Both the position numbers and the translations under genes were made by a program. The notes beneath the pieces were generated by a model. The model worked only from the letters and a program-made list of their open reading frames with translations. It did no database searches and was not told the origin of the DNA. 64,000 nt of DNA. Origin: an uncultured Pelagibacteraceae bacterium. GTDB lineage: Bacteria; Pseudomonadota; Alphaproteobacteria; Pelagibacterales; Pelagibacteraceae. Position 1 is the first letter of the stretch; the number at the start of each line of letters is the position of its first letter. The stretch spans positions 1 to 64,000 of the forward strand of contig CACHWQ010000006.1 of assembly GCA_902583645.1 (NCBI GenBank), in the 5' to 3' direction. Of this stretch, positions 1 to 64,000 are shown in pieces.

Positions 1-274
1 GCAATGGCTTTGAACAGAGATATTTTTGAATTACAATGTCATTATATCCATCAACATCTCCAAAAGTTTTCGATAAAATTTTATATGGATTTTCTTGATA
101 ACCTTTGAAATATTCTTTAAATGCTTTCCTAACTCTTTTTGGAGTTTCCAATAATCCTTCTCTACCAGGATCTTCTCCTATATATTTTAAAATCTTGATA
201 AAAGCTTCTTCAGCTTCCTTGTCAGATACTTCGCTCTCTATATTAGATTTATTAAATTCTTTAACTAATTTCAT
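1..274 (-). CDS. folE: GTP cyclohydrolase I, N-terminal part; partial and apparently frameshifted
   Basis: The minus-strand frame from the ATG at 274 encodes a FolE N-terminus: an acidic helix, then DPGREGLLETPKRVRKAF at about residues 34-51 and FGDVDGYNDIVIQ at about 69-81. FolE converts GTP to dihydroneopterin triphosphate at the head of folate synthesis. The gene runs off the left edge. In the ATG frame the residues after DIVIQ read KYLCSKPL, which does not fit the family. Removing one base from the five-T run at 23-27 gives NISVQSHC, the expected lead into the zinc-binding Cys-Glu-His-His motif. The frame therefore appears shifted by one base in a homopolymer, either a sequence error or a real lesion. 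The family call is strong; intactness is unresolved. Confidence 0.85.
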   Translation of the reverse strand, partial: MKLVKEFNKSNIESEVSDKEAEEAFIKILKYIGEDPGREGLLETPKRVRKAFKEYFKGYQENPYKILSKTFGDVDGYNDIVIQKYLCSKPL

Positions 275-350
275 CGACGTTCTTATACATATAAATACTT
301 ATTTTTAAAATATTTAATATATCTAAAGATATGTTACATAAGAACTATAT

Positions 351-818
351 ATGTTTAAAAAAAGAGAAAATGTTAAAGAAATAGAGGAAGGTAAGCTTTT
401 ATCACCGAAATTTGATAACAACGGTCTGATACCAGTTGTGACAACATGTGCCAACACAAAAGAAATATTGATGCACGGTCATATGAATGTAGAAGCGCTA
501 AAACTTACTATGGAAACTAAAGAAGCTCATTATTGGAGCAGATCAAGAAAGCAAGTTTGGCACAAAGGTAAAACAAGTGGATTTATACAAAAAGTAAAGG
601 AATTAAGAATTGATGACGACCAAGATTCTATTTGGATGAGTGTAGATATTGGAGCGGGTGCTAGCTGCCATGTTGGTTACAGATCTTGTTTTTATAGATC
701 AATTCCATTAGGTAAAATCGATAACGCTAGAAATATAGAGATGAAATTTGAAGAGAAAGAAAAAAAATTTGATCCAGAAAAAATTTATAAAGGGCAGCCA
801 AATCCAACAAAAATTTGA
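351..818 (+). CDS. hisI: Phosphoribosyl-AMP cyclohydrolase
   Basis: This enzyme opens the purine ring of phosphoribosyl-AMP in histidine biosynthesis and is a cytosolic zinc enzyme. The 155-residue protein carries the family core: GHMNVEALKLTMETKEAHYWSRS from about residue 43, WHKGKTSG, the acidic metal site DDDQDSIW near 87, and the Cys-rich end GASCHVGYRSCFYR near 103-116. It is a stand-alone HisI with no fused HisE domain, as in many alphaproteobacteria. It is divergent from folE with 76 bases between them. Its TGA stop overlaps the ATG of the next gene (TGATG), which suggests translational coupling. Confidence 0.93.
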   Translation: MFKKRENVKEIEEGKLLSPKFDNNGLIPVVTTCANTKEILMHGHMNVEALKLTMETKEAHYWSRSRKQVWHKGKTSGFIQKVKELRIDDDQDSIWMSVDIGAGASCHVGYRSCFYRSIPLGKIDNARNIEMKFEEKEKKFDPEKIYKGQPNPTKI

Positions 819-1192
819 TGGAAGATAATCAAAAAAATGTCTTAGGAGAAGAACTTGAGGATTGTTCCTTGGATCCATTAACTGGGTGGTATAGAGATGG
901 ATGTTGTAAGACAGACGAAAATGATAAAGGTGTTCACACAGTTTGTGCCAAAGTAAATAATGAATTTTTAAATTGGTGTAAGAATGCGGGAAATGATTTA
1001 ATCACTCCCCATCCCGAGTTTGGTTTTCCTGGATTGAAAGAGGGAGATAGTTGGTGTGTTTGTGCTAGTTGGTATTCGAAAGCAGTAGAAGCAGGCAAAG
1101 GATGTCCAATTTATTTAAAAAAGACACATCAAAATACTTTAAAATTAATTCCTATTGAAACCTTAAAAAAATTTGCAATAGATTTATCGTAA
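818..1192 (+). CDS. DUF2237 family protein
   Basis: This is a protein of about 124 residues matching the DUF2237 family: NVLGEELEDCSLDPLTGWYR, then DGCC, HTVCA, PEFGFPGLKEGDSWCVCA and a WYSKAVEAG segment. Six to seven Cys residues at family positions suggest metal or disulfide chemistry, but the function is unknown. I chose the ATG at 818 over a TTG one codon earlier because it overlaps the hisI stop. The stop codon lies one base from the stop of the convergent gene at 1194. Confidence 0.88.
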   Translation: MEDNQKNVLGEELEDCSLDPLTGWYRDGCCKTDENDKGVHTVCAKVNNEFLNWCKNAGNDLITPHPEFGFPGLKEGDSWCVCASWYSKAVEAGKGCPIYLKKTHQNTLKLIPIETLKKFAIDLS

Positions 1193-1193
1193 G

Positions 1194-1763
1194 CTAATAA
1201 AGTTGTGTATCTGATAACTTACCAGAGCAACTTAAATTAAATTTTGAAATAGGATGTATAATATTTATTGTAACTGAAGTTTTGTCTATTAGACTAATTA
1301 TTTGATCCTCTTTTATATTCTGCAAGTTGAATATATTATTTTTAATATACTCAAACAAAACATCTTCTGTAATTGAATAATTTTTTTTTAATGTTAATGC
1401 ATTATATCCAAATTTATTTGTGACTATTTTATTTCTTACTATATTGCAATCAGTAATCTTAGGTTTATATTTTTTTTTCTTTAAATATCTATTTTTATCC
1501 ATTATCGCATTTATTCTTATATTGGTATTATTATCTTTATCAATTTTTAACTCGTAATTTAATGATTGATACTTAACCATAAGTCCAACTTTTCTAGAAC
1601 TAATAACTCTATCTTGATTTTTTAAAAAAAAAATTTCGTATTTCATTAAAATAAGATCTTTAATAGTTGGGCTTATATTTTCAAAGTTGCTTGCTTGAGT
1701 GTTTATAATTAATACAAATAATAAGATTATATTAGATAAAAAAAAATTTTTACATATTTCCAT
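1194..1763 (-). CDS. Predicted exported protein of unknown function
   Basis: I do not recognise this family. The ATG at 1763 starts a protein with a short polar start, a hydrophobic stretch (FFLSNIILLFVLIINTQAS) typical of a signal peptide, and a Lys/Asn/Ile-rich mature part of about 165 residues with two Cys, possibly disulfide-linked. A GTG six codons upstream also opens the frame but would put residues ahead of the signal. The gene overlaps the end of the ETF-QO gene by about 14 bases, so it is probably the last gene of the dimethylglycine dehydrogenase operon. Confidence 0.65.
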   Translation of the reverse strand: MEICKNFFLSNIILLFVLIINTQASNFENISPTIKDLILMKYEIFFLKNQDRVISSRKVGLMVKYQSLNYELKIDKDNNTNIRINAIMDKNRYLKKKKYKPKITDCNIVRNKIVTNKFGYNALTLKKNYSITEDVLFEYIKNNIFNLQNIKEDQIISLIDKTSVTINIIHPISKFNLSCSGKLSDTQLY

Positions 1764-3369
1764 ATTTTGGACCACCACCACCTTCTGGAGTTACCCAGGT
1801 AATATTTTGAGATGGTTCTTTTATATCACAGGTTTTACAATGGATGCAGTTTTGCGAGTTAATTACAAATTTTGAGGAACCATTTTCAACTTGCACTTCG
1901 TATACACCAACAGGACAATATCTTTGAGCCGGCTCATCGTATTTTTCTAAAGTATAATTAATTGGTAAATTTGGGTCTTTAAGTTGTAAATGTACTGGCT
2001 GATTTTCAGCATGATTTGTTCCTGTCAGATAAACAGAGCTTGTTTTATCAAAAGTAATTTTATTATCAGGTTTTGGATAATCAATTTTTGGCATTTTTTT
2101 TGCATCTTTTAATGTTTCATGGTCAGCATGCTTATGTCTCAAAGTAAAAGGTAGCTTACCTCTAAATAATATTTGATCTATTCCAGTAAAAATTATCCCA
2201 AGTATTAAGCCCAAACTAAAGCTTGGTTTGACATTTCTTGCAGCATGAAGTTCTTCATATACCCAACTTTTATTAAATTTTTCCTCATATATTGATAGGT
2301 TTTTTTGTTTACCCAAGTGTTCAAATATTGTTTCAGCTGCAATCATTCCACTTTTCATAGCTGTATGAGAGCCTTTTATCTTTGGCATATTTAGTGTCCC
2401 TGCATCACAACCTACTAGTAAAGCACCTGGCATATACATTTTTGGTAGACTTTGAATACCACCTTCAATTAATGCTCTTGCACCATAAGAAATCCTTTTT
2501 CCATTCTCTATATATTTTTTTATTGCTGGATGAGTTTTAAATCTTTGAAATTCATCAAACGGAGATAAATGCGGGTTTTTATAATCTAATCCAATTACAT
2601 ACCCTAAAAAAATTTGTCTATTCTCTGCATGATACATAAAGCTGCCACCATAAGTTTGGTTATCTAGTGGCCACCCTGCAGTATGCATTACCAAACCTTC
2701 ATGGTGCATATCCTCACTAATTTCCCAAATCTCTTTGAAACCGATTCCGTATTGCTGAGGATCTTTTCCTTTATTTAACTCAAATTTATTTATTAATTGT
2801 TTCCCTAGATGTCCCCTGCATCCTTCAGCAAATACTGTAACCTTTGCATGTAATTCCATACCTGGTTCATAACTATCTTTTTTTTCTCCATTTTTATCTA
2901 AGCCCATATCTTGTGTTGCAACACCTTTAACCGATCCATCGTCATTATATAAAATTTCACTAGCTGGAAAACCTGGAAAAATTTCAACACCTAAACCTTC
3001 AGCTTGTTCTGCAAGCCATCTACATAAATTTGCTAAGCTAATAATATAATTATTATGGTTTTGTTGAACTTTAGGTAATAACCAAGTAGGCCAACTCAAA
3101 TATTTTGTTTTACCTAAAAATAAAAATTTTTCTTTAGAAACTTTTGTTTTAATTGGACTATTTAATTCTTTCCAATTGGGTATCAGCTCATCTAATGCTC
3201 GAGTTTCAAAAACATTTCCTGATAAAATATGCGCCCCTATCTCAGAAGCTTTTTCTAAAATGCAAACATTTAAATCAGCGTTTAATTGTTTAAGTTTAAT
3301 TGCAGCAGATAATCCAGATGGACCACCACCAATAATTACAACATCGTATTCCATTACCTCACGAGACAT
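1750..3369 (-). CDS. Electron transfer flavoprotein-ubiquinone oxidoreductase
   Basis: This membrane-associated flavo-iron-sulfur enzyme takes electrons from reduced ETF and passes them to ubiquinone. The 539 residues match family length. The FAD loop GGGPSGLSAAIKL sits at about 14-26. The C-terminal [4Fe-4S] cluster site is visible as Cys485 (CPVGVY) and Cys508, 511 and 514 (NCIHCKTCDIKEP), followed by the usual ITWVTPEGGGGPKY tail. It lies downstream of dimethylglycine dehydrogenase, etfB and etfA on the same strand, so the operon encodes the complete electron route from methyl-group oxidation to the quinone pool. Confidence 0.96.
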   Translation of the reverse strand: MSREVMEYDVVIIGGGPSGLSAAIKLKQLNADLNVCILEKASEIGAHILSGNVFETRALDELIPNWKELNSPIKTKVSKEKFLFLGKTKYLSWPTWLLPKVQQNHNNYIISLANLCRWLAEQAEGLGVEIFPGFPASEILYNDDGSVKGVATQDMGLDKNGEKKDSYEPGMELHAKVTVFAEGCRGHLGKQLINKFELNKGKDPQQYGIGFKEIWEISEDMHHEGLVMHTAGWPLDNQTYGGSFMYHAENRQIFLGYVIGLDYKNPHLSPFDEFQRFKTHPAIKKYIENGKRISYGARALIEGGIQSLPKMYMPGALLVGCDAGTLNMPKIKGSHTAMKSGMIAAETIFEHLGKQKNLSIYEEKFNKSWVYEELHAARNVKPSFSLGLILGIIFTGIDQILFRGKLPFTLRHKHADHETLKDAKKMPKIDYPKPDNKITFDKTSSVYLTGTNHAENQPVHLQLKDPNLPINYTLEKYDEPAQRYCPVGVYEVQVENGSSKFVINSQNCIHCKTCDIKEPSQNITWVTPEGGGGPKYGNM

Positions 3370-3392
3370 ATTGAAAATTTTTACAGTATTTG

Positions 3393-4346
3393 TTATTTTT
3401 GTATAGTGTTTAATTTGTTCAATTCTTCCAGAAATTTAGGAAGAGCATCAAATAAATCAGCCTCTAAGCCATAATCTGCAACAGAAAAAATAGGTGCCTC
3501 ACCATCTTTATTAATTGCGACAATTACTTTACTCTCTTTCATACCAGCCAAATGTTGAATTGCACCTGAAATTCCGACTGCTATGTATAAATCTGGAACA
3601 ACTACTTTACCAGTTTGACCCACTTGGTGATCATTTGTAATGTAGCCCGCATCAACTGCTGCTCTTGATGCACCGATCGCTGCGTTTAATTTATCAGCAA
3701 TTGCTGTAATGAGTTTAAAATTTTCACCACTCTGCATACCTCTTCCACCTGAAATTACTATTCTTGCTGTACCAAGTTCTGGTCTATCTGATTTAATTTC
3801 TTCTTTTTTTACAAATTTAGTATTTTGAGATGAATCGGTATTTTCACCTTTAACTATTTCTGCTGATCCACCTGAGGTCGGAGCAGGATCAAAGGATGTG
3901 GGTCTAATAGTGACACATTTTTTTTTATCAGAACTTTTTACTGTTGCAAATGCATTTCCCGCATAGATAGGTCTTAAAAAAGTATCTTCGGAAATTACTT
4001 TTATGATATCGCTCACTTGAGAAGTATCTAATAATGCTGCAATTCTAGGCATTAAGTTTTTACCAAATGTATTTGCTGAACTAACAATGTGTGAATAATT
4101 TTCTGCGTATTTAACTATTACTGGCGTATAATTTTCCGCAATATAGTTTTCGTAAATATCATCATCTACATGTATAACTTTTTTAACACTCGGAACTTCT
4201 GATATTGATTTTGCAACCGTATCGGCATTTTTACCGATTACCAATACATGTAAATCATCATTTATTTGAGATGCAGCAGTTATAGCATTGAAAGTAAATG
4301 GTTTTACTTCTTTATTATTGTGTTCTGCTATTAATAACACTGACAT
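3393..4346 (-). CDS. etfA: Electron transfer flavoprotein alpha subunit
   Basis: EtfA holds the FAD of the ETF heterodimer. The 317-residue protein has the typical N-terminal domain and the conserved C-terminal FAD region: SGGRGMQSGENF, then AIGASRAAVDAGYI, QVGQTGKVV and YIAVGISGAIQHLAGM, with NKDGEAPIF and DYGLEADLFD near the end. Its start touches the etfB stop at 4346, and 23 bases separate it from the ETF-QO gene. It should accept electrons from the adjacent dimethylglycine dehydrogenase and possibly from the second dehydrogenase at 49225-51630. Confidence 0.96.
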   Translation of the reverse strand: MSVLLIAEHNNKEVKPFTFNAITAASQINDDLHVLVIGKNADTVAKSISEVPSVKKVIHVDDDIYENYIAENYTPVIVKYAENYSHIVSSANTFGKNLMPRIAALLDTSQVSDIIKVISEDTFLRPIYAGNAFATVKSSDKKKCVTIRPTSFDPAPTSGGSAEIVKGENTDSSQNTKFVKKEEIKSDRPELGTARIVISGGRGMQSGENFKLITAIADKLNAAIGASRAAVDAGYITNDHQVGQTGKVVVPDLYIAVGISGAIQHLAGMKESKVIVAINKDGEAPIFSVADYGLEADLFDALPKFLEELNKLNTIQK

Positions 4347-5095
4347 TATATTACTTTAGCCTCATTTTTTAATTTTTGAACCAGTTCTTCAACGCTAGCA
4401 ACTTTTATTCCAGCTTTTCTTTTTGGTGGTTCTTCAACCTTAATTTGCTCAATTCTTGGTTTAATATCAATGCCTAATTCTGAAGCATCTATTTGTTCAA
4501 GAGGTTTTTTCTTTGCTTTCATTATATTGGGTAAAGATGCATATCTAGGCTCATTTAGCCTTAAATCACATGTAACAATAGATGGAATTTTTACTTCTAT
4601 TGTTTCAAGTCCTTCATCAACTTCTCTTGTTACTTCTAAAACGTTTTCTTTAACATCGATTTTGGATGCGAATGTTGCTTGAGGCCAATTTAAAATAGCA
4701 GCTAACATTTGACCAGTTTGATTACAATCATCATCAATAGCTTGTTTTCCCATAAAAACTAAATCTGGTTTTTCTTTTTCAACAACTTTTTGTAAAATTT
4801 TTGCAACTGCCAGTGGCTCAATAGTACCAGATGCTTTTACTAGTATTCCTCTGTCAGCGCCAACTGCTAATGCTTTCCTAACTGTTTCTTGAGCTTTTTC
4901 TTCTCCAACACTAACAACAATTATTTCTTTTGCCTTACCGGACTCTTTTATTTTCACTGCTTCTTCAACAGCGTTATCATCTGGTGGATTTGTTGACATT
5001 TTAACATTATCTGTGACAACTCCTGAACCGTCCTCTTTAACTCTAATTTGAACGTTGTAATCAATAACTCTTTTTACTGCTACTAATATTTTCAT
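4346..5095 (-). CDS. etfB: Electron transfer flavoprotein beta subunit
   Basis: EtfB binds AMP and carries the recognition loop for partner dehydrogenases. The 249 residues match the family throughout: [20 protein letters not shown] at the start, [34 protein letters not shown] and [20 protein letters not shown]. The last segment is the recognition-loop region. The gene is coupled to its neighbours by terminal overlaps at 5095 (dehydrogenase stop) and 4346 (etfA start). Confidence 0.96.
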
Positions 5096-7527
5096 CAGGC
5101 TCTTAGTAATTTGTTTTCTCCATCATAAGGACTATCTTCTAAAATTGTTGCCTCATGCATTTTGCCTAATATATCAATTTTAAGTTTTTGTCCAACATTT
5201 GCTAAACCAGGTTTTACCATTCCTAGTGCGATCGATTTTCCCAATCTAAAACCATAGTCTCCACCTGTTGCTCTTCCAACAACAGTTCCATTTTCATATA
5301 TTGGATTATTTCCTAACACGTCAGCATCAGAAACATTGTGTACTTCCATTGTTACCAGCTTATTATTAAAACCTTTTTCTCTCCATTTATTTAATGCATC
5401 TAAGCCAATGAAGCTTCCTTTATTTGGATGAATAAATCTATCTAACCCACTCTCGTATGGCGCATACTCAATTGATAGTTCTGTACCTACAAGTTTATAG
5501 GATTTTTCTACCCTAAGACTATTCATAGCTCGTATTCCAAAAGGTTTTAAGCCTAAATCTTTTCCTGCTTCAATTAATTTGTCAAATATATGATTTTGAT
5601 ATTCAATTGGGTGGTGTAGTTCCCAGCCTAATTCACCAACAAAATTTACTCTCATCGCGTTAACTGGTGCATACCCTACATCTACATTTTTTGCACTCAG
5701 CCATTTAAAATTCTCATTCGAAAAATCATCTTTAGAAACTCTTTGCATAAGCTCTCTTGATTTTGGACCTGCAACGACTAATACTCCTGTGCTATTAGTT
5801 AAATTTTCAAATATCACACTTCCATCTTTGGGCATCCATTTATGTATCCAATCATGATCAAGTCTTTGAAAGGCTCCAGCTGAAACTAAATAAAAGCTGT
5901 CTTCATTTTCTTTTAGAATTGTAAATTCAGAGTGAACACCACCTTTTGTGTTTAATGCATGACATAAATTTACTCTTCCTATTTTTTTTGGAAGTTTATT
6001 TGCCACTAAATTATCTAAAAATTCTTCTGCTTTTGGTCCTCTTATTCTACATTTTGCAAATGCAGTCATATCTAAAAGCCCAACATTTTCTCTAACATTT
6101 TTGCATTCTTTTTCAACTGCTTTAAACCATTTTGATCTTCTAAAAGACCAATCATCTTTTTGCTCCATACCTTCCGTTGCAAAAAAATTTGGTCTTTCCC
6201 ACCCAAATTTTTGTCCAAATACAGCGCCTAATTTTTTCATTCTGTCATAACATGGTGCTGTTCTTAATGGTCTTGCAGCTGGTCTTTCTTCATCAGGAAA
6301 ATGAGTTATAAAAACATGGCTGTAGGCTTCTTCATTTTTTTCTTTTAAATAAGATTTAGAACAATAATCCCCATATCTTCTAGGTTCAACACCTAGCATA
6401 TCAATTGTAGGCTCTCCATCTACAATCCATTCTGCTAATTGCCAACCTGCTCCTCCAGCTGCTGTTATTCCAAAACTGTGACCCTCATTGATCCAAAAAT
6501 TTTTAAGTCCCCACGCAGGTCCAACAATTGGATTACCATCTGGCGTATAACAAATTGCTCCATTATAAACTTTCTTAACACCTACTTCTCCAAAAGCAGG
6601 AACTCTATGAATTGCACCTTCTATATGTGGAGCTAATCTATCTAGATCTTCTTGAAATAATTCGTATTCAGAATCTTTTGATGGTCCATCGACATAACAA
6701 CAAGGAGCACCATCTTCATAAGGTCCAAGTATAAGACCTCCTGCTTCTTCTCTCATATACCATCTGCTATCGCTGTCTCTTAATACTCCCATTTCGGGTA
6801 AACCTTCTTTTTTTCTTTTTTGAATTTCTGGATGAGGTTCTGTGACAATGTACTGATGTTCAACTGGTATAACTGGTATTTCTAATCCAACCATTTTTCC
6901 TGTTTGTCTCGCAAAATTTCCTGAACACGACATAACATGTTCACACTCAATACTACCTTTATCCGTTTCAACAACCCAACCATCTTTCGTTTGTTTGATT
7001 CCAACAACGTTTGTATTTCTATAAATTTCTGCGCCTCTTTTTCTTGCCCCTGTAGCTAAAGCTTGTGTAAGATCAGCAGGTTGAATATAGCCATCTTCTG
7101 GGTGTTGAATTGCTCCAACCAAATCACTTGTATTGCATAGGGGCCAAATTTCTTTTACTTGATCTGGTGTTAAAAATTTTACATCTACACCTATTGTTTG
7201 TGCAACACCAGCATACTGATGATATTCATCCATTCTGTCTTTTGTGCTTGCAAGTCTAATATTTGAAACAACGCTAAAGCCAACATTTTTACCTGTTTCT
7301 TCCTCAAGAGTTTTGTAAAGATTAACAGCATATTTATGTAATTGGCCAACTGAGTAACTCATGTTAAAAAGTGGTAGTAAACCTGCAGCATGCCATGTTG
7401 AGCCAGAGGTCAGCTCTTTTCTTTCAACTAATACCACATCTGACCAACCTTTTTTTGCTAGGTGATAAAGAGCGCTAACACCAACTACTCCACCCCCAAC
7501 AATAACTACTTTAGTTTTTGCTTTCAT
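5095..7527 (-). CDS. Dimethylglycine dehydrogenase-type flavoprotein (DAO + GcvT domains)
   Basis: The 810-residue protein has an N-terminal FAD domain ([13 protein letters not shown] near residue 10), the SGSTWHAAG motif whose His carries covalent FAD in this family, and a C-terminal GcvT-like folate-binding half from about residue 430. Such enzymes oxidise an N-methyl group of dimethylglycine or sarcosine and hand the formaldehyde unit to tetrahydrofolate. It is immediately followed by etfB, etfA and ETF-QO, the expected electron acceptors. Dimethylglycine is favoured over sarcosine because of the betaine genes around it, but sequence alone does not separate the two. A paralog lies at 49225-51630. 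Confidence 0.85.
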
Positions 7528-7571
7528 AAAACCGATTCCTACTAGATTTTTGATTTGAACGAAACATAATT

Positions 7572-7778
7572 TTAATAATCATCATCTTCGTCTCTCCATC
7601 CTTTAATATACATTAAATATGCCGCTACAGTCACACTTATACATCCTACAATCATACCTAGGTTAAGGCCAAATTGTTTGCCAAAAAAATACCAACCAAG
7701 TTGAGTGGACCCTATTGTTGGTACGCATAAAATTATCATCAAAATTGGAACTCTTTCATAAAAAGGTTTTTTTTTCAT
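7572..7778 (-). CDS. Small two-helix membrane protein
   Basis: A 68-residue protein with a basic start (MKKKPFYERV), two hydrophobic segments at about residues 11-32 and 36-58, and an acidic tail (DEDDDY). I recognise no family. The basic-hydrophobic-acidic pattern suggests an inner-membrane hairpin. It abuts the secreted protein gene at 7779 and lies 44 bases ahead of the dimethylglycine dehydrogenase gene, so it may be the second gene of that transcript. Confidence 0.65.
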   Translation of the reverse strand: MKKKPFYERVPILMIILCVPTIGSTQLGWYFFGKQFGLNLGMIVGCISVTVAAYLMYIKGWRDEDDDY

Positions 7779-8252
7779 TTAAATTGATGATCCTAGTGGC
7801 ATTGGTTGTGAAACACCACTTGTTAACCAACAATTTTTAAGTGAACCAGATTTGTCATATTTTTTAACCACCCATTCAAATTGATAATACTTTTTCTTAT
7901 CATCTAAAACTGTAACTCTATAAGTTGCACTATTTTCTGAAACAGAAATAATATCTATTTTGTTTTCAATATGATTAATTAACATTACATACATATCACT
8001 TTTGAGCATTGATTTAAACTTCTCTAGCGGACCTGTATATTTTTTATTATTTGGGTGTGCAAACTCCCATGTTTGTTCAATGCCAAAATCTTCGTATGGG
8101 TCGTTATTATTTTTTAATCCATTTAATTGTATCTTTACAACTTCTAATGGCTTAATTGAGTTTTTTGGTTTGATTAACTCAGCATTGCAAAAAGATTGAA
8201 AACAAAAACTTAAAAAAACTAATATTACTAATTTGTTTTTATATAAATACAT
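7779..8252 (-). CDS. Exported DUF4864-like protein
   Basis: A 157-residue protein with a signal peptide (hydrophobic core LVILVFLSFCFQSFCNA, cleavage likely after about residue 24). The mature part has WEFAHPNNKKYTGPLEKFKSML, then YRVTVLDDKKKYYQFEWVVKK and KNCWLTSGVSQPMP, a layout I associate with DUF4864 proteins of the periplasm. The function is unknown. It is the first minus-strand gene of the cluster and is divergent from the dehydrogenase gene at 8310 with 57 bases between. Confidence 0.65.
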   Translation of the reverse strand: MYLYKNKLVILVFLSFCFQSFCNAELIKPKNSIKPLEVVKIQLNGLKNNNDPYEDFGIEQTWEFAHPNNKKYTGPLEKFKSMLKSDMYVMLINHIENKIDIISVSENSATYRVTVLDDKKKYYQFEWVVKKYDKSGSLKNCWLTSGVSQPMPLGSSI

Positions 8253-8309
8253 TTTTATCTAAACAATATAACATGTGAAAAATAAATTAACTTTACAATA
8301 AGGACGCAA

Positions 8310-9251
8310 ATGAAAATTGGTTTTATAGGCCTAGGAAACGTTGGGGGTAAACTTGCAGGCAGCCTATTGAGAAATAACTTTAAATTGACTGTATATGACC
8401 TTAACCCACTAATTATGGAAGAATTAAGTTTAAAAGGAGCAAGCATTTCAAAAAATCCAAAAGAGCTTGCTGAGGATTCTGATCTTATAATTACTTGCTT
8501 GCCCTCACCTGAAATTTGTGCGGAAGTAATGGAGTCTAAAGACGGAGTAATTAATGGATTATCAAAGAATAAAATATGGCTTGAAATGAGTACTACGGAT
8601 GAAAACGAGGTAAAAAGAATTGGGAAGCTGGTAATTGAAAAAAAAGCTTTTGCCCTTGATGGACCTGTCAGTGGAGGTTGCCACAGAGCAGACACTGGAA
8701 ATATTGCAATATTTGTTGGTGGAGAAAGGACTGCGTTTGAAAAAATTTTTCCTGCTCTTTCTGCAATGGGTGAAAAGATTCTTCATACTGGAGAATTAGG
8801 TTCTGCTTCTGTTTTGAAAGTTATAACAAATTACTTAGCTTCAGTGCATTTAGTTGCTTTAGGTGAAGCTTGGACTGTTGCTAAAAAATCTAATTTAGAT
8901 TTAGGAAAAACCTTTAAGGGAATTGCTATTTCTTCTGGAAATTCATTTGTTCACGAAACAGAAAGCCAAGTAATATTAAATGGTTCTTATAATATTAACT
9001 TTACAATGGATTTAGTTTTAAAAGATACTTCTTTATTTGATAATTTAGCAAAAAAACTTAATTCATCTTTAGAAATATCACCTATGATTGTAAAAATATT
9101 TCAAGAAGGTTTAAAAAGTTATGGTCCTCGCGCCTGGTCCTCAAAGATCGTTAAAAGAATGGAAGATAAAAATAAAATAGACTTTAGAGAAAAAGGTTTC
9201 CCAAATGAGATAATAGATAAGGAACCTGAAAAGAAAGGTTATGAAATTTAA
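8310..9251 (+). CDS. NAD(P)-dependent beta-hydroxyacid dehydrogenase (3-hydroxyisobutyrate dehydrogenase family)
   Basis: The 313-residue protein has the N-terminal Rossmann motif GFIGLGNVGGKLAGSLL, the family motif DGPVSGGCHRADTGN near residue 117, VGGERTAFEKIFP, and the catalytic Lys region LKVITNYLASVHLVALGEA near 170. It belongs to the family of 3-hydroxyisobutyrate, tartronate semialdehyde and related dehydrogenases. The substrate is not evident. Its end overlaps the GDPD-like gene by 11 bases. It is not the carnitine dehydrogenase of the window, which is at 39136. Confidence 0.85.
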   Translation: MKIGFIGLGNVGGKLAGSLLRNNFKLTVYDLNPLIMEELSLKGASISKNPKELAEDSDLIITCLPSPEICAEVMESKDGVINGLSKNKIWLEMSTTDENEVKRIGKLVIEKKAFALDGPVSGGCHRADTGNIAIFVGGERTAFEKIFPALSAMGEKILHTGELGSASVLKVITNYLASVHLVALGEAWTVAKKSNLDLGKTFKGIAISSGNSFVHETESQVILNGSYNINFTMDLVLKDTSLFDNLAKKLNSSLEISPMIVKIFQEGLKSYGPRAWSSKIVKRMEDKNKIDFREKGFPNEIIDKEPEKKGYEI

Positions 9252-9894
9252 CGGTCGAGGTCACAATATTATTCACAGAGGGCTTGCAAAAAAAACTTTT
9301 CAAGAAAATTCTATTGAAGCTTTCAAATATTGCTTCAAAAGGAATTATGGAATTGAAACTGATTTACATACAACTTTAGATAATAAAATTGTTTGTTATC
9401 ATGATTTCAGTCTTAAACGTTTTAAAAGTAAAAAGTTAATAAAAAATTTAAAATATGAAGATATAAACAAAATTACATCGAAATATAATATGCATATTCC
9501 AACTTTGGATAAATTAATCAAAATATCAAAGAAAAATTATTTAATGTTAGAGATAAAATCAAAATTTACAAAAGAAAACTTTTTAAATCTAATCTCTCAT
9601 ATAAAGAGATTAAAATTCTATAGTATAACTTCTTTTAATGAAAAAAATATTTTAAATATTAATAAAGTTAAAAAAAATTTAAATTTGGGAATAGTGTTTT
9701 CATCATCATCTTCAGTAAAAAAAATTTTACAAAAAAGTAAGTTAAAATATCTTAAATTAATAGTTTTAGAAAAAAAATTTCTAACGAATAAAAAAATCAA
9801 AAAAATTCGGAAACCAATTTATTTTTATACAGTAAAAGATAAAAATACGAGAAATAAATTTTTGGAAAATAATCTTATTTTTGAAAATTTATAA
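9241..9894 (+). CDS. Glycerophosphodiester phosphodiesterase family protein
   Basis: A 217-residue GDPD-fold protein. The metal and catalytic residues are present: HRG near residue 13, QENSIEAF, the acidic pair in GIETDLH near residue 40, and the second His in CYHDFSLKRF. These enzymes release glycerol 3-phosphate from phospholipid head groups. The protein is slightly short for the family, has no signal peptide, and its C-terminal half is very Lys/Asn-rich and poorly conserved. Its stop abuts the convergent oxygenase gene with no spacer. Confidence 0.8.
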   Translation: MKFNGRGHNIIHRGLAKKTFQENSIEAFKYCFKRNYGIETDLHTTLDNKIVCYHDFSLKRFKSKKLIKNLKYEDINKITSKYNMHIPTLDKLIKISKKNYLMLEIKSKFTKENFLNLISHIKRLKFYSITSFNEKNILNINKVKKNLNLGIVFSSSSSVKKILQKSKLKYLKLIVLEKKFLTNKKIKKIRKPIYFYTVKDKNTRNKFLENNLIFENL

Positions 9895-11019
9895 TTATTG
9901 TGTCAGATAGTTCAATCTTCCAATTATTTCATCACGATCCATATAGTAACCTTGTAAATGTCTATATCCTGAGTTAGGATCGAAGGCTGTTCTACCATGC
10001 AAAACTCTCCTATTATTAAAAGAATATATATCGCCAGGATTTAGTCTAAACTTAATAACAAATCTATCATCATGTAATAAATTACCAAATCTATGATGAG
10101 CGAAATAAACCTTATCCATTAAATCTGGATGGCAATCTAATGCATCCATAGTTGCAACACTAAATCTAATATCATTAAAATCACCGTCCTTAGTTAAACT
10201 TATTGCCGGTGCATAAAAACTTCTATGTGCTTGTTGTGTATAATCTTTATCTCTAAATTTTAAAGGCACATTTACTAAAGTATCAAAAATATCCTTTTCA
10301 TTGATCTTTAAATAGTCTGCAACTGCGAAACCATCAACTGCTGATGAATCTCCTCCGTTAGCTGAATTTATAAGACAATGTAAAAACTGATAGCCTGGTG
10401 GATTTTCAAACCAAGGTAAATCCATATGATTTTTTAAAGCGTGAGCTGTATAAGCTGAGTTGTTCGGTTTAGGAATATTTATTACTTCAAAAGGTGTCTT
10501 AAAAAAAGTTTCCCTAGTATGACTAATTCTATTGAGAACTTCAAAAGCTGACTTTTCTTTTGTTGGCGCATTATTTACTAAAGCTATTCCTTTATAATGA
10601 AGAAGTTTTAACCACTTAATTAAACCTTCTTCTGATGACATAATTTCCTCGCAATCAATACTTATTGACTTAATATCATTTTCAATTGATTTATTCCAAA
10701 GGTGGTATGGGGAAATGTATTTTTTTTTATTTTTAATTGTATAACAGTTTTCTCTTAACCAATTTATATCGTAAAAACTTGTATGATCTCCTTCGCTCCA
10801 AACTATTTCAAGTTTGCCTTCATCATTAACCTTATATTTTGTTGGATTTAAATTTTTAGAAACATTTAAAATATCAAACATTCTGTGTCTAGAGTTTTTG
10901 TCATGAGCGGTAGGACAGTTATCCCTCAACCATAAGTAATTAAATTTACTTTCTTCTCCATCACTCCAAAGAACTTTCAGGTAAGTACCATTTTTTTCGA
11001 GTTTTGAAATGTTCAACAT
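9895..11019 (-). CDS. Gamma-butyrobetaine hydroxylase-like 2OG-Fe(II) dioxygenase
   Basis: The 374 residues follow the gamma-butyrobetaine/trimethyllysine hydroxylase layout: an N-terminal DUF971-like domain (NYLWLRDNCPTAHD at 28-40, then WSEGDHTSFYDINWLREN) and a TauD/TfdA catalytic domain. Iron ligands are His198, Asp200 and His341, with Arg353 placed to bind 2-oxoglutarate. Of the Cys residues that bind zinc in animal homologs only one remains near residue 35, so the N-terminal zinc site is probably absent. Hydroxylation of gamma-butyrobetaine would give L-carnitine, which fits carnitine dehydrogenase, BKACE and betaine uptake genes elsewhere in the window. The exact substrate is inferred. 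Confidence 0.78.
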   Translation of the reverse strand: MLNISKLEKNGTYLKVLWSDGEESKFNYLWLRDNCPTAHDKNSRHRMFDILNVSKNLNPTKYKVNDEGKLEIVWSEGDHTSFYDINWLRENCYTIKNKKKYISPYHLWNKSIENDIKSISIDCEEIMSSEEGLIKWLKLLHYKGIALVNNAPTKEKSAFEVLNRISHTRETFFKTPFEVINIPKPNNSAYTAHALKNHMDLPWFENPPGYQFLHCLINSANGGDSSAVDGFAVADYLKINEKDIFDTLVNVPLKFRDKDYTQQAHRSFYAPAISLTKDGDFNDIRFSVATMDALDCHPDLMDKVYFAHHRFGNLLHDDRFVIKFRLNPGDIYSFNNRRVLHGRTAFDPNSGYRHLQGYYMDRDEIIGRLNYLTQ

Positions 11020-11155
11020 ACTTAATTTTTATTATACTTATTTAGATTTTCAATGCAATTTATAGTTGATCTACTATTATTTTTTTTCATAATATAAAGA
11101 ATTCAAATTAGATAGTTTGCAGAAATAATCACAACTGTTAAAACATTAAAAAAAT

Positions 11156-12208
11156 ATGAGTAAAATTGAAATAAGTAACGTTTATAAAATATTTGGGCCC
11201 TCGCCAAAAAGGGTTCTTCCAATGGTACAGGATGGTGCTTCCAAAGAAGAAGTTTTAGAAAAAACAGGACATACAGTCGGTTTAGATAATGTATCACTTA
11301 AAATTGAAGAAGGTGAAACCTTTGTTTGTATGGGTTTGTCTGGATCGGGTAAGTCTACTTTAATAAGACATATAAATCGACTAATTGATCCAACATCAGG
11401 TGTGGTTTCTGTAGAAGGTACAGATGTTATGAGTTTAGATAAAGATAAATTAATAGATTTTAGAAGACATAAAATGAGTATGGTTTTTCAAAGATTTGGT
11501 TTATTTCCACATAAAACAGTTTTAGAAAATGTTGGATATGGACTTGAGGTTCAAGGAAAAAAAATTGAAGAAAAAAATAAAGTTGCAATGGAGAAAATAG
11601 AGTCGGTTGGTTTAATGGGTTTTGAAAACCAATATCCTAGTCAATTATCTGGAGGTATGCAGCAAAGGGTTGGTTTAGCAAGAGCTTTAGCAACTGATAC
11701 TGATATATTGTTAATGGACGAAGCATTTTCTGCTCTTGATCCCTTAATAAGAAGCGATATGCAGAAACAACTCCTTGATTTGCAGGCTGAATTAAAAAAA
11801 ACGATAGTTTTTATAACTCATGATTTGGACGAGTCACTAAAATTAGGTGACCATATTGGTATTTTAAATGGTGGAAGACTAGTTCAAGTTGGAACGCCAT
11901 TTGAAATCATAATGAAACCTGCTGATGATTATGTTTCAGCTTTTGTAAAAGATGTAAATAGAGCAAAAGTTATTAAGGCTAAGATAATAATGAAATCAGT
12001 AAGTGAATCTGAAAAAATTGACAAAACAAATCTTGTTAAAGTGAACGAAGATCAGTTTATAGAAGAATTCTTACCACAAGTAGTCTGCTCAAATGCAAAT
12101 TGTGAGGTTGTTGACAAAAGTGGAAATACTAAAGGTTATTTAACACAAAAAGAATTGTCTAAAGCGCTTGCCAAAGAACACTTAAGAGAAGCAGTTAAAA
12201 GTAACTAA
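11156..12208 (+). CDS. proV: Glycine betaine/proline-type ABC transporter ATP-binding protein (orphan copy)
   Basis: A 350-residue ABC ATPase of the ProV/OpuAA type, with the typical N-terminal extension (FGPSPKRVLPMVQDGASKEEVLEKTGHTVGL), Walker A GLSGSGKST near 60-68, signature LSGGMQQRVGLARAL near 162, Walker B DILLMDEAFSALDPL and an HDLDE switch. The C-terminal CBS-like part is short and degenerate. No permease or binding protein gene is adjacent. It may energise the permease at 54011-54898, whose operon lacks an ATPase. The stop abuts that of the convergent pseudoazurin gene. Confidence 0.92.
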   Translation: MSKIEISNVYKIFGPSPKRVLPMVQDGASKEEVLEKTGHTVGLDNVSLKIEEGETFVCMGLSGSGKSTLIRHINRLIDPTSGVVSVEGTDVMSLDKDKLIDFRRHKMSMVFQRFGLFPHKTVLENVGYGLEVQGKKIEEKNKVAMEKIESVGLMGFENQYPSQLSGGMQQRVGLARALATDTDILLMDEAFSALDPLIRSDMQKQLLDLQAELKKTIVFITHDLDESLKLGDHIGILNGGRLVQVGTPFEIIMKPADDYVSAFVKDVNRAKVIKAKIIMKSVSESEKIDKTNLVKVNEDQFIEEFLPQVVCSNANCEVVDKSGNTKGYLTQKELSKALAKEHLREAVKSN

Positions 12209-12652
12209 TTATAGTTGATTTATTAAATCTGGGGCTAACTTTTTTGACTTACCAAAAAATTTTAATGCTTTAATTGCATCTAAATTCGATTTATCGCCAT
12301 CTACAACTACAAATCCAATCATTCCCATGCTCTTATGAGGTGTGCACCAGTAAGCATAAATACCAGGTACAGTAAATTTGTACTCAGCATCTTTATTCAT
12401 TTTTGATTTAAATTTTTCTACACCTTCGGGAAAACCACCCTTTATAAATTCAACGTTATGACCTTTGGTAGTTGCCTTCCAAAAAACTGTATCACCTGAG
12501 TTTACTTTTACAATTTTTTGGGAGTAAACCATGCTCTCCTTATCTAGTTTGTTAAGCATTTCAATTGTTACATCTGCTGCATTTAACAAATTCGGGATTA
12601 ATGTGATTGATACAATTAATATTGATCGTTTGATTAATGATATAAATTTCAT
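12209..12652 (-). CDS. Pseudoazurin-type blue copper protein
   Basis: A 147-residue exported cupredoxin: signal peptide of about 25 residues ending in LLNAA, then a plastocyanin-like fold. All four type 1 copper ligands are visible in pseudoazurin spacing: His65 (KGHNVEF), Cys103, His106 and Met111 (CTPHKSMGM). It would shuttle electrons in the periplasm between the cytochrome bc1 complex or c-type cytochromes and a terminal acceptor. No nitrite reductase is nearby, so the partner is unknown. Confidence 0.93.
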   Translation of the reverse strand: MKFISLIKRSILIVSITLIPNLLNAADVTIEMLNKLDKESMVYSQKIVKVNSGDTVFWKATTKGHNVEFIKGGFPEGVEKFKSKMNKDAEYKFTVPGIYAYWCTPHKSMGMIGFVVVDGDKSNLDAIKALKFFGKSKKLAPDLINQL

Positions 12653-12732
12653 AAAACTTATTTAATATCTAAAGTTATCTTATCAACTCAAATATTGGAG
12701 CAAGTTGCCACAGGATATACTTTAAAAATTTT

Positions 12733-13617
12733 TTATTTATGCTTTGTTAATTTTAATTTTTCTCTTGTTTCGGCTGGTGTCATTATTGAAGCTCCTAAGT
12801 CTTCAACAATTCTTCTTGCTTTTTCGACTAGTTGTGCGTTTGTAGCTAGCTTTCCTTTGGAAATATATAAATTGTCTTCAAGTCCGACTCTTGGATTTCC
12901 ACCCATTACTACCGTCTGAGCAACGTATGGCATCTCATTTTTAGAAATTGCAAAACCAGACCATACAGCTTCTTTCGGCATTATATCTTTCATTGCCTGC
13001 ATTGCTAAAGGCGTGGCAGGTGCTCCCCAGGGAATACCCAAACACATCTGAAACATTGGGGGATCACTTAGTAATCCCTCTTTATATAGTTGAGCTCCAA
13101 ACCACATATTTCCTAAATCAAATGCCTCTATCTCTGGTTTTACTTTTATCTCCTGAAGTCTCTTTGCAGCTTTTCTTAAATCTCTAGGCGTATTAATAGT
13201 TATAACTGAACCATCTCCAAAATTTAAAGTACCACAATCAAGAGTACAAATCTCAGGCAAGAACTGCTCTGCATTTGCAATTCTCTCCATAACATTTGCC
13301 ATATCAGTTAATGGACCAAATTGAAGTGGACTATTTTCCCCGATATCTAAATCCCCGCCCATTCCTGTAGTAAGGTTTAGAACTACATCTGTATCAGATG
13401 ATCTAACTCTATCAACAACCTCTTTATATAACTCTAATCTTCTACTTGGTGTTCCATCTTCTTCTCTAACATGTATGTGTGCAATTGCTGCACCAGCTTT
13501 TGCAGCCTCTATTGCAGATTTTGCTATTTGCTCTGGTGTCTTTGGAAGATCTGGATGTTTTTTAGCAGTATCGCCAGATCCTGTAACAGCACATGATATA
13601 AATACTTTATTGTTCAT
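12733..13617 (-). CDS. BKACE family beta-keto acid cleavage enzyme, probably dehydrocarnitine-cleaving
   Basis: The 294-residue protein belongs to the BKACE family (formerly DUF849): VFISCAVTGSGDTAKKHPDL at the start, the zinc ligands His47 and His49 in AHIHVREEDG, LNLTTGMGGD, SAFAIS-type and VGLEDNLYISKG segments near the C-terminus. BKACEs condense a beta-keto acid with acetyl-CoA and cleave it. Family members found with carnitine dehydrogenase convert 3-dehydrocarnitine plus acetyl-CoA to betainyl-CoA plus acetoacetate. That role is inferred from the carnitine dehydrogenase (39136) and thioesterase (28486) in this window. It is divergent from the aldolase gene with only 33 bases between. 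Confidence 0.85.
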   Translation of the reverse strand: MNNKVFISCAVTGSGDTAKKHPDLPKTPEQIAKSAIEAAKAGAAIAHIHVREEDGTPSRRLELYKEVVDRVRSSDTDVVLNLTTGMGGDLDIGENSPLQFGPLTDMANVMERIANAEQFLPEICTLDCGTLNFGDGSVITINTPRDLRKAAKRLQEIKVKPEIEAFDLGNMWFGAQLYKEGLLSDPPMFQMCLGIPWGAPATPLAMQAMKDIMPKEAVWSGFAISKNEMPYVAQTVVMGGNPRVGLEDNLYISKGKLATNAQLVEKARRIVEDLGASIMTPAETREKLKLTKHK

Positions 13618-13650
13618 AATTTATTAATGATATAGTTTATTATAATTAAA

Positions 13651-14379
13651 ATGGAAATAACAGAATTAAAAAAAGACTTAGCTGCTACCTTTAGATGGGC
13701 AGCTAGATTAAATATGAATGAAGGGGTTGCAAATCATTTTAGCGCATGTGTTCCCGGGTCAACTGATGAATTTTTAGTTAATAAATCAGGTATTCATTTT
13801 AGCCAAATAAAAGTAAGCGATTTAATTTTGGTTAATAAAGAAAATATTGAGGAACTTAAAAAAAAACCCGATCTAGTAGATGCTACAGCAATAAATATTC
13901 ACGGGACTATTCATCAAAAAGTACCTCATGCAAAATGCATATTTCATGTCCACTCAAAATATGCAACGGCTCTTTCTTCTCTGAAAGACCCTACTCTTCC
14001 TCCTATAGACCAGAATACGATGAGATTTTACAACAGAGTCTCTATATATAATGAATATGGTGGCATGGGTTTCGAAGAAGAGTCATTAAAAATGGCTGCT
14101 GCATTAGGAAATAAACAAAATTTATTAATGGCAAATCATGGAATATTGACTACTGGTGAAACTGTTTCAGATGCATTTGATGCTTTATATTATTTTGAAA
14201 AATCTGCTGAAACTTATTTAACAGCTTTGGCAACTGGAAAAGAATTAAACGTAGCATCGCATGAAGTAGCAGAAAAAACAGCACAAGAGTGGTCAAACTA
14301 TCCTTCTGATATGGCAAGGGCACATTTAGATCAGATCAGATTAATTTTAGATAAAGAAGAACCTGATTATCAAAATTAA
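13651..14379 (+). CDS. Class II aldolase/adducin family protein
   Basis: A 242-residue zinc aldolase/epimerase-fold protein. Candidate metal ligands are the two His in CIFHVHSKYATAL near residues 95-97 and the His in LLMANHGILTTGE near 155; NHFSACVPG near residue 28 is the phosphate/substrate loop. The family includes fuculose-phosphate aldolase and decarboxylating or isomerising enzymes; I cannot choose a substrate. It starts a plus-strand run with an aldehyde dehydrogenase 9 bases downstream, suggesting that an aldehyde product is oxidised next. Confidence 0.87.
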   Translation: MEITELKKDLAATFRWAARLNMNEGVANHFSACVPGSTDEFLVNKSGIHFSQIKVSDLILVNKENIEELKKKPDLVDATAINIHGTIHQKVPHAKCIFHVHSKYATALSSLKDPTLPPIDQNTMRFYNRVSIYNEYGGMGFEEESLKMAAALGNKQNLLMANHGILTTGETVSDAFDALYYFEKSAETYLTALATGKELNVASHEVAEKTAQEWSNYPSDMARAHLDQIRLILDKEEPDYQN

Positions 14380-14388
14380 AAGTAAATT

Positions 14389-15822
14389 ATGAAAGATAAA
14401 AAAAAATTTTATATAAATGGAGGATGGGTCAATCCAATTAAAGCAAAAGATTTTAATGTAATCAATCCTTCTACTGAGGAAGTTTGTGCAATTATATCTC
14501 TGGGCAGCTCAGAAGATACTGATCTTGCTGTAAAATCAGCAAAGTCATCTTTTGAAACTTGGAAAGAAACTTCAAAACAAGAAAGAATAAAACTTTTAGA
14601 AAAATTATTAGAAATCTATAAATCTAGATGGGATGAAATGACTGATGCCATATCAACCGAGCTTGGTTGTCCTAAAGATTGGTGTTCAGCTAATCAAACA
14701 GCATCTGGTGCGGGTCATATTGAAGATTTTATAAAAAGATTAAAAGAATTTAATTTTGAACCTGGTTTTGATAAAGGATCTGTTAACCACATTGTATATG
14801 AAGCAATTGGTGTATGTGGTTTAATTACTCCTTGGAACTGGCCAATTAATCAAATAGCTCTTAAAGTTGTGCCAGCACTTGCAACTGGTTGTACAATGGT
14901 TTTGAAACCTTCTGAAATAGCTCCTTTATCAGCAATGCTTTTTGCAGAAATGATTCATGAAGCAAAATTTCCTGCGGGTGTTTTTAATTTGGTAAATGGA
15001 GATGGACCAGGTGTCGGTACAGATTTGTCAGGACATCCTGATGTTGATATGGTTTCCTTTACTGGATCGACAAGAGCTGGAAAGTTAATAACAAAAAATG
15101 CGGCTGATACAATAAAAAGAGTTTGTTTAGAGCTTGGAGGTAAAGGTGGAAATATTGTATTTGCCGACGCTTATCCTGATGCAGTTAGAGATGGAATACG
15201 AAATGTCATGAGTAACTCTGGTCAATCATGTGATGCACCAACAAGAATGTTGGTAGAAAAATCTATATACAAAAGAGCAGTAGAAGAAGCTGCCGATGAA
15301 GCTAATAAAATTAAAGTAGATCTTGCTTCAAAAGCTGGCGAACATATAGGTCCCGTTATATCTAAAACACAATACGATAAAATTCAAAGTTTAATCAAGA
15401 GTGGAATTGAAGAGGGTGCAACTTTAGTAGCTGGTGGACCTGAGAAACCTGAAGATTTCAAAAAAGGATATTTTATAAAGCCAACAGTATTCACAGATGT
15501 AAATAATGATATGAGAATTGCTAAAGAGGAAATTTTTGGTCCAGTTTTATCTATAATTCCCTTTGAGAATGAAGAAGAGGCAATAAAAATTACAAATGAT
15601 ACTGAATATGGTCTTGGAAACTATTTGCAAACTGAAGACAAAGAAAAAGCAAAAAGAGTTTCAAAAAAATTAAGATCTGGAATTGTGTACGTAAATCATA
15701 AACCTGCGGACTCTGGCACTCCATTTGGTGGTTATAGACAGTCTGGAAATGGACGTGAAGGAGGTACCTGGGGTTTACATGAATATTTGGAAGTGAAAAC
15801 TATTACTGAATGGAAAAATTAA
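14389..15822 (+). CDS. NAD(P)-dependent aldehyde dehydrogenase
   Basis: A 477-residue aldehyde dehydrogenase with the family landmarks: GLITPWNWPINQIALKV near 139, VSFTGSTRAGKLI, catalytic Glu in LELGGKGGN near 247, catalytic Cys in NSGQSCDAPTRML near 281, and EEIFGPVLSIIPF near 379. The substrate is unknown. It sits between the class II aldolase and a VOC protein gene with spacings of 9 and 1 bases, so all three are likely co-translated and act in one catabolic route. A second aldehyde dehydrogenase lies at 35255-36736. Confidence 0.92.
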   Translation: MKDKKKFYINGGWVNPIKAKDFNVINPSTEEVCAIISLGSSEDTDLAVKSAKSSFETWKETSKQERIKLLEKLLEIYKSRWDEMTDAISTELGCPKDWCSANQTASGAGHIEDFIKRLKEFNFEPGFDKGSVNHIVYEAIGVCGLITPWNWPINQIALKVVPALATGCTMVLKPSEIAPLSAMLFAEMIHEAKFPAGVFNLVNGDGPGVGTDLSGHPDVDMVSFTGSTRAGKLITKNAADTIKRVCLELGGKGGNIVFADAYPDAVRDGIRNVMSNSGQSCDAPTRMLVEKSIYKRAVEEAADEANKIKVDLASKAGEHIGPVISKTQYDKIQSLIKSGIEEGATLVAGGPEKPEDFKKGYFIKPTVFTDVNNDMRIAKEEIFGPVLSIIPFENEEEAIKITNDTEYGLGNYLQTEDKEKAKRVSKKLRSGIVYVNHKPADSGTPFGGYRQSGNGREGGTWGLHEYLEVKTITEWKN

Positions 15823-15823
15823 G

Positions 15824-16207
15824 ATGATTGGGTATGTAATGGTAGGCACAAATAATCTAGATAAAGCCATTAATTTTTATGATGAAGTTTTACAAATTAT
15901 AAATTTAAAAAGAAAAGATACTGATGAATTTTGTGCTGGATATACGCAAAAAGATGGCGATGGTGCTATAGAATTTTATGTTACAAAACCAGCAAATGGT
16001 AAAACTGCTACTTTCGGAAATGGAACACAAGTTTCTTTTATTGTTTCATCAAGAGAGATAGTTGATAAATTTCATGAGATCGGTTTAAAAGCAGGCGGTA
16101 GCAGCGAAGGAAGCGGAGGAGAAAGACCAGAAGGTTCTGGTGTATATTATTCATATATTCGCGATTTAGATGGAAATAAAATCTGCGCTTTTACAAATAA
16201 CAAATAA
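15824..16207 (+). CDS. VOC (glyoxalase/dioxygenase fold) family protein
   Basis: A 127-residue protein with the paired beta-alpha-beta-beta-beta pattern of the VOC superfamily: MIGYVMVGTNNLDKAINFYDEVL at the start and YYSYIRDLDGNKICAFTN at the end. Catalytic metal ligands are not obvious, and the usual N-terminal His is replaced (GYVMVG). It could be a lyase, isomerase or binding protein acting on a product of the adjacent aldolase or aldehyde dehydrogenase. It starts one base after the aldehyde dehydrogenase stop. Confidence 0.82.
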   Translation: MIGYVMVGTNNLDKAINFYDEVLQIINLKRKDTDEFCAGYTQKDGDGAIEFYVTKPANGKTATFGNGTQVSFIVSSREIVDKFHEIGLKAGGSSEGSGGERPEGSGVYYSYIRDLDGNKICAFTNNK

Positions 16208-16212
16208 ATTAA

Positions 16213-17121
16213 ATGTCTTATTCATCAATTGAAAAGCGATTAGCTGAAGGAAAAATAATAATTCTTGATGGGGGAATAGGAGGAGAATTACAAAAAGTTG
16301 GAGCAAAAATGGATGAAGGACTGTGGTGTGGGAGATGTTCTTTAGATAGTCCAAATGAACTTTTAAAAGTTCACCAAAATTATATTAAAGCTGGTGCTGA
16401 TGTAATAACCGCAAATACTTATGCCTCAACCCCTATATCAATGAAAAAATATGGTTATGAAGATCTGATTCAAGAATGCAATTATAAAAGTATCAAAATT
16501 GCAAAAGAGGCCGTGTCAGGTAAAAATGTTTTAGTTGCTGGATCTGTCTCCACTTACGGTTATTTTATGAAAGATGGTGTTGCTAAAATGAAACCAAGTT
16601 TTGATGAACACTTAAAAATTTTGTCAGATACAGGAGTAGATTTAATTATTCTTGAAGCTATGTCGTCACAAGCTGATATTGTTGAAACTTTAGTTGAATG
16701 TTCAAGTAATTTAAAATTACCAACGTGGTTATCAATATCTTGTGTATTTGATAAAAATAAAAATATTCATCTTGGATATGATGATGTATCTCATAAAGAT
16801 CCTCAAGTTTATGAGGAACTTGAAGATTCATTACATAGATTTAAAAAATTTCATTCAGGACCAATACTTGTTGCACACTCAAACATGAGTGTAACTGAAG
16901 AAGCCGTCAGGATACTAAAAAATAATCATAATAATATAATTGGCGCTTATCCAAACAGAGGACACTTTGTTAAACCAGAATGGAAGTTTACTGATGATAT
17001 TAAACCAAGTGATTATGTTAAAAGCGCAAAAAAATGGATTGATAGTGGGGCACAAATTATTGGTGGTTGTTGTGGTATTGGGATTGAAGAGATAAAAGCA
17101 ATTTCAATTCTAAAAAATTAA
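16213..17121 (+). CDS. Homocysteine S-methyltransferase family protein with altered zinc site
   Basis: A 302-residue barrel protein of the homocysteine methyltransferase/BHMT family: LDGGIGGELQKVGA near residue 18, AGADVITANTYAS near 60-72 and the C-terminal Cys pair at 286-287 in GGCCGIGIEEI. Family members bind zinc with three Cys to activate homocysteine. Here the position of the first Cys reads VAHSNMSV (His222, Ser223, Asn224), so one thiolate ligand is missing. It may use His222, or act on another acceptor. It is part of the 13651-17591 operon and is distinct from the BHMT at 51632, which retains all three Cys. Confidence 0.82.
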   Translation: MSYSSIEKRLAEGKIIILDGGIGGELQKVGAKMDEGLWCGRCSLDSPNELLKVHQNYIKAGADVITANTYASTPISMKKYGYEDLIQECNYKSIKIAKEAVSGKNVLVAGSVSTYGYFMKDGVAKMKPSFDEHLKILSDTGVDLIILEAMSSQADIVETLVECSSNLKLPTWLSISCVFDKNKNIHLGYDDVSHKDPQVYEELEDSLHRFKKFHSGPILVAHSNMSVTEEAVRILKNNHNNIIGAYPNRGHFVKPEWKFTDDIKPSDYVKSAKKWIDSGAQIIGGCCGIGIEEIKAISILKN

Positions 17122-17135
17122 TATAAAATAAAAAT

Positions 17136-17591
17136 ATGAAGACGTTTATTGGTGGTATTGGCTGCTTTTGGGATGAAACTAAGTACGAAGGTATTGAGGG
17201 AGTAATTTCTACTGAGTGTGGTTATTGCGGGGGAGACGAACCAAACGTCACTTATAAAGCAGTATGTGGTGGAGATACTGGTCATATTGAAGTTGTTAAA
17301 GTGGAGTATGATGAAAAAGTTAAATCATATGAAGATATGGTGAGGCTTTTTTTTAAATTACACGACTCTACTCAAGTAAACCGTCAAGGCACGTATGTTG
17401 GAATTCAATATAGATCTGAAATTTTTTATAATAATGACGAAGAAAAAAAAATTGCAGAAAAAGTTTTAGAGGAAATGAATAATAAACTTAACGGTAAAGT
17501 TTCTACTAAAGTTTCAAAAGAGAAAAACTATTGTAAGGCTGAAGGTTATCATCAAAAATATGAACAAAAAAAATCTTTGAAATTTGATTAA
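17136..17591 (+). CDS. msrA: Peptide methionine sulfoxide reductase MsrA, cytoplasmic copy
   Basis: A 151-residue MsrA: catalytic Cys in GIGCFWDETKYEGIEGV near residue 10, GYCGGDEPNVTYKAVCGGDTGHIEVV in the middle and YHQKYEQ near the end. It reduces the S form of methionine sulfoxide. The residue after CFW is Asp-Glu rather than the usual Gly/Cys-x-Glu, a minor variant. It has no signal peptide, unlike the second MsrA at 37305-37880. It lies 14 bases after the homocysteine methyltransferase-like gene. Confidence 0.88.
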   Translation: MKTFIGGIGCFWDETKYEGIEGVISTECGYCGGDEPNVTYKAVCGGDTGHIEVVKVEYDEKVKSYEDMVRLFFKLHDSTQVNRQGTYVGIQYRSEIFYNNDEEKKIAEKVLEEMNNKLNGKVSTKVSKEKNYCKAEGYHQKYEQKKSLKFD

Positions 17592-17605
17592 AATTTATTT
17601 CTAAT

Positions 17606-18763
17606 TTGACTAAAATAATATCATATAAGAATCCTGAATTAGCAACAGTCAAAGATAATAAAGCTGTATGGAATCTCCCTAAAACTAGAAGACATGGTTA
17701 TAGAAATCTTCACAAAATAAATAGATATGGATTATTTTTAAGATCAGATTTGGTTTTAAAATTAAAAAAAAAATACAAAGATTCAATCTATAAAAAGCCA
17801 CTGGTAAAAAAAATGACTAAACAGAAGTCTTTTTGCTCTTTAATAGTTGGAAATAAACAAAATATTTTTTTTGAAAAGTACGCCAAAGATTTTTCAGAAA
17901 ATCAACCTCAAACGATAATGTCTATAACAAAAATGTTTGTTAATCTTTTCGTTGGAGAATTATTGAATAATAAATCTATAAATCTTAATAAAAAAGTATC
18001 TTACTACCTTCCAAAAATTGGGAGTGGATATGCCAGTGCTAAAGTACAAGACGTATTAAACATGAATGTAATAAATGCTTACACTGAAGATTACACCAAA
18101 GCATACTCTTCATCTTTTTTACATGAGCCAGTTGGTGGATGGAGACTGTCAAAAAGCGGTGATACGCATTTAAGTCAGGAAGGTTATTTAAATACTATCA
18201 AATCAAAAAAAAACAAAAATTTAAAAAACAAAAGTAATTTAGCTTTTTATAAATCTGCAAATACTGACGTTATAGGATTAATAGTTGAGAAGATCAGTGG
18301 TAAATCATTAAGACATTGGATGTTAAGAGCAGTCGAGGCAGCTGGGTTTGAAGATGGGCTTTATATTGCATCTGACAGATATGGTATGCCTTGGATGTCA
18401 GGGGGAGGATGTTTGATTACAAGAGACTTTTTAAGAATGGGTCTTTTATTTGCAAGAAAAGGTAAAGGAGTGGGAAATAGGAAGATTGGCTCAAGCTCTT
18501 TTTTAAACCGAACTTTAAAGAATGTTGGTCCAAAATATATGAATTTATCAAATAATAAATATTTATATTATTCGAACTCTACTATGGTATCTGGAAATAT
18601 GATCGGTCATTCTGGTTATGGTGGTCAATTTTTAGCTGTAAATTTAAAAACTGGGAACGTAGCTGCATTTTTTTCCGTTTTAGAAACTAAATCAGCAACA
18701 AAAGAAAGTTACAAAGTAGATATGATTGATATGTTAATTGATTTAGTGGACGCCAAATATTAA
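17606..18763 (+). CDS. Beta-lactamase family serine hydrolase (class C/esterase-like)
   Basis: A 385-residue serine hydrolase of the penicillin-binding/esterase fold. The Ser-x-x-Lys motif is in IMSITKMFV near residue 107, SANTDVIGLIVEKISG follows in the middle, and the HSG triad-like motif is MIGHSGYGGQF near the end. There is no signal peptide, so it is probably a cytosolic esterase or amide hydrolase, not a resistance enzyme. The start is a TTG, 14 bases after msrA; no in-frame ATG lies nearby. The last bases overlap the stop of the convergent transporter gene (shared TTAA). Confidence 0.82.
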   Translation: MTKIISYKNPELATVKDNKAVWNLPKTRRHGYRNLHKINRYGLFLRSDLVLKLKKKYKDSIYKKPLVKKMTKQKSFCSLIVGNKQNIFFEKYAKDFSENQPQTIMSITKMFVNLFVGELLNNKSINLNKKVSYYLPKIGSGYASAKVQDVLNMNVINAYTEDYTKAYSSSFLHEPVGGWRLSKSGDTHLSQEGYLNTIKSKKNKNLKNKSNLAFYKSANTDVIGLIVEKISGKSLRHWMLRAVEAAGFEDGLYIASDRYGMPWMSGGGCLITRDFLRMGLLFARKGKGVGNRKIGSSSFLNRTLKNVGPKYMNLSNNKYLYYSNSTMVSGNMIGHSGYGGQFLAVNLKTGNVAAFFSVLETKSATKESYKVDMIDMLIDLVDAKY

Positions 18764-19665
18764 GCGGTAATTTTTTTCTCCTCTTTAGGAGCAAGAATGA
18801 CAGCTAAAATTCCACCTAAAATAATCATTGAACTTCCAACTATTTCTCTCCATCCAAAAGGTTCATCGGTTAATATACTGGAGCTTACAACTCCAACGAC
18901 TATTTCTGTTAAAAAAAGAATTGAGCATAGTCCAGCACCTAGTTTGCTTGGAGCCCAAAGAATAACAATTCCTGTAGGAATGAAATAAAATAATGACAAA
19001 ACAATTAAGAACATTGCCATTGGAATAAAAGACTCTATTGGTGGTGTTTCGCCCAAATAATCAACTAATAAAAAACCAGCAACAATATTAAATAATGTTC
19101 CATAGAAGAAAAATGAAAATATAATTGGGAATACTCCATCAGTCTTTACAACCTCAAGTCTTATCATTCCTCCTGCAAAAGTTGCTCCTCCAACAAGAGC
19201 TATCCAATCCCCGGCATTTTGAGGTAAAGGTATAATTGCATCTTTACTAAAAACTATCCATAAGCCAGCGAGAGCTAGTGAAAGTGTAACGGCTCTTTGC
19301 CAGCCAGGTCTTCTTTTTAAAAATAAGATTTCAAAAATAGTAGTCCAAATAGGAGTCATGTAAAAAAGTATTAAAGCTCTAATTACATCTGTTAATAGGA
19401 AACTTAATGCATAACAAATAAAGCCACCGCCAACCAATAATCCTGTTAATGGAAGTTCGAAGCCGCTTCCTTTCTTTTTATAAATTCTCCAGAGAGCAAT
19501 CGGTAATAACAATAACACTCCAATTACCATTTGGGCAATTGTTCCCCATCCACCAGTTAATCCTCCTGCTTCTAATGTACGTTGAGGGAGCCAATAAATT
19601 CCCCATGCACCAGCGGAAAATGCTAAAGCAAGTGCAATTTTAAAATGATGAGGATGTCTTTGCAT
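18760..19665 (-). CDS. EamA/DMT family transporter
   Basis: A 301-residue membrane protein with about ten hydrophobic segments and the internal EamA repeat. Features include AFSAGAWGIYWLPQRTLEAGG near the start, FYMTPIWTTIFEILFLKRRPGWQR in the first half and LLGA-like helices ending in GGILAVILAPKEEKK. Family members export or take up metabolites and amino acids. The substrate is unknown. It lies next to the amidase gene, 6 bases upstream on the same strand. Confidence 0.87.
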   Translation of the reverse strand: MQRHPHHFKIALALAFSAGAWGIYWLPQRTLEAGGLTGGWGTIAQMVIGVLLLLPIALWRIYKKKGSGFELPLTGLLVGGGFICYALSFLLTDVIRALILFYMTPIWTTIFEILFLKRRPGWQRAVTLSLALAGLWIVFSKDAIIPLPQNAGDWIALVGGATFAGGMIRLEVVKTDGVFPIIFSFFFYGTLFNIVAGFLLVDYLGETPPIESFIPMAMFLIVLSLFYFIPTGIVILWAPSKLGAGLCSILFLTEIVVGVVSSSILTDEPFGWREIVGSSMIILGGILAVILAPKEEKKITA

Positions 19666-19671
19666 TAATTA

Positions 19672-21084
19672 TTATATTTCTGGTTTCATTTTTGAATAAT
19701 TGAACATTTGTTCGTATTTTCTTGCAAATGCAAGTACTTTTAAATCATCGTTCTTTTTTCCTATTATTTGCATACCCATTGGTAGTTTATTTTTATTAAA
19801 ACCAACTGGAACTGTTATGGTTGGTAATTCTAAAAGGCTTGATAATATAAAAACTTCAATCCATCGATGATAAGTATCTAAATTAAAATCATTTATTTTT
19901 TCTGGATAATTTAATTCTTTTTTAAATGGAAATACTTGTGCTGATGGCAAAGCTATAAAATCGTAATCTTTAAATATCTGATTTATATCATTGATAGACT
20001 TTTTTCTTTTTTCTAATGCAATATCGATGTCATTATCTTTGATAGTTTTTCCCCTATTGTACTCCCAAATTGCCTGAAAAGTCATTTCATCAATATCTTG
20101 AATATTCATACTTCCAACATCCATAAATATACTTCTTGATCTTAGTGTTAACCACGAGTCCCATAGATTATCAGTATTAATACCTGGTTTCAAAAAATCT
20201 ATTTTTATATTTTGCTTATTTAAATCACTTAATTTTTTTTCACAAATTTCTAATATTTCATTTTCAAATTTATAATTACCATTAATATCGGATAACCATC
20301 CTATTTTAATATTTTTAATTTCTGAATCTTTTATTTCAAAATTTTGAAAATTAGATTTTAATTCTAAAGAATATGGATCCAAATTATTTTTACCAGTTAC
20401 GCTATCTAAAATAATTGTCATATCGTCTGGTGTTCTAGATAAAAAACCAGGAGTAGTTAAAATAGGAATATTTTTTTGATTATCTGATCTAGCAGAAGCA
20501 ATAACTCCTGGGGTTGGTCTAAAACCGTATATGTTAGAATATGCAGCGGGATTCCTACAAGAACCCATTTGATCTGTGCCATCAGCAAAGGGAATTAATT
20601 GAGCAGCAACTGCTGAACTTGCACCTCCACTTGAACCACCAGACGACTTGCTTAAGTCATAAACATTTGAAGTTGGACCAAAAAGTCTATTAATTGTATG
20701 TCCTCCAACTCCAAGTTCAGCTGTATTAGTTTTTCCAATTATTATTGCACCGTTTTCAATTAGTTTATCCACAAAAAGAGAATTTTTTTTTGGAAAATAA
20801 TCTTTGTAACCTTTAAAACCGTATGTTGTTTGAATTCCAACGACATCACTTAAATCTTTAACAGCTAACGGTAATCCAAACAAAGATTTATTTTTATTCT
20901 GTTGATTATCTTTTTTTTTAGCCTCTTCTAAAATTTTCTCAGTCTCTTTTAAAAGAACAATTGCATTTAATTTTGGATTATACTTTTCAATCCTTTCTAA
21001 ATAGAATTCTACTACTTCTTTTACAGATATCTGTTTTGTCTGAATTAATTTAATAATTTCAGATACTTTTTTGTTTTCTAGCAT
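19672..21084 (-). CDS. Amidase (amidase signature family)
   Basis: A 470-residue amidase signature enzyme with a Ser-cisSer-Lys triad: Lys in PLAVKDLSDVVG near residue 71, the Gly/Ser-rich loop SKSSGGSSGGASSAVAA near 145 and the nucleophile region FADGTDQMGSCRNPA near 170. In the nucleophile loop the usual GGSIRxPA appears as MGSCRNPA, a variant seen in some non-GatA amidases. A GatA role is unlikely because no gatB or gatC is adjacent. It probably releases ammonium from an amide or carbamoyl compound; the substrate is unknown. It is 5 bases from the alcohol dehydrogenase gene. Confidence 0.88.
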   Translation of the reverse strand: MLENKKVSEIIKLIQTKQISVKEVVEFYLERIEKYNPKLNAIVLLKETEKILEEAKKKDNQQNKNKSLFGLPLAVKDLSDVVGIQTTYGFKGYKDYFPKKNSLFVDKLIENGAIIIGKTNTAELGVGGHTINRLFGPTSNVYDLSKSSGGSSGGASSAVAAQLIPFADGTDQMGSCRNPAAYSNIYGFRPTPGVIASARSDNQKNIPILTTPGFLSRTPDDMTIILDSVTGKNNLDPYSLELKSNFQNFEIKDSEIKNIKIGWLSDINGNYKFENEILEICEKKLSDLNKQNIKIDFLKPGINTDNLWDSWLTLRSRSIFMDVGSMNIQDIDEMTFQAIWEYNRGKTIKDNDIDIALEKRKKSINDINQIFKDYDFIALPSAQVFPFKKELNYPEKINDFNLDTYHRWIEVFILSSLLELPTITVPVGFNKNKLPMGMQIIGKKNDDLKVLAFARKYEQMFNYSKMKPEI

Positions 21085-21089
21085 CTGCC

Positions 21090-22283
21090 CTAGCGAGCTT
21101 TTTTAATGCTTTTTAAAGTTAATTGTTCAACCTCTTCTAAAGTTGCTTTTTTAGGATTTTGACCATAGGCCTGATCGAGCATAGATTTTTTTGCAATTCT
21201 TTTGAATGAATCCTCAGGTACACCAATTTCATTTAATCCTCTTGGAATATTAAGTTCATCTAACATTTTATTTAAATTTTCTTTGAAACCTTTAACTGAG
21301 TGGTCATCAAATTGCATTGCCTCTGACATTCGCTGAACTTTTTCCTCTAAACCAGGTAAATTATATTCCATTACTGTTGGAAGAATTATTGCATTTGTAA
21401 GTCCATGATGGGTATTATATTCTGCACCAACCATATGAGAGATGGCATGTACTAAACCTAAGCCTTTTAAAAAAGCTACTCCTCCTAAATAAGACCCTAC
21501 AATCATTCCTCCCCTTGCAACTAAATTGTCTGGTTCATTTACTGCCAGTTTAAGGGACTTAGAAATTAAATTTAAACTTTCTAAAGCTGAACCATCACAT
21601 AACGGATGAAACATAGGAACACTGTAACCCTCAATAGCATGTATCATTGCATCAATACCGGTCCAAGCTGTTAGGTTTGCTGGTAACTTTAAAGTTAATT
21701 CTGGATCAACTAATGCTAAACATGGTCTAGCTTCTGGATGCCATATACAAAATTTCATACCTTTTTTTGTGTCAGTAACCATTGCAGTTATTTCTGTTTC
21801 TGCACCTGTACCAGCAGTTGTTGGTATAGTTATTAGTTTTGGAAAAGGGTTTTTACCTTTTAGATCTCTTGGAACTTTATCTAAAAATTCAAAATCCCAC
21901 AAAGGTATTCCGCTATTAACAGTTAAGCATATAGCTTTTCCTCCATCCATAGCACTACCCCCTCCTATTGCGATTATAGAATCATGATTGCCGTCTTTGA
22001 ATGCTTTGCAGCCACCATCAATTTCATCATCTCTAGGGTTAGGAGATATATTAGAATAAATATTTGATTTAATTTTTGTATCTAAAAGTAGATTTTGTAA
22101 TTCACTTATAAAGGGTAGCTTAGTGCTTCCACTATCTATTACGATTAAAGGATTTTGAATATTGAAATCTTTGCAGAATTTCCCAATTTCTTTAAATCTT
22201 CCTGGCCCATAAGCTGTAAATGTTGGAAAGGTCCAATCTTGTTTGCCTAATAAATCATCTTTATTGAGTTTAAAATTTTGCAT
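21090..22283 (-). CDS. Iron-containing alcohol dehydrogenase
   Basis: A 397-residue group III alcohol dehydrogenase. The NAD-binding motif GGGSAMDGGKAI is near residue 105, TIPTTAGTGAETEITAM near 150, and metal-ligand His residues occur in the GLVHAISHMVGAEYNTHHGLTNAI segment near 272-296. It oxidises an alcohol or reduces an aldehyde; the substrate is unknown. It is the first gene of the minus-strand run with the amidase and the DMT transporter and is divergent from another DMT transporter at 22320. Confidence 0.92.
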   Translation of the reverse strand: MQNFKLNKDDLLGKQDWTFPTFTAYGPGRFKEIGKFCKDFNIQNPLIVIDSGSTKLPFISELQNLLLDTKIKSNIYSNISPNPRDDEIDGGCKAFKDGNHDSIIAIGGGSAMDGGKAICLTVNSGIPLWDFEFLDKVPRDLKGKNPFPKLITIPTTAGTGAETEITAMVTDTKKGMKFCIWHPEARPCLALVDPELTLKLPANLTAWTGIDAMIHAIEGYSVPMFHPLCDGSALESLNLISKSLKLAVNEPDNLVARGGMIVGSYLGGVAFLKGLGLVHAISHMVGAEYNTHHGLTNAIILPTVMEYNLPGLEEKVQRMSEAMQFDDHSVKGFKENLNKMLDELNIPRGLNEIGVPEDSFKRIAKKSMLDQAYGQNPKKATLEEVEQLTLKSIKKAR

Positions 22284-22319
22284 ATTTATTTAAAAATTTA
22301 TACTAACTTACAAAAATAA

Positions 22320-23252
22320 ATGAAAATCGCAAAAGAAAAAGTGGATCTTAGGAAAACTTTAATCGCAATACTTACAATGCTATTAGGTGTAGTTTGCGTA
22401 GATTTATATTTAGTAGTAATTAGATTTATAGGAAATGACTATTCAGTGTTTAAATTAGCTGTTTTTAGAAATTTTTTTGCAGTCATACCATTGCTTGTCC
22501 TGCTTTTCTTTTCAAGAGAATACAACTCTCTTTTTAAGAATGTAAATAAGAAATTTTTATCTCTCTGTTGTTTTAGAGGATTAAGTTTTCTTGCAATGAA
22601 TATATTTATTTTTATCTCAGTAATTAATGTTGAGTTTGCAACGGCAATGACTTTAACTTTTTCATCTCCATTTTTTATAGTAATACTTTCGATAATATTT
22701 TTACAGGATAAAGTGGGTATATATCGATGGTCTGCAATTATAATTGGATTTTTAGGTGTGGTATTAATTTTAAGGCCAACGAGCGATATATTTAATTATT
22801 ATTCTATATATTCAATACTAACAGCATTCGCTTGGGGAGTAACGGTTATAATACTTAAGTTCATTCCCTCGAGCTTCTCAACGTCCAAAATACAATTTTA
22901 TACATTGATGTTTAATGTGATAGGTGCATTTTTTTTATTTATTGTTTTATCAAACGATTTTACTGTAAATAATTTAAGAGATTTACTATTAATGGTTTTA
23001 ACAGGAATACTTGGTGGGACAGCAGCAATATTATTTGTATACGCATATAGACTAATTTCATTAAGTAAACTTGCCTCCTTTGAATATTTTGGTATCCCAT
23101 CTTCTTTTTTACTAGGTTGGATTTTTTTTAATGAAGCTCCGTGGCAACAATTATTTCCAGGTGTTTTATTAATTGTTTCTGCCGGTTTCATAATTATATG
23201 GAGAGATTCTCAAAAAATAAAAACAGTTAAAGCTAATAAAAAATTTTACTAG
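22320..23252 (+). CDS. EamA/DMT family transporter
   Basis: A 310-residue protein with about ten transmembrane segments and two EamA units. The middle sequence DKVGIYRWSAIIIGFLGVV is nearly matched in the protein at 29011-29958 (IGIRRWSAIVVGFIGVI), so these two are closer paralogs to each other than to the one at 18760. It ends in a basic cytoplasmic tail. The substrate is unknown. It stands alone between a divergent alcohol dehydrogenase gene and a convergent ABC ATPase gene. Confidence 0.87.
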   Translation: MKIAKEKVDLRKTLIAILTMLLGVVCVDLYLVVIRFIGNDYSVFKLAVFRNFFAVIPLLVLLFFSREYNSLFKNVNKKFLSLCCFRGLSFLAMNIFIFISVINVEFATAMTLTFSSPFFIVILSIIFLQDKVGIYRWSAIIIGFLGVVLILRPTSDIFNYYSIYSILTAFAWGVTVIILKFIPSSFSTSKIQFYTLMFNVIGAFFLFIVLSNDFTVNNLRDLLLMVLTGILGGTAAILFVYAYRLISLSKLASFEYFGIPSSFLLGWIFFNEAPWQQLFPGVLLIVSAGFIIIWRDSQKIKTVKANKKFY

Positions 23253-23253
23253 T

Positions 23254-24300
23254 TTATGTTTTAGATTTCATTGATCTCATTACTATAGAACGGTCTATCT
23301 CTCCTAAAAGTTCTCCAGTTTCCGAGCATACTACTGGATAAATTTTATCTGACTCAACTAATTTATCAATTAAAGTTTCAATTTTTGAATTATCTAAAAT
23401 GCAGTCTGATTTATTTTTAAATAATTCTTTTGATTGATTGCAACAATCTTTTCTCATTACTTTCCCCGCACTTAAAACTTTATATTTTGGAACATCCTCA
23501 CAAAAATCTTTGACATATTGATCTTTAGGATTAGCAACAATTTCTTCCGGTGTTCCAACCTGAGAAACTTCACCATCTTTCATAATTGCAATGTGATCTC
23601 CCATCTTAATAGCCTCTAAGAAATCATGAGTAATAAAAACCATAGTTCGCTGGAGTTTTTCCTGAATTTTTAAAAGTTCGTCTTGCATCTCTCTTCTTAT
23701 TAGTGGGTCTAAAGCTGAGAATGGTTCATCAAAAATTAAAATTTCAGGATCGACTGCAAGTGCTCTTGCTAATCCAACTCTTTGTTGCATACCTCCTGAT
23801 AGCTCTCTAGGATAATTGTTTTGCCACCCATCTAATCCAACCATTTTTAAAACTTCCATGGATTTTTCTATTCTTGTATCTTTTTTTGTGCCTCTAACTT
23901 CTAGTCCATATCCAATATTCTCTACAACAGTTCTATGTGGAAAAAGCCCGAAGTGCTGGAATACCATACTCATTTTATTTCTTCTTAATTCTAATAAATC
24001 TTTTGAACTCATTTTAGTAACATCAACATCATCCATTTTCACAGTACCTGATGTGGGTTCAATTAATCTTGAAATGCATCTTACCAAAGTTGATTTTCCA
24101 CTACCGGAGAGACCCATCACCACAAAAGTTTCTCCTTTTTGAATTGAGAAACTTACATCTTTCACAGCTACAACATGCCCTGTTTTTTCTTGTACTTCTT
24201 TAATAGACAGACTTTTATCTAAATTCTTTATTATTCTTTTTTCATCTGGTCCAAATAACTTCCAAATGTTTGAGCAGGTGATTTTTTGGTCTTTATTCAT
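23254..24300 (-). CDS. proV: Glycine betaine/proline-type ABC transporter ATP-binding protein
   Basis: A 348-residue ProV/OpuAA-type ATPase: N-terminal IWKLFGPDEKRIIKNLDKSL, Walker A GLSGSGKST near 62-70, signature LSGGMQQRVGLARAL, Walker B EILIFDEPFSALDPL and ITHDFLEA. The C-terminal part resembles a short CBS region with a Cys pair (RKDCCNQ). It is divergent from the double permease gene at 24373 with a 72-base gap containing a perfect inverted repeat at 24317-24336. It should be the ATPase of the 24373-27606 transporter. Confidence 0.93.
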   Translation of the reverse strand: MNKDQKITCSNIWKLFGPDEKRIIKNLDKSLSIKEVQEKTGHVVAVKDVSFSIQKGETFVVMGLSGSGKSTLVRCISRLIEPTSGTVKMDDVDVTKMSSKDLLELRRNKMSMVFQHFGLFPHRTVVENIGYGLEVRGTKKDTRIEKSMEVLKMVGLDGWQNNYPRELSGGMQQRVGLARALAVDPEILIFDEPFSALDPLIRREMQDELLKIQEKLQRTMVFITHDFLEAIKMGDHIAIMKDGEVSQVGTPEEIVANPKDQYVKDFCEDVPKYKVLSAGKVMRKDCCNQSKELFKNKSDCILDNSKIETLIDKLVESDKIYPVVCSETGELLGEIDRSIVMRSMKSKT

Positions 24301-24316
24301 GCTTAAAATTAAAATT

Positions 24317-24336
24317 TATTGTCAAAATAGACAATA
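24317..24336. promoter_or_regulatory. Inverted repeat between divergent proV and proW, candidate operator
   Basis: A perfect 7-base inverted repeat, TATTGTC and GACAATA, separated by AAAATA. It lies centrally in the 72-base gap between two divergent transporter genes, where a regulator could control both. No regulator gene is nearby. The binding factor is unknown. Confidence 0.5.
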
Positions 24337-24372
24337 TTTTGCTTTAAAAGTAAATTTAATTATTCTAATTTT

Positions 24373-26493
24373 ATGTCTATGTCTACTAGCGCTGAAATTA
24401 TAAAAAAATCAAGCCAATCAAAAAATATCATAACTTATATAATAGTTGGCTTAGTATTTTTAGTCGCTCTATGGCTTTCTACTCAAAATGAAGGTCCATC
24501 AAAGTTTCCGAAGTATGTAACAGATCAATTTACTTTTACTGCATGGGTAAATGAAGGAGAAGATTTTTTAAAAAAAAACTATAGATGGATGACCAAAATT
24601 GTAGCTGGATATATTAAGGCTTGTTATTATTTTGTAGAAGACTTTTTGCTTGATTCTCCATGGTTATTAATCGCTGCTATTATATTTTTACCATGTTTGA
24701 TTGCAGGTGGTTTAAGACTTGGTCTCTACTCATTGTTTGTAGTTTATTTTTGGGGTGCAACTGGTATGTGGGAGCCTTCGCTTCAAACAGTTGCTTTAAT
24801 GGGTTTATCGGTTTTACTTTGTGTATTTTTTGGATTTATTCTTGGAGTATTATGTTCTCAAAGTGACCGGTTTGAAAGTTTTATGAAACCAGTTTTAGAT
24901 ACCATGCAGGTGATGCCAGCATTTGTATATTTATTTCCTGCTTTATTTTTTTTTGGTATAGGTGGTGCACCAGCAATTCTTGCAACGATGATTTATGGAA
25001 TGCCTCCAATTATAAGATTAACAAATTCAGGAATACGACAAGTTCCAGCACAAACCATAGAAAGTGCAACTGCATTTGGCTCGAATAAATTACAGCTTTT
25101 ATTTAAAATTAAAATTCCTTTATCATTGCCTAGTATCATGATGGGAATCAATCAAGTAATTATGATGGCCCTGGCCCTCGTGGTTCTTGCATGTTTCATT
25201 GGGGCTGAAGGTATAGGTGGACAGGTGTGGCAGGCTATTAGAAGGCTTGATGTTGGATGGGCTATGGAAGGTGGGCTTTGTATTTTGTTTATGGCAATTA
25301 TGTTTGATAGGTTCAGTATGTCATTCAGTAAAACCGAAGAAAGAATTCCAGATGATGTACAGAAATTTTATTTTTTACCACAAAGTTGGGCTAAATATTG
25401 GCTAGCTAGAATTATAGAGCAACCTTTAAAAATTTCTCACGATGTAATTAAATATGTCTGTTTATTTGTAACTAGTTTAATCGCCTACTTTTTTCAATTT
25501 TTAGTTTCAATATTTAATAAAAGAACTGCAAATGATATTAAAGAATTTATAAGTAAACGATATTATATAATACCATCATTTATAGTTTTTTTTCTAATTA
25601 GTTTAATCGATACATATTTAATTAGCTTTGGTTCTTTTCCTGAAGAATGGAAATTATCTATAAGACAACCAATTACAAATGCAGTGGAAAGTTTAACTGT
25701 AAATCCAGGTTTTATTGCTTTTACAAAAAGTCTGCGGGCTTTTGTTTATCTTAATTTATTGCGTCCATTAGATGTTTTCTTAACTCATATACCTTGGTGG
25801 TATACTATGGCAGTGTTTGTTGCATTGGGTTACATAACTGTTGGAGTAAGATTTGCAATCATTACAGCACTATTGTTACTTTTTATTGGTGCTTGTGGAA
25901 TCTGGTCTCAATCAATGATTACTCTTTCATCAGTTTTAGTTTCAGTTGCTTTATGTTTTGTAGTTGGAGTTCCGTTAGGAATCATAGCGTCATATAATGA
26001 AAGGTTTAGGAATATTCAAAACGTTGTATTAGATGCAATGCAAACTCTTCCTTATTTCTGTTATCTAATACCAGTTCTAATGTTTTTTGGTGGTGGTATT
26101 GTATCTGCTGTTTTAGCTACTGTTATTTATTCTATACCACCTATCGTAAGATTAACTTGCTTGGGTTTAACACAAGTATCAGGAACTTATTCAGAAGTAT
26201 CAAGATCGTTTGGTGGAACTTTAATTCAGACTTTAAGAAAAATAAAATTTCCACTAGCGGTTCCAAGTTTAGTTATAGGCTTTAATCAAACAGTAATAAT
26301 GGCTTTTGCGATGCAAATAGTTACACCATTGATTGGTGGTAAGGGTCTAGGTTTAGAGGTGTTTAATGGATTAGCAAGATCTGACACTGGCAGAGGTCTC
26401 GCAGCAGGGATCGGTATTGTTCTTTTAGCTATAATAATAGACAGAATTACTTTGGCTTGGACAAGAAAACAAAGAGAAGCATTGGGTCTTTAA
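24373..26493 (+). CDS. proW: Betaine-type ABC transporter permease with two fused permease domains
   Basis: The 706 residues contain two complete ProW-like permease domains. The first, at about 90-320, has QVMPAFVYLFPALFFFGIGG, PPIIRLTNSGIRQVP and an EAA-like loop ESATAFGSNKLQLLFKIKIP. The second, at about 480-700, repeats these as QTLPYFCYLIPVLMFFGGG, PPIVRLTCLGLTQV and SRSFGGTLIQTLRKIKFP. An N-terminal helix (IITYIIVGLVFLVALWLS) and a linker with helices join them. Usual ProW proteins have one domain and form a homodimer, so this is a covalent pseudo-heterodimer. The adjacent partners are the ATPase at 23254 and the binding protein at 26599. Confidence 0.93.
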   Translation: MSMSTSAEIIKKSSQSKNIITYIIVGLVFLVALWLSTQNEGPSKFPKYVTDQFTFTAWVNEGEDFLKKNYRWMTKIVAGYIKACYYFVEDFLLDSPWLLIAAIIFLPCLIAGGLRLGLYSLFVVYFWGATGMWEPSLQTVALMGLSVLLCVFFGFILGVLCSQSDRFESFMKPVLDTMQVMPAFVYLFPALFFFGIGGAPAILATMIYGMPPIIRLTNSGIRQVPAQTIESATAFGSNKLQLLFKIKIPLSLPSIMMGINQVIMMALALVVLACFIGAEGIGGQVWQAIRRLDVGWAMEGGLCILFMAIMFDRFSMSFSKTEERIPDDVQKFYFLPQSWAKYWLARIIEQPLKISHDVIKYVCLFVTSLIAYFFQFLVSIFNKRTANDIKEFISKRYYIIPSFIVFFLISLIDTYLISFGSFPEEWKLSIRQPITNAVESLTVNPGFIAFTKSLRAFVYLNLLRPLDVFLTHIPWWYTMAVFVALGYITVGVRFAIITALLLLFIGACGIWSQSMITLSSVLVSVALCFVVGVPLGIIASYNERFRNIQNVVLDAMQTLPYFCYLIPVLMFFGGGIVSAVLATVIYSIPPIVRLTCLGLTQVSGTYSEVSRSFGGTLIQTLRKIKFPLAVPSLVIGFNQTVIMAFAMQIVTPLIGGKGLGLEVFNGLARSDTGRGLAAGIGIVLLAIIIDRITLAWTRKQREALGL

Positions 26494-26536
26494 ATTCACT
26501 CTATATTGCAAGTAATTAGTGCGTTTTTTGGAGGGG

Positions 26537-26566
26537 TTTACATTTATATAACTTTTGAACTAAAAT
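26537..26566 (+). promoter_or_regulatory. Possible sigma-70-type promoter of the binding protein gene
   Basis: TTTACA at 26537-26542 and TAAAAT at 26561-26566 are separated by 18 bases, 32 bases ahead of a strong ribosome binding site (GGAGGG) and the ATG at 26599. A separate promoter would fit the usual excess of binding protein over permease. In AT-rich DNA such matches occur by chance, so confidence is low. Confidence 0.35.
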
Positions 26567-26598
26567 AAGTTTTTAATTAATTCATTGGAGGGAAAATA

Positions 26599-27606
26599 AT
26601 GAAGTTATCAAAAACAATATCAGCACTATTTTTATCATTAGTGCTATTAATGGGTAGTTTAGGGCAGGCTAATGCTAAAAGACTACACGCAGCTATTGCC
26701 GACTGGACAGGTGGTATTATCACTTGCGAAGTAGCTGTAGCAATTCTTGAAAGAGAATACGGATATAAGGTTAAACAAACAGTATTTCCATCTGGAACTG
26801 GTTTATGGGAAGCAATTGCAGCAGGTGAACTTGATTTTGCTTGCGAAAGTTGGCCAAGTTATGCTGAAGCGGACTCTGTTATGTTAAATGAAGATCTAAT
26901 TTATGAAGGTAAAGTTGTTGGATCTTACAGTGGAGATGGAAGTGTTGATCTTCTAGGAACATCTGGAATAATTGGATTATCTGATTATTGGATCCCTAGA
27001 TACGCTGCTGAAGAGTTTGGCATCAAAACTTGGAAAGATTTGAATAAACACAAAGCAAAATTTGCTACTATTGAAACTGGAAATAGAGGTAGACTTATTG
27101 GATGTCCTGTAGCTGGTTGGAACTGTCATGACCAAAAAAGACTTGATCTTTTAGGAATTGATTTCCAAGCAGATGAACTAGGTACTGAAGCTGCAGCAAT
27201 TGCAGAAGCAAAAGCAGCTTACATGAGGAAAGAGCCTTTTATGTTATACCTATGGTCACCACACTGGTTTTTTGGTGAGTATGACATGGTAGGAGTTCAA
27301 CTTCCAGAACACAAAGTTTGCGATCCAGATACGTTTACAGAAGCGAACAACTGGAAAGACTGTGGAAAAAAAGGATGGCCAGCAACTGGTTGGGCTAAGG
27401 ATTATACGATGAACTATGGTAATCCAGCTACATTTGCTAAAGCAGAACATGCTGATGCTAAAAAATTCTTCGAGAACATGTCTTTACAAAATATTGATCA
27501 AGCTAAAATGTTAGTTGAAGTTGATATTAAGAAAAGACCTGTTAAAGAAGTTGTTAAGGAGTGGTTAGACAATAATCCAGATAAATGGAAGCCTTGGCTA
27601 AAATAA
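26599..27606 (+). CDS. proX: Glycine betaine/proline-type ABC transporter substrate-binding protein
   Basis: A 335-residue periplasmic OpuAC-type binding protein. A signal peptide (core LFLSLVLLMGSLGQANA) is followed by the ligand-binding fold: ADWTGGIITCEVAVAILER, PSGTGLWEAIAAGELDFACESWP, then CPVAGWNCHDQKRL and FMLYLWSPHWFF. The many Trp residues fit an aromatic cage for a trimethylammonium group. It has a strong GGAGGG ribosome binding site and is followed directly by a rho-independent terminator at 27629. The related second binding protein is at 52946-53956. Confidence 0.93.
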   Translation: MKLSKTISALFLSLVLLMGSLGQANAKRLHAAIADWTGGIITCEVAVAILEREYGYKVKQTVFPSGTGLWEAIAAGELDFACESWPSYAEADSVMLNEDLIYEGKVVGSYSGDGSVDLLGTSGIIGLSDYWIPRYAAEEFGIKTWKDLNKHKAKFATIETGNRGRLIGCPVAGWNCHDQKRLDLLGIDFQADELGTEAAAIAEAKAAYMRKEPFMLYLWSPHWFFGEYDMVGVQLPEHKVCDPDTFTEANNWKDCGKKGWPATGWAKDYTMNYGNPATFAKAEHADAKKFFENMSLQNIDQAKMLVEVDIKKRPVKEVVKEWLDNNPDKWKPWLK

Positions 27607-27628
27607 TACTTTTTTAATAATTAAAATC

Positions 27629-27660
27629 AAAGGCCCTTTTTTATAAAAGGGCCTTTTTTT
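27629..27660 (+). terminator. Rho-independent terminator after the binding protein gene
   Basis: A 10-base stem, AGGCCCTTTT (27631-27640) pairing with AAAAGGGCCT (27645-27654), a four-base loop and a run of T to 27660. It ends the transporter transcript, although the SDR gene begins only four bases later, at 27664. Confidence 0.88.
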
Positions 27661-27663
27661 ATT

Positions 27664-28452
27664 ATGGTAAATAAATCTCTAAAAAATAAGAAAATTGTAA
27701 TTTCAGCTGGAGCATCTGGAATTGGTTTAGCTACAGTAAAGGTTTGTTTAGATAGAGGAGCAACAGTATTCGTAAGTGACATTAATGAAAAATATATCAA
27801 TAAGCTTAAAAAAAATTCAAAAGTAAATAAAAAACTTTTTGTTTTTAATTGTGATGCCTCTGACGAGTACCAAGTAAATGAATTATTTCAAAAAATAAAT
27901 AAAAAGACGTCTAAAATTGATTGCCTAATTAATAACGTAGGTATAGCAGGTCCAACTGCTACACTAGAAAATATATCAACAGATGATTGGGAAAATACAA
28001 TGAGAGTAAATGTATTTAGTCATTATTATTTCACTAGACTAGCAATACCAATGTTAAAAAAAAATAAGGGTGGATCAATTATAAATATTTCATCAGGCGC
28101 TGGAATAATGGGGTTCCCTTTAAGATCACCTTATGCTGCAAGTAAATGGGCAATTGTAGGGATGACAAAAACTTTATCTATGGAACTTGGTAAATTTAAA
28201 ATACGTGTAAATGCGTTATGCCCAGGAACAATAAAAGGTGATAGAATGATTAGAGTTGCAAAAGATAAAGCTAAACTTTTAAGAGTCTCAAAAAAATCTA
28301 TTGAAAAAGAATTTATATCAATGGCATCCATGAATTGTTGGATTTATGAAAGTGATATTGGGAAGATGTGTGGCTTTTTGATTTCTGATGATTCAGCAAG
28401 AGTATCTGGACAAATAATAGGTGTCGATGGAGATGCTATTAGATTACATTAG
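27664..28452 (+). CDS. Short-chain dehydrogenase/reductase
   Basis: A 262-residue classical SDR: cofactor loop SAGASGIGLATVK near residue 16, NNVGIAGPTA near 92, catalytic Ser in IINISSGAG, and Tyr-x-x-x-Lys in SPYAASKWAIVG near 158-162. The Asp at the end of the second strand (VFVSDINEK) favours NAD. The substrate is unknown. The ATG follows four bases after a terminator, with no visible ribosome binding site, so expression may depend on read-through. The betainyl-CoA thioesterase-like gene is 33 bases downstream. Confidence 0.88.
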   Translation: MVNKSLKNKKIVISAGASGIGLATVKVCLDRGATVFVSDINEKYINKLKKNSKVNKKLFVFNCDASDEYQVNELFQKINKKTSKIDCLINNVGIAGPTATLENISTDDWENTMRVNVFSHYYFTRLAIPMLKKNKGGSIINISSGAGIMGFPLRSPYAASKWAIVGMTKTLSMELGKFKIRVNALCPGTIKGDRMIRVAKDKAKLLRVSKKSIEKEFISMASMNCWIYESDIGKMCGFLISDDSARVSGQIIGVDGDAIRLH

Positions 28453-28485
28453 ATCTATATTTATTTTTGAGGTAATAATTATTTA

Positions 28486-28956
28486 ATGACAATAAAAATT
28501 TCGACAGCAAAAATTAAAAAAGAGTGGACTGACTATAATGGTCATATGAATGTGGCTTATTACATTTTAATTTTTGATCAAAATGCAGCGGAAACTTTAA
28601 TGACAAAGATTAATATGGGTGAAAAATCTGCTTTAGAAACTAATAAAAGTACAATGGTAGTTGAGTCACATATAACATACAACCAAGAATTGATTGAGGG
28701 GGATGAAGTTGAATTAAACCTTATACACTTTGACCACGATAAAAAAAGAATACAGTACAAGTTTGAAATGGTACATAAAGAAAAGAAATATTTGGCATCA
28801 ACAATTGAAGTTTTGGCTCTTTATGTGGATTTAAGAGAAAGAAAAGTAGCAGAATTTGAGAAAGAAAAAGTAGACCTAATGACAAAATTCATTAGTGAAA
28901 ATAAACATTCCTTCAAAAGTGAAAATCTAATATTCTCAAACAAACTAAAAAAATAG
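28486..28956 (+). CDS. Hotdog-fold thioesterase, probably betainyl-CoA thioesterase
   Basis: A 156-residue 4-hydroxybenzoyl-CoA thioesterase-type hotdog protein. The active-site segment EWTDYNGHMNVAYY (13-26) carries Asp16 at the catalytic position, with HITYNQELIEGDEVEL downstream. This segment resembles the thioesterase partner that is separate from or fused to carnitine dehydrogenase in other bacteria, which hydrolyses betainyl-CoA to glycine betaine. The substrate call also rests on the carnitine dehydrogenase (39136) and BKACE (12733) genes; a general acyl-CoA thioesterase is the alternative. Confidence 0.75.
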   Translation: MTIKISTAKIKKEWTDYNGHMNVAYYILIFDQNAAETLMTKINMGEKSALETNKSTMVVESHITYNQELIEGDEVELNLIHFDHDKKRIQYKFEMVHKEKKYLASTIEVLALYVDLRERKVAEFEKEKVDLMTKFISENKHSFKSENLIFSNKLKK

Positions 28957-29010
28957 TTTTATTCTTTATAAAATTCAAAAGGTAGATTTTTTTTGATATA
29001 GGACCGGGTA

Positions 29011-29958
29011 ATGGAAGCAAATAATAATACAAAAGGTATATTCTTCATAATGACTGGAATGGCCTTTTTTTCCATTCAGGACTCTTTAATTAAATTTATT
29101 TTTGAAGATATTGCGTTATTTGAGTTATACCTAGGCAGAACTCTAATCCAAGCGGCCATACTTTTGGCATTTGTTATAATAACAAAGAAACATATTACTT
29201 TAAAAACACACTACCCTTTTTTAACCCTTTTGAGAGTAATCTGTTTCTTTTTCGGATTTAGTTTTTTTTATATATCATTAACCTACATGACGCTTGCAAT
29301 GACGAGTGCCTTATTTTTCTCATGTCCTTTTTTTATGTCGATGTTTGCCAAATTTTTTCTTAAAGAACAAATTGGAATAAGAAGATGGTCTGCAATTGTT
29401 GTTGGATTTATAGGTGTAATAATAGTTTTAGATCCAACCTGGGGAGAATTTGATTATTTCAAGTTATCACCAGTTGCTTGTGCTATTTGCTATTCTTGCT
29501 CAATGACAATTACAAAATATACATCGGATAAAGACAGTATATATACACAAATGACTTGGCTTTATATTTTTGCAACCTTTGCAGGTTTAATGATATTTCT
29601 AGTAACTGGCGATGGAAAATTTAATACTTTTACAGATCCTACAATGCAATTTATTGTGAGAGAGTGGTTTACTAATCCATCTGCTTCATGGCCATACGTT
29701 TTTGTTATGGGAATTGTTGCGTCTATATCTTTCTTCTGCGTTTTCTCAGCTTACAGTATTGCATCTCCATCTGTTGTATCCTTGTTTGAGTACTCTTATA
29801 TTGTATGGGCTATGCTAGCGGGTTATATTCTTTTTGAAACTATTCCAGTACCTAGAACCTTTTTAGGTGCAGCAATTATTATTGCAGCTGGATTTTATAT
29901 ATACTTTAGAGAAAAGGTCAGAGGTCAAATGATAGCAACAGATACACCAAATAGATAA
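29011..29958 (+). CDS. EamA/DMT family transporter
   Basis: A 315-residue protein with about ten transmembrane segments and two EamA units: IFFIMTGMAFFSIQDSLIKF at the start, MTSALFFSCPFFMSMFAKFF and IGIRRWSAIVVGFIGVIIV in the first half and FSAYSIASPSVVSLFEYS in the second. It is a paralog of the protein at 22320-23252. The substrate is unknown. Its final base overlaps the start of the oxygenase gene at 29958. Confidence 0.88.
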   Translation: MEANNNTKGIFFIMTGMAFFSIQDSLIKFIFEDIALFELYLGRTLIQAAILLAFVIITKKHITLKTHYPFLTLLRVICFFFGFSFFYISLTYMTLAMTSALFFSCPFFMSMFAKFFLKEQIGIRRWSAIVVGFIGVIIVLDPTWGEFDYFKLSPVACAICYSCSMTITKYTSDKDSIYTQMTWLYIFATFAGLMIFLVTGDGKFNTFTDPTMQFIVREWFTNPSASWPYVFVMGIVASISFFCVFSAYSIASPSVVSLFEYSYIVWAMLAGYILFETIPVPRTFLGAAIIIAAGFYIYFREKVRGQMIATDTPNR

Positions 29959-30926
29959 TGAAACAAAATTTTATACCAACTATTAATATTTCATCATTAG
30001 TTAACGAAAATCTGAACTCTAAAAAATCACAGAAGATCATTAAAAAAATTGAGAAAGCTTGTGTTGAAGTTGGTTTTTTTCAAGTCATTGGTCATGGTAT
30101 TGATCATAAAAAGATTAAAAAAATTGTTAAAATTGGAGAAAAGTTTTTTAAGCTTAGTAAAAAAGAAAAAATTAAACTTTCCCCAAATAAATGGAATAAG
30201 AAAAATAAAAACTTTTATAGAGGCTATTTTCCAAGTGACGTAAACGGAAAAGAAGGTTTGGATATTGGAGACTTAAGAGTGTCAGATAATTTTTCACAGA
30301 TAATTAAAAACCAATATATAGAATACTTAAATTTGGAAAAATGTTTCCAAAAAAATTCTATAAATCATTTATCTAGCTATTATGATGATATTTATTTATT
30401 AAGTGAACTACTTTTCAAAAGTATTATCAAGCTATACAAAAAAGATCCTTTGCTATCTGGTAATGTTTTTTCAAGATTTAAAACACTGAGTACTTTGAGG
30501 TTTAATTTTTATCCAGTTCAAAGTAAACCTGTGGAAATATCTAAACAAGATGGTGTTGCGTTGGGATGTGAAACCCATGTGGATAGCGGTATATTTACAG
30601 TTTTGTATCAAGATAAAGTTGGAGGACTACAAGTTCAAAATAGAAAAAATAAGAAATGGTATGATGTTCCTTTTAATAAAAATGCTCTAGTAGTTAATAC
30701 TGGAAGAGCCTTAGAGTATCTAAGTAAAAGAAAGTTTAAAGCTACAAATCACAGGGTTCTTTGGAATAAATCAGAAAGAATCTCTGTACCTTTCTTTTTT
30801 GAACCTTCTTACGATTTTAGAATGTCTAAATCATTTTTAAATGGAATAAATTCAAAAAATCAATCTATTTCTTATGAAAATTTTATAAACAAATCTCTTA
30901 AGAAATTTGTTGAATATCAAAGATAA
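29958..30926 (+). CDS. Isopenicillin N synthase-like 2OG-Fe(II) oxygenase
   Basis: A 322-residue oxygenase of the isopenicillin N synthase/plant-type dioxygenase family. The N-terminal DIOX_N-like part contains VEVGFFQVIGHGIDH. The metal site is His-x-Asp in CETHVDSGIFTVLYQD near 213-215 with a distal His in ATNHRVLW near 267, and the 2-oxoglutarate-binding RIS follows at ERISVPFFFEP. The substrate is unknown. It is translationally coupled to the DMT transporter gene, so it may act on the same metabolite. Confidence 0.87.
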   Translation: MKQNFIPTINISSLVNENLNSKKSQKIIKKIEKACVEVGFFQVIGHGIDHKKIKKIVKIGEKFFKLSKKEKIKLSPNKWNKKNKNFYRGYFPSDVNGKEGLDIGDLRVSDNFSQIIKNQYIEYLNLEKCFQKNSINHLSSYYDDIYLLSELLFKSIIKLYKKDPLLSGNVFSRFKTLSTLRFNFYPVQSKPVEISKQDGVALGCETHVDSGIFTVLYQDKVGGLQVQNRKNKKWYDVPFNKNALVVNTGRALEYLSKRKFKATNHRVLWNKSERISVPFFFEPSYDFRMSKSFLNGINSKNQSISYENFINKSLKKFVEYQR

Positions 30927-30944
30927 TAATAATATTGTTATTTA

Positions 30945-31004
30945 AAAGCGATACATAACTCATCGTTTTGCTCAAAGCATTCGAAAGTGGGATCGGTCGT
31001 CTTT
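30945..31004 (+). ncRNA. Possible structured leader RNA of the LLM monooxygenase operon
   Basis: This 60-base stretch is visibly less AT-rich than its surroundings. AAAGCGA (30945-30951) can pair with TCGTCTTT (30997-31004) around one bulge, enclosing a TGCT-CAA-AGCA hairpin (30969-30979) and a CATT-CGAA-AGTG hairpin-like element that would compete with it. CTTTAAA at 31001-31007 can instead pair with TTTAAAG at 31014-31020, next to the GGAGG ribosome binding site. The two options share CTTT and exclude each other, as in a translational switch. It matches no class I can name. Confidence 0.4.
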
Positions 31005-31029
31005 AAATTAGTTTTTAAAGGAGGCTTTT

Positions 31030-32199
31030 ATGAAGTTTGGATATTTTTGCAATACAACTAATTGGACACATAAACCTTACGATAAACTTTTAGACGAAAC
31101 TAGAGAAATCACTGAGTATTGTGATAAGAGCAACTGGAATTCAATATGGTATACCGAGCATCACTTTAATCATGAGGGAATGGAGTCTTTGACAAACCCT
31201 TTAATGATGGGAGTTGATGCTGCAGCTAGAACACAAAATATAAGAATAGGCCAAGCTTGTAATGTGATTACTTTTCACAACCCAATTAGAATGGCTGAAG
31301 ATATCGCTCTACTTGACCAGTTATCTAAAGGCCGAGTTGAAATTGGAATTGGAAGAGGAATTTATGGAAGAGAAGCGATCAATTTAAACAAAGAAGCAGA
31401 CATGAAAGACCAAGCAAAGAATTTTAGATTGTTTGAAGAAACACTTACAATTCTAAAAAAAGCTTGGAAAGAAAAATTTTTTAATCATAAAGGAGAATTT
31501 TATACTTATCCTGCTCCTAATTATGTTTGGCAACATGATATGAGCCCTCCAAATAAAGATTTAGTTAATATTGAAACAAATGTAATGGAAAACATAAGTG
31601 TTTTACCAAAACCTTACCAAAAACCATATCCTGCAATACATCAGGTGGTAGATGGAATTAGATCTATTGAATGGGCTGCTGCACAAGGTTTAAATGTTAT
31701 AATGTGGATACCAACCGTTAAGGCTTTAAAAATTAAATTTGAAGCTTTTAAAAATGCAAAATCAGAAGCAGAAAAAAGAAATGTCCCTATGGGTGAAGGT
31801 ATCTCACTTGTAAGAGACATGTTTGTTGCAGATACAATGGAAGAAGCAAAAGAAAAGGCAGGGGAACACATGGTAAACTATATGAGATGGGTTTGTCACT
31901 GGAGAGGTCTTGGTAATCACATGGATCCAGATGAAGAGTTACCAGTCACAAAAGGTAAATTAGACTTGCTAAGTTATGACTTTTTACACAAAAGAAATAT
32001 GCTTTTTGGAACTCCTGAATACGTAATTGACAAAATACATGAGCTTAAATCTGAATTAAATTTACAAAACTTACAAGTATGGTCAAACTTTCCAGGGGTA
32101 AAACATGAAGATTGTATGAAAAGTATAAAATTATTTACAGAAAAAGTAATGCCTCACTTCAAAGATAATACAAAAGAAGAAGTTAAAAAAGTTTCGTGA
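31030..32199 (+). CDS. LLM class flavin-dependent oxidoreductase
   Basis: A 389-residue bacterial luciferase-like monooxygenase: MKFGYFCNTTNWTHKPYDKLL at the N-terminus, WYTEHHFNHEG near 41-51, IRIGQACNVITFHNPIRMAEDIALLDQLSKGRVEIGIGRG, and FGTPEYVIDKIHEL near 325. It should need reduced flavin from a reductase that is not encoded next to it. It leads an operon with a ThDP enzyme, a DUF1185 protein, an alpha/beta hydrolase and an aldehyde dehydrogenase, and has a strong ribosome binding site (AAAGGAGGC). The likely role is oxidative opening of a small N- or S-containing compound, by inference. Confidence 0.92.
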   Translation: MKFGYFCNTTNWTHKPYDKLLDETREITEYCDKSNWNSIWYTEHHFNHEGMESLTNPLMMGVDAAARTQNIRIGQACNVITFHNPIRMAEDIALLDQLSKGRVEIGIGRGIYGREAINLNKEADMKDQAKNFRLFEETLTILKKAWKEKFFNHKGEFYTYPAPNYVWQHDMSPPNKDLVNIETNVMENISVLPKPYQKPYPAIHQVVDGIRSIEWAAAQGLNVIMWIPTVKALKIKFEAFKNAKSEAEKRNVPMGEGISLVRDMFVADTMEEAKEKAGEHMVNYMRWVCHWRGLGNHMDPDEELPVTKGKLDLLSYDFLHKRNMLFGTPEYVIDKIHELKSELNLQNLQVWSNFPGVKHEDCMKSIKLFTEKVMPHFKDNTKEEVKKVS

Positions 32200-33896
32200 A
32201 TAAATCTAAAAAGGTTTTAAGTGGTGGCCAAGCTGCCGTTCGTTCGTTAAAAAAAGAAAAAGTCAAACATGTTTTCGGTCTTATTGGTTCAGCTACAATG
32301 GAGATGTTTGATGCACTTTACCATGAGAAAGAAATAAAATTTATTGGAGTGAGGGATGAAAGAACAGGAACTCATATGGCAGACGGCTATGCAAGAGCAT
32401 CAAATAATCCTGGAATAATTCTAGCGGGTCAAAATGGACCTGGTGCAACAAATTTAGTAACTGGAATAGCGCAAGCTAAAGCGGCGTTCTCACCGGTAAT
32501 TGCCTTAGCTGGATCATATTCTACCAATGATAAAATGGAAGATGCTTTTCAAGGTCTTGATCAACAGTCACTGTTTAAACCAATTACAAAAAAAACTTGG
32601 ACAATTAATCAAGTTAAACAAGTTCCTAAAGTTTTAAGTAGTGCGTTCAAATTATCTATGACACCAAGACGAGGGCCTGTATGTGTAAATTTACCAAGAA
32701 ATATTCTTGCAGAAAATTCAAAATTTGAGATCGATGAAAATGTTAAGTCTTTCGAAAATGAGAACAAATTAAAAGGAAAAGTATCTCAAATTAAAAAAGC
32801 TGTCAGCATTATTCTAAAATCTAAAAAACCTGTCATTGTTGCTGGTGGGGGAATTAAGTATACAAGTAAACACCAAGATGTAATTAATCTTGCTGAACTT
32901 TTAAATATTCCAATTGTGACTGCTGCTGGACATGGTGATGCTATTCCTTTTTACCATAAATTGAATGCAGGTCAGATGGGTCCAAGAGGGAATCCTGTTG
33001 CTTCTAGACTAGTAAAAGAGGCTGACGTGATTTTAGCTCTTGGTACTAGGCTTGGTTTTAATTCAACTTTTTATTCTTATGACAATATAAGTAACAAAGC
33101 CAAAATTATTCAAGTTGAACTAGAAAGATCAATGTTGGGCAGATACTTTAAAATTGCTATTGGAATCTATGGTGATGCTTCAACAGTAACAAATCAAATT
33201 TTTAAAGAAGTTAAAAATCAAAAGCTTTTATCATCAGCTAATTCTTGGACAAATAAATATCTAAAAGAGAGAGCAAAATATTTAAAAAATAGGGATATAG
33301 GAAAAGAAATTGACCTTTTTCCTATTCGGCCAACTGGTTTATTTAAAAAATTACGAAGTGTTTTACCTACAAACTCAGCTATTACACTTGATGCAGGTAC
33401 ATTGTGCCTACAGGCAACTGATGCACTTCAATATAATGACCCTCCATCATTATTTACTCCATTAGATTTTGGATTAGTTGGATTTTCTTTTGCATGTGGA
33501 CTGGGCGTAAAAGTTGCAAGACCAGATAGAACAGTTGTTAGTTTGATGGGTGATGGAGGTTTTGGTATGACAATTTCAGAACTAAGCACAGCTGTTGAGT
33601 ATGGAATTAATACTACGACAATTGTAATGAACAATAAAAGTTGGGGTGCTGAAAAAGCTTATCAAAAAGATTTTTATGGTAAAAGATATTTAGGAGCAGA
33701 TATAGAAAGTCCATCTTTTGATAAAGTTGCAGAACTTTATGGCGCAAAAGGTTTTAAGGTAAAAAGAGTTTCAGAAATCACTGATGCTGTAGAGGCAGCA
33801 ATTAAATCAAATAAACCATCTGTCATTGATGTTGATGTTGATCCTAAAGCGTTATACAGTTTTAGAAGAGATAGCTTTAAACATAGGATTAAATAA
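32196..33896 (+). CDS. Thiamine diphosphate-dependent enzyme, acetolactate synthase-like
   Basis: A 566-residue three-domain ThDP enzyme. The cofactor-activating Glu is in FIGVRDERTGTHMADGYARA near residue 54, GQNGPGATNLVTGIAQA follows, and the ThDP/Mg motif is GDGGFGMTISELSTAVEY through NN near 443-470. Relatives include acetolactate synthase, glyoxylate carboligase and sulfoacetaldehyde acetyltransferase. No regulatory subunit gene is adjacent, so ordinary branched-chain synthesis is unlikely. The GTG start overlaps the previous stop (GTGA), indicating coupling. It probably processes a 2-keto or aldehyde product of the operon. Confidence 0.9.
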   Translation: MNKSKKVLSGGQAAVRSLKKEKVKHVFGLIGSATMEMFDALYHEKEIKFIGVRDERTGTHMADGYARASNNPGIILAGQNGPGATNLVTGIAQAKAAFSPVIALAGSYSTNDKMEDAFQGLDQQSLFKPITKKTWTINQVKQVPKVLSSAFKLSMTPRRGPVCVNLPRNILAENSKFEIDENVKSFENENKLKGKVSQIKKAVSIILKSKKPVIVAGGGIKYTSKHQDVINLAELLNIPIVTAAGHGDAIPFYHKLNAGQMGPRGNPVASRLVKEADVILALGTRLGFNSTFYSYDNISNKAKIIQVELERSMLGRYFKIAIGIYGDASTVTNQIFKEVKNQKLLSSANSWTNKYLKERAKYLKNRDIGKEIDLFPIRPTGLFKKLRSVLPTNSAITLDAGTLCLQATDALQYNDPPSLFTPLDFGLVGFSFACGLGVKVARPDRTVVSLMGDGGFGMTISELSTAVEYGINTTTIVMNNKSWGAEKAYQKDFYGKRYLGADIESPSFDKVAELYGAKGFKVKRVSEITDAVEAAIKSNKPSVIDVDVDPKALYSFRRDSFKHRIK

Positions 33897-34483
33897 TGAA
33901 ATTAGAATTAAGAAAATTTACGAAGTTTGTAGACAAAACTTTTATAGAGGGAGGAAAAGAAGCAAAAAATCCTGTATTGTTAGCTTCTGTTGCGGCTGTT
34001 TTTAAAAATCCCTGGGATGGTCAAGGATTTGTTGAAGATTTAAAACCTACAATTTTAGATTTAGCTCCTAAGCTCGGAGACATGTTGGTGCCAGAATTAA
34101 TAAAAGAAATTGGTGCCCCAGATAAAATATTAGCATATGGAAAAGCAGGTGTTGTAGGATTAAATGGTGAGATTGAGCATGCTTCAGCATTTATTCATAC
34201 TTTAAGATTTGGAAATAAATTTAGAGATGCCGTGGGTGGAACATCTTATTTAAGTTTTACTAACACAAGAGGACCTGCGGGATCTAAGATTTCTATTCCA
34301 ATGATGCACAAAACAGACTCTGGATTAAGACCTTATTATTTAACGCATGAATTTACTATTCATGATGCTCCATTTGATAATGAAATAGTGATTGCAATTG
34401 GAGGAGCTTCGAGTGGAAGAGCTCATGCAAGAACTGGGGATAGATATCAAGATATGAAAGAGATGGGCATTGAACCCAAATAA
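33896..34483 (+). CDS. Amino acid synthesis (DUF1185) family protein
   Basis: A 195-residue protein matching the DUF1185/AA_synth family: LRKFTKFVDKTFIEGGKE at the start, AAVFKNPWDGQGFVEDL, LAYGKAGVVGLNGEIEHASA, GTSYLSFTNTRGPAGSKISI and EIVIAIGGASSGRAHARTGDR at the end. The function is unknown despite the family name. Members often sit beside LLM monooxygenases, as here. It overlaps the preceding gene by one base and lies 5 bases before the hydrolase gene. Confidence 0.88.
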   Translation: MKLELRKFTKFVDKTFIEGGKEAKNPVLLASVAAVFKNPWDGQGFVEDLKPTILDLAPKLGDMLVPELIKEIGAPDKILAYGKAGVVGLNGEIEHASAFIHTLRFGNKFRDAVGGTSYLSFTNTRGPAGSKISIPMMHKTDSGLRPYYLTHEFTIHDAPFDNEIVIAIGGASSGRAHARTGDRYQDMKEMGIEPK

Positions 34484-34488
34484 TTTAA

Positions 34489-35262
34489 ATGATCAATGCT
34501 TTTGATTCTAAAGGTACTTATTATCAATTAAATAAAAAAAAAGAATTACCTATTGTTTTAATCCACGGTGTTGGCCTTGATCACGAAATATGGGAATACC
34601 AATTTAATTCTTTTGAAAATACGGTCCTTACTTACGATATTCTAGGTCACGGAAAAACACCTCTTGGGGCTGGACTAATAACGTTTGATGATTTTTCTGC
34701 ACAACTTATTAACCTAATTGATGAGCTTGATATTGGAAAAATTCATTTAGTAGGTTTTTCAATTGGATCTCTAATTGCAAGAAATTTTGCAACAAAACAT
34801 AATGATAGATTACAAACATTAACTTTACTTAGTTCTATATTTAAAAGATCTAATCAACAACAAAAGATAGTTGATGACAGATTTGAAAAATCAAAAAATA
34901 GTAGCGAGATGTCAAACGATGCACTGGTAAGATGGTTTACAGAAGATTACCTAAAAAAAAATCAAGAAAGATCTGAATGGATTAGTTCAATATTAAGTAG
35001 AAATAATATGAAAAATTTTAATAAAATTTATGAACTATTTGCAAAACATAAAGATGATGAAGATTTTAAGAAAATAAAAACTGAAACTTTAGTTATGACT
35101 GGAGAAGAAGATGTTGGGTCGACTCCAGAGATGTCAAAAAACCTTAGTAAAGTAATTAAAAATTCCAAATTAAAAATAATACCCAAAGGAAAACATCTGT
35201 GTAGTATTGAATGTGCAGATGATGTAAATAACGCTATTAAAGAACATATAAAAAATGACTAA
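34489..35262 (+). CDS. Alpha/beta hydrolase
   Basis: A 257-residue alpha/beta hydrolase: oxyanion-hole motif VLIHGVGLDHEIWEYQF near residue 23, nucleophile Ser in LVGFSIGSLIARNFA near 89, an acid in MTGEEDVGSTP near 205 and the catalytic His in IPKGKHLCSIE near 235. It resembles 3-oxoadipate enol-lactonase-type hydrolases. In the operon it would hydrolyse an ester, lactone or C-C bond formed by the upstream LLM monooxygenase. Its end overlaps the aldehyde dehydrogenase start by 8 bases. Confidence 0.88.
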   Translation: MINAFDSKGTYYQLNKKKELPIVLIHGVGLDHEIWEYQFNSFENTVLTYDILGHGKTPLGAGLITFDDFSAQLINLIDELDIGKIHLVGFSIGSLIARNFATKHNDRLQTLTLLSSIFKRSNQQQKIVDDRFEKSKNSSEMSNDALVRWFTEDYLKKNQERSEWISSILSRNNMKNFNKIYELFAKHKDDEDFKKIKTETLVMTGEEDVGSTPEMSKNLSKVIKNSKLKIIPKGKHLCSIECADDVNNAIKEHIKND

Positions 35263-36736
35263 ATTAAAACAGTATAAAATGTTTATTGATGGGGAGTGGG
35301 TAGACTCTGAAACAAAAAAAACTTTTGAAACTTTAAATCCAGAAAACAATAAGCCATGGGCTGTAGTCCCAGAAGCAAGTGCAAGTGATGTTGATAGAGC
35401 GGTAAAAGCAGCTCAAAAAGCATTTGAGGGGGAGTGGCCAAAATTATTGCCAAGAGAAAGAGGAAAATATTTAAGAGCAATTGGAAATAAATTAAGAGAA
35501 AATGCTAAATTGCTTGGTGAAATTGAAACAATAGATACTGGAAAACTTTTTAGAGAAACAAATAAACAAGCAAATTATATTGCGGAATATTATGATTATT
35601 ACGCTGGTTTGGCTGACAAAGTTGAAGGCACAGTTTTACCAATTGATAAACCAAATATTCAAGCTATGACAACGAGAATACCTATTGGTGTAATTGCTGC
35701 AATAGTACCTTGGAATTCACAAATGTTTTTAACTGCTACAAAGTTAGCTCCTGCATTAGCTATGGGAAACACAGTTGTAATAAAATGTTCTGAATTAGCG
35801 CCAGCTGTTATGTTTGAATTCGCAAAATTAATAGAGGAAACTGGCTTACCTAAGGGAGTGGTAAACGTTATTACTGGATTTGGAGATCCTTGTGGAAAAG
35901 CTCTAACATCTCATAATTTGGTAGAGAAAATTGCTTTTACTGGTGGTCCAGAGACAGCAAGACATATTATAAAAAATTCATCTGAAAACTTATCAGAAGT
36001 TAGTTTAGAACTAGGAGGAAAAAGTCCAGTAGCTGTTTTTGATGATGCAAACCAAGAAAGTGCAATAAATGGAATTACTGCAGGAATTTTTGGTGCAACT
36101 GGTCAAAGTTGTATTGCAGGATCTCGACTTTATATACAGCAAGGTATTTATAATGAATTTTTAGATAAGCTAGTTAAGAGGGCAGAAAAAATAAAAATTG
36201 GAGCTCCAATGGATCCTGAAACTGAAATGGGACCATTAAGTAATTTTAAACAATTAGAAATAATAGAAAAAAATATTAAATTAACTGTTGAACAAGGTGG
36301 TAAAATTAAATTCGGTGGTGAAAGACATCCTTTCTCAAATGAGGGTTATTATTTTCCTCCTACAATAATAGAATGTGATAATCACAATTTACCTGTAGCA
36401 GAGAATGAACTTTTTGGTCCAGTTCTTTCAGTAATGAAGTTTGAAAGTGAAGAAGAAGTAATTAAAAAAATGAATGATAATCAATATGGATTATCTTCTG
36501 GAGTATTTTCCTCAGATTTTTCAAGAGCATTAAGAGTTTCAAATGCTATAAGAGCTGGAATAACATTTGTTAATACCTATAGATTAATTTCACCTTCTGC
36601 ACCTTTTGGAGGAATAAAAGATAGTGGATATGGTAAGGAAGCAGGAATTGATTCTATTAAAGACTATACTAGGGTAAAGACTACTTGGCTCAATACTTCT
36701 GATGAACCAATGAAAGATCCTTTTACAATTGGCTAG
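35255..36736 (+). CDS. NAD(P)-dependent aldehyde dehydrogenase
   Basis: A 493-residue aldehyde dehydrogenase: IAAIVPWNSQMFLTATKLAPALAMGNTVVIK near 148-180, IAFTGGPETARHII, catalytic Glu in LELGGKSPVAVFDDANQ near 252 and catalytic Cys in ATGQSCIAGSRLYI near 286, with ENELFGPVLSVMKFE near 385. It ends the five-gene operon that starts at 31030 and should oxidise the aldehyde released by the preceding steps. It shares family but not close identity with the one at 14389-15822. Confidence 0.93.
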   Translation: MTKLKQYKMFIDGEWVDSETKKTFETLNPENNKPWAVVPEASASDVDRAVKAAQKAFEGEWPKLLPRERGKYLRAIGNKLRENAKLLGEIETIDTGKLFRETNKQANYIAEYYDYYAGLADKVEGTVLPIDKPNIQAMTTRIPIGVIAAIVPWNSQMFLTATKLAPALAMGNTVVIKCSELAPAVMFEFAKLIEETGLPKGVVNVITGFGDPCGKALTSHNLVEKIAFTGGPETARHIIKNSSENLSEVSLELGGKSPVAVFDDANQESAINGITAGIFGATGQSCIAGSRLYIQQGIYNEFLDKLVKRAEKIKIGAPMDPETEMGPLSNFKQLEIIEKNIKLTVEQGGKIKFGGERHPFSNEGYYFPPTIIECDNHNLPVAENELFGPVLSVMKFESEEEVIKKMNDNQYGLSSGVFSSDFSRALRVSNAIRAGITFVNTYRLISPSAPFGGIKDSGYGKEAGIDSIKDYTRVKTTWLNTSDEPMKDPFTIG

Positions 36737-36738
36737 AA

Positions 36739-37308
36739 CTACAAACCAATAGCTAATTTTTCTACATCTCTTAAAAACTTTTTTCTTTTTCCATCAGAAA
36801 CGAATGGGACAGCAAAAAATCTTTTGTAAACTACATCTCTTATTCCACAAATATTAAATACACCTCTTCTTAATCTTTTTGTAGGCATATTTAAAAAGAA
36901 AGTTTTAATTGCAAACTGTGGTGATCCATAAGTACAGAAAACTATAGCTTTTTTCCCTTTTAAATTGCCAACTGGATAACCATAATTTCCAAAAATTTTT
37001 TTAAATGAAAATGCCCATGGTGGAGTCATAACTCTATCTATCCATCCCTCCACTATTGCTGGCATTCTAAAATTCCAAATTGGAGCAACTAAAACAATTA
37101 TATCACAATTCTCTATCCTTTTTTGATGATCCAAAACTGTTTTGTCTGGTTTTTCTCCTGTAAAAACTGGATCAAATTTCTCTTTATATAAGTCCACACA
37201 ATCAACCACGTGGCCATTCTCTTTAACTTTTTCAATAAAAGTATTTTTAATTGCTGCATTAAAAGACTTATCATTATAATGACCATAGACTAAAAAAATT
37301 TTTTTCAT
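36739..37308 (-). CDS. NAD(P)H-quinone oxidoreductase-like flavodoxin-fold protein
   Basis: A protein of about 189 residues with a flavodoxin-like fold of the NQO/KefF-type family: KKIFLVYGHYNDKSFNAAI at the start, the family segment IVLVAPIWNFRMPAIVEGWIDRVMTPPWAF near 75-105 and KKAIVFCTYGSP. These FMN or FAD enzymes reduce quinones by two electrons. I chose the ATG at 37308, which overlaps the MsrA stop as ATGA, rather than a TTG three codons upstream. It is the last gene of the minus-strand run from 41297. Confidence 0.85.
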   Translation of the reverse strand: MKKIFLVYGHYNDKSFNAAIKNTFIEKVKENGHVVDCVDLYKEKFDPVFTGEKPDKTVLDHQKRIENCDIIVLVAPIWNFRMPAIVEGWIDRVMTPPWAFSFKKIFGNYGYPVGNLKGKKAIVFCTYGSPQFAIKTFFLNMPTKRLRRGVFNICGIRDVVYKRFFAVPFVSDGKRKKFLRDVEKLAIGL

Positions 37309-37880
37309 GATTTCCAAATATTATTTAATCTTTTTTCTCTACCACACCCTTTTTTGTATAGTAAGTAATTAATAAATTTTTTTTCATAGTAATCCTGATG
37401 ATTTTCCTCAGCTTTATAAAATTTTTTAAAATCTCTAATATAAGTTACAACTTTGGAGTTAAATTTTTTCTCTATCTCGCTTTTAGAATTTTCTATAATT
37501 TTTTTTTGGTCTTCATTTTGATAAAAAGCAACTGACCTATAACTAAAACCTTTATCACAAAATTGTCCTTGTTCGTCAAAAGGATCAATATTAATCCAAA
37601 ATAAATTAACTAATTCCTCAAAAGTTATTACAGACTGATCATAAATTATTTCGATTGTTTCAAAATGTCCTGTATTACCATAAGTTACATCTTCATAAGT
37701 TGGATTTTCAGTTGTTCCACCTGAATAACCTGAGATAACCTCTTTTACCCCATTTTTTTTTTCAAAAGCCTCCTCCATACACCAAAAACATCCTCCACCA
37801 AAATAAGCTTTTGAGTTTTCTGCAAAAGAAAAACTACAATACAAAACAAAAAAAATTATTAAAAAATTAATTTTTTTCAC
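37305..37880 (-). CDS. msrA: Peptide methionine sulfoxide reductase MsrA, exported copy
   Basis: A 191-residue MsrA with an N-terminal signal peptide (NFLIIFFVLYCSFSFAENS) and a canonical catalytic segment YFGGGCFWCMEEAFEKKNGV near residues 26-45, then ISGYSGGTTENPTYEDVTYGNTGH and YKAEENHQDYYEK. It probably repairs oxidised methionine in periplasmic or surface proteins. The copy at 17136-17591 has no signal. Its start touches the stop of the CoA-binding protein gene at 37880. Confidence 0.92.
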   Translation of the reverse strand: MKKINFLIIFFVLYCSFSFAENSKAYFGGGCFWCMEEAFEKKNGVKEVISGYSGGTTENPTYEDVTYGNTGHFETIEIIYDQSVITFEELVNLFWINIDPFDEQGQFCDKGFSYRSVAFYQNEDQKKIIENSKSEIEKKFNSKVVTYIRDFKKFYKAEENHQDYYEKKFINYLLYKKGCGREKRLNNIWKS

Positions 37881-38362
37881 TATTTTTTTAATGCAGGGAA
37901 AACTGGATTAGATTTTTGAAAAATTTTTTGATATTCTTGTTTTATACATCTATTAGAAATAAATTCCATATCAGAGCTTGCAGCAATTTCTTTTGCTTCA
38001 TCACTATGAATTCCATACTGCAACCATAATACCTTTGAACCTATTGCTTTAGCTTGATTAGCAATTTCCGGGGTTTCTTTTGATGGTCTAAATACATCTA
38101 CGATATCAACTTTTTCAGGTATATTTTTTAAATCTGCTAAAACTTTTTCATTATTAATAATTTCACCTTCTGCAAACGGATTTATTGGATACACTTTATA
38201 ACCAAAGTCTTGCATATATTTCATGACAACATTAGCCGGTTTTCTTTTTAAATTTTTTGGATCCTCACCTTTTTTCTCTGAACTAATACCTATCATGGCA
38301 ATAGTTTTTGATTTTTCCAAAATACTCTTAATCTGTTCGTCGCTCATTATTTGTGTTTCCAT
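37880..38362 (-). CDS. CoA-binding domain protein (YccU-like)
   Basis: A 160-residue single-domain CoA-binding Rossmann protein: KTIAMIGISSEKKGEDPKNLKRKPANVVMKYMQDFGYKVYPINP in the first half, KVDIVDVFRPSKETPEIANQA and VLWLQYGIHSDEA in the second. It resembles the free-standing CoA-binding domain of succinyl-CoA ligase alpha. The biological role is unknown. It overlaps the enoyl-CoA hydratase family gene by 16 bases. Confidence 0.9.
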   Translation of the reverse strand: METQIMSDEQIKSILEKSKTIAMIGISSEKKGEDPKNLKRKPANVVMKYMQDFGYKVYPINPFAEGEIINNEKVLADLKNIPEKVDIVDVFRPSKETPEIANQAKAIGSKVLWLQYGIHSDEAKEIAASSDMEFISNRCIKQEYQKIFQKSNPVFPALKK

Positions 38363-39120
38363 TTTGGTTTTCTTTTTTCTAAGAAAGCTTGAATACCTTC
38401 TTTGGCATCAATTGACATCATGTTAAGTGTCATCATCTTAGCTGTAAAATTATAAGCCTTTCTTAAAGGCATCTCTAATTGTTTATAAAAGGCCTGTTTT
38501 CCAATTTTTATTGTCAAATTTGATTTTGATGAAATTGTTTTTGCAATTTTCATAACTTCTTTGTTTAGATTTTTTTTCGAAAAATGATCATTTATTAAAC
38601 CAACTTCTTTCGCATAGTTAGCTTTAATTGGCTCACCTGTTAAAAGCATTTTCATCATTCTTTTTCTTGTTATTTTTCTGCTCACGGCAACCATAGGTGT
38701 GCTACAGAACAATCCAATATTAACACCTGGTGTTGCAAATATTGCATCGTTAGTACTATAAGCTAAGTCACAACTTGCAACTAATTGACATCCAGCCGCA
38801 TAAGCTGCACCATGAACTTTAGCAATTACTGGCTTACGGCCCTCAACAATTTGGATCATTAATTTTGAACAAAGATTAAATAATTTTAAATATCTAGATC
38901 TTTTCTTAAGCCCTCTTACCTCTTTAAGGTTATGTCCTGCACTAAATCCTTTGCCAACTCCTTCTAAAATAATTACTCTTGTAGAATTATCCTTATCCAT
39001 TTTTTGAAACGTTTTTATAAGCAGTGAAAGAGTAGCAAAACTTAATGAATTGTAAGTTTTCGGATCGTTAATCTTGATATTTTTAATACCATCCCCGAGA
39101 TTTTTTACTGTGACAGTCAT
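38347..39120 (-). CDS. Enoyl-CoA hydratase/isomerase family protein
   Basis: A 257-residue crotonase-fold protein: GKGFSAGHNLKEVRG near residue 60 forms the first half of the oxyanion hole, and VIAKVHGAAYAAGCQLVASCDLAYSTNDAIFATPGVNIGL near 98-137 the second. The C-terminal helix region is truncated in the usual way. One catalytic Glu position is occupied by Cys-Gln (AGCQLV), which some family members share. It is 15 bases downstream of the carnitine dehydrogenase gene; a role on carnitinyl- or crotonobetainyl-CoA is conceivable but not shown. Confidence 0.87.
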   Translation of the reverse strand: MTVTVKNLGDGIKNIKINDPKTYNSLSFATLSLLIKTFQKMDKDNSTRVIILEGVGKGFSAGHNLKEVRGLKKRSRYLKLFNLCSKLMIQIVEGRKPVIAKVHGAAYAAGCQLVASCDLAYSTNDAIFATPGVNIGLFCSTPMVAVSRKITRKRMMKMLLTGEPIKANYAKEVGLINDHFSKKNLNKEVMKIAKTISSKSNLTIKIGKQAFYKQLEMPLRKAYNFTAKMMTLNMMSIDAKEGIQAFLEKRKPKWKHK

Positions 39121-39135
39121 GATATTTTTTTACAA

Positions 39136-40074
39136 TCATTTCCTTAATTTGTCTTCATATTTTTTTCTTAGCTTTTGAAGATTAACTAGATATTCATCTC
39201 TAATACTGGAGATCATTGCCACAGACTTTCCTTTTGCTTGCGATTTTGTTCCACTGATTACCCTGTCTGATAATTTTTTTGAAAGTTTTGGAGCTTTCAA
39301 TTTAGTCCAGGGTAACTTTAATGCTGGTCCAAATTGTTTTAACATATGCTTCATCCCAAGTTTACCACCAGCCAAATGAAAAGTTAAAAAAGTTCCCATC
39401 AAAGACCATCTTAAACCTGGACCATCCTCTATAGCTCTATCTAAATCTTTCGTAGTCGCATACCCTTCATTAATTATATGCAAACCTTCTCTCCAAAGAG
39501 CTTCTTGTAATCTATCTGCTAAATATCCAGGCAATTCTTTTTTAACAATAATTGAATTCATGGAAATAGATTTATAAAATTTGCTAGCTTTGTTTAAAAA
39601 TTTTGTCTTAGTTTTTTTACCGGCAACCACCTCAACTCCAGGGCATAAATAAACTGGATTAAATGGGTGTCCAATCATAGTTCTTGCTGGATTTTTACAT
39701 TTTGAATAAATTTTTGTAGGAAGCAGACCAGATGAGCTTGATGAAATAATCGCATTATATTTTGCATACTTTCCAATAAGGTTCATTAACTTAGTTTTAA
39801 TTTTGTAATTTTCTGTAGCATTTTCTTGAATAAAATCTGCATCTTTAAGTGCTGCTTCCAAAGAGGTTACATATTTAAAATTTTTAAGATTAATTTTTTT
39901 TTTTTTAAATAGTTTTTTTACAAATGGTGACGCTCTTCTTATCTCTTGAATAATTTTTTTTTTTAATTTAGGATCTCTGTCATAAGCTGTGACTTTAAAA
40001 TTATGAGCTAAACATCTAATAATCCAACCAGTACCTATAACTCCAGTACCAATTACTGCAATTTTTTTTATCAT
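39136..40074 (-). CDS. lcdH: L-carnitine dehydrogenase-type 3-hydroxyacyl-CoA dehydrogenase family protein
   Basis: The 312 residues align by eye with L-carnitine 3-dehydrogenases over the whole length: NAD loop IGTGVIGTGW (8-17), DADFIQENATE, SSSSGLLPTKIY, GHPFNPVYLCPGVEVVAG, KELPGYLADRLQEALWREGL and GYATTKDLDRAI with GPGLRWSLMGTFLTFHLAGG. The last two blocks are characteristic of the carnitine enzyme rather than of fatty acid enzymes. It oxidises L-carnitine to 3-dehydrocarnitine with NAD. The C-terminal thioesterase seen fused in some bacteria is absent; a separate thioesterase is at 28486. It abuts the PhyH-like gene. Confidence 0.85.
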   Translation of the reverse strand: MIKKIAVIGTGVIGTGWIIRCLAHNFKVTAYDRDPKLKKKIIQEIRRASPFVKKLFKKKKINLKNFKYVTSLEAALKDADFIQENATENYKIKTKLMNLIGKYAKYNAIISSSSSGLLPTKIYSKCKNPARTMIGHPFNPVYLCPGVEVVAGKKTKTKFLNKASKFYKSISMNSIIVKKELPGYLADRLQEALWREGLHIINEGYATTKDLDRAIEDGPGLRWSLMGTFLTFHLAGGKLGMKHMLKQFGPALKLPWTKLKAPKLSKKLSDRVISGTKSQAKGKSVAMISSIRDEYLVNLQKLRKKYEDKLRK

Positions 40075-40926
40075 TTAATCAGTTAAACCGTCTGACCTAG
40101 CAACATTTCTCTCTAGATGAATGGGTAAAACTTTTCCATAAATTGCTTTTGAATGCTCAGGGGTGTTTACTCTCCAAGGATCAAGAACATATGCAGGAAT
40201 ACACATATATCTAGATTTGTTTCCCTCTACTTTAGTTACTCTATGTAATGTAAATCTACCTTTAAATATTTGTAAATCCCCTGGTTCTAATTTTAATTGT
40301 CTAACTCTTGACCTATCTCCGTTCAAAACTTTTTTTACTTCATCAAAATTTTCATTGCCAGGCTCTCTTATATTTGGGCAGTATTCAAATATTCCACCTT
40401 TCTCAGGTTTTTGGATCATTAAGCTTAATGTAAATTCACAACTATCAAAATGCCAAGGCAAAATTCCCTCTGGCTCCATAACATTATAAGCATGACAAGC
40501 TAAAGGATCTGCCCATCTATATATTGGTGAAACTCCTAAACATAAGGAAACAAATTTTAAAAGTTCCTCTGTTTCGTAAAGAAATTTCATTTCGGAACCT
40601 TTTAAAAAACAATCTGAATTCAAATATCCATTAAATCTGTTCATGAAGGTTCGTTTAGGATGATCTTTTGCTAACTCTGGATCATCTTTAGCATATAAAT
40701 AAGGATTAATTTTTTCTTTAGACATATAAACTTCATCAAGCTGTTTTTCTAATTCTGAATTCATTATTGCTAGTGAATTTGGCAAAATAAAATTTGGGAT
40801 TGTCGAACAACTATCTTCGTCTAACTCTTTTTTACATTTTTCAACTAATTTTTTTATTATAGGCGAGTTTAAATCGTGAATTGGATATTTTTCTAAATCA
40901 ACAATTGATTTAAGTCGTTCATTCAC
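40075..40926 (-). CDS. Phytanoyl-CoA dioxygenase-like 2OG-Fe(II) oxygenase
   Basis: A 283-residue non-haem iron oxygenase. The His-x-Asp pair is in ILPWHFDSCEFTLSLMIQ near residues 158-160, and the distal His is in GRFTLHRVTKVEG near 229, followed by Arg in NKSRYMCIPAYV that should bind 2-oxoglutarate. It is related to PhyH and ArpA-like oxygenases. The substrate is unknown. It lies directly upstream of carnitine dehydrogenase and overlaps the nucleotidyltransferase-like gene by 4 bases, so a hydroxylation feeding the carnitine route is one possibility. Confidence 0.85.
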   Translation of the reverse strand: MNERLKSIVDLEKYPIHDLNSPIIKKLVEKCKKELDEDSCSTIPNFILPNSLAIMNSELEKQLDEVYMSKEKINPYLYAKDDPELAKDHPKRTFMNRFNGYLNSDCFLKGSEMKFLYETEELLKFVSLCLGVSPIYRWADPLACHAYNVMEPEGILPWHFDSCEFTLSLMIQKPEKGGIFEYCPNIREPGNENFDEVKKVLNGDRSRVRQLKLEPGDLQIFKGRFTLHRVTKVEGNKSRYMCIPAYVLDPWRVNTPEHSKAIYGKVLPIHLERNVARSDGLTD

Positions 40927-41297
40927 TTTAGATCTCCATCCTCTCGCATTTTAGCTCTAATTTTTGTTGCAGATATTTTTTGTATTTCTTCAGGCAAAAC
41001 CACTTCTTCTATTTTATACCCTACACCTCTGCCGTAACAGATATTAGTTATATTGGGTACCAATATTACTTTAAATCTTCCTTCAAACTCAGGATTTAAT
41101 CTCTCCTCTATTTTTTTCTTAACTGTTTCGAAATCAAAAGGATTGTCGTCTACCCCCTGTACATCTCTTATCTGAATACAAACTTGTCCTGTTTTTTTAA
41201 TTATTTCTTTAAATAAAGCGTAGTGGCCGTCATGAAATGGCTGCCATCTTCCTAGCATTTGTGCAGTTGGTTTTTTATTGTCCCACTTATAACTCAT
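40923..41297 (-). CDS. Cytidylyltransferase/adenylyltransferase-like protein
   Basis: A 124-residue nucleotidyltransferase of the HxGH superfamily. The two signature motifs are present: GRWQPFHDGHYALFKEI near residues 17-33 and ISATKIRAKM near 107-116. Such proteins transfer AMP or CMP to phosphate-containing acceptors. The substrate is unknown. It is the first gene of the minus-strand run 41297-36739 and overlaps the PhyH-like oxygenase gene as ATGA. Confidence 0.85.
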   Translation of the reverse strand: MSYKWDNKKPTAQMLGRWQPFHDGHYALFKEIIKKTGQVCIQIRDVQGVDDNPFDFETVKKKIEERLNPEFEGRFKVILVPNITNICYGRGVGYKIEEVVLPEEIQKISATKIRAKMREDGDLK

Positions 41298-41337
41298 CGG
41301 TACTCCTCAATGATCAGTTTAATCTTAATTATTGAAA

Positions 41338-43497
41338 TTAAAAGACTTTATTTAGTTCAATATAAACTTCTCTTGCATCGCCTATATTTGTTAAATCATC
41401 GTTCAAATTAAATATTAAATCAAATCCTTTTATATCTTTTTTAACCTCAAGTTTTGACATTAAATTTTCTGAACCATTTAATGTAAAAGCATATTCGGTG
41501 TCTTTACTTGGTAAATAACCCACTGCTATATATAGATTGTCTGTATGTCCGTAATCAATTGCTTGGTCTCTTTCATATATTATAAAAATACTATAATTTT
41601 CAGGAAAAACGATATCTATGCCTAATTCACCGCTAATGTTATGTAAAGCTCCCACGTACAATGTATCTGAAAAAGTTTCTGATCCTCCTTTATATTTATA
41701 TTTAAAATCAGATGATCGATCTATATCGGCCCGATATTCGATTTTTCCATGGCGTTTTATTGTATACTTATCATTTGATATATCTTCGACCACCGCAAGA
41801 GCTGCTCTTAGATTTTTGGTTCTGACATGCTGTTTCTCAACACTAATTCCACCAACACCAACTTCTGTATAGTCATCAAGTAAAGTGTGACCGATATCAA
41901 ATCGTCCAGATGGGATTAATGTAAATTTATCTCCCTTTATTTCATCTTTAATTTTTATTGTTCCAAATATTTGGTCACCTCTTCGATTAGCAGTCAATGC
42001 ATTACCATCTAATACCGTCAGTATATCGGAGTGAAATCTGCCAACACCAATTATGGTATCAACAAATTTTTCATTATCCTTCATTGGAGATGTTCTGTAA
42101 TACGTAAGGTTATAACTATCAGCATCTACTTTGCTACCCATATTGCCAACATCAACATTATTTCTTCCAACACTAAATGCTAAACCTCTTAAGGCTTTAT
42201 TATCTATAAATCTATCAGCTCCAACTGTTATTCTGTTGGTGTTAATTTCTTTAGTGGAGGAAATACTAGTATCTCCTACCCGGCCAATAGCGATACTTCC
42301 CTCGCTCCAATAAAATATATCTCTATTCTCATCTTTATCCTTTTTTTTCTTTTTTGCAGCAGAGGTTCGAGCAACCTCGGTTAAAGAAGCAAGTCTTTGA
42401 TTGTTAAAATTAAAATCAATATTTAAATTAGTTAAATTTTGTTTATCTTTATTTCTTCTAATCCACCTCAATCTATTTAAAGCGGTATCGGTTGATTGAT
42501 CAATCGTTCTTTTTGCAATTTCTATTTGAGCCATTGCTATTCCTGTTCTGTCTTTATTTTCTGTTATCGGTGGACATTTGCCAGCAAAAAGATTGAACGG
42601 ACAAGGCAAGTGATGCTCTTTCACCTGATCGTGATCTGTACCTACAATAAACATTTTTAACCCAGATGGACTAAAGGCTATACCGTTGGGGTTACTACTT
42701 CTATTCACACCACCATCAAAAGAAGCTGTCGAAATGTTAAAACCCTCAGATAAAGTATATTGATTAACATCATTACCTAGTGTTCCTATCAAAAACATCC
42801 TTGTACCATCCTGATTGAAAGCCATTCCATACGGTTCCCTCTCACTTGCACCTGTATCATGTAGAGCCTCCAAATCAGCAGATCTAATAAAATTAGCTCC
42901 ACCCGAAAAATCAAAACTTATATTCAATGAATATTGATGCACACTTTCACTTGAACCTCCACCACCTCTACCATCAGTAACATACATCATTGTTCCATCA
43001 TTATTAAAAGCTAGACCAAATAAATTTTTAAGAATTTTCGCTGAAACATCAATAGAATTACCGGTATGGGTTGCTGATGACACATCGAAATTTATAGAAA
43101 GCGAATATTCATATACTTTATCATTTTGTCTTCCAGCAATAAACATTTTTGATCCATCATTGTTAAACTTAAGACTCATTGGATTTATATCTTCAGTGGC
43201 GACTGAAAAGCTATCAATAAAAACAGCTGTCGATACGTTAAATGCTGTTGATAGAGTATATTCATTTACATCTCGACCAGCTTCTCCGACAACAAACATT
43301 TTTTTTCCATCATTACTAAATGCAACATCTCTGGGAAGACCTTCTTCACTTGAAACATCAAATGTTCGTATTTCATAATTAGAAGTAGAGAGAGTGTCGC
43401 CGCTTGCTATAAAATTAGCATACGCGTTTTGAACAAAAATATTAGATATTGGTAATAATATAAAAAATACAAATAGGATTTTTTTTATTAAAGACAT
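41338..43497 (-). CDS. Autotransporter-like outer membrane protein with beta-propeller passenger
   Basis: A 719-residue secreted protein. A signal peptide (core ILFVFFILLPISNIFVQNAYA) precedes five or six imperfect repeats of about 50 residues, each with a block such as AFSNDGKKMFVVG and an EYTLSTAFNVSTA block, over residues 35-300: a predicted beta-propeller. A linker with a Lys-rich patch (KKKKKDKDE) leads to a C-terminal region of about 300 residues with alternating beta strands, ending in the aromatic residue Phe (ELNKVF), as outer-membrane barrels do. It is paralogous to the neighbour at 43565 and probably displays the propeller on the cell surface. The ligand is unknown. Confidence 0.8.
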   Translation of the reverse strand: MSLIKKILFVFFILLPISNIFVQNAYANFIASGDTLSTSNYEIRTFDVSSEEGLPRDVAFSNDGKKMFVVGEAGRDVNEYTLSTAFNVSTAVFIDSFSVATEDINPMSLKFNNDGSKMFIAGRQNDKVYEYSLSINFDVSSATHTGNSIDVSAKILKNLFGLAFNNDGTMMYVTDGRGGGGSSESVHQYSLNISFDFSGGANFIRSADLEALHDTGASEREPYGMAFNQDGTRMFLIGTLGNDVNQYTLSEGFNISTASFDGGVNRSSNPNGIAFSPSGLKMFIVGTDHDQVKEHHLPCPFNLFAGKCPPITENKDRTGIAMAQIEIAKRTIDQSTDTALNRLRWIRRNKDKQNLTNLNIDFNFNNQRLASLTEVARTSAAKKKKKDKDENRDIFYWSEGSIAIGRVGDTSISSTKEINTNRITVGADRFIDNKALRGLAFSVGRNNVDVGNMGSKVDADSYNLTYYRTSPMKDNEKFVDTIIGVGRFHSDILTVLDGNALTANRRGDQIFGTIKIKDEIKGDKFTLIPSGRFDIGHTLLDDYTEVGVGGISVEKQHVRTKNLRAALAVVEDISNDKYTIKRHGKIEYRADIDRSSDFKYKYKGGSETFSDTLYVGALHNISGELGIDIVFPENYSIFIIYERDQAIDYGHTDNLYIAVGYLPSKDTEYAFTLNGSENLMSKLEVKKDIKGFDLIFNLNDDLTNIGDAREVYIELNKVF

Positions 43498-43564
43498 CAG
43501 AGTTTTTTATATGAATTATAATTTAATGCAGTATTTAATATACTCAAAAATACTGAAATTTTAT

Positions 43565-45673
43565 CTAATTTATATTCGAAATTTTTAAATAAAGCCCATA
43601 ATCTGGGTTGTCTTTTAAAAAATCATAATGACTATCCAGATTAATTTTGAAACCATTTAACTCTTTGTTATGTGAAAGTTTTGCTGATGTATCTTGAATG
43701 GACATTGCATAGGAGGATTTTTGAGAGCCTCTGTAATCTAAAGCAATATTAAAACTATCATTCTTACTATTTTTAGCCTGATCCCTGGTGTACTTAGTCA
43801 TTAAAGTTAAACCAGTCTCTGACACAAAATCAAATCCAATACCACCTATAAAATTGTGAGTAGAGTTTTCTATACCTTTCAAAGTAAATTCCTCACCATT
43901 AGAAACGTATGAGAATGTCTGTTCTGAGGCTGGACTCATATCGGCATAATATTCAAAATCAAAATATGGAATAAAGGATCCAACTTCAAAATCGTAAGTA
44001 TTATCTAAACTTGTTCCTACAGAAGATGTAAAATTACCAATATATTGATCTTCATATTCTAGATTTAATCCCTCAGATCCTGTTTCTCTATATGCACCTA
44101 AATGTGTTATTCCATAATTAATTTTTAATTTAGGAGTAAAATTTAATCTATTTTTTGAAAATGTATCTCTCAAACTTAAGGATCCGTATAACTGTTCACC
44201 GTATCTACCACCATCTGTTGATTGAGATCCATTATTATTTATTAAATTAGAATTTATAAAACTCATACCTAATAAATGATCTGTAAATCTTTGTTCTCCT
44301 TTTGGCTTGCTTTCATAGAAAGTTAAACTAAAAGAACTCATATCTAAAGCGCTTCCGAGATCGCCAACATCAACATCATCAGTACCAAATCTTAAAGCAA
44401 TACCTCTCATAATATTATCCTCGCCTTTTTTATCTACTCCAAGAGTAATTGCGGAAGTATTAATACTTTTTGATGAAGACTGACTAGTGTCACCCGTGCT
44501 TCCTATGCTGATGGTTCCTTCGCTCCAAAAAGACCAGCTTGAATTATGATAATCTGACTCACTATTACCATCATTGGAAAAATAAAGAGGAATTAAAGTA
44601 CCTGTTAAGGAATTCAAAATTGCATTATTAAACTGAACCTTAATATTTTGATTAGTTAAATTAACTCTTCCGCTATTTCGTCTTAACCATTCCATACGGT
44701 TAATCACTGGGAATGTTGTATGCTGTATGATTTTTTTAGTAGTTTCAGACTGGCTCTCAATAGAAGCAACATCATCTTTGTTTGCCGTTGGATCAATACA
44801 ATTAATCACCCCAAAACCACAACTTAAATTATATTCACTAACAGTTTTGTTATTTGTTTTAAAATCTAAAACAAACATTTTTAAACCATCCGAACTGAAT
44901 GCTATACCTGAAACTTGATCAGCTTCACCTGAAACATCATAACCCCCTTCTTTTTTTACATTAGATAAATCGAATGGTGTACTTAAAGTGAACTCTTGAA
45001 CTTTATCTTTTCCATGTCCTGTTATATACATTTTAGACCCATCAGAACTGAATGCTAATCCCTGTGGATTGCCTTCAAGTTGTGAAAAGGTTTTGTTACT
45101 AGTTCCGGTAGATTGTTTTTCAAAAGTAGCGTTTGAAATATTAAAAGGACTATTCAGTGAATATTGTTTAATAAAGTCATTCCCAGTTCCATCATAGACA
45201 AATAATTTTGTTCCACTATTGTTAAATGCAATATCTCTTATGGACATCTCTCCCTCAAAGTGTGTAGTCACAAAGTCACAAGATGAGACATCATAAGCAG
45301 TATTTAAATTAAACTCTTCTATTCCTTCTGCTTCAGAATCTGAACCGATGAGAAACATTTTAGTTCCGTCTGAATTTAATTTTAAACCGATTACATCTTC
45401 ATCTTGTTCTGAATGGGGACATTCGTTAGAATTTCTTGTAGCTGTTGAAACGTCAAAACCTACAGTTAAATCAAATTCATAAACTTTATTTTGACTTGAG
45501 CCAGAGATGAACATTTTGGTTCCATTTGTGTTAAATGCTATCCCATGTGCAATTCTTTGAGTAATATCTTTACTGTCAACAAATTCGCTAACACCTGCAA
45601 AAGCAATTGATTTTGGTAAAATAAGAATAATTAAAGTAATTATCTTTAAAAATTTTTTTAATAAAGCTGTCAT
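43565..45673 (-). CDS. Paralogous autotransporter-like protein with beta-propeller passenger
   Basis: A 702-residue paralog of the preceding entry: signal peptide (core FLKIITLIILILPKSIAFA), repeats such as GIAFNTNGTKMFISG and EFDLTVGFDVSTATR over residues 35-290, a shared hinge (RMEWLRRNSGRVNLTNQNI here, RLRWIRRNKDKQNLTNLNI there) and a barrel-like C-terminal region with FWSEGTISIGSTGDTSQSS. Unlike its partner it ends in Asn (KISNIN), not an aromatic residue, so barrel insertion may differ. The two genes are in tandem with 67 bases between, consistent with duplication. Confidence 0.8.
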   Translation of the reverse strand: MTALLKKFLKIITLIILILPKSIAFAGVSEFVDSKDITQRIAHGIAFNTNGTKMFISGSSQNKVYEFDLTVGFDVSTATRNSNECPHSEQDEDVIGLKLNSDGTKMFLIGSDSEAEGIEEFNLNTAYDVSSCDFVTTHFEGEMSIRDIAFNNSGTKLFVYDGTGNDFIKQYSLNSPFNISNATFEKQSTGTSNKTFSQLEGNPQGLAFSSDGSKMYITGHGKDKVQEFTLSTPFDLSNVKKEGGYDVSGEADQVSGIAFSSDGLKMFVLDFKTNNKTVSEYNLSCGFGVINCIDPTANKDDVASIESQSETTKKIIQHTTFPVINRMEWLRRNSGRVNLTNQNIKVQFNNAILNSLTGTLIPLYFSNDGNSESDYHNSSWSFWSEGTISIGSTGDTSQSSSKSINTSAITLGVDKKGEDNIMRGIALRFGTDDVDVGDLGSALDMSSFSLTFYESKPKGEQRFTDHLLGMSFINSNLINNNGSQSTDGGRYGEQLYGSLSLRDTFSKNRLNFTPKLKINYGITHLGAYRETGSEGLNLEYEDQYIGNFTSSVGTSLDNTYDFEVGSFIPYFDFEYYADMSPASEQTFSYVSNGEEFTLKGIENSTHNFIGGIGFDFVSETGLTLMTKYTRDQAKNSKNDSFNIALDYRGSQKSSYAMSIQDTSAKLSHNKELNGFKINLDSHYDFLKDNPDYGLYLKISNIN

Positions 45674-45769
45674 TAAAACTCTAATTTCAGATTACATTTA
45701 TAATCAAAAAATATAAAAAACACTTTAAATTTCAAAATTTTATTCATAAAAATTAATGGTATTTTTAAT

Positions 45770-46180
45770 CTATTTTTTTAAATCTTCATATATCTTGAGT
45801 GCCCATTTTTTGGCGTTTTGTGAGGTCACGTGAAAATCAAATTTATCAGGTTTAACAAACATTTTATTAGTGTCATCAAATCTACCCTCTTTTATCGTAT
45901 CAACCCAAACCAAATAATCTGCTGGAAATAAGCTTCTTGCTTCAGGTGTTGGGCAAATGAAATCAGCTACAACATAATTTCCTTCCTCTTTAAGTTTCAA
46001 AGCTAAGTCTGCCATTCTCTTTGCTTGTCTTTTTCTACCCTCTTCAGAAAAATCCCAATCATTTGCAGCTTTTCTTACTTCATCAGCATTTAATCTTTTT
46101 GCATTAATCATTGGTGCAAGTTCATTTGCTAAAGTTGTTTTACCTGCACCAGGTAATCCCATAACTAAAATTATTTTCAT
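45770..46180 (-). CDS. Small P-loop kinase, adenylylsulfate kinase-like
   Basis: A 136-residue P-loop protein: Walker A in MGLPGAGKTTLANEL near residues 6-20, LNADEVRKAANDWDFSEEGRKRQAKRMADLA, YVVADFICPTPEARSLF and a short C-terminus with DTNKMFVKPDKFDFHV. The order of blocks resembles APS kinase (CysC), but it is shorter, and the substrate could be another small molecule. Its start touches the stop of the M24 peptidase gene at 46180, and it ends the operon from 52672. Confidence 0.75.
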   Translation of the reverse strand: MKIILVMGLPGAGKTTLANELAPMINAKRLNADEVRKAANDWDFSEEGRKRQAKRMADLALKLKEEGNYVVADFICPTPEARSLFPADYLVWVDTIKEGRFDDTNKMFVKPDKFDFHVTSQNAKKWALKIYEDLKK

Positions 46181-47415
46181 TATATTTTTTCTAAAGGATG
46201 ATGAGACATTAGCTCAAGTCCAATTTGTCCAACTAAATATTGTTGTTCTAATTTAACTCCTTCTTTGCCGCCAACTTTACCAATATAACTTTCAACGGTT
46301 AAAGTCATATTTTGTTCAAAACTTCCACCTTGTTCGCCACCATCAGTTGGATATTTAATCTGAGGCCACTCATCACAAAGACCAATTCCATGAACCATAC
46401 ACGAGTAACGGTTGCCATAATATTCCTCAGGTAATAACCAGGACTTTTGAATAAATTCTTTAAAAGTCATTCCAGGTTTAATTAATCTTGCATTATAATC
46501 TATTTGTTCTACTGCCATAGAATAAAGTTTTTTTTGTTGATCATTAAATTTATGACCTACAACATAAGATCTTGAAATGTCTGCGCAATATCCATAAGGA
46601 CCAACCATATCAGTGTCAAAGGCAACTATCTCTCCGGTTTGCATAACCTTATTGCTACTTTCTTGCATCCATGGATTTGTTCTTTCCCCAGATGAAAGTA
46701 TTCTACATTCAATCCATTCTCCTCCATGCTCAATATTCGTTTTATGCAATATAGACCAAAGCTCATCCTCAGTCATACCTGCCTTTAGTTCTTCTCGCAT
46801 TTTTGAAACACCTATATCAGCAACCTCTAAGGCAGCTTTCATACATGTAAGTTCTTCGGAAGATTTAATAACTCTCGCTTGCTCTAATATTAATTTTGCA
46901 TCAACAACCTCAATACCGTTTTTATTAAGCTCAGATACAGCTGGACCGTTTAATACATCAATTGCAACCCTTTTACTCTTAAAAAAATTATTTGATAAGT
47001 CTTTTATTTCATTAATCCATTTTTTTAATTGTGAACTTGCTTGATTACCGTTACTAAAATAATCCCACGTTATGGCTGGTCTAATTTCATCAATCAAATT
47101 TAAGTGCTTCGATAAGATTTCACAATTGAAATATTCATATAAAATTGTTGGTCCATCGACAGGCACGAAACAATATCTTGTTAAATTATGCATATTATAA
47201 ACACTCATGTTAACAGTGTCTAAGGCATACCTAACATTGACTGGATCAAAAAGTATGCATGCCTCTAAATTATTTTTTTGTAATTCCTTTCTTACTCTAT
47301 CCAACCTGTATGATCTTAATTTATCAAAGTTAATCTCATCCTCTTTTAATCTTTTTTTTGTTAAAAATTTTGGAGGTGTTTTAATTTCTGGTGCAATTTT
47401 TCTACTAAATTTCAT
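46180..47415 (-). CDS. M24 family metallopeptidase (Xaa-Pro dipeptidase/creatinase-like)
   Basis: A 411-residue pita-bread protein with an N-terminal creatinase-like domain and a C-terminal M24 domain. Metal ligands are visible: Asp in IVAFDTDMVGPYGYCADISRSYVVG, His in CMVHGIGLCDEWPQI, Glu in TLTVESYIG and Glu in VKLEQQYLV. The family includes Xaa-Pro peptidases, creatinase and ectoine hydrolase. Its place beside a Rieske oxygenase and betaine-type dehydrogenase hints at hydrolysis of an N-methylated or amide osmolyte, which is inference. Confidence 0.88.
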   Translation of the reverse strand: MKFSRKIAPEIKTPPKFLTKKRLKEDEINFDKLRSYRLDRVRKELQKNNLEACILFDPVNVRYALDTVNMSVYNMHNLTRYCFVPVDGPTILYEYFNCEILSKHLNLIDEIRPAITWDYFSNGNQASSQLKKWINEIKDLSNNFFKSKRVAIDVLNGPAVSELNKNGIEVVDAKLILEQARVIKSSEELTCMKAALEVADIGVSKMREELKAGMTEDELWSILHKTNIEHGGEWIECRILSSGERTNPWMQESSNKVMQTGEIVAFDTDMVGPYGYCADISRSYVVGHKFNDQQKKLYSMAVEQIDYNARLIKPGMTFKEFIQKSWLLPEEYYGNRYSCMVHGIGLCDEWPQIKYPTDGGEQGGSFEQNMTLTVESYIGKVGGKEGVKLEQQYLVGQIGLELMSHHPLEKI

Positions 47416-47416
47416 T

Positions 47417-48592
47417 TTAAATTAAATTTTGAGCTACCCATTTATGAAAATGATGAGTTGGATTATCCATTACAGGTGAAAAGTTTCCTCCATTATAGGA
47501 TGGGGAGTTTCTTCCATTTTGCATACCTTGTATTATATCAACATCTTCTTTTTGAATATCTTCCCATTGTTTGTGATTTTGTTTTCTTATTAATTTGAAT
47601 TTGTTAGCTTGTGCTGCTTGTTCACCCACATAATAAAGCTCCATATGTTCGAGAGTAAACTCATGGTTAATCGGTTCTATCCAATAGGCATAATAATGAT
47701 CTTTATGAATTCCAAGCATAACATTTGGAAACAGTGCTACGTATTCTGCAATATTTTCTTTATCCTTTGGCCAATTTGGAAAACTTGGAAGTTTTTCTTT
47801 TCCTTTAAATTGGGGATTATAAACAACTGTGCCTTGACCAGCAAAGCGATTAGGTAAACCTTGAATATGATAATGGTCCTCTATTTTTGAGTAGGAATTT
47901 AATCCTGGATGAACCCATGGAAGATGATAACTTTCACAATAGTTTTCAATTGCAAATTTCCAATTACATTTTGCATTTAATTTGAAATATCCAAAATCAT
48001 TTGAGTGATGAATTAATTCTCTATCTTTTATTGGCCAAAATTTTTCCCATCTATCACTTAAGGGTTTTATATATTCTTCAAAAGACATCTCATTTCGATT
48101 AATGTTTATCATTATCAAATCTAACCAAATATAAGATCTAATTTCTTTGAGATTACTTTTTGATTTATCAAAACCTTCTGCAGAATGTTTGTTCATGCCA
48201 CCAATATGAGGTGTTGCCATTAGTTCTCCATCAAGATCATAAGACCAAGAATGATATGGACATCGAATAAGGCTATTAATTTTCCCACTTTTAGAGACTA
48301 ATTTTACTCCTCTGTGACTACAAACATTGTGAAAAACTTTAATTTCATTCTGTTTATTTCTTAAAATTAAAATTGGCATTCCAAGAATATCTATTGGTTT
48401 TACATCTCCAATTTCTGGTATGGAGCTTGCAACTCCAACTACAATCCACTTATCTTCAAATAATTTTTTTCTCTCTATTAAAGTATAATCTTTGCTAGTG
48501 TAGCATTCGTTTGGTAATCCGTGAGCTTTTTCAATCGAATTATTTACAACATCTAGTTTTTTTTTGTCTATAATATTATAAATTTCAGACAT
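47417..48592 (-). CDS. Rieske non-haem iron oxygenase alpha subunit, quaternary-ammonium type
   Basis: A 391-residue ring-hydroxylating-type oxygenase. Rieske cluster ligands are Cys91, His93, Cys111 and His114. The mononuclear iron site is ENYCESYHLPWVHPGL, with His223 and His228 and a Glu (220) where aromatic-ring enzymes have a bridging Asp. The same Glu occurs in carnitine, glycine betaine and stachydrine oxygenases, so an N-methylated ammonium compound is a likely substrate. No reductase gene is nearby. It sits one base from the M24 gene and 3 bases from a methyltransferase gene. Confidence 0.85.
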   Translation of the reverse strand: MSEIYNIIDKKKLDVVNNSIEKAHGLPNECYTSKDYTLIERKKLFEDKWIVVGVASSIPEIGDVKPIDILGMPILILRNKQNEIKVFHNVCSHRGVKLVSKSGKINSLIRCPYHSWSYDLDGELMATPHIGGMNKHSAEGFDKSKSNLKEIRSYIWLDLIMININRNEMSFEEYIKPLSDRWEKFWPIKDRELIHHSNDFGYFKLNAKCNWKFAIENYCESYHLPWVHPGLNSYSKIEDHYHIQGLPNRFAGQGTVVYNPQFKGKEKLPSFPNWPKDKENIAEYVALFPNVMLGIHKDHYYAYWIEPINHEFTLEHMELYYVGEQAAQANKFKLIRKQNHKQWEDIQKEDVDIIQGMQNGRNSPSYNGGNFSPVMDNPTHHFHKWVAQNLI

Positions 48593-48595
48593 AAC

Positions 48596-49225
48596 TTATT
48601 TTATCACTTCATATAACCCAAGCCAAGCGTTCACATCTTTACTTGCAATATAGTCAGATTTAAAAAATTCAATTTTTTTCCATTTATTTTCATTATTTAA
48701 TTGTTCAATTTTTTTATCAAAACCATACTCTTCGTGTATTCCTTCATTTATTGTAAAACAAACATGTCCTTTATTTTTGGTGATTCTTATAAATTCATCT
48801 AAAGCAGGTGGTTTAACGTGTCCAAATGTAAAAGTTCCAACACACATTACGGCATCAAAAATATCATTTTCTTCGTCTATAGGTTTATTTAAATCGACTT
48901 GATCAAGTTTTTTGTAAAGTTGAGAAGGTACCAAATCTAAAAGTTTTTTTGAAAGGTCTGCACCATAAAAATTATGATACCCAAATTTTTTTAATTCAAC
49001 ACCAACTAATCCTGTGCCACATCCAGCATCATAAATTTTAGCATCTTTGTTTTTTTGATATTTAATAAATGTTTCGGTAGTTTCTTTTGGACCAGTATAG
49101 TTCCAATCAAGCATGTCCTTATCATATTTATTTTCTTGTCCCCAATCGTCATAATACTTCATTACCTCATCGGTTTTTTTTAATTTATATATTGGTATTT
49201 TGTTTCCTACATCTTTTTGTGACAT
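48596..49225 (-). CDS. Class I SAM-dependent methyltransferase
   Basis: A 209-residue methyltransferase: the SAM loop IYDAGCGTGLVGVELKKFG near residue 60, then FYGADLSKKLLDLV, FDAVMCVGTFTFGHVKPPALDEFIRITKNKGHVCFTINEG. An N-terminal segment (VMKYYDDWGQENKYDKDMLDWNY) is typical of small-molecule methyltransferases. The substrate is unknown. It overlaps the neighbouring dehydrogenase stop at 49225. In an operon otherwise devoted to removing methyl groups, its direction of methyl transfer is puzzling. Confidence 0.88.
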   Translation of the reverse strand: MSQKDVGNKIPIYKLKKTDEVMKYYDDWGQENKYDKDMLDWNYTGPKETTETFIKYQKNKDAKIYDAGCGTGLVGVELKKFGYHNFYGADLSKKLLDLVPSQLYKKLDQVDLNKPIDEENDIFDAVMCVGTFTFGHVKPPALDEFIRITKNKGHVCFTINEGIHEEYGFDKKIEQLNNENKWKKIEFFKSDYIASKDVNAWLGLYEVIK

Positions 49226-51630
49226 TAGCTTCTCATCTTTTGTCCAGTTGGATCGTAAAGTGGAGATTTTATTATTGAAGAGTTAAACAAATCTCCATTT
49301 ATTTCCACTTGAATTCCTTTCTCTGAACTTATCTCTCCACTATCAAGATATGAAAAAGCAACACTTTTATTTGTAAAATGCGCAAAACCTCCCGAAGTAA
49401 CGTATCCAATTGCTTTTCCATTTTTTAGCACTGCTTCATTATTTGTTACATCAATATCATTTGTTTCAACAATCAATGGTGTAAGTTTATTTTTACTTTC
49501 ATCTTTTTTTGCAAAATTTTTTCCTACAAAATCTTTATCCCAATCAATGAATACATCCAATCCTGTCTCTTTTGCAGTAAAGTCTGGTCTATAATCAAGT
49601 GTCCAAGCACCCCAATTTTTTTCAAGACGCATAGACATTAACGCTCTTAAACCAAAAGGTTGAATATTAAATTCTTTTCCAGCCTCCATCAATTCTTCGT
49701 ATAATTTAATTTGAAAATGCGGTGCAGTGTAAATTTCAAATCCTAATTCTCCAGTAAAAGATAATCGATTTACAATTGCTGGAACTCCACCAACAAACAT
49801 CCTTCTAGAATCTCTAAATTTAAAATTTTTATTTGATACATCTTCCCTTACTATTCTTTGAAAAACTTCTCTTGATTTAGGTCCTGATATTGCTAAACCA
49901 TGATAATCATCAGATCGATTTTTGTAGTTTACTTTAAATTTATTCAAATGACTCTCAAACCATCTTCGGTGCATTTCTTGTGCAGCACCAGAACCAAAAA
50001 CCATAAATTTATTTTCATCAACACATGATACTGTAAGATCTCCATAAAGTTTACCTCTATAAGTAAGCATTGGAGTTAGTGAAATTCGTCCTGGTTGAGG
50101 GATTTTACCAGCCATAACATAATTTAAAAACTTTCTAGCATCTGGACCTTCAAATTCATGTTTCGAAAAATTTGCAAGTTCCATTACACCTACATTTTCT
50201 CTAACATTTATAACTTCTTTTGATACATAATTATGAGATCTTGATCTTTTTATTGTTGGTTCCTCAAAAGCATCTTCTTTATTTTTTGCAAACCAAAGAA
50301 CACTCTCTAAACCAAATCCATCACCCATTACCGCACCTTGATTTATAAAGCGATCATATAATGCAGTTGTTTTTTGTTTTCTTCCTTTAGGTAAAGTTTC
50401 ATTTGGAAATGTCATTATAAATCTTCTCTCGTAATTTTCAGATGATTTAATAGTTCCATACTGTGGAGTAGCATACTCACCAAACCTTGCTACATCCATT
50501 GCCCAAACATCAATGGACGGTTCTCCATCTATTATCCATTCAGCTATACATTTTCCAACACCACCACCCTGACAAAAACCCGCCATAACACCTACTGCAA
50601 CCCAATAATTTTTCATGCCAGGAACCGGACCAATAAGTGGACTACCATCTGGACCAAAAGTAAAAGGTCCATTAACGATATTTTTAATTCCCGCTTTTTC
50701 TAATGCTGGCATTCTTTCAAATCCTATTGCTAACCTATCTTGAATGTTATCTAACTTTGGTTCTAATAATTCGTGTCCAAAGTTCATTGGAGTTCCATTT
50801 ATTTTCCATGGTGTTGACTTTGGTTCATATGTGCCAAGCAACATTCCTTTACCTTCTTGTCTAAAATAAATATTTCCTTCAAAATCTGTACCAATTGGTA
50901 ACCTTTGATCTCCCATCGCTTCAATTTCTGGAATACTTTCAGTAATTAAATAATGATGCTCCATTGGTTGAACTGGAAGATCTACTCCAGAAAGATTTCC
51001 TACTTCTCTCGCCCATAAGCCACCTGCATTTATAATAATTTCAGCATTTATATTTCCTTTATCAGTAAAAACATCCCAGGAGCCATCCGATTTTTGTTTA
51101 GTATCTTTTACAACTGTGTGTGTATAATATTTTCCACCATGAACTTTAGCAGCTTTTGCGAATGCGTATGTTACTCCTGACGGATCAACTTCGCCGTCTA
51201 TAGGATCCCATAAAGCTAATAGATATCTTTTTGGATCAATTAAAGGATGTTTTTTCTTTACTTCATCAAGAGAGATGAATTCTTGATCTAAACCCATATA
51301 TCTAGCTTTTGATCTTTCCCTTTTTAAATATTCAGCCCAAACCTCGTTTGATGCTAAATAAAATCCTCCGCTTGGTTTAAAACCAACTGAATGACCAGAT
51401 TCTTTTTCTATCTCTTTATATAGTCCTATTGTATAGGCCATCATTCTAGAAATGTTTGGATCAGAAGAAATTACGTGCACATTCCCAGCAGCATGCCATG
51501 AAGATCCAGAAGTAAGTTCATTTCTTTCAAGTAGAATACAATCTTTTAAGCCGAACTTTGATAAGTGATAAAGAATTGAACAACCTACTACACCACCACC
51601 AATTATTACTACTTTTGCACTATTTTCCAT
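49225..51630 (-). CDS. Sarcosine/dimethylglycine dehydrogenase-type flavoprotein (DAO + GcvT domains)
   Basis: An 801-residue paralog of the protein at 5095-7527. It has the FAD loop GGGVVGCSILYHLS near residue 10, the SGSSWHAAGNVH motif with the His used for covalent FAD, FAD-domain motifs to about residue 400 and a folate-binding GcvT half with LGFEIYTAPHFQI and FGLRALMSMRLEK. It may demethylate sarcosine or dimethylglycine, or another N-methyl product of the adjacent Rieske oxygenase. It follows BHMT by one base. Electrons probably go to the ETF encoded at 3393-5095. Confidence 0.83.
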   Translation of the reverse strand: MENSAKVVIIGGGVVGCSILYHLSKFGLKDCILLERNELTSGSSWHAAGNVHVISSDPNISRMMAYTIGLYKEIEKESGHSVGFKPSGGFYLASNEVWAEYLKRERSKARYMGLDQEFISLDEVKKKHPLIDPKRYLLALWDPIDGEVDPSGVTYAFAKAAKVHGGKYYTHTVVKDTKQKSDGSWDVFTDKGNINAEIIINAGGLWAREVGNLSGVDLPVQPMEHHYLITESIPEIEAMGDQRLPIGTDFEGNIYFRQEGKGMLLGTYEPKSTPWKINGTPMNFGHELLEPKLDNIQDRLAIGFERMPALEKAGIKNIVNGPFTFGPDGSPLIGPVPGMKNYWVAVGVMAGFCQGGGVGKCIAEWIIDGEPSIDVWAMDVARFGEYATPQYGTIKSSENYERRFIMTFPNETLPKGRKQKTTALYDRFINQGAVMGDGFGLESVLWFAKNKEDAFEEPTIKRSRSHNYVSKEVINVRENVGVMELANFSKHEFEGPDARKFLNYVMAGKIPQPGRISLTPMLTYRGKLYGDLTVSCVDENKFMVFGSGAAQEMHRRWFESHLNKFKVNYKNRSDDYHGLAISGPKSREVFQRIVREDVSNKNFKFRDSRRMFVGGVPAIVNRLSFTGELGFEIYTAPHFQIKLYEELMEAGKEFNIQPFGLRALMSMRLEKNWGAWTLDYRPDFTAKETGLDVFIDWDKDFVGKNFAKKDESKNKLTPLIVETNDIDVTNNEAVLKNGKAIGYVTSGGFAHFTNKSVAFSYLDSGEISSEKGIQVEINGDLFNSSIIKSPLYDPTGQKMRS

Positions 51631-51631
51631 T

Positions 51632-52672
51632 TTAATATTTTATTTCTTTGTTTACTTTCTTCAATGTCTTGTCTGTCCCATGGTGAAAATGTTTGCTCAT
51701 ATCAGGCATGTACTTCATAGCAATCGGTTTTTTTCCAACTGCAACTGCCATTTCTCTCACATGGTGAGCTTCTGCACCACAACATATACCGATTAAATTA
51801 ATTTTTTCTTTTAGACATTCTTTTGCAAATTCAGCCATTTCAAATCTGTTGCAAAATAAATTGTCTAGAGCTACTGGGAATGCATTTCCACCAGGAATAC
51901 AATCGCATCCATGATCAGTCTGATTTAAAAATCCTGGCTCCTTTTCTGTTGTTCTATATGGAACAGGTAAACCTGCAACGTGACATGAAACTTTTTTTCT
52001 AACTTCTTTTAAAAGTTTCATTGTCATTTTAGGACCTCTGTAACAATTTAGACCAACGACATCTGCTCCAAGATCCTCTACTATTTTACATGCATCCTCA
52101 GCTGTATGTCCATCTCTTGTTAAATCTCCTCGAGGTATCGCATAATTAGCTACAGCAATAAAACCTTCATCCTTAATTGCTTTTAAAGCTATTTTCATTT
52201 CATCTACCCAGTTTATTGTCTCAGCAACTATAAAATCAACACCCGCTTCCTTTGCCCACAAAACTTGTTCTTCATACATCTTTTGACATTCTTTAAATGA
52301 GTTTTTATCCTTAGGATCAAAAATATTTGTATTCGCAACATCTCCGCAAACCATTAAATCTAAATCTTTAAATTCATTTGCTGCATCTTTTGCAATTTTA
52401 AGAGCATTTTTTTGCATCTTCTCAAGTAAATGTTCTTTTCCAATAATTCTTAATTTTTCTCTGTGTCCATAATAAGTGAAAGCCTGAACAATATCTGATC
52501 CAGCTCTTATGAATTCTCTGTGTAACTGTGTCACTACATCAGGATGCTCTAGTACTACCTCTGGTACAAATGGCCCAGCTGAAAGATATCCTCTTCTTTC
52601 CATAGCAAACAAATATCCTTCGGCGAATATAACTGGACCTTCATCTAATCTTGACAATAAGTTTTTTTTCAT
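51632..52672 (-). CDS. bhmT: Betaine-homocysteine S-methyltransferase
   Basis: A 346-residue barrel enzyme that moves a methyl group from glycine betaine to homocysteine, giving methionine and dimethylglycine. Blocks include GPVIFAEGYLFAMERRGYL near 12-30 and AGSDIVQAFTYYGHREKL. The three zinc-binding Cys are present at 210 (GLNCYRGP) and 297-298 (GICCGAEAHH). It heads the minus-strand operon to 45770. Its ribosome binding site and start codon form one arm of a pseudoknot at 52672-52725 that looks like a SAM-V riboswitch, so methionine supply probably controls it. Confidence 0.9.
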   Translation of the reverse strand: MKKNLLSRLDEGPVIFAEGYLFAMERRGYLSAGPFVPEVVLEHPDVVTQLHREFIRAGSDIVQAFTYYGHREKLRIIGKEHLLEKMQKNALKIAKDAANEFKDLDLMVCGDVANTNIFDPKDKNSFKECQKMYEEQVLWAKEAGVDFIVAETINWVDEMKIALKAIKDEGFIAVANYAIPRGDLTRDGHTAEDACKIVEDLGADVVGLNCYRGPKMTMKLLKEVRKKVSCHVAGLPVPYRTTEKEPGFLNQTDHGCDCIPGGNAFPVALDNLFCNRFEMAEFAKECLKEKINLIGICCGAEAHHVREMAVAVGKKPIAMKYMPDMSKHFHHGTDKTLKKVNKEIKY

Positions 52673-52725
52673 TTTCCTCCTTTTTAAAATTAATTTACTT
52701 ATAATTAGAGGAAAATCTTTAGTAA
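52672..52725 (-). promoter_or_regulatory. Candidate SAM-V-type riboswitch in front of bhmT
   Basis: Reading the minus strand, TTACT (plus 52721-52725) pairs with AGTAA (plus 52695-52699), and TTTTCCTC in its loop (plus 52708-52715) pairs with GAGGAAAA (plus 52672-52679). The second arm holds the ribosome binding site and reaches the A of the ATG. This is an H-type pseudoknot of about 54 bases, the topology and size of SAM-II and SAM-V aptamers. SAM-V is known from marine alphaproteobacteria ahead of bhmT-like genes. The class call rests on topology and context, not on a covariance search. Confidence 0.7.
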
Positions 52726-52757
52726 CTGTCTCTTATAATTGATTGTTGAAAGACAGT
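52725..52757 (-). other. Hairpin upstream of the bhmT pseudoknot
   Basis: ACTGTCT (52725-52731) and AGACAGT (52751-52757) are perfect complements around a 19-base loop. It lies immediately 5' of the candidate riboswitch in the bhmT leader and lacks a T run, so it is not a terminator. It may be a flanking stem or part of a second element. Confidence 0.4.
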
Positions 52758-52798
52758 TTTGCAATTTAAATTAAATTTAAACCCAAAAATATTTTCGC

Positions 52799-52814
52799 AT
52801 GAAACTAGTTTCAT
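52799..52814. promoter_or_regulatory. 16-base perfect palindrome, candidate operator
   Basis: ATGAAACTAGTTTCAT reads identically on both strands. It sits near the middle of the 273-base region between the divergent bhmT and proX operons, where a dimeric repressor or activator could act on both. No regulator gene is adjacent. Confidence 0.5.
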
Positions 52815-52863
52815 AGAATAAAAATATCAAAATACAAAATGTAAGTAAAAGCTATTTTAAATT

Positions 52864-52878
52864 ACAACTCTTAGTTGT
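52864..52878. promoter_or_regulatory. Inverted repeat ahead of the second binding protein gene
   Basis: ACAACT and AGTTGT flank CTT, 68 bases before the ATG at 52946. A T run follows 14 bases later, too far for a standard terminator. It could be an operator or a small leader hairpin. Confidence 0.4.
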
Positions 52879-52945
52879 CGCTTGTTTGCTTTTTTTTTCA
52901 GATGTGTTCTAATTGTATTTTAAATTTAAAAAACGGAGATAATAA

Positions 52946-53956
52946 ATGAAAATAAAGAAAATAATTCTTTCTCTAATTGTTGCATTTGGTTTAACTTCTT
53001 TTAGTGGGATAGCTAATGCTGCATGTGGAAAGATTTCTATTGCAAATATGAACTGGGCTTCAGCAAACTTTATGGCTGAAGTTGACAAGATCATACTTGA
53101 AAAAGGTTATGGATGTGAAGTTGAACTTGTTCCAGGTGCAACAATGCCAACTTTTACGTCTATGCAAGAAAAAGGTGAGCCAGATTTAGCTCCTGAGTTT
53201 TGGGCTAACGCTGCAATTGTTGAATTAGAAGCTGCTGTAGCTGAAGGAAAACTTCATTCTATAAATAAAGCTCCTATAACTGGTTTAGGTGAAGGATGGT
53301 GGGTATTACCTGCAACTTTAGAAAAACATCCAGAGCTTACAACTGCAGACGCAATTTTGAAAAGACCTGATCTTTTTCCTCATCCTGAAGATCCATCAAA
53401 AGGCGGATTTCATATCTGTCCTCCAGGTTGGAACTGTGAACTAAGTAACAGAAATCACTTCAGAGCATGGGAGATGGAGAAAAAAGGATGGAAAATTGTA
53501 GAAACTGGATCTGCTGCAGGTTTAGATGGTTCAATAGCTAAAGCTGCTGAAAGAGGAGAAAACTGGTTTGGTTACTATTGGTCACCAACTGCTTTAATCG
53601 GAAAATATAATATGCAAGCTGTAGATATGGGTGAGTTCGCTGGAAAAGATAACTGGGATAACTGCTTATCAAAACCAGAGCAAGAATGTGCAAACCCTAA
53701 AAAATCATCTTGGGTTAAATCAGAAGTTTTCACAGTCGCTACAGACAATTATAAAAAAACAGCTGGAAAAGATGGTATGAAATATCTTGAAAAAAGAACA
53801 TATCCAGGACCAGTTATGAATGGAATGTTAGTTTGGATGGGTGAAAACCAAGCTGAAGGTGCCGATGCTGCAATAGAGTTCCTTAAAACTCAAGAAGACG
53901 TTTGGTCTAAATGGGTATCTGGAAAAGCTAAAAAAGCAATAAAAGCATCACTATAA
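52946..53956 (+). CDS. proX: Glycine betaine/choline-type ABC transporter substrate-binding protein
   Basis: A 336-residue periplasmic OpuAC-type binding protein: signal peptide core IILSLIVAFGLTSFSGIANA, then ISIANMNWASANFMAEVDKI, VPGATMPTFTSMQEKGEPDLAPEFW, CPPGWNCELSNRNHF and WFGYYWSPTALIGKYN. It is a divergent relative of the protein at 26599, with a different ligand loop (PGATMPTF rather than PSGTGLW), so its preferred ligand may differ. It is followed by a 13-base-pair hairpin and the permease gene, but the operon has no ATPase gene. Confidence 0.92.
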   Translation: MKIKKIILSLIVAFGLTSFSGIANAACGKISIANMNWASANFMAEVDKIILEKGYGCEVELVPGATMPTFTSMQEKGEPDLAPEFWANAAIVELEAAVAEGKLHSINKAPITGLGEGWWVLPATLEKHPELTTADAILKRPDLFPHPEDPSKGGFHICPPGWNCELSNRNHFRAWEMEKKGWKIVETGSAAGLDGSIAKAAERGENWFGYYWSPTALIGKYNMQAVDMGEFAGKDNWDNCLSKPEQECANPKKSSWVKSEVFTVATDNYKKTAGKDGMKYLEKRTYPGPVMNGMLVWMGENQAEGADAAIEFLKTQEDVWSKWVSGKAKKAIKASL

Positions 53957-53968
53957 ATAATATATATT

Positions 53969-54001
53969 ATCTGAACCCGTTAAATTATAACGGGTTCAGA
54001 T
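53969..54001 (+). terminator. Strong hairpin between binding protein and permease genes
   Basis: A perfect 13-base stem, ATCTGAACCCGTT (53969-53981) with AACGGGTTCAGAT (53989-54001), around a 7-base loop, then TTAAATTTT. The tail is only partly T-rich, and the permease ATG follows at 54011. It probably acts as a leaky terminator or protects the 3' end of the binding protein message, giving more binding protein than permease. Confidence 0.65.
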
Positions 54002-54010
54002 TTAAATTTT

Positions 54011-54898
54011 ATGGATTTCTTAAATAAAATTCCCGAAATGGATCGGACAGCTTTAAGAGAATTAAAGAAAGGGATAGATTTAAGTTTTAAAGATTTTTCA
54101 AGAGCATATGGAGATGCAATAGAGGGTTTTTTTGATCCTCTTTTATACTTTTTAATTTGGTTAGAAAAATTGTTAGTAACTAGTCCATGGCCACTTGTTA
54201 TTGGAGTTTTTGGTATATTAGCATGGATTGGTTCTCGTAGTATTAAGCTAGTAATTGGTACTATGATTTGTTTTCTTGTAATAGGATATTTTGGAATGTG
54301 GAAAAATTGTATGGCAACAGTCGCAATTATTTCGGTTTCAACTTTAGTCTGTATTGTGGTCGGAATACCAATAGGAGTTTTAATGTCAAAATCTAATAGA
54401 GCTGAGAAAGCAATTTTACCAATTTTAGACATGATGCAAACAATTCCAAGTTTTGTTTATTTAATTCCTATAATAATGTTGCTGGGGATTGGAAAGGTTC
54501 CAGGCTTATTAGCAGTTTGTATCTATGCTCTTCCTCCAATAGTTAGACTTACCAATTTAGGAATTCGTGAGGTCGACAAGGAGACTTTAGAGGCAAGTGA
54601 GGCTTTTGGAGCTACTCCTTTCCAAAAACTGACATCAGTTCAAATTCCACTATCGCTTCCTACGATATTCGCTGGTATAAACCAAACGATAATGATGGCT
54701 TTAGCAATGGTTGTAATAGCTTCAATGATTGGTGTAAAAGGCCTTGGAATTCCTATTCTTCAATCTATTTCTAATCAATACTTAGCCCTTGGAATGATGA
54801 ATGGTCTTGCAATTGTGGCTTTGGCAATAATTTTTGACAGGGTAACTCAAATGTACGGACAAAGAATCCAAAAACACAGAGGTCAAAATAAAAAATAA
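54011..54898 (+). CDS. proW: Betaine-type ABC transporter permease (single domain)
   Basis: A 295-residue ProW-like permease with about seven transmembrane segments and one permease domain: MMQTIPSFVYLIPIIMLLGIG near 138, PPIVRLTNLGIREVDKETLEASEAFGATPFQKLTSVQIP as the EAA loop region, and GINQTIMMALAMVVIASMIG. The N-terminal 50 residues are hydrophilic. It should dimerise, unlike the fused permease at 24373. Its ATPase is not encoded nearby; the orphan ATPase at 11156 is a candidate. Confidence 0.92.
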   Translation: MDFLNKIPEMDRTALRELKKGIDLSFKDFSRAYGDAIEGFFDPLLYFLIWLEKLLVTSPWPLVIGVFGILAWIGSRSIKLVIGTMICFLVIGYFGMWKNCMATVAIISVSTLVCIVVGIPIGVLMSKSNRAEKAILPILDMMQTIPSFVYLIPIIMLLGIGKVPGLLAVCIYALPPIVRLTNLGIREVDKETLEASEAFGATPFQKLTSVQIPLSLPTIFAGINQTIMMALAMVVIASMIGVKGLGIPILQSISNQYLALGMMNGLAIVALAIIFDRVTQMYGQRIQKHRGQNKK

Positions 54899-54940
54899 GC
54901 TGTTTCAATTTGATCTTAAATTTTTATAGACAGCTTTTGT
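54897..54940 (+). terminator. Possible terminator after the permease gene
   Basis: AAGCTGT (54897-54903) and ACAGCTT (54930-54936) can pair around a long AT-rich loop, followed by TTGT. The stem overlaps the proW stop codon. The loop of 26 bases and short T run make it a weak terminator at best. Confidence 0.4.
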
Positions 54941-54962
54941 AAAATAAATAAATATCCTCTTA

Positions 54963-55691
54963 ATGAATTTTTCTTTAGAAATTAGTCCAAAAACTGACTT
55001 AGAAACATTGCCTTCTCTAAAAGATGTTTATATTACAATGCTTCCTGGCGGGGACTATAAAGATACTGCAAAACAATCAGTAAACTTAGTTAAAAATGGT
55101 TACAATCCAATACCCCACTTCCCGGCCAGATCAATTAAGGACGAAACACAACTTAAAGACTACATTTCAATTTGTAAAGACGGAGGTGTAAAACAAGCAC
55201 TTATTATAGGAGGAAGTAGAGAGCCTATTGGTAAATTTGACAGCTCAATTCAGCTTCTTGAAACCGGTTATTTTGAGAAGATGAAGATAGGAATTGCTGG
55301 ACATCCGGAGGGGAGTCCTGATATATCGGATTCTAAATTGGAAAAAGCAATGGAAGATAAAAAGCCTTACGCTGATTATATAGTCACACAATGGTTGATG
55401 GATCCTCAGCTAATAATTGACTTTATATCAAAACAATCAGTACCAGTTCATGTAGGAATTACTGGGCCACTTAAAATAACAAGCTTGATCAAATTTGCTA
55501 ATATTGTTGGTGCAAAAAATTCCATAAATTTTCTTAAATCTAACTTTAGTAAGGCATTAGATTTAATGAAACCTAAAGACCCTAATGAATTAATTGGGAA
55601 ATTAAAAATGCATACTGATTTTTTTCACATTTATACATTCGGCGGCTTGAAGGAAACAAACAAGTGGTTGGAGGAAAATAAATATGTCTAA
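54963..55691 (+). CDS. Methylenetetrahydrofolate reductase (MetF)-like protein
   Basis: A 242-residue protein resembling the MetF barrel but shorter than ordinary MetF (about 290-300 residues). Features are LEISPKTD near the start, YITMLPGGDYKDTAKQSVNLVKNGYNPIPHFPARSIKD, ALIIGGSREPIGKF, GIAGHPEGSPDI with YADYIVTQWLMD, and VPVHVGITGPLKI. It may reduce or oxidise the one-carbon unit on folate. It overlaps the DmdA-like gene at 55684 by 8 bases, so the two probably act together on methyl-folate made from the imported osmolyte. Confidence 0.8.
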   Translation: MNFSLEISPKTDLETLPSLKDVYITMLPGGDYKDTAKQSVNLVKNGYNPIPHFPARSIKDETQLKDYISICKDGGVKQALIIGGSREPIGKFDSSIQLLETGYFEKMKIGIAGHPEGSPDISDSKLEKAMEDKKPYADYIVTQWLMDPQLIIDFISKQSVPVHVGITGPLKITSLIKFANIVGAKNSINFLKSNFSKALDLMKPKDPNELIGKLKMHTDFFHIYTFGGLKETNKWLEENKYV

Positions 55692-57039
55692 AGAATTTGA
55701 TTATTCAAAAATGAAACATGCAACATCTGTAAATCAATCAGATCGTCAGGTACCTTATAATTTAAGACAAAGTGGTCCAACAAAAGTTGAGTTACTAATT
55801 TCAACACGAGTTAGAAAATCACCTTATTGGCATTTGTCAATGAGAGCAGGTTGTTGGAGAGCGACAGTATACAATCGTATTTATCATCCAAGAGGATATG
55901 TAAGAGGAAAAAATGGTGCGATGGTAGAATATAATTCAATTAAAAATGATGTAACAATGTGGAATGTTGCAGTAGAAAGACAAATAAGAGTAAAGGGACG
56001 TGACGCTGAAAAATTTGTTAATTATGTAATTACAAGAGATGCTACTAAAATCTCACCAATGCGTGCAAGATACGTAATCTTGTGTAACTATAAAGGTGGT
56101 GTTTTAAATGACCCAATACTTTTAAGAATATCTAAAGACGAATTTTGGTTTAGTTTATCAGACAGTGATATCGGACTTTATTTGCAAGGAGTAAATGCAA
56201 ACAAAAAGTTTAAATGTGAAATTGATGAAATAGACTCTTGTCCTGTTCAAATACAAGGGCCAAAAGCATTGGCGTTAATGAAAGATCTTATAGGGAGACA
56301 AGTTAAATTAGATAATATGCCATACTACGGTTTAGCTAAAGCGAAAGTTGGTGGTAGACCATGCATAATTTCTCAAACTGGTTTTTCAGGTGAAGCTGGA
56401 TATGAAATATATTTATATAATGCAACTAAGTATGCTGATGATATGTGGAATGCAGTATTAAAAGCGGGTAAAAAACATAAATTAAGAGTTATTGCACCAG
56501 CACACCATAGAAGAATTCAAGCTGGTATTCTCTCATGGGGTCAGGATTTAGATCATGAGCATAATCCTTTTCAATGTAATCTTGGATATCAAGTATCATT
56601 ATCTGGTAAGGGAGAATGGAAGAAAAAAGCAAATTATGTTGGAAAAGATGCGCTTGAAAAAATGGGAAAAAAATTAAAAGCTGGAAAAAAACCTTATAAA
56701 CTACAGTTAGTCGGTTTAGAATTAGGAGGGAAACCAATTAAAGAATATGCACCAGATTTTTGGTTAATTTCTAAAGCTAGTGGTGGAAAACCAGTCGGAT
56801 TTATTACTTCTCCGTGGTATCATCCTGAAAAAGGAACGAATATTGCAATGGGATATGTTCCATATGATGGTACTAAAAATCATAATGGATTTCCAAAAGG
56901 CAAAGTTGGTTCAAAATATAAAGTACATCTTCCTAAGAAATATTCTATTAAACCAGGTAAACCTGTAGATGCTGTTGTTGTAGATATTCCATTTACAGAC
57001 TCCCATCACGCAAATACTAGAGAAGTAGTAAAAGGTTAA
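55684..57039 (+). CDS. DmdA/GcvT-like folate-dependent methyltransferase
   Basis: A 451-residue protein of the aminomethyltransferase (GcvT) superfamily closest by eye to DMSP demethylase DmdA: STRVRKSPYWHLSMRAG near residue 41, VTMWNVAVERQIRVKGRDAEKF near 96-118, GGVLNDPILLRISKDEFWFSLSDSDIGLY, VQIQGPKALALM and GFSGEAGYEIYLY. It is longer than DmdA (about 370 residues) with extra N-terminal and C-terminal parts. It probably transfers a methyl group from an imported compound to tetrahydrofolate. DMSP, betaine or another substrate are all open. It is paired with a MetF-like gene in a transporter operon. Confidence 0.78.
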   Translation: MSKEFDYSKMKHATSVNQSDRQVPYNLRQSGPTKVELLISTRVRKSPYWHLSMRAGCWRATVYNRIYHPRGYVRGKNGAMVEYNSIKNDVTMWNVAVERQIRVKGRDAEKFVNYVITRDATKISPMRARYVILCNYKGGVLNDPILLRISKDEFWFSLSDSDIGLYLQGVNANKKFKCEIDEIDSCPVQIQGPKALALMKDLIGRQVKLDNMPYYGLAKAKVGGRPCIISQTGFSGEAGYEIYLYNATKYADDMWNAVLKAGKKHKLRVIAPAHHRRIQAGILSWGQDLDHEHNPFQCNLGYQVSLSGKGEWKKKANYVGKDALEKMGKKLKAGKKPYKLQLVGLELGGKPIKEYAPDFWLISKASGGKPVGFITSPWYHPEKGTNIAMGYVPYDGTKNHNGFPKGKVGSKYKVHLPKKYSIKPGKPVDAVVVDIPFTDSHHANTREVVKG

Positions 57040-57049
57040 ATTAATATTC

Positions 57050-57073
57050 GAGGAGCGAAATATTTCGCTCCTC
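57050..57073 (+). terminator. Terminator-like hairpin after the DmdA-like gene
   Basis: GAGGAGCGAA pairs perfectly with TTCGCTCCTC around ATAT (57050-57073), ten bases after the stop codon. The following AATAAAATT is not T-rich, so termination may be weak or the hairpin may stabilise the message end. The next ATG is at 57083. Confidence 0.6.
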
Positions 57074-57082
57074 AATAAAATT

Positions 57083-57628
57083 ATGTTCGCAGTATTTTTA
57101 GATATAGTTTTTAGATCATTAAAATTAGATAGAACACTTTACTCTGATAACAAATATTTTGGAGAAGCTGCAATATATTTTGCTGGCCTAATAATGATTT
57201 TAGAGGGAGTTGCTGGTGCAATAGCAGCAAATAGTATAATTAAAACTTCGATAGGACTATCTGGACTTACTGCAATACTAACTTGGTTTATTTGGTCTAT
57301 ATTAATTTTTGTAATAGGAGTTAAATTATTCCCAGATAAAAATATAAAAATACCATTTAAAAAAGTTTTAGTTGGGGTTGGTTACGCACACGCACCTGGA
57401 TTGATAAGATTTTTTGCTGTCACACCAGACTTAGTTTTACCTGTCATATTTTTAACTCAGTTTTGGATATTTGCGTCACTGATCATATCAACTAAGCATG
57501 TTTTAGGTTTTAAATCTAATCTTAAGTCGTTTGGTATAATTTTCTTGGCATTCTTAATAATTGCATTTTTATCGGCTTCTTTTGTTATTAGTCGAATGAA
57601 CGCATTACCAATTAGCACAATAAGCTAA
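57083..57628 (+). CDS. Yip1 domain membrane protein
   Basis: A 181-residue protein with five predicted transmembrane segments and the bacterial Yip1-domain layout: a short N-terminal amphipathic part (DIVFRSLKLDRTLYSDNKYFGEAAIYFAG), then VLVGVGYAHAPGLIRFF near 97 between helices. The role in bacteria is unknown; some act in membrane organisation. Its stop codon overlaps the stop of the convergent small CxxC gene at 57625. Confidence 0.75.
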   Translation: MFAVFLDIVFRSLKLDRTLYSDNKYFGEAAIYFAGLIMILEGVAGAIAANSIIKTSIGLSGLTAILTWFIWSILIFVIGVKLFPDKNIKIPFKKVLVGVGYAHAPGLIRFFAVTPDLVLPVIFLTQFWIFASLIISTKHVLGFKSNLKSFGIIFLAFLIIAFLSASFVISRMNALPISTIS

Positions 57629-57777
57629 ATAGGAAAAATGGTTTTTGAGACTCTGCAAGACTGGCAGATTTTGAAACCTGTTAAAATAAGATTCTCTCTG
57701 ACACTTTGATCTATTTTTTTACACTCTTCGCATTTGTCTTCGATTTCTTGAAAGTTTAACTCCTTTTTCTCAGTCAT
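57625..57777 (-). CDS. Tiny CxxC zinc-ribbon-like protein
   Basis: A 50-residue reading frame from ATG 57777 to TAG 57625. The protein has two Cys pairs, KCEEC near residues 16-19 and ICQSC near 38-41, separated by 19 residues, the spacing of a small zinc ribbon. Its start lies inside the last codons of the DUF3726 gene (8-base overlap), as in coupled translation, and it otherwise fills a gap between genes exactly, ending in overlap with the convergent Yip1 gene. I recognise no family. Confidence 0.6.
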   Translation of the reverse strand: MTEKKELNFQEIEDKCEECKKIDQSVRENLILTGFKICQSCRVSKTIFPI

Positions 57778-58378
57778 TATCAGTTAGTCCTGCTCCTGCA
57801 CTTGTATTTTTTAATTGTTCTGACTCTTCTACAAAAGTTCCCTCTGATAATTTGTATAGTTCTTGCCACTCTTTTTCATCAAATGTGTTTTTATTTTCTA
57901 CAAATTTTATATTAATTTTTTTTGCATAATCAATTATATCTCCGCCTAAATAATTAGAATAAATAGATTGATTAAAATTCAACAAAAATTCTTTTTCATC
58001 TATATTTAAGAAAATGCGTTTACCAATTATTTCTGTTGATCGGCTTGCAAAGGGTAAAAATAATAAAGGGTAAGCCATATTTTCAAAATTTATCTCATCC
58101 ATTATTTCCAAATTAATTACTTGATCTAGAAAATTTGTACCTGCTACAACAGGACAGTAAGGAATAATAGAGTTATTTTTTTTTGATATTAAATTTATTT
58201 TTTGAAATTTTTTTTGATTGTAAGTTTTAAAATATGAATTAAGATTCTTTAAGCCTGGTAGTCCAAACATTTCTAATAATCTTATATTTTTACCTAATTC
58301 TTCTGCCACACCCCATTCAAATCCAATACTTTTTGAGGCCCTTTTAACAGTTGTATCTATTTCACTAAAGCTTTTCAT
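57770..58378 (-). CDS. DUF3726 family protein
   Basis: A 202-residue protein with the features I associate with DUF3726: an N-terminal VKRASKSIGFEWGVAEELGKNIRLLE and the C-terminal Gly-rich end TSAGAGLTDND. The middle is poorly conserved. The function is unknown. It starts where the 554-residue protein gene ends (58378) and overlaps the tiny CxxC gene by 8 bases, forming a tight three-gene set with a divergent M19 dipeptidase gene upstream. Confidence 0.75.
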   Translation of the reverse strand: MKSFSEIDTTVKRASKSIGFEWGVAEELGKNIRLLEMFGLPGLKNLNSYFKTYNQKKFQKINLISKKNNSIIPYCPVVAGTNFLDQVINLEIMDEINFENMAYPLLFLPFASRSTEIIGKRIFLNIDEKEFLLNFNQSIYSNYLGGDIIDYAKKINIKFVENKNTFDEKEWQELYKLSEGTFVEESEQLKNTSAGAGLTDND

Positions 58379-60039
58379 TAATTTATAGAATTATAAACCC
58401 AATCGTCATCTGATGTTGTTAGCTCTGTTGGTAATGGAGCTCCTTGAAACATGCAGATCCTTAACCATTTATCTGAACGAGGATCAAATTTTATGGCACC
58501 GAAAAAAGAAAGCTTCAATCTTAACATGTCGATTGGCATTAATTTTGAACCTATAGTGTTATCCTGTATCTCGGCATATGGAAATTTTTCTGTTATGAAG
58601 GCTCTTCTAATGACGTGCCTGAGATCATTATTATGCATTAAAAATGTTCCTATTTTCAAACTATTTTTTTTGTTTGAAATCCTTTCATGCAGTTTGCAAA
58701 TATCTCTTGCTATTGCAAGTGGCTGTTCTAAATCCGAACCTTCATCTTCAAATCTGTTGGCAAGTCTTGGTTCTTCTTTATTTTTTGAAATAAACCAAAA
58801 ATTTTGATTATTTTCTTTTTGTCTAAAATCGATTTTAAGAATATCTGAGTATCTTAATTCTAAAATTTTTCTTAAATCTAAAATTGTTTTTTCTGTTGGT
58901 ATTGTAAAAAAATTCTCTTCATCTGCGCTCATAGTTTTTATTAATGGATTTGTAATTTTTTCATAAGGTTCCATTATTACAGAGACCATAAATTCTAAAC
59001 ATTCGTCTCCTAAATTATTTTTTGCCCAAGAATATAAATCATTATAAGAAAATTCTTTTTTATAATTAAATTTTTTTAAAAAATATTGTATTAGTAAATC
59101 TAAATCTTTCTTTAAATTATTGATTTTTAATATTTGATATTTACTTTCAGTAGTCCAATTATCAATATTTTTCTTAGAATTTTTAAGGCAATTAATTATT
59201 AGATCGACATCCTTTTTATTAACCTCTTTTATTTCTCTTATCTGTTTTAATGCAGTCTCTCTTGCCATTATCCAATTGTTTAATAACAAAGGATGATTTA
59301 CAATGAATGGGGCCATACCTAGGCCGGTAGAGTTTCCAATTCCTAAATTTCGAGAAATATCCGGATCTAAATTTACTGCTTTTTTAGGGCTTTTACTTTT
59401 TGCAATGTGGTTTACTTGATCAAAAGTAAATTGTCTTACAAGATATACTAACATCATTTCTAATCTAAATGGTCCATATATTTCTTCTCTATTTTTAATT
59501 CTAAACCTATCGGCTAATCCAAATTTTCCTGACCCGTAGACGGCTGTTGTTCTATAAAGATATCCAACTTTTGCTAATTTATCTTTATCTGGTTGGTTTC
59601 CTTTTGTGAGACACTCAATTACATAATCAAAAATTCTCACTGACTTGTTCGCTCTAGATAATGTAAGTTCTTTAAATGACATTCTTCCAACTTCTTGTTT
59701 AGGAACATTTTGTTTTAACCTTTCAATATCTTTTTTTGTTGGAACTCCATCAAACAATGTAAAAGCCGCATCCCATTTAGTGGCTATTACCCTATCTGAT
59801 CTTTCTTTATCATTTATTTCATTAGCAAAACAAATTAATGAATAAATTCTATTTTTTTTTCTAAATGAGTAAATAACAACACCAAAACCATTTTCATCTA
59901 AATCTAGTAGATCTCTTTTATATTCCCAATTTTTAAATTCTTGCAAAAAAGATCTTAAAAAGGAAAGTTTAGATTGATGAAATGATCCGAGCCTTGATAA
60001 CTTCATTACTTCTTTTGGATCTCTAAGTTGTACTTCCAT
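58378..60039 (-). CDS. Conserved-looking protein of unknown function, 553 residues
   Basis: I cannot assign this protein to a family. It has no signal peptide or membrane segment. Possible landmarks are LSRLGSFHQSKLSFLRSFL near the start, VIATKWDAAFTLFDGVPTKKDIERL near 85-110, VGYLYRTTAVYGSGKFGLADR near 160, and LMHNNDLRHVIRRAFITEKFPYAEIQDNTIGSKLMPIDMLRL near the end. The basic, charged composition suggests a soluble cytoplasmic protein. I chose ATG 60039, which overlaps the dipeptidase stop (TGATG), over a TTG one codon earlier. It is co-transcribed with the DUF3726 gene. Confidence 0.75.
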   Translation of the reverse strand: MEVQLRDPKEVMKLSRLGSFHQSKLSFLRSFLQEFKNWEYKRDLLDLDENGFGVVIYSFRKKNRIYSLICFANEINDKERSDRVIATKWDAAFTLFDGVPTKKDIERLKQNVPKQEVGRMSFKELTLSRANKSVRIFDYVIECLTKGNQPDKDKLAKVGYLYRTTAVYGSGKFGLADRFRIKNREEIYGPFRLEMMLVYLVRQFTFDQVNHIAKSKSPKKAVNLDPDISRNLGIGNSTGLGMAPFIVNHPLLLNNWIMARETALKQIREIKEVNKKDVDLIINCLKNSKKNIDNWTTESKYQILKINNLKKDLDLLIQYFLKKFNYKKEFSYNDLYSWAKNNLGDECLEFMVSVIMEPYEKITNPLIKTMSADEENFFTIPTEKTILDLRKILELRYSDILKIDFRQKENNQNFWFISKNKEEPRLANRFEDEGSDLEQPLAIARDICKLHERISNKKNSLKIGTFLMHNNDLRHVIRRAFITEKFPYAEIQDNTIGSKLMPIDMLRLKLSFFGAIKFDPRSDKWLRICMFQGAPLPTELTTSDDDWVYNSIN

Positions 60040-61007
60040 CAATTTATTCCTTTATAAAAATTAAACCAATTATTACCCAAGATTTTATTTGTTTCCTCAT
60101 CACTAAAACCAACTTTTTTAAGACCACTTTCTAAATTTTTAAAACCTCGTGCATCTTCAAACCAAACAGGTTGTTTAGGAAATCCAGGTTTAGATTTACT
60201 TCCTTCGCCAAAATTTTTTTGTTTTGTCCATGTGCCATTTCTCATCCATTCGACAACAGTGTCTGGCTGAAAAAGGCATAAGTCAGAACCTATTCCAATA
60301 TTATTTATACCCATTATATCTGCAGTTTGAGCTGTCATTTCACAAAAACTTTCTAGTGTGCAGTTAGTACCATTTTTCAAATGATGAGGATATAATGATA
60401 GTCCTAACATACCTTTACTGTCAGCTAGAGTTTTTAATAAGTCTTTAGATTTATTTCTTTTTGCACTGTGCCAAAAACTGGGATTTGCATGAGTAATAGC
60501 TATTGGCTTTTCGCTAATATCTATCGCATCTAAAGTGCTTTTTTCTGCAGAATGTGACATATCAATGACTACACCAATCTTGTTCATTTCTTTTATTGCT
60601 TCTCGTCCAAAATTAGTTACTCCACTGTCATTTTTTTCATAACATCCAGTAGCAAGTAAAGATTGGTTATTATATGTTAATTGCATAAATCTACATCCGT
60701 GCTCATGAACTTTTCCAATTAAACCAATATCATCTTCAATAGGCGAACAATTTTGAAAACCAAAAAAAATAGCTGTTTTTTTATCTTTTTTAGCTTTCTC
60801 AATATCATTAAAATTTTTACCAAGAAAAATCAAATCAGAATTATTTTTAAAATGGTCGTCCCATTCTTTTAATCTTTCAAGAAATTCGTCATAATCCTCA
60901 TGATAAACAACTGTGACATGTACTGCGTCTAAACCTGCTTGTCTGTTAATTTCAAATACTTCACGAGACCATTTGCAATATTGAAGATTATCGATTTTAT
61001 AATTCAT
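60039..61007 (-). CDS. Peptidase M19 (membrane dipeptidase) family protein with degenerate metal site
   Basis: A 322-residue protein of the renal dipeptidase family. Retained blocks are VVIDMSHSAEKSTLDAI with the first active-site His, PIAITHANPSFWHSAKRN with the second, and GIGSDLCLF. The usual N-terminal His-x-Asp metal pair is replaced by IDNLQYCKWS, and the bridging Glu position reads Gln in FFGFQNCSP. One of the two metal sites should thus be lost. I chose ATG 61007 because the longer frame to 61115 adds a non-family hydrophobic stretch and crosses the purE start. It lies upstream of the 553-residue protein gene. Confidence 0.82.
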   Translation of the reverse strand: MNYKIDNLQYCKWSREVFEINRQAGLDAVHVTVVYHEDYDEFLERLKEWDDHFKNNSDLIFLGKNFNDIEKAKKDKKTAIFFGFQNCSPIEDDIGLIGKVHEHGCRFMQLTYNNQSLLATGCYEKNDSGVTNFGREAIKEMNKIGVVIDMSHSAEKSTLDAIDISEKPIAITHANPSFWHSAKRNKSKDLLKTLADSKGMLGLSLYPHHLKNGTNCTLESFCEMTAQTADIMGINNIGIGSDLCLFQPDTVVEWMRNGTWTKQKNFGEGSKSKPGFPKQPVWFEDARGFKNLESGLKKVGFSDEETNKILGNNWFNFYKGIN

Positions 61008-61054
61008 ATAATAAATATATATTAGTGTTAGGTTTTTTGATATTAAATATATAA

Positions 61055-61546
61055 ATGCAGAACAAAAAAAATCACAAAGTAGCAATAGTAATGGGTAGTC
61101 AATCGGATTACTCAACTATGAAATATTCAATCAATGTGCTTAAGATACTCAAAATTAAATATGAAACCAAAATTGTATCAGCTCACAGAACCCCAAACAG
61201 AATGTACGAGTTTGCAAAAAAAGCAGAAAAAAATAATATATCTGTAATTATTGCTGGAGCTGGCGGCTCTGCACACCTTCCTGGAATGATAGCGGCTTTA
61301 ACAAGAATACCTGTAATAGGAGTTCCAATAGAGAGTAAAAAATTAAAAGGCTTAGACAGTCTTCTTTCAATAGCACAAATGCCAAAAGGAATACCGGTTG
61401 GGACAGTCGCAATCGGTATAGATGGAGCAATAAATGCCGCCTTACTATCTGCATCTATATTATCAATTAGTGATGTAAAAATAAAAAAAAGTCTTGGAAA
61501 TTGGCGCAGTAAACAAACTAGATCTGTAAAAAAAAAACCACGTTAA
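61055..61546 (+). CDS. purE: 5-(carboxyamino)imidazole ribonucleotide mutase
   Basis: A 163-residue PurE that converts N5-CAIR to CAIR in purine synthesis. Family motifs are [14 protein letters not shown] near residues 8-21, [14 protein letters not shown] near 43, [17 protein letters not shown] near 68-84, and [33 protein letters not shown]. It directly precedes purK with adjoining stop and start, as in most bacteria. It is divergent from the M19 gene with 47 bases between. Confidence 0.95.
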
Positions 61547-62596
61547 ATGAGTAAGATAAATCTTGGAATTTTAGGTGGTGGTCAATTAGGCAGTATGCTT
61601 GCAATGGCAGCAAAGAAATTAAATGTACAAACTGTCATTTATTGTGATGACAAAAACGCTCCCGCACAAAAATTTGCTGATGATTTTATACTGGGTGATT
61701 ATAATGATGAAAGAAAAATTTCAGAATTTATCAGTAAAGTAAGTATTGCAACATATGAATTCGAAAATATTCCTTTTAATACTCTTAAGTTTATAAATAA
61801 GCATAAGCAGGTTTTACCTAAACCAAATATTAATCAAGTCATTCAAAATAGATTTTTGGAAAAAAATTTCATAAATAGTCTTGGTATTAAAACTACTGAG
61901 TATGTTATGATTAAAAACTTAAAAGATTTAAAAAATAATTTAAATGTTTTACCAGGTATTTTGAAAACTACTACTCTAGGATATGACGGCAAAGGACAAT
62001 TTAGATTAAATAATAAAAATGAGATAGATAAACATAAAATCGATTTTAATAATGAATATATTTTAGAAAAAATAATAAATTTAAAGAAAGAAATCTCAGT
62101 AATTATAACAAGATTTAAAAGTCATACTTATGAGATATACGAACCAATTGAGAATATACATAAGGATCAAATACTTAAATTTTCAGAAATACCAGCAAAA
62201 ATAAATAATAACATTTTAAATTTATCCAGTGAATGGGCAAAAAAAATTTCAGAAGAATTAGATTACGTAGGTACTTTATGTGTAGAGTATTTTATTGATG
62301 AAAACGATAATCTTTACGTAAATGAAATTGCACCGAGGGTACATAACTCTGGTCACTTAACAATAAATTCACATAATGTTAGTCAATTTGAAAATCATAT
62401 AAGAGCGGTTTGTGCTTTAGATAAACTAGAAACAAAAAAAATCTATAATGCAAGAATGATAAATTTAATTGGTGATGATATAACTGAGTATCGAAATAAA
62501 AAAGTAAAGGAAAACGAGTTTTTTTTTGATTACCAAAAAAAAGAGATTAAACCTAATAGAAAAATGGGTCATTTCACCACAATTATTAAACAGTAA
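61547..62596 (+). CDS. purK: 5-(carboxyamino)imidazole ribonucleotide synthase
   Basis: A 349-residue ATP-grasp enzyme that makes N5-CAIR from AIR, bicarbonate and ATP. Motifs are ILGGGQLGSMLAMAAKKL near the start, VATYEFEN (here IATYEFENIP), QNRFLEKNFINSLGI, LKTTTLGYDGKGQF near 145, and the ATP-grasp end VNEIAPRVHNSGHLTIN near 258. It supplies the substrate for PurE encoded immediately upstream. Confidence 0.95.
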   Translation: MSKINLGILGGGQLGSMLAMAAKKLNVQTVIYCDDKNAPAQKFADDFILGDYNDERKISEFISKVSIATYEFENIPFNTLKFINKHKQVLPKPNINQVIQNRFLEKNFINSLGIKTTEYVMIKNLKDLKNNLNVLPGILKTTTLGYDGKGQFRLNNKNEIDKHKIDFNNEYILEKIINLKKEISVIITRFKSHTYEIYEPIENIHKDQILKFSEIPAKINNNILNLSSEWAKKISEELDYVGTLCVEYFIDENDNLYVNEIAPRVHNSGHLTINSHNVSQFENHIRAVCALDKLETKKIYNARMINLIGDDITEYRNKKVKENEFFFDYQKKEIKPNRKMGHFTTIIKQ

Positions 62597-62598
62597 TA

Positions 62599-63645
62599 AT
62601 GAAAAAATTTATAATTTTAATTATTATTTTTTTTCAATATAATTCGATAACTTTTTCTATGATAGATAAACCCTACCATCATTTAGATAATGGAAGATTC
62701 AGAAATCCTGAAGGATCACCAGCCCGAAGTGAAAATGTAAAATGGTCATATAGCACTTTCAATAAAGAAAAAAAAAAATTAGACATGACTGTTCCGGATG
62801 GGCATGTAATTAAAAAAAATTTAGTTTTAGAAAAATTAAAAAATATTAAAAATGACGATTATATAGGCTGGATAGGACATGCTACCTTTTTAATAAAACT
62901 AGGTAACACAACTATAATAACTGATCCTGTTTTTTCTAAAAATGCTGGTCCATTAATTTTTGGACCTAAAAGATATACTGAGCCAGCATTAGATTTAAAT
63001 GAGCTACCGAAAATTGATTTATTTTTATTGACCCATAATCATTACGATCATCAGGACATGGGTACTATAAGAAAATTTCCATACAAAGATTCAAAAGTAT
63101 TTACTGCACTCAAATTAGGCAAATATTTTACAAAACACCATTTTAAAAATGTTCAAGAGCTTGACTGGTATCAAGAAGTAAAATTAAATGATTTAAAAAT
63201 TACATTCTTACCTGCGGTCCATTGGTCAAAAAGAAGTTTAACAGATACAAATAAAACTTTATGGGGTAGTTTTTTAATAGAATACGCTGGTAAAAAAATA
63301 TTTTTTGCATGTGATACTGGATATGGAAACATCTATAAAAAAATCGGCAATGAGTTTGGGCCAATTGATCTAACAATGATAAATATTGGTGCATATGATT
63401 TTAGACCAATGTTTGAAAAATCAATATATCACACATCGCCCGAGGAGGCGCTGCAAGCAGCTCAAGATCTAAAAAGTAATAAAGTTTTAGGTACTCATTG
63501 GGGTACATTTGTTTTATCGCTTGAACCAATAATGGAACCTCCAAAAAGATTCAAAGATAACGCAGAAAAATTTGGTTTTAAAAGAGACGATGCTTTAATT
63601 TTTAAAATTGGAGAATTTAAAAAATTAAGCGAGGTATTAGATTAA
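62599..63645 (+). CDS. Exported metallo-beta-lactamase-fold hydrolase (NAPE-PLD/UlaG-like)
   Basis: A 348-residue protein with a signal peptide (core FIILIIIFFQYNSITFS). The N-terminal HLDNGRFRNPEGSP block and WIGHATFLIKLGNTTIITDPVF near 95 match NAPE-PLD-type hydrolases. The metal motif LLTHNHYDHQD is near 148, further ligands are in LPAVHWSKRSL, FFACDTGYG and LGTHWGTF. It probably cleaves a phosphodiester in the periplasm or membrane; the substrate is unknown. It lies two bases after purK. Confidence 0.87.
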   Translation: MKKFIILIIIFFQYNSITFSMIDKPYHHLDNGRFRNPEGSPARSENVKWSYSTFNKEKKKLDMTVPDGHVIKKNLVLEKLKNIKNDDYIGWIGHATFLIKLGNTTIITDPVFSKNAGPLIFGPKRYTEPALDLNELPKIDLFLLTHNHYDHQDMGTIRKFPYKDSKVFTALKLGKYFTKHHFKNVQELDWYQEVKLNDLKITFLPAVHWSKRSLTDTNKTLWGSFLIEYAGKKIFFACDTGYGNIYKKIGNEFGPIDLTMINIGAYDFRPMFEKSIYHTSPEEALQAAQDLKSNKVLGTHWGTFVLSLEPIMEPPKRFKDNAEKFGFKRDDALIFKIGEFKKLSEVLD

Positions 63646-63646
63646 T

Positions 63647-64000
63647 TTAAATATCCAGATTCATATAACAAGAGTTAGGATCTTCTTTGTAGTGAGCAAA
63701 AGGAGGACATTTTTGGAAACCAATTTTCTGAAATAATTCTCTTGCTGGTTTAAAAAAATCTCCAGATCCAGTCTCGATACTTAATTTTCTTAAATTTAAA
63801 TTTTTAGCTTTAATTAATAAGTGTTTTAATATTTTCTCGCCATAACCTTTTTTCCTAAATTCGTTTGTCACTCTTATAGATTTAAACTCACCATGTTTCT
63901 GATCAAAAAGCTTTATAGCGCCACACCCTACGAGTTTACTGTCCTCCCATATACTCCAAAACTTAATACTACGATCTTTTAACCCAGGTATATCAAGTAC
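63647..64000 (-). CDS. GNAT family N-acetyltransferase, 5' end beyond the window
   Basis: The open frame continues through the right edge, so only the last 117 residues are seen. They include the GNAT core: FWSIWEDSKLVGCGAIKLF, then FKSIRVTNEFRKKGYGEKILKHLL with the acetyl-CoA loop (RKKGYGEK), and FFKPARELFQKIGFQKCPPFAHY with the closing helix-strand. The substrate is unknown. A GTG at 63871 lies inside the conserved core and is not the true start. The stop is one base from the stop of the convergent hydrolase gene. Confidence 0.87.
   Translation of the reverse strand, partial: VLDIPGLKDRSIKFWSIWEDSKLVGCGAIKLFDQKHGEFKSIRVTNEFRKKGYGEKILKHLLIKAKNLNLRKLSIETGSGDFFKPARELFQKIGFQKCPPFAHYKEDPNSCYMNLDI

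Follow-up and report, generated by a model that had tools for sequence, protein, structure and literature searches.

SAR11 bacteria are among the most abundant bacteria in the ocean and are major consumers of DMSP and betaines in surface seawater. The accessible part of PMC3160333 predicts a glycine-betaine route in SAR11 with SAR11_1173 as bhmT and SAR11_1253 as dmgdh, and contains no assigned substrate for the pair formed by metF (SAR11_1264) and a DmdA-like aminomethyltransferase (AMT, SAR11_1265). For the bhmT gene of HTCC1062, SAM-II/SAM-V riboswitches are described in the portion available of PMC5069961. According to the accessible sections of PMC10030565, the DMSP-binding pocket of DmpX is formed by Trp35, Thr64, Trp84, Glu113, Trp152, Ala153, Tyr200 and Trp202, and the dmpXWV genes do not lie together with known genes of DMSP catabolism. 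A literature search covering mostly papers available without subscription yielded, among the hits listed, no description of a Rieske-DddP-BHMT operon in SAR11.

The locus described here lies in a window of 64,000 nucleotides (contig CACHWQ010000006.1) from a SAR11/Pelagibacteraceae host. ORF coordinates confirmed the six tightly packed genes of the first-pass annotation, all on the minus strand and with neighbours overlapping by 1 base or lying 1-3 bases apart. The first gene (51632-52672) encodes a BHMT-family homocysteine S-methyltransferase (Pfam S-methyl_trans 144 bits; human BHMT 1lt7 160 bits) that matches sister-family relatives at 84-87%. It keeps the Zn-type cysteines, which in the human enzyme we take to be residues 217, 299 and 300. 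Of what are presumably the human betaine-cage residues (Trp44, Tyr77 and Tyr160), Tyr77 is kept, Trp44 is replaced by Phe and Tyr160 by Thr. We considered these altered aromatics as a sign of another substrate and dropped the idea, since a distant BHMT paralogue (G012) likewise has Phe44 and Thr160. The second gene (49225-51630) encodes a DMGDH-like FAD/GcvT-domain demethylase with the Pfam domains DAO, FAO_M, GCV_T and GCV_T_C, which aligns over nearly its full length with human DMGDH (5l46, 587 bits); both the BHMT and the demethylating flavoprotein of the earlier annotation thus stand.

Similar to the SAR11 route as outlined in the accessible part of PMC3160333, the locus combines BHMT and DMGDH functions and has a DmdA-like AMT adjoining an MTHFR gene, HTCC1062 being compared by description only. 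Unlike SAR11_1173 and SAR11_1253, the BHMT and DMGDH genes are here in one operon with genes for a Rieske oxygenase and an M24-fold protein. In contrast to the bhmT gene of HTCC1062, for which the available text of PMC5069961 gives SAM-II/SAM-V, the 40-60 kb part of the window has no Rfam match at E 0.5, and in seven related loci no match exceeded the gathering score, so we make no riboswitch argument.

The M24-fold metalloenzyme (46180-47415, Pfam M24) had been called creatinase-like and without an obvious place in betaine breakdown. Its nearest family is instead DddP: the NCBIfam DddP model gives 344 bits (cut-off 600) against 78 bits for the next family, the best peptidase model, and solved DddP (4rzy) gives 273 bits against 76 bits for the best non-DddP structure. 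The metal ligands of DddP and the positions of the catalytic Tyr366 and Asp377, as identified in the accessible part of PMC4108388, are kept, whereas Trp95 of DddP is replaced by Tyr or Phe in the clade comprising the SAR11, f32 and L117 proteins. By its sequence the protein is a member of the DddP (DMSP lyase) family, under the DddP cut-off and with a putative lyase activity; its predicted structure is too poor to use (mean pLDDT 61). The DmpX-like, permease, MTHFR-like and DmdA-like genes that start 273 bases from the BHMT-led operon likewise give no support to the lack of an obvious place. They form a divergent operon (52946-57039, plus strand) that is absent from the first-pass annotation and belongs to the setting of the BHMT-led operon.

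The only solved relative at E 1e-5 of the substrate-binding protein (52946-53956, DmpX/ProX-like, OpuAC 154 bits) is DmpX (7yle, 217 bits, 36% identity). Seven of the eight DmpX pocket residues are kept, both here and in all 13 other SAR11 loci examined, and this test is not exclusive, as the same Trp/Tyr set occurs in a more distantly related binding protein at 26599. The protein differs from DmpX in having Asn at the position of Ala153, in the lack of an ATPase gene adjoining the binding-protein and permease genes, and in its location beside onium catabolism genes. The ProW-type ABC permease follows at 54011-54898 (ProW 267 bits, cut-off 439). The role of the short MTHFR-like protein (54963-55691) is backed mainly by gene position: it has no Pfam match and scores only 26 bits with TIGR00677 (cut-off 310). 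The DmdA-like aminomethyltransferase of 451 amino acids (55684-57039) has a solved DmdA-like protein as best structure (3tfh, 150 bits) and reaches 225 bits with the DmdA model, under the cut-off of 410, whereas another protein of the same genome exceeds it with 513 bits. The DmdA-like gene occurs in 84 of 101 relatives, 16 of which are genus genomes without a match to the Rieske oxygenase (hand count). Because the DmdA-like pair is near-universal and often occurs without the oxygenase, their pairing may reflect a shared insertion site, which weakens the idea of a functional coupling between them.

The Rieske oxygenase (47417-48592; Pfam Rieske and Ring_hydroxyl_A) has the [2Fe-2S] ligands Cys91, His93, Cys111 and His114 and a 2-His-1-carboxylate site of His223, His228 and Asp350. 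Its iron-site motif is C219-E220-S221-Y222-H223, in which E220, as the annotation had noticed, replaces the usual bridging Asp; its counterpart in the alignment with CntA is the bridging Glu numbered E205 in the available part of PMC7948474. The bridging Glu and the 2-His-1-Asp site resemble those of the group V enzymes CntA, Stc2 and GbcA. A further likeness to CntA is Tyr218, at the position of CntA Tyr203, for which the same part of PMC7948474 gives a pi-cation role; Tyr is found in 37 of 42 orthologue rows and Phe in five. Unlike CntA and Stc2, the protein lacks the Cys-X-X-Cys pair beside the iron, described in the accessible part of PMC10952381 as unique to some group V members, with Ser221 and Leu224 at those positions. 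It has its own motif EN[YF]CE[SA]YHLP, which in the extended form WK[FL]xxEN[YF]CE[SA]YHLPxxH is present in all 42 orthologue rows, and not the Stc2 motif ENNRECYHC. GbcA is the best NCBIfam model, though with 128 bits over residues 19-235 the score is far under the cut-off of 670.

For a phylogenetic tree 57 Rieske rows were read and 11 near-duplicate or off-target rows left out; the remaining 46 were midpoint-rooted, with long branches flagged and CntA and Stc2 entered as fragments. The oxygenase is separate from the two aromatic-ring enzymes included, antA and benA, and lies outside the Stc2-like clade; its join to CntA is weak (82/48, long branch). By its motif it is a member of a distinct family. 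In contrast to the two-component systems of CntA and GbcA, no FNR-type reductase with FAD_binding_6 was detected in the 11 genomes searched (8 of 14 control genomes were positive), and a Phaeobacter reductase as query gave one weak partial match in nine genomes. The predicted structure (mean pLDDT 49) is too poor for interpretation.

Conservation was followed in 80 named loci, which are the best of 581 relatives and all lie near the query; 35 of these loci lie too close to a contig end, leaving 45 assessable. BHMT is present in 21 of these 45, and all 21 have the M24, DMGDH and binding-protein genes, so the downstream genes are conserved. Neither of the two outcomes that the annotation had named as refuting it, a Rieske protein among the aromatic-ring enzymes or downstream genes that fail to accompany it, was observed. 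The genes present at the site differ greatly between loci, with other cassettes carrying EgtB/EgtD, a ureohydrolase or an amidinotransferase-like gene. As for a possible ergothioneine link, EgtB is found in 7 of the 45 assessable loci among the best 80, none of them with M24. Next to the MTHFR/DmdA-like pair, which is near-universal, BHMT/DMGDH, M24, the methyltransferase and EgtB/EgtD come and go as optional cassettes. A creatine cycle of amidinotransferase, methyltransferase and M24 was rejected, as the amidinotransferase-like gene occurs in a single locus, L034, and is absent from the 80 named loci. Among 385 genomes of the class, in hand-compiled lists, 54 have the Rieske oxygenase, 78 the M24 protein and 47 both (Fisher 7e-32, with phylogeny and genome size ignored).

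Neighbourhoods of the oxygenase, the M24 protein and the binding protein recur in other families; spurious ORFs in the high-GC genomes were left uninterpreted. One genome of the sister family has a bona fide DddP gene (788 bits, cut-off 600) immediately before BHMT and DMGDH, and a ProX-like gene nearby. In G466 the oxygenase gene adjoins the gene of a binding protein that shares 58% identity with 7yle, and M24 lies at a distance of 5.8 kb; in G179 the oxygenase gene is followed by a DddP-like gene scoring 571 bits. M24 relatives are also found beside hydroxyproline-type and MttB-family genes.

On the gene order, the families, the conserved catalytic residues and the conservation of the set, all read from the sequence, we put at about even odds that the locus works as a module for importing and demethylating methylated onium zwitterions, with DMSP/glycine-betaine as the putative substrate class. 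The DmpX-like protein and permease would import the substrate with an ATPase from elsewhere. BHMT would move one methyl group to homocysteine to give methionine, and the DMGDH-like enzyme would transfer another to tetrahydrofolate. Metal-assisted base catalysis (Asp348, Tyr337) may allow the DddP-like enzyme to cleave a carbon-onium bond, and the Rieske oxygenase may oxidise a quaternary ammonium, or possibly sulfonium, compound held by Tyr218. Since the usual reductase was not found, the oxygenase is proposed to receive its electrons from a thioredoxin-reductase-like flavoprotein together with a ferredoxin. The DmdA-like and MTHFR-like proteins would channel methyl groups to the folate C1 pathway, with the cassettes presumably gained and lost beside this stable pair. 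For the module we count the tight packing, the nearness of M24 to DddP, the DmpX-like pocket, the DmdA-like gene in one operon with the binding protein, the full sets in 21 of 45 loci, and the neighbourhoods in the sister-family genome, G466 and G179. Against it count the M24 score under the DddP cut-off with Trp95 replaced, the non-exclusive pocket test, the DmdA-like pair often without the oxygenase, and the M24 relatives beside hydroxyproline-type and MttB-family genes. No single substrate accounts for every part, because BHMT and DMGDH suggest N-methyl and the DddP-like and DmpX-like proteins S-methyl groups.

Ordinary glycine-betaine catabolism by BHMT and then DMGDH, with the Rieske protein as an additional oxygenase for betaine or choline and M24 and the kinase as bystanders, fits the two enzyme assignments, the route predicted in the accessible part of PMC3160333, the carnitine-to-betaine type genes before DddP-BHMT in G061 (carnitine-type genes under the NCBIfam cut-offs) and GbcA as best model. 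We consider it unlikely in view of the 128 bits against 670, the position outside the Stc2-like clade and the M24 gene in all 21 BHMT loci of the 45. The oxygenase could also act like CntA and split a C-N bond in carnitine, butyrobetaine, choline or a related compound, which would yield an aldehyde as substrate for an ALDH. Tyr218, the ALDH genes after the oxygenase gene in Phaeobacter and G359, and a carnitine-dehydrogenase-like gene at 39136-40074 (344 bits, cut-off 414) agree with this, but the operon has no ALDH gene, the tree join to CntA is weak and Phe replaces Tyr in 5 of 42 rows, which makes such a role rather improbable.

The annotation's first suggestion, a proline betaine, has no more than indirect support, from gene neighbourhoods in other genomes. 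In Rhizobium, M24 lies beside a Stc2-type Rieske gene and a 4-hydroxyproline epimerase gene (576 bits, cut-off 376), and in G359, of a distant small-genome family, the oxygenase, BHMT and M24 genes lie beside similar FAD-oxidoreductase, DapA-family and ALDH genes, which are probably a hydroxyproline-type catabolic set although they score under the NCBIfam cut-offs; an OYE-type flavoprotein gene also follows the oxygenase gene in L116/L117. However, at E 1e-40 the source genome contains no match to the G359 FAD-oxidoreductase, and the matches in 18 of 101 relatives reach only 29-33%, which weakens hydroxyproline betaine as the main reading, and the oxygenase is outside the Stc2 clade and without its motif. 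Catabolism of proline betaine or hydroxyproline betaine is thus doubtful, and these substrates, while possible, are weaker candidates than the DMSP/glycine-betaine class. The amide-linked osmolyte that had also been suggested gained no support. That the genes form no pathway and merely collected at a hypervariable insertion site would agree with the highly variable content and the unlike cassettes (EgtB/EgtD, ureohydrolase, amidinotransferase-like), but the overlapping genes, the one full set common to 21 of 45 assessable loci and the neighbourhoods recurring in other families make this quite unlikely.

The import-and-demethylation reading would provide candidate partners for a metF/DmdA-like pair of the SAR11_1264/1265 kind. 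The locus brings a DddP-like enzyme together with betaine demethylation genes in Pelagibacteraceae, and the compact, swappable cassette of an unusual oxygenase, DddP-like and betaine demethylation genes, next to a DMSP-type uptake gene, probably breaks down sulfonium and ammonium osmolytes. Depending on whether the substrate is DMSP-like or an N-betaine, this would mean a further route in the ocean sulfur cycle or in the nitrogen cycle. The oxygenase marks out a Rieske family that is recognisable by a clear motif and, in small genomes, may do without a standard reductase. A bolder and distinctly speculative extension is that it represents a new Rieske subgroup, common among Alphaproteobacteria, oxidising sulfonium zwitterions (DMSP or a relative) besides or instead of quaternary amines, that the SAR11 members are served by a thioredoxin-reductase-like flavoprotein with ferredoxin in place of the usual flavin reductase, and that the partner M24 clade is a DMSP-analogue lyase.

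The two remaining operon genes encode a methyltransferase and a kinase-like protein. The class I SAM-dependent methyltransferase (48596-49225; Methyltransf_11 39 bits, no NCBIfam model above its cut-off) is present in 33 of the 45 assessable loci among the best 80 of 581 relatives. The small P-loop kinase-like protein (45770-46180) has a partial APS_kinase match (43 bits, residues 3-83 of 136). Its tie to the oxygenase may be positional; the APS-kinase-like gene lies near the oxygenase gene in 34 of the same 45 loci, and away from it in L117.

The host genome of the window (1.06 Mb, 39 contigs, 82% complete) is SAR11, and records of Pelagibacteraceae or Candidatus Pelagibacter, most of them genomes of single cells, make up nearly all of the closest named loci among the best 80 of 581 relatives. 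A six-gene operon on the minus strand runs from 52672 to 45770, with neighbouring genes overlapping by 1 base or separated by 1-3 bases, and encodes in this order BHMT (51632-52672), a DMGDH-like flavoprotein (49225-51630), a SAM methyltransferase (MT, 48596-49225), the Rieske oxygenase RSK (47417-48592), the M24 protein (46180-47415) and a small kinase-like protein (45770-46180). The first-pass annotation described this operon but left out the divergent transport/DmdA-like half of the arrangement. That gene set begins 273 bases away on the plus strand and encodes a ProX/DmpX-like binding protein (52946-53956), a ProW-type permease (54011-54898), a short protein assigned as MTHFR-like at 26 bits only (54963-55691) and, overlapping it by 8 bases, a 451-aa DmdA-like aminomethyltransferase (55684-57039).

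Both metal sites of RSK are intact, and its best solved match is carnitine monooxygenase CntA (124 bits). The first-pass annotation had placed the protein with Glu-bridged oxygenases acting on N-methylated substrates, and E220 of the CESYH motif indeed aligns with the bridging Glu of CntA. Tyr203, given as the pi-cation residue of group Va in PMC7948474, corresponds to Tyr218 in RSK, whereas the Cys pair present in some group V enzymes (PMC10952381) is replaced by Ser221 and Leu224. The iron-site motif WK[FL]xxEN[YF]CE[SA]YHLPxxH occurs in all 42 orthologue rows read, which comprise SAR11 proteins, the copy on a Phaeobacter plasmid and, at 42-50% identity, those of 27 class loci. It was seen in none of 15 other Rieske rows, three of which, benA and two distant paralogues, were not hit at the site by the pattern used. 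In a 46-row tree, midpoint-rooted with long branches flagged and with CntA and Stc2 (stachydrine oxygenase) present as fragments, the RSK family forms one clade of 35 rows including one distant paralogue (support 100/98). This clade lies apart from the aromatic-ring enzymes antA and benA, and its join to CntA is weak (82/48); the Rieske proteins encoded at the M24 loci in Rhizobium and Caballeronia group with Stc2 (98/95). Of 385 class genomes sampled, 54 contain an RSK match at E 1e-60, and some of these matches, with 31-39% identity, may be paralogues. The FAD_binding_6 domain was detected in 8 of 14 control genomes but in none of 11 genomes of interest, of which 10 are at least 90% complete; with a Phaeobacter reductase as query, the only match in 9 genomes was weak and partial. 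A thioredoxin-reductase-like flavoprotein, encoded one gene away from RSK in G359 and G130, genomes of the distant family f32, has a relative of 48-53% identity in all 9 SAR11-order genomes searched and is a putative electron donor to RSK.

The label creatinase-like, given earlier to the M24 protein, has to be replaced, since the nearest family is the DMSP lyase DddP: the protein scores 344 bits against the DddP model (cut-off 600) and 78 against the next family, and 273 bits against solved DddP as compared to 76 for the next other structure. Proteins above the cut-off are those of sister-family genome G061 (788 bits) and Oceanisphaera (627 bits). In an M24/DddP alignment of 54 rows, 48 of them different, every row has the six metal ligands and Tyr366, and 53 rows have Asp377. 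Tyr366 and Asp377 are described as invariant and putatively catalytic in PMC4108388, and deposited DddP chains altered at these positions turn up among the structure matches of M24. The SAR11 copies, two f32 copies and the one from locus L117 form a clade of 9 rows (100/100) with Tyr or Phe at the position of DddP's Trp95; Trp is also absent there from three further rows. In DddP, Trp95 presumably contacts the substrate.

Of solved structures, 7yle (217 bits) alone matches the binding protein at E 1e-5. We take 7yle as the RnDmpX crystal described in PMC10030565, since the eight pocket residues given there land exactly at its numbers. Seven of the eight, Tyr200 included, are identical in the window protein, and seven are likewise kept in all 13 further SAR11 loci read. 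The Trp/Tyr set is not exclusive, being shared by a more distant binding protein at 26599. No ATPase gene adjoins the binding protein and permease genes.

Among the best 80 of 581 relatives, 45 named loci had enough flank to be assessed; many are closely related single cells and thus not 45 independent events. In 42 of these loci RSK has both the MTHFR-like and the DmdA-like gene nearby, and the next most frequent neighbours are the kinase (34), MT (33), M24 (28), DMGDH (22) and window-type BHMT (21), and all 21 BHMT loci also contain M24, DMGDH and the binding protein. Window-type M24 occurs in 20 of 61 genus genomes (78-100% identity); by hand reading, RSK sequence is present in all 20, as a fragment in three, and in 19 it is no more than 5 kb from M24 on one contig, the two being on different contigs in G006. 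The downstream genes are conserved with RSK; a lack of such conservation would have refuted the first-pass annotation. Since 84 of 101 relatives have the DmdA-like gene, among them 16 genus genomes that lack an RSK match (hand count; most of these genomes are incomplete), RSK and the genes that go with it resemble optional cassettes next to a nearly fixed MTHFR-like/DmdA-like pair. Other cassettes at the site carry EgtB and EgtD, an arginase-family ureohydrolase, a SET-domain protein or, by eye, an amidinotransferase-like protein with weak ADI/dimethylargininase matches. EgtB and EgtD, representatives of which exceed their NCBIfam cut-offs, constitute an ergothioneine biosynthesis set and replace BHMT-DMGDH upstream of MT-RSK in L036, L037, L054, L056, L058, L060, L061, L062, L067 and L115. 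The ureohydrolase gene (L033 8427-9416; also L038, L052 and L065) and the amidinotransferase-like gene (L034 10951-12060) are inserted in the operon, and cassettes of this site may also serve the use of a guanidino compound.

Outside the genus, the combinations vary. In G061 (L239 3070-15472), BKACE-like, L-carnitine-dehydrogenase-like and butyrobetaine-dioxygenase-like genes, each below its NCBIfam cut-off, are followed by bona fide DddP, BHMT (85% to that of the window) and a DMGDH-like gene. A ProX-like gene (48%) runs divergently from these, and two more genes resemble ProW and ProV by eye. Elsewhere in the sister family, a 717-aa protein, with two permease domains as shown for L042, is encoded directly upstream of RSK-BHMT-DMGDH (L042 7513-9666; L043 10662-12815). 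In the 1.4 Mb genomes of f32, G359 has genes for RSK, ALDH, a DapA-family protein, an FAD-oxidoreductase and BHMT (71%), oriented divergently from M24 and an unassigned gene, and G130 has two BHMTs with the same partners, RSK being ca. 19 kb from M24. By hand reading with the thresholds used, RSK and M24 lie within 12 kb in 6 of the 47 class genomes carrying both (G000, G359, G179, G389, G466 and G196); G179 has RSK followed by a DddP-like protein (571 bits), and in G466 RSK is accompanied by a permease and a binding protein that shares 58% identity with 7yle, an M24 homologue lying 5.8 kb off. On Rhizobium leguminosarum pSK01, genes for a Stc2-type Rieske protein, an FAD-binding oxidoreductase and M24 adjoin a 4-hydroxyproline epimerase and a betaine/proline ABC transporter, and Parasedimentitalea combines FAD oxidoreductase, M24, trimethylamine-methyltransferase-family and sarcosine oxidase genes. 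All these settings concern methylated onium compounds, though not one single compound.

The theme that these lines of evidence share most strongly is the uptake and demethylation of onium zwitterions belonging to the DMSP/glycine-betaine class. N-methyl groups are suggested by BHMT and DMGDH, and S-methyl compounds by the DmpX-like and DddP-like proteins; a mixed diet is plausible because a SAR11 betaine transporter also takes DMSP, according to work cited in PMC10030565. The position that the first-pass annotation gave to the Rieske protein is upheld, whereas of the substrates that it proposed, proline betaine remains a minority reading and an amide-linked osmolyte gained no support. A SAR11 betaine route has been predicted in PMC3160333, which leaves SAR11_1265, beside metF SAR11_1264, without a substrate and speculates on the second demethylation step of DMSP. 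That the MTHFR-like/DmdA-like pair is the counterpart of SAR11_1264/SAR11_1265 rests on family and gene order, not on the HTCC1062 sequence. SAR11 Bhmt is reported to be closer to human Bhmt than the S. meliloti homologue is (PMC12478193). SAM riboswitches, described for HTCC1062 bhmT (PMC5069961), were found neither in the window at 40-60 kb (E 0.5) nor, above gathering score, in 7 related loci.

Further genes surround the locus. A plus-strand cluster at 31030-36736, also present at L197 4342-10578, encodes a luciferase-like monooxygenase, a ThDP enzyme, an unassigned protein, an alpha/beta hydrolase and an ALDH, an arrangement which we take to resemble trigonelline degradation; in G311 four of these five genes and a flavin-reductase-like gene adjoin an RSK orthologue. 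The minus-strand segment 57770-60042 encodes a DUF3726 protein and a 554-aa protein without Pfam or NCBIfam match; relatives of both are found near RSK on the Phaeobacter plasmid, and one of the 554-aa protein also in G466. Directly after the operon (41338-45673, minus strand) are two large repeat-bearing proteins of 719 and 702 aa, which by eye resemble surface proteins or autotransporters and occur in only part of the related loci. Nearby on the same strand, 39136-40926 encodes a HalD-like oxygenase (44 bits) and an L-carnitine-dehydrogenase-like protein (344 bits, cut-off 414), and 40923-41297 a small nucleotidyltransferase-like protein whose gene is found with the kinase-like one in most loci, the pair staying together also where it is away from RSK, for example in L117.
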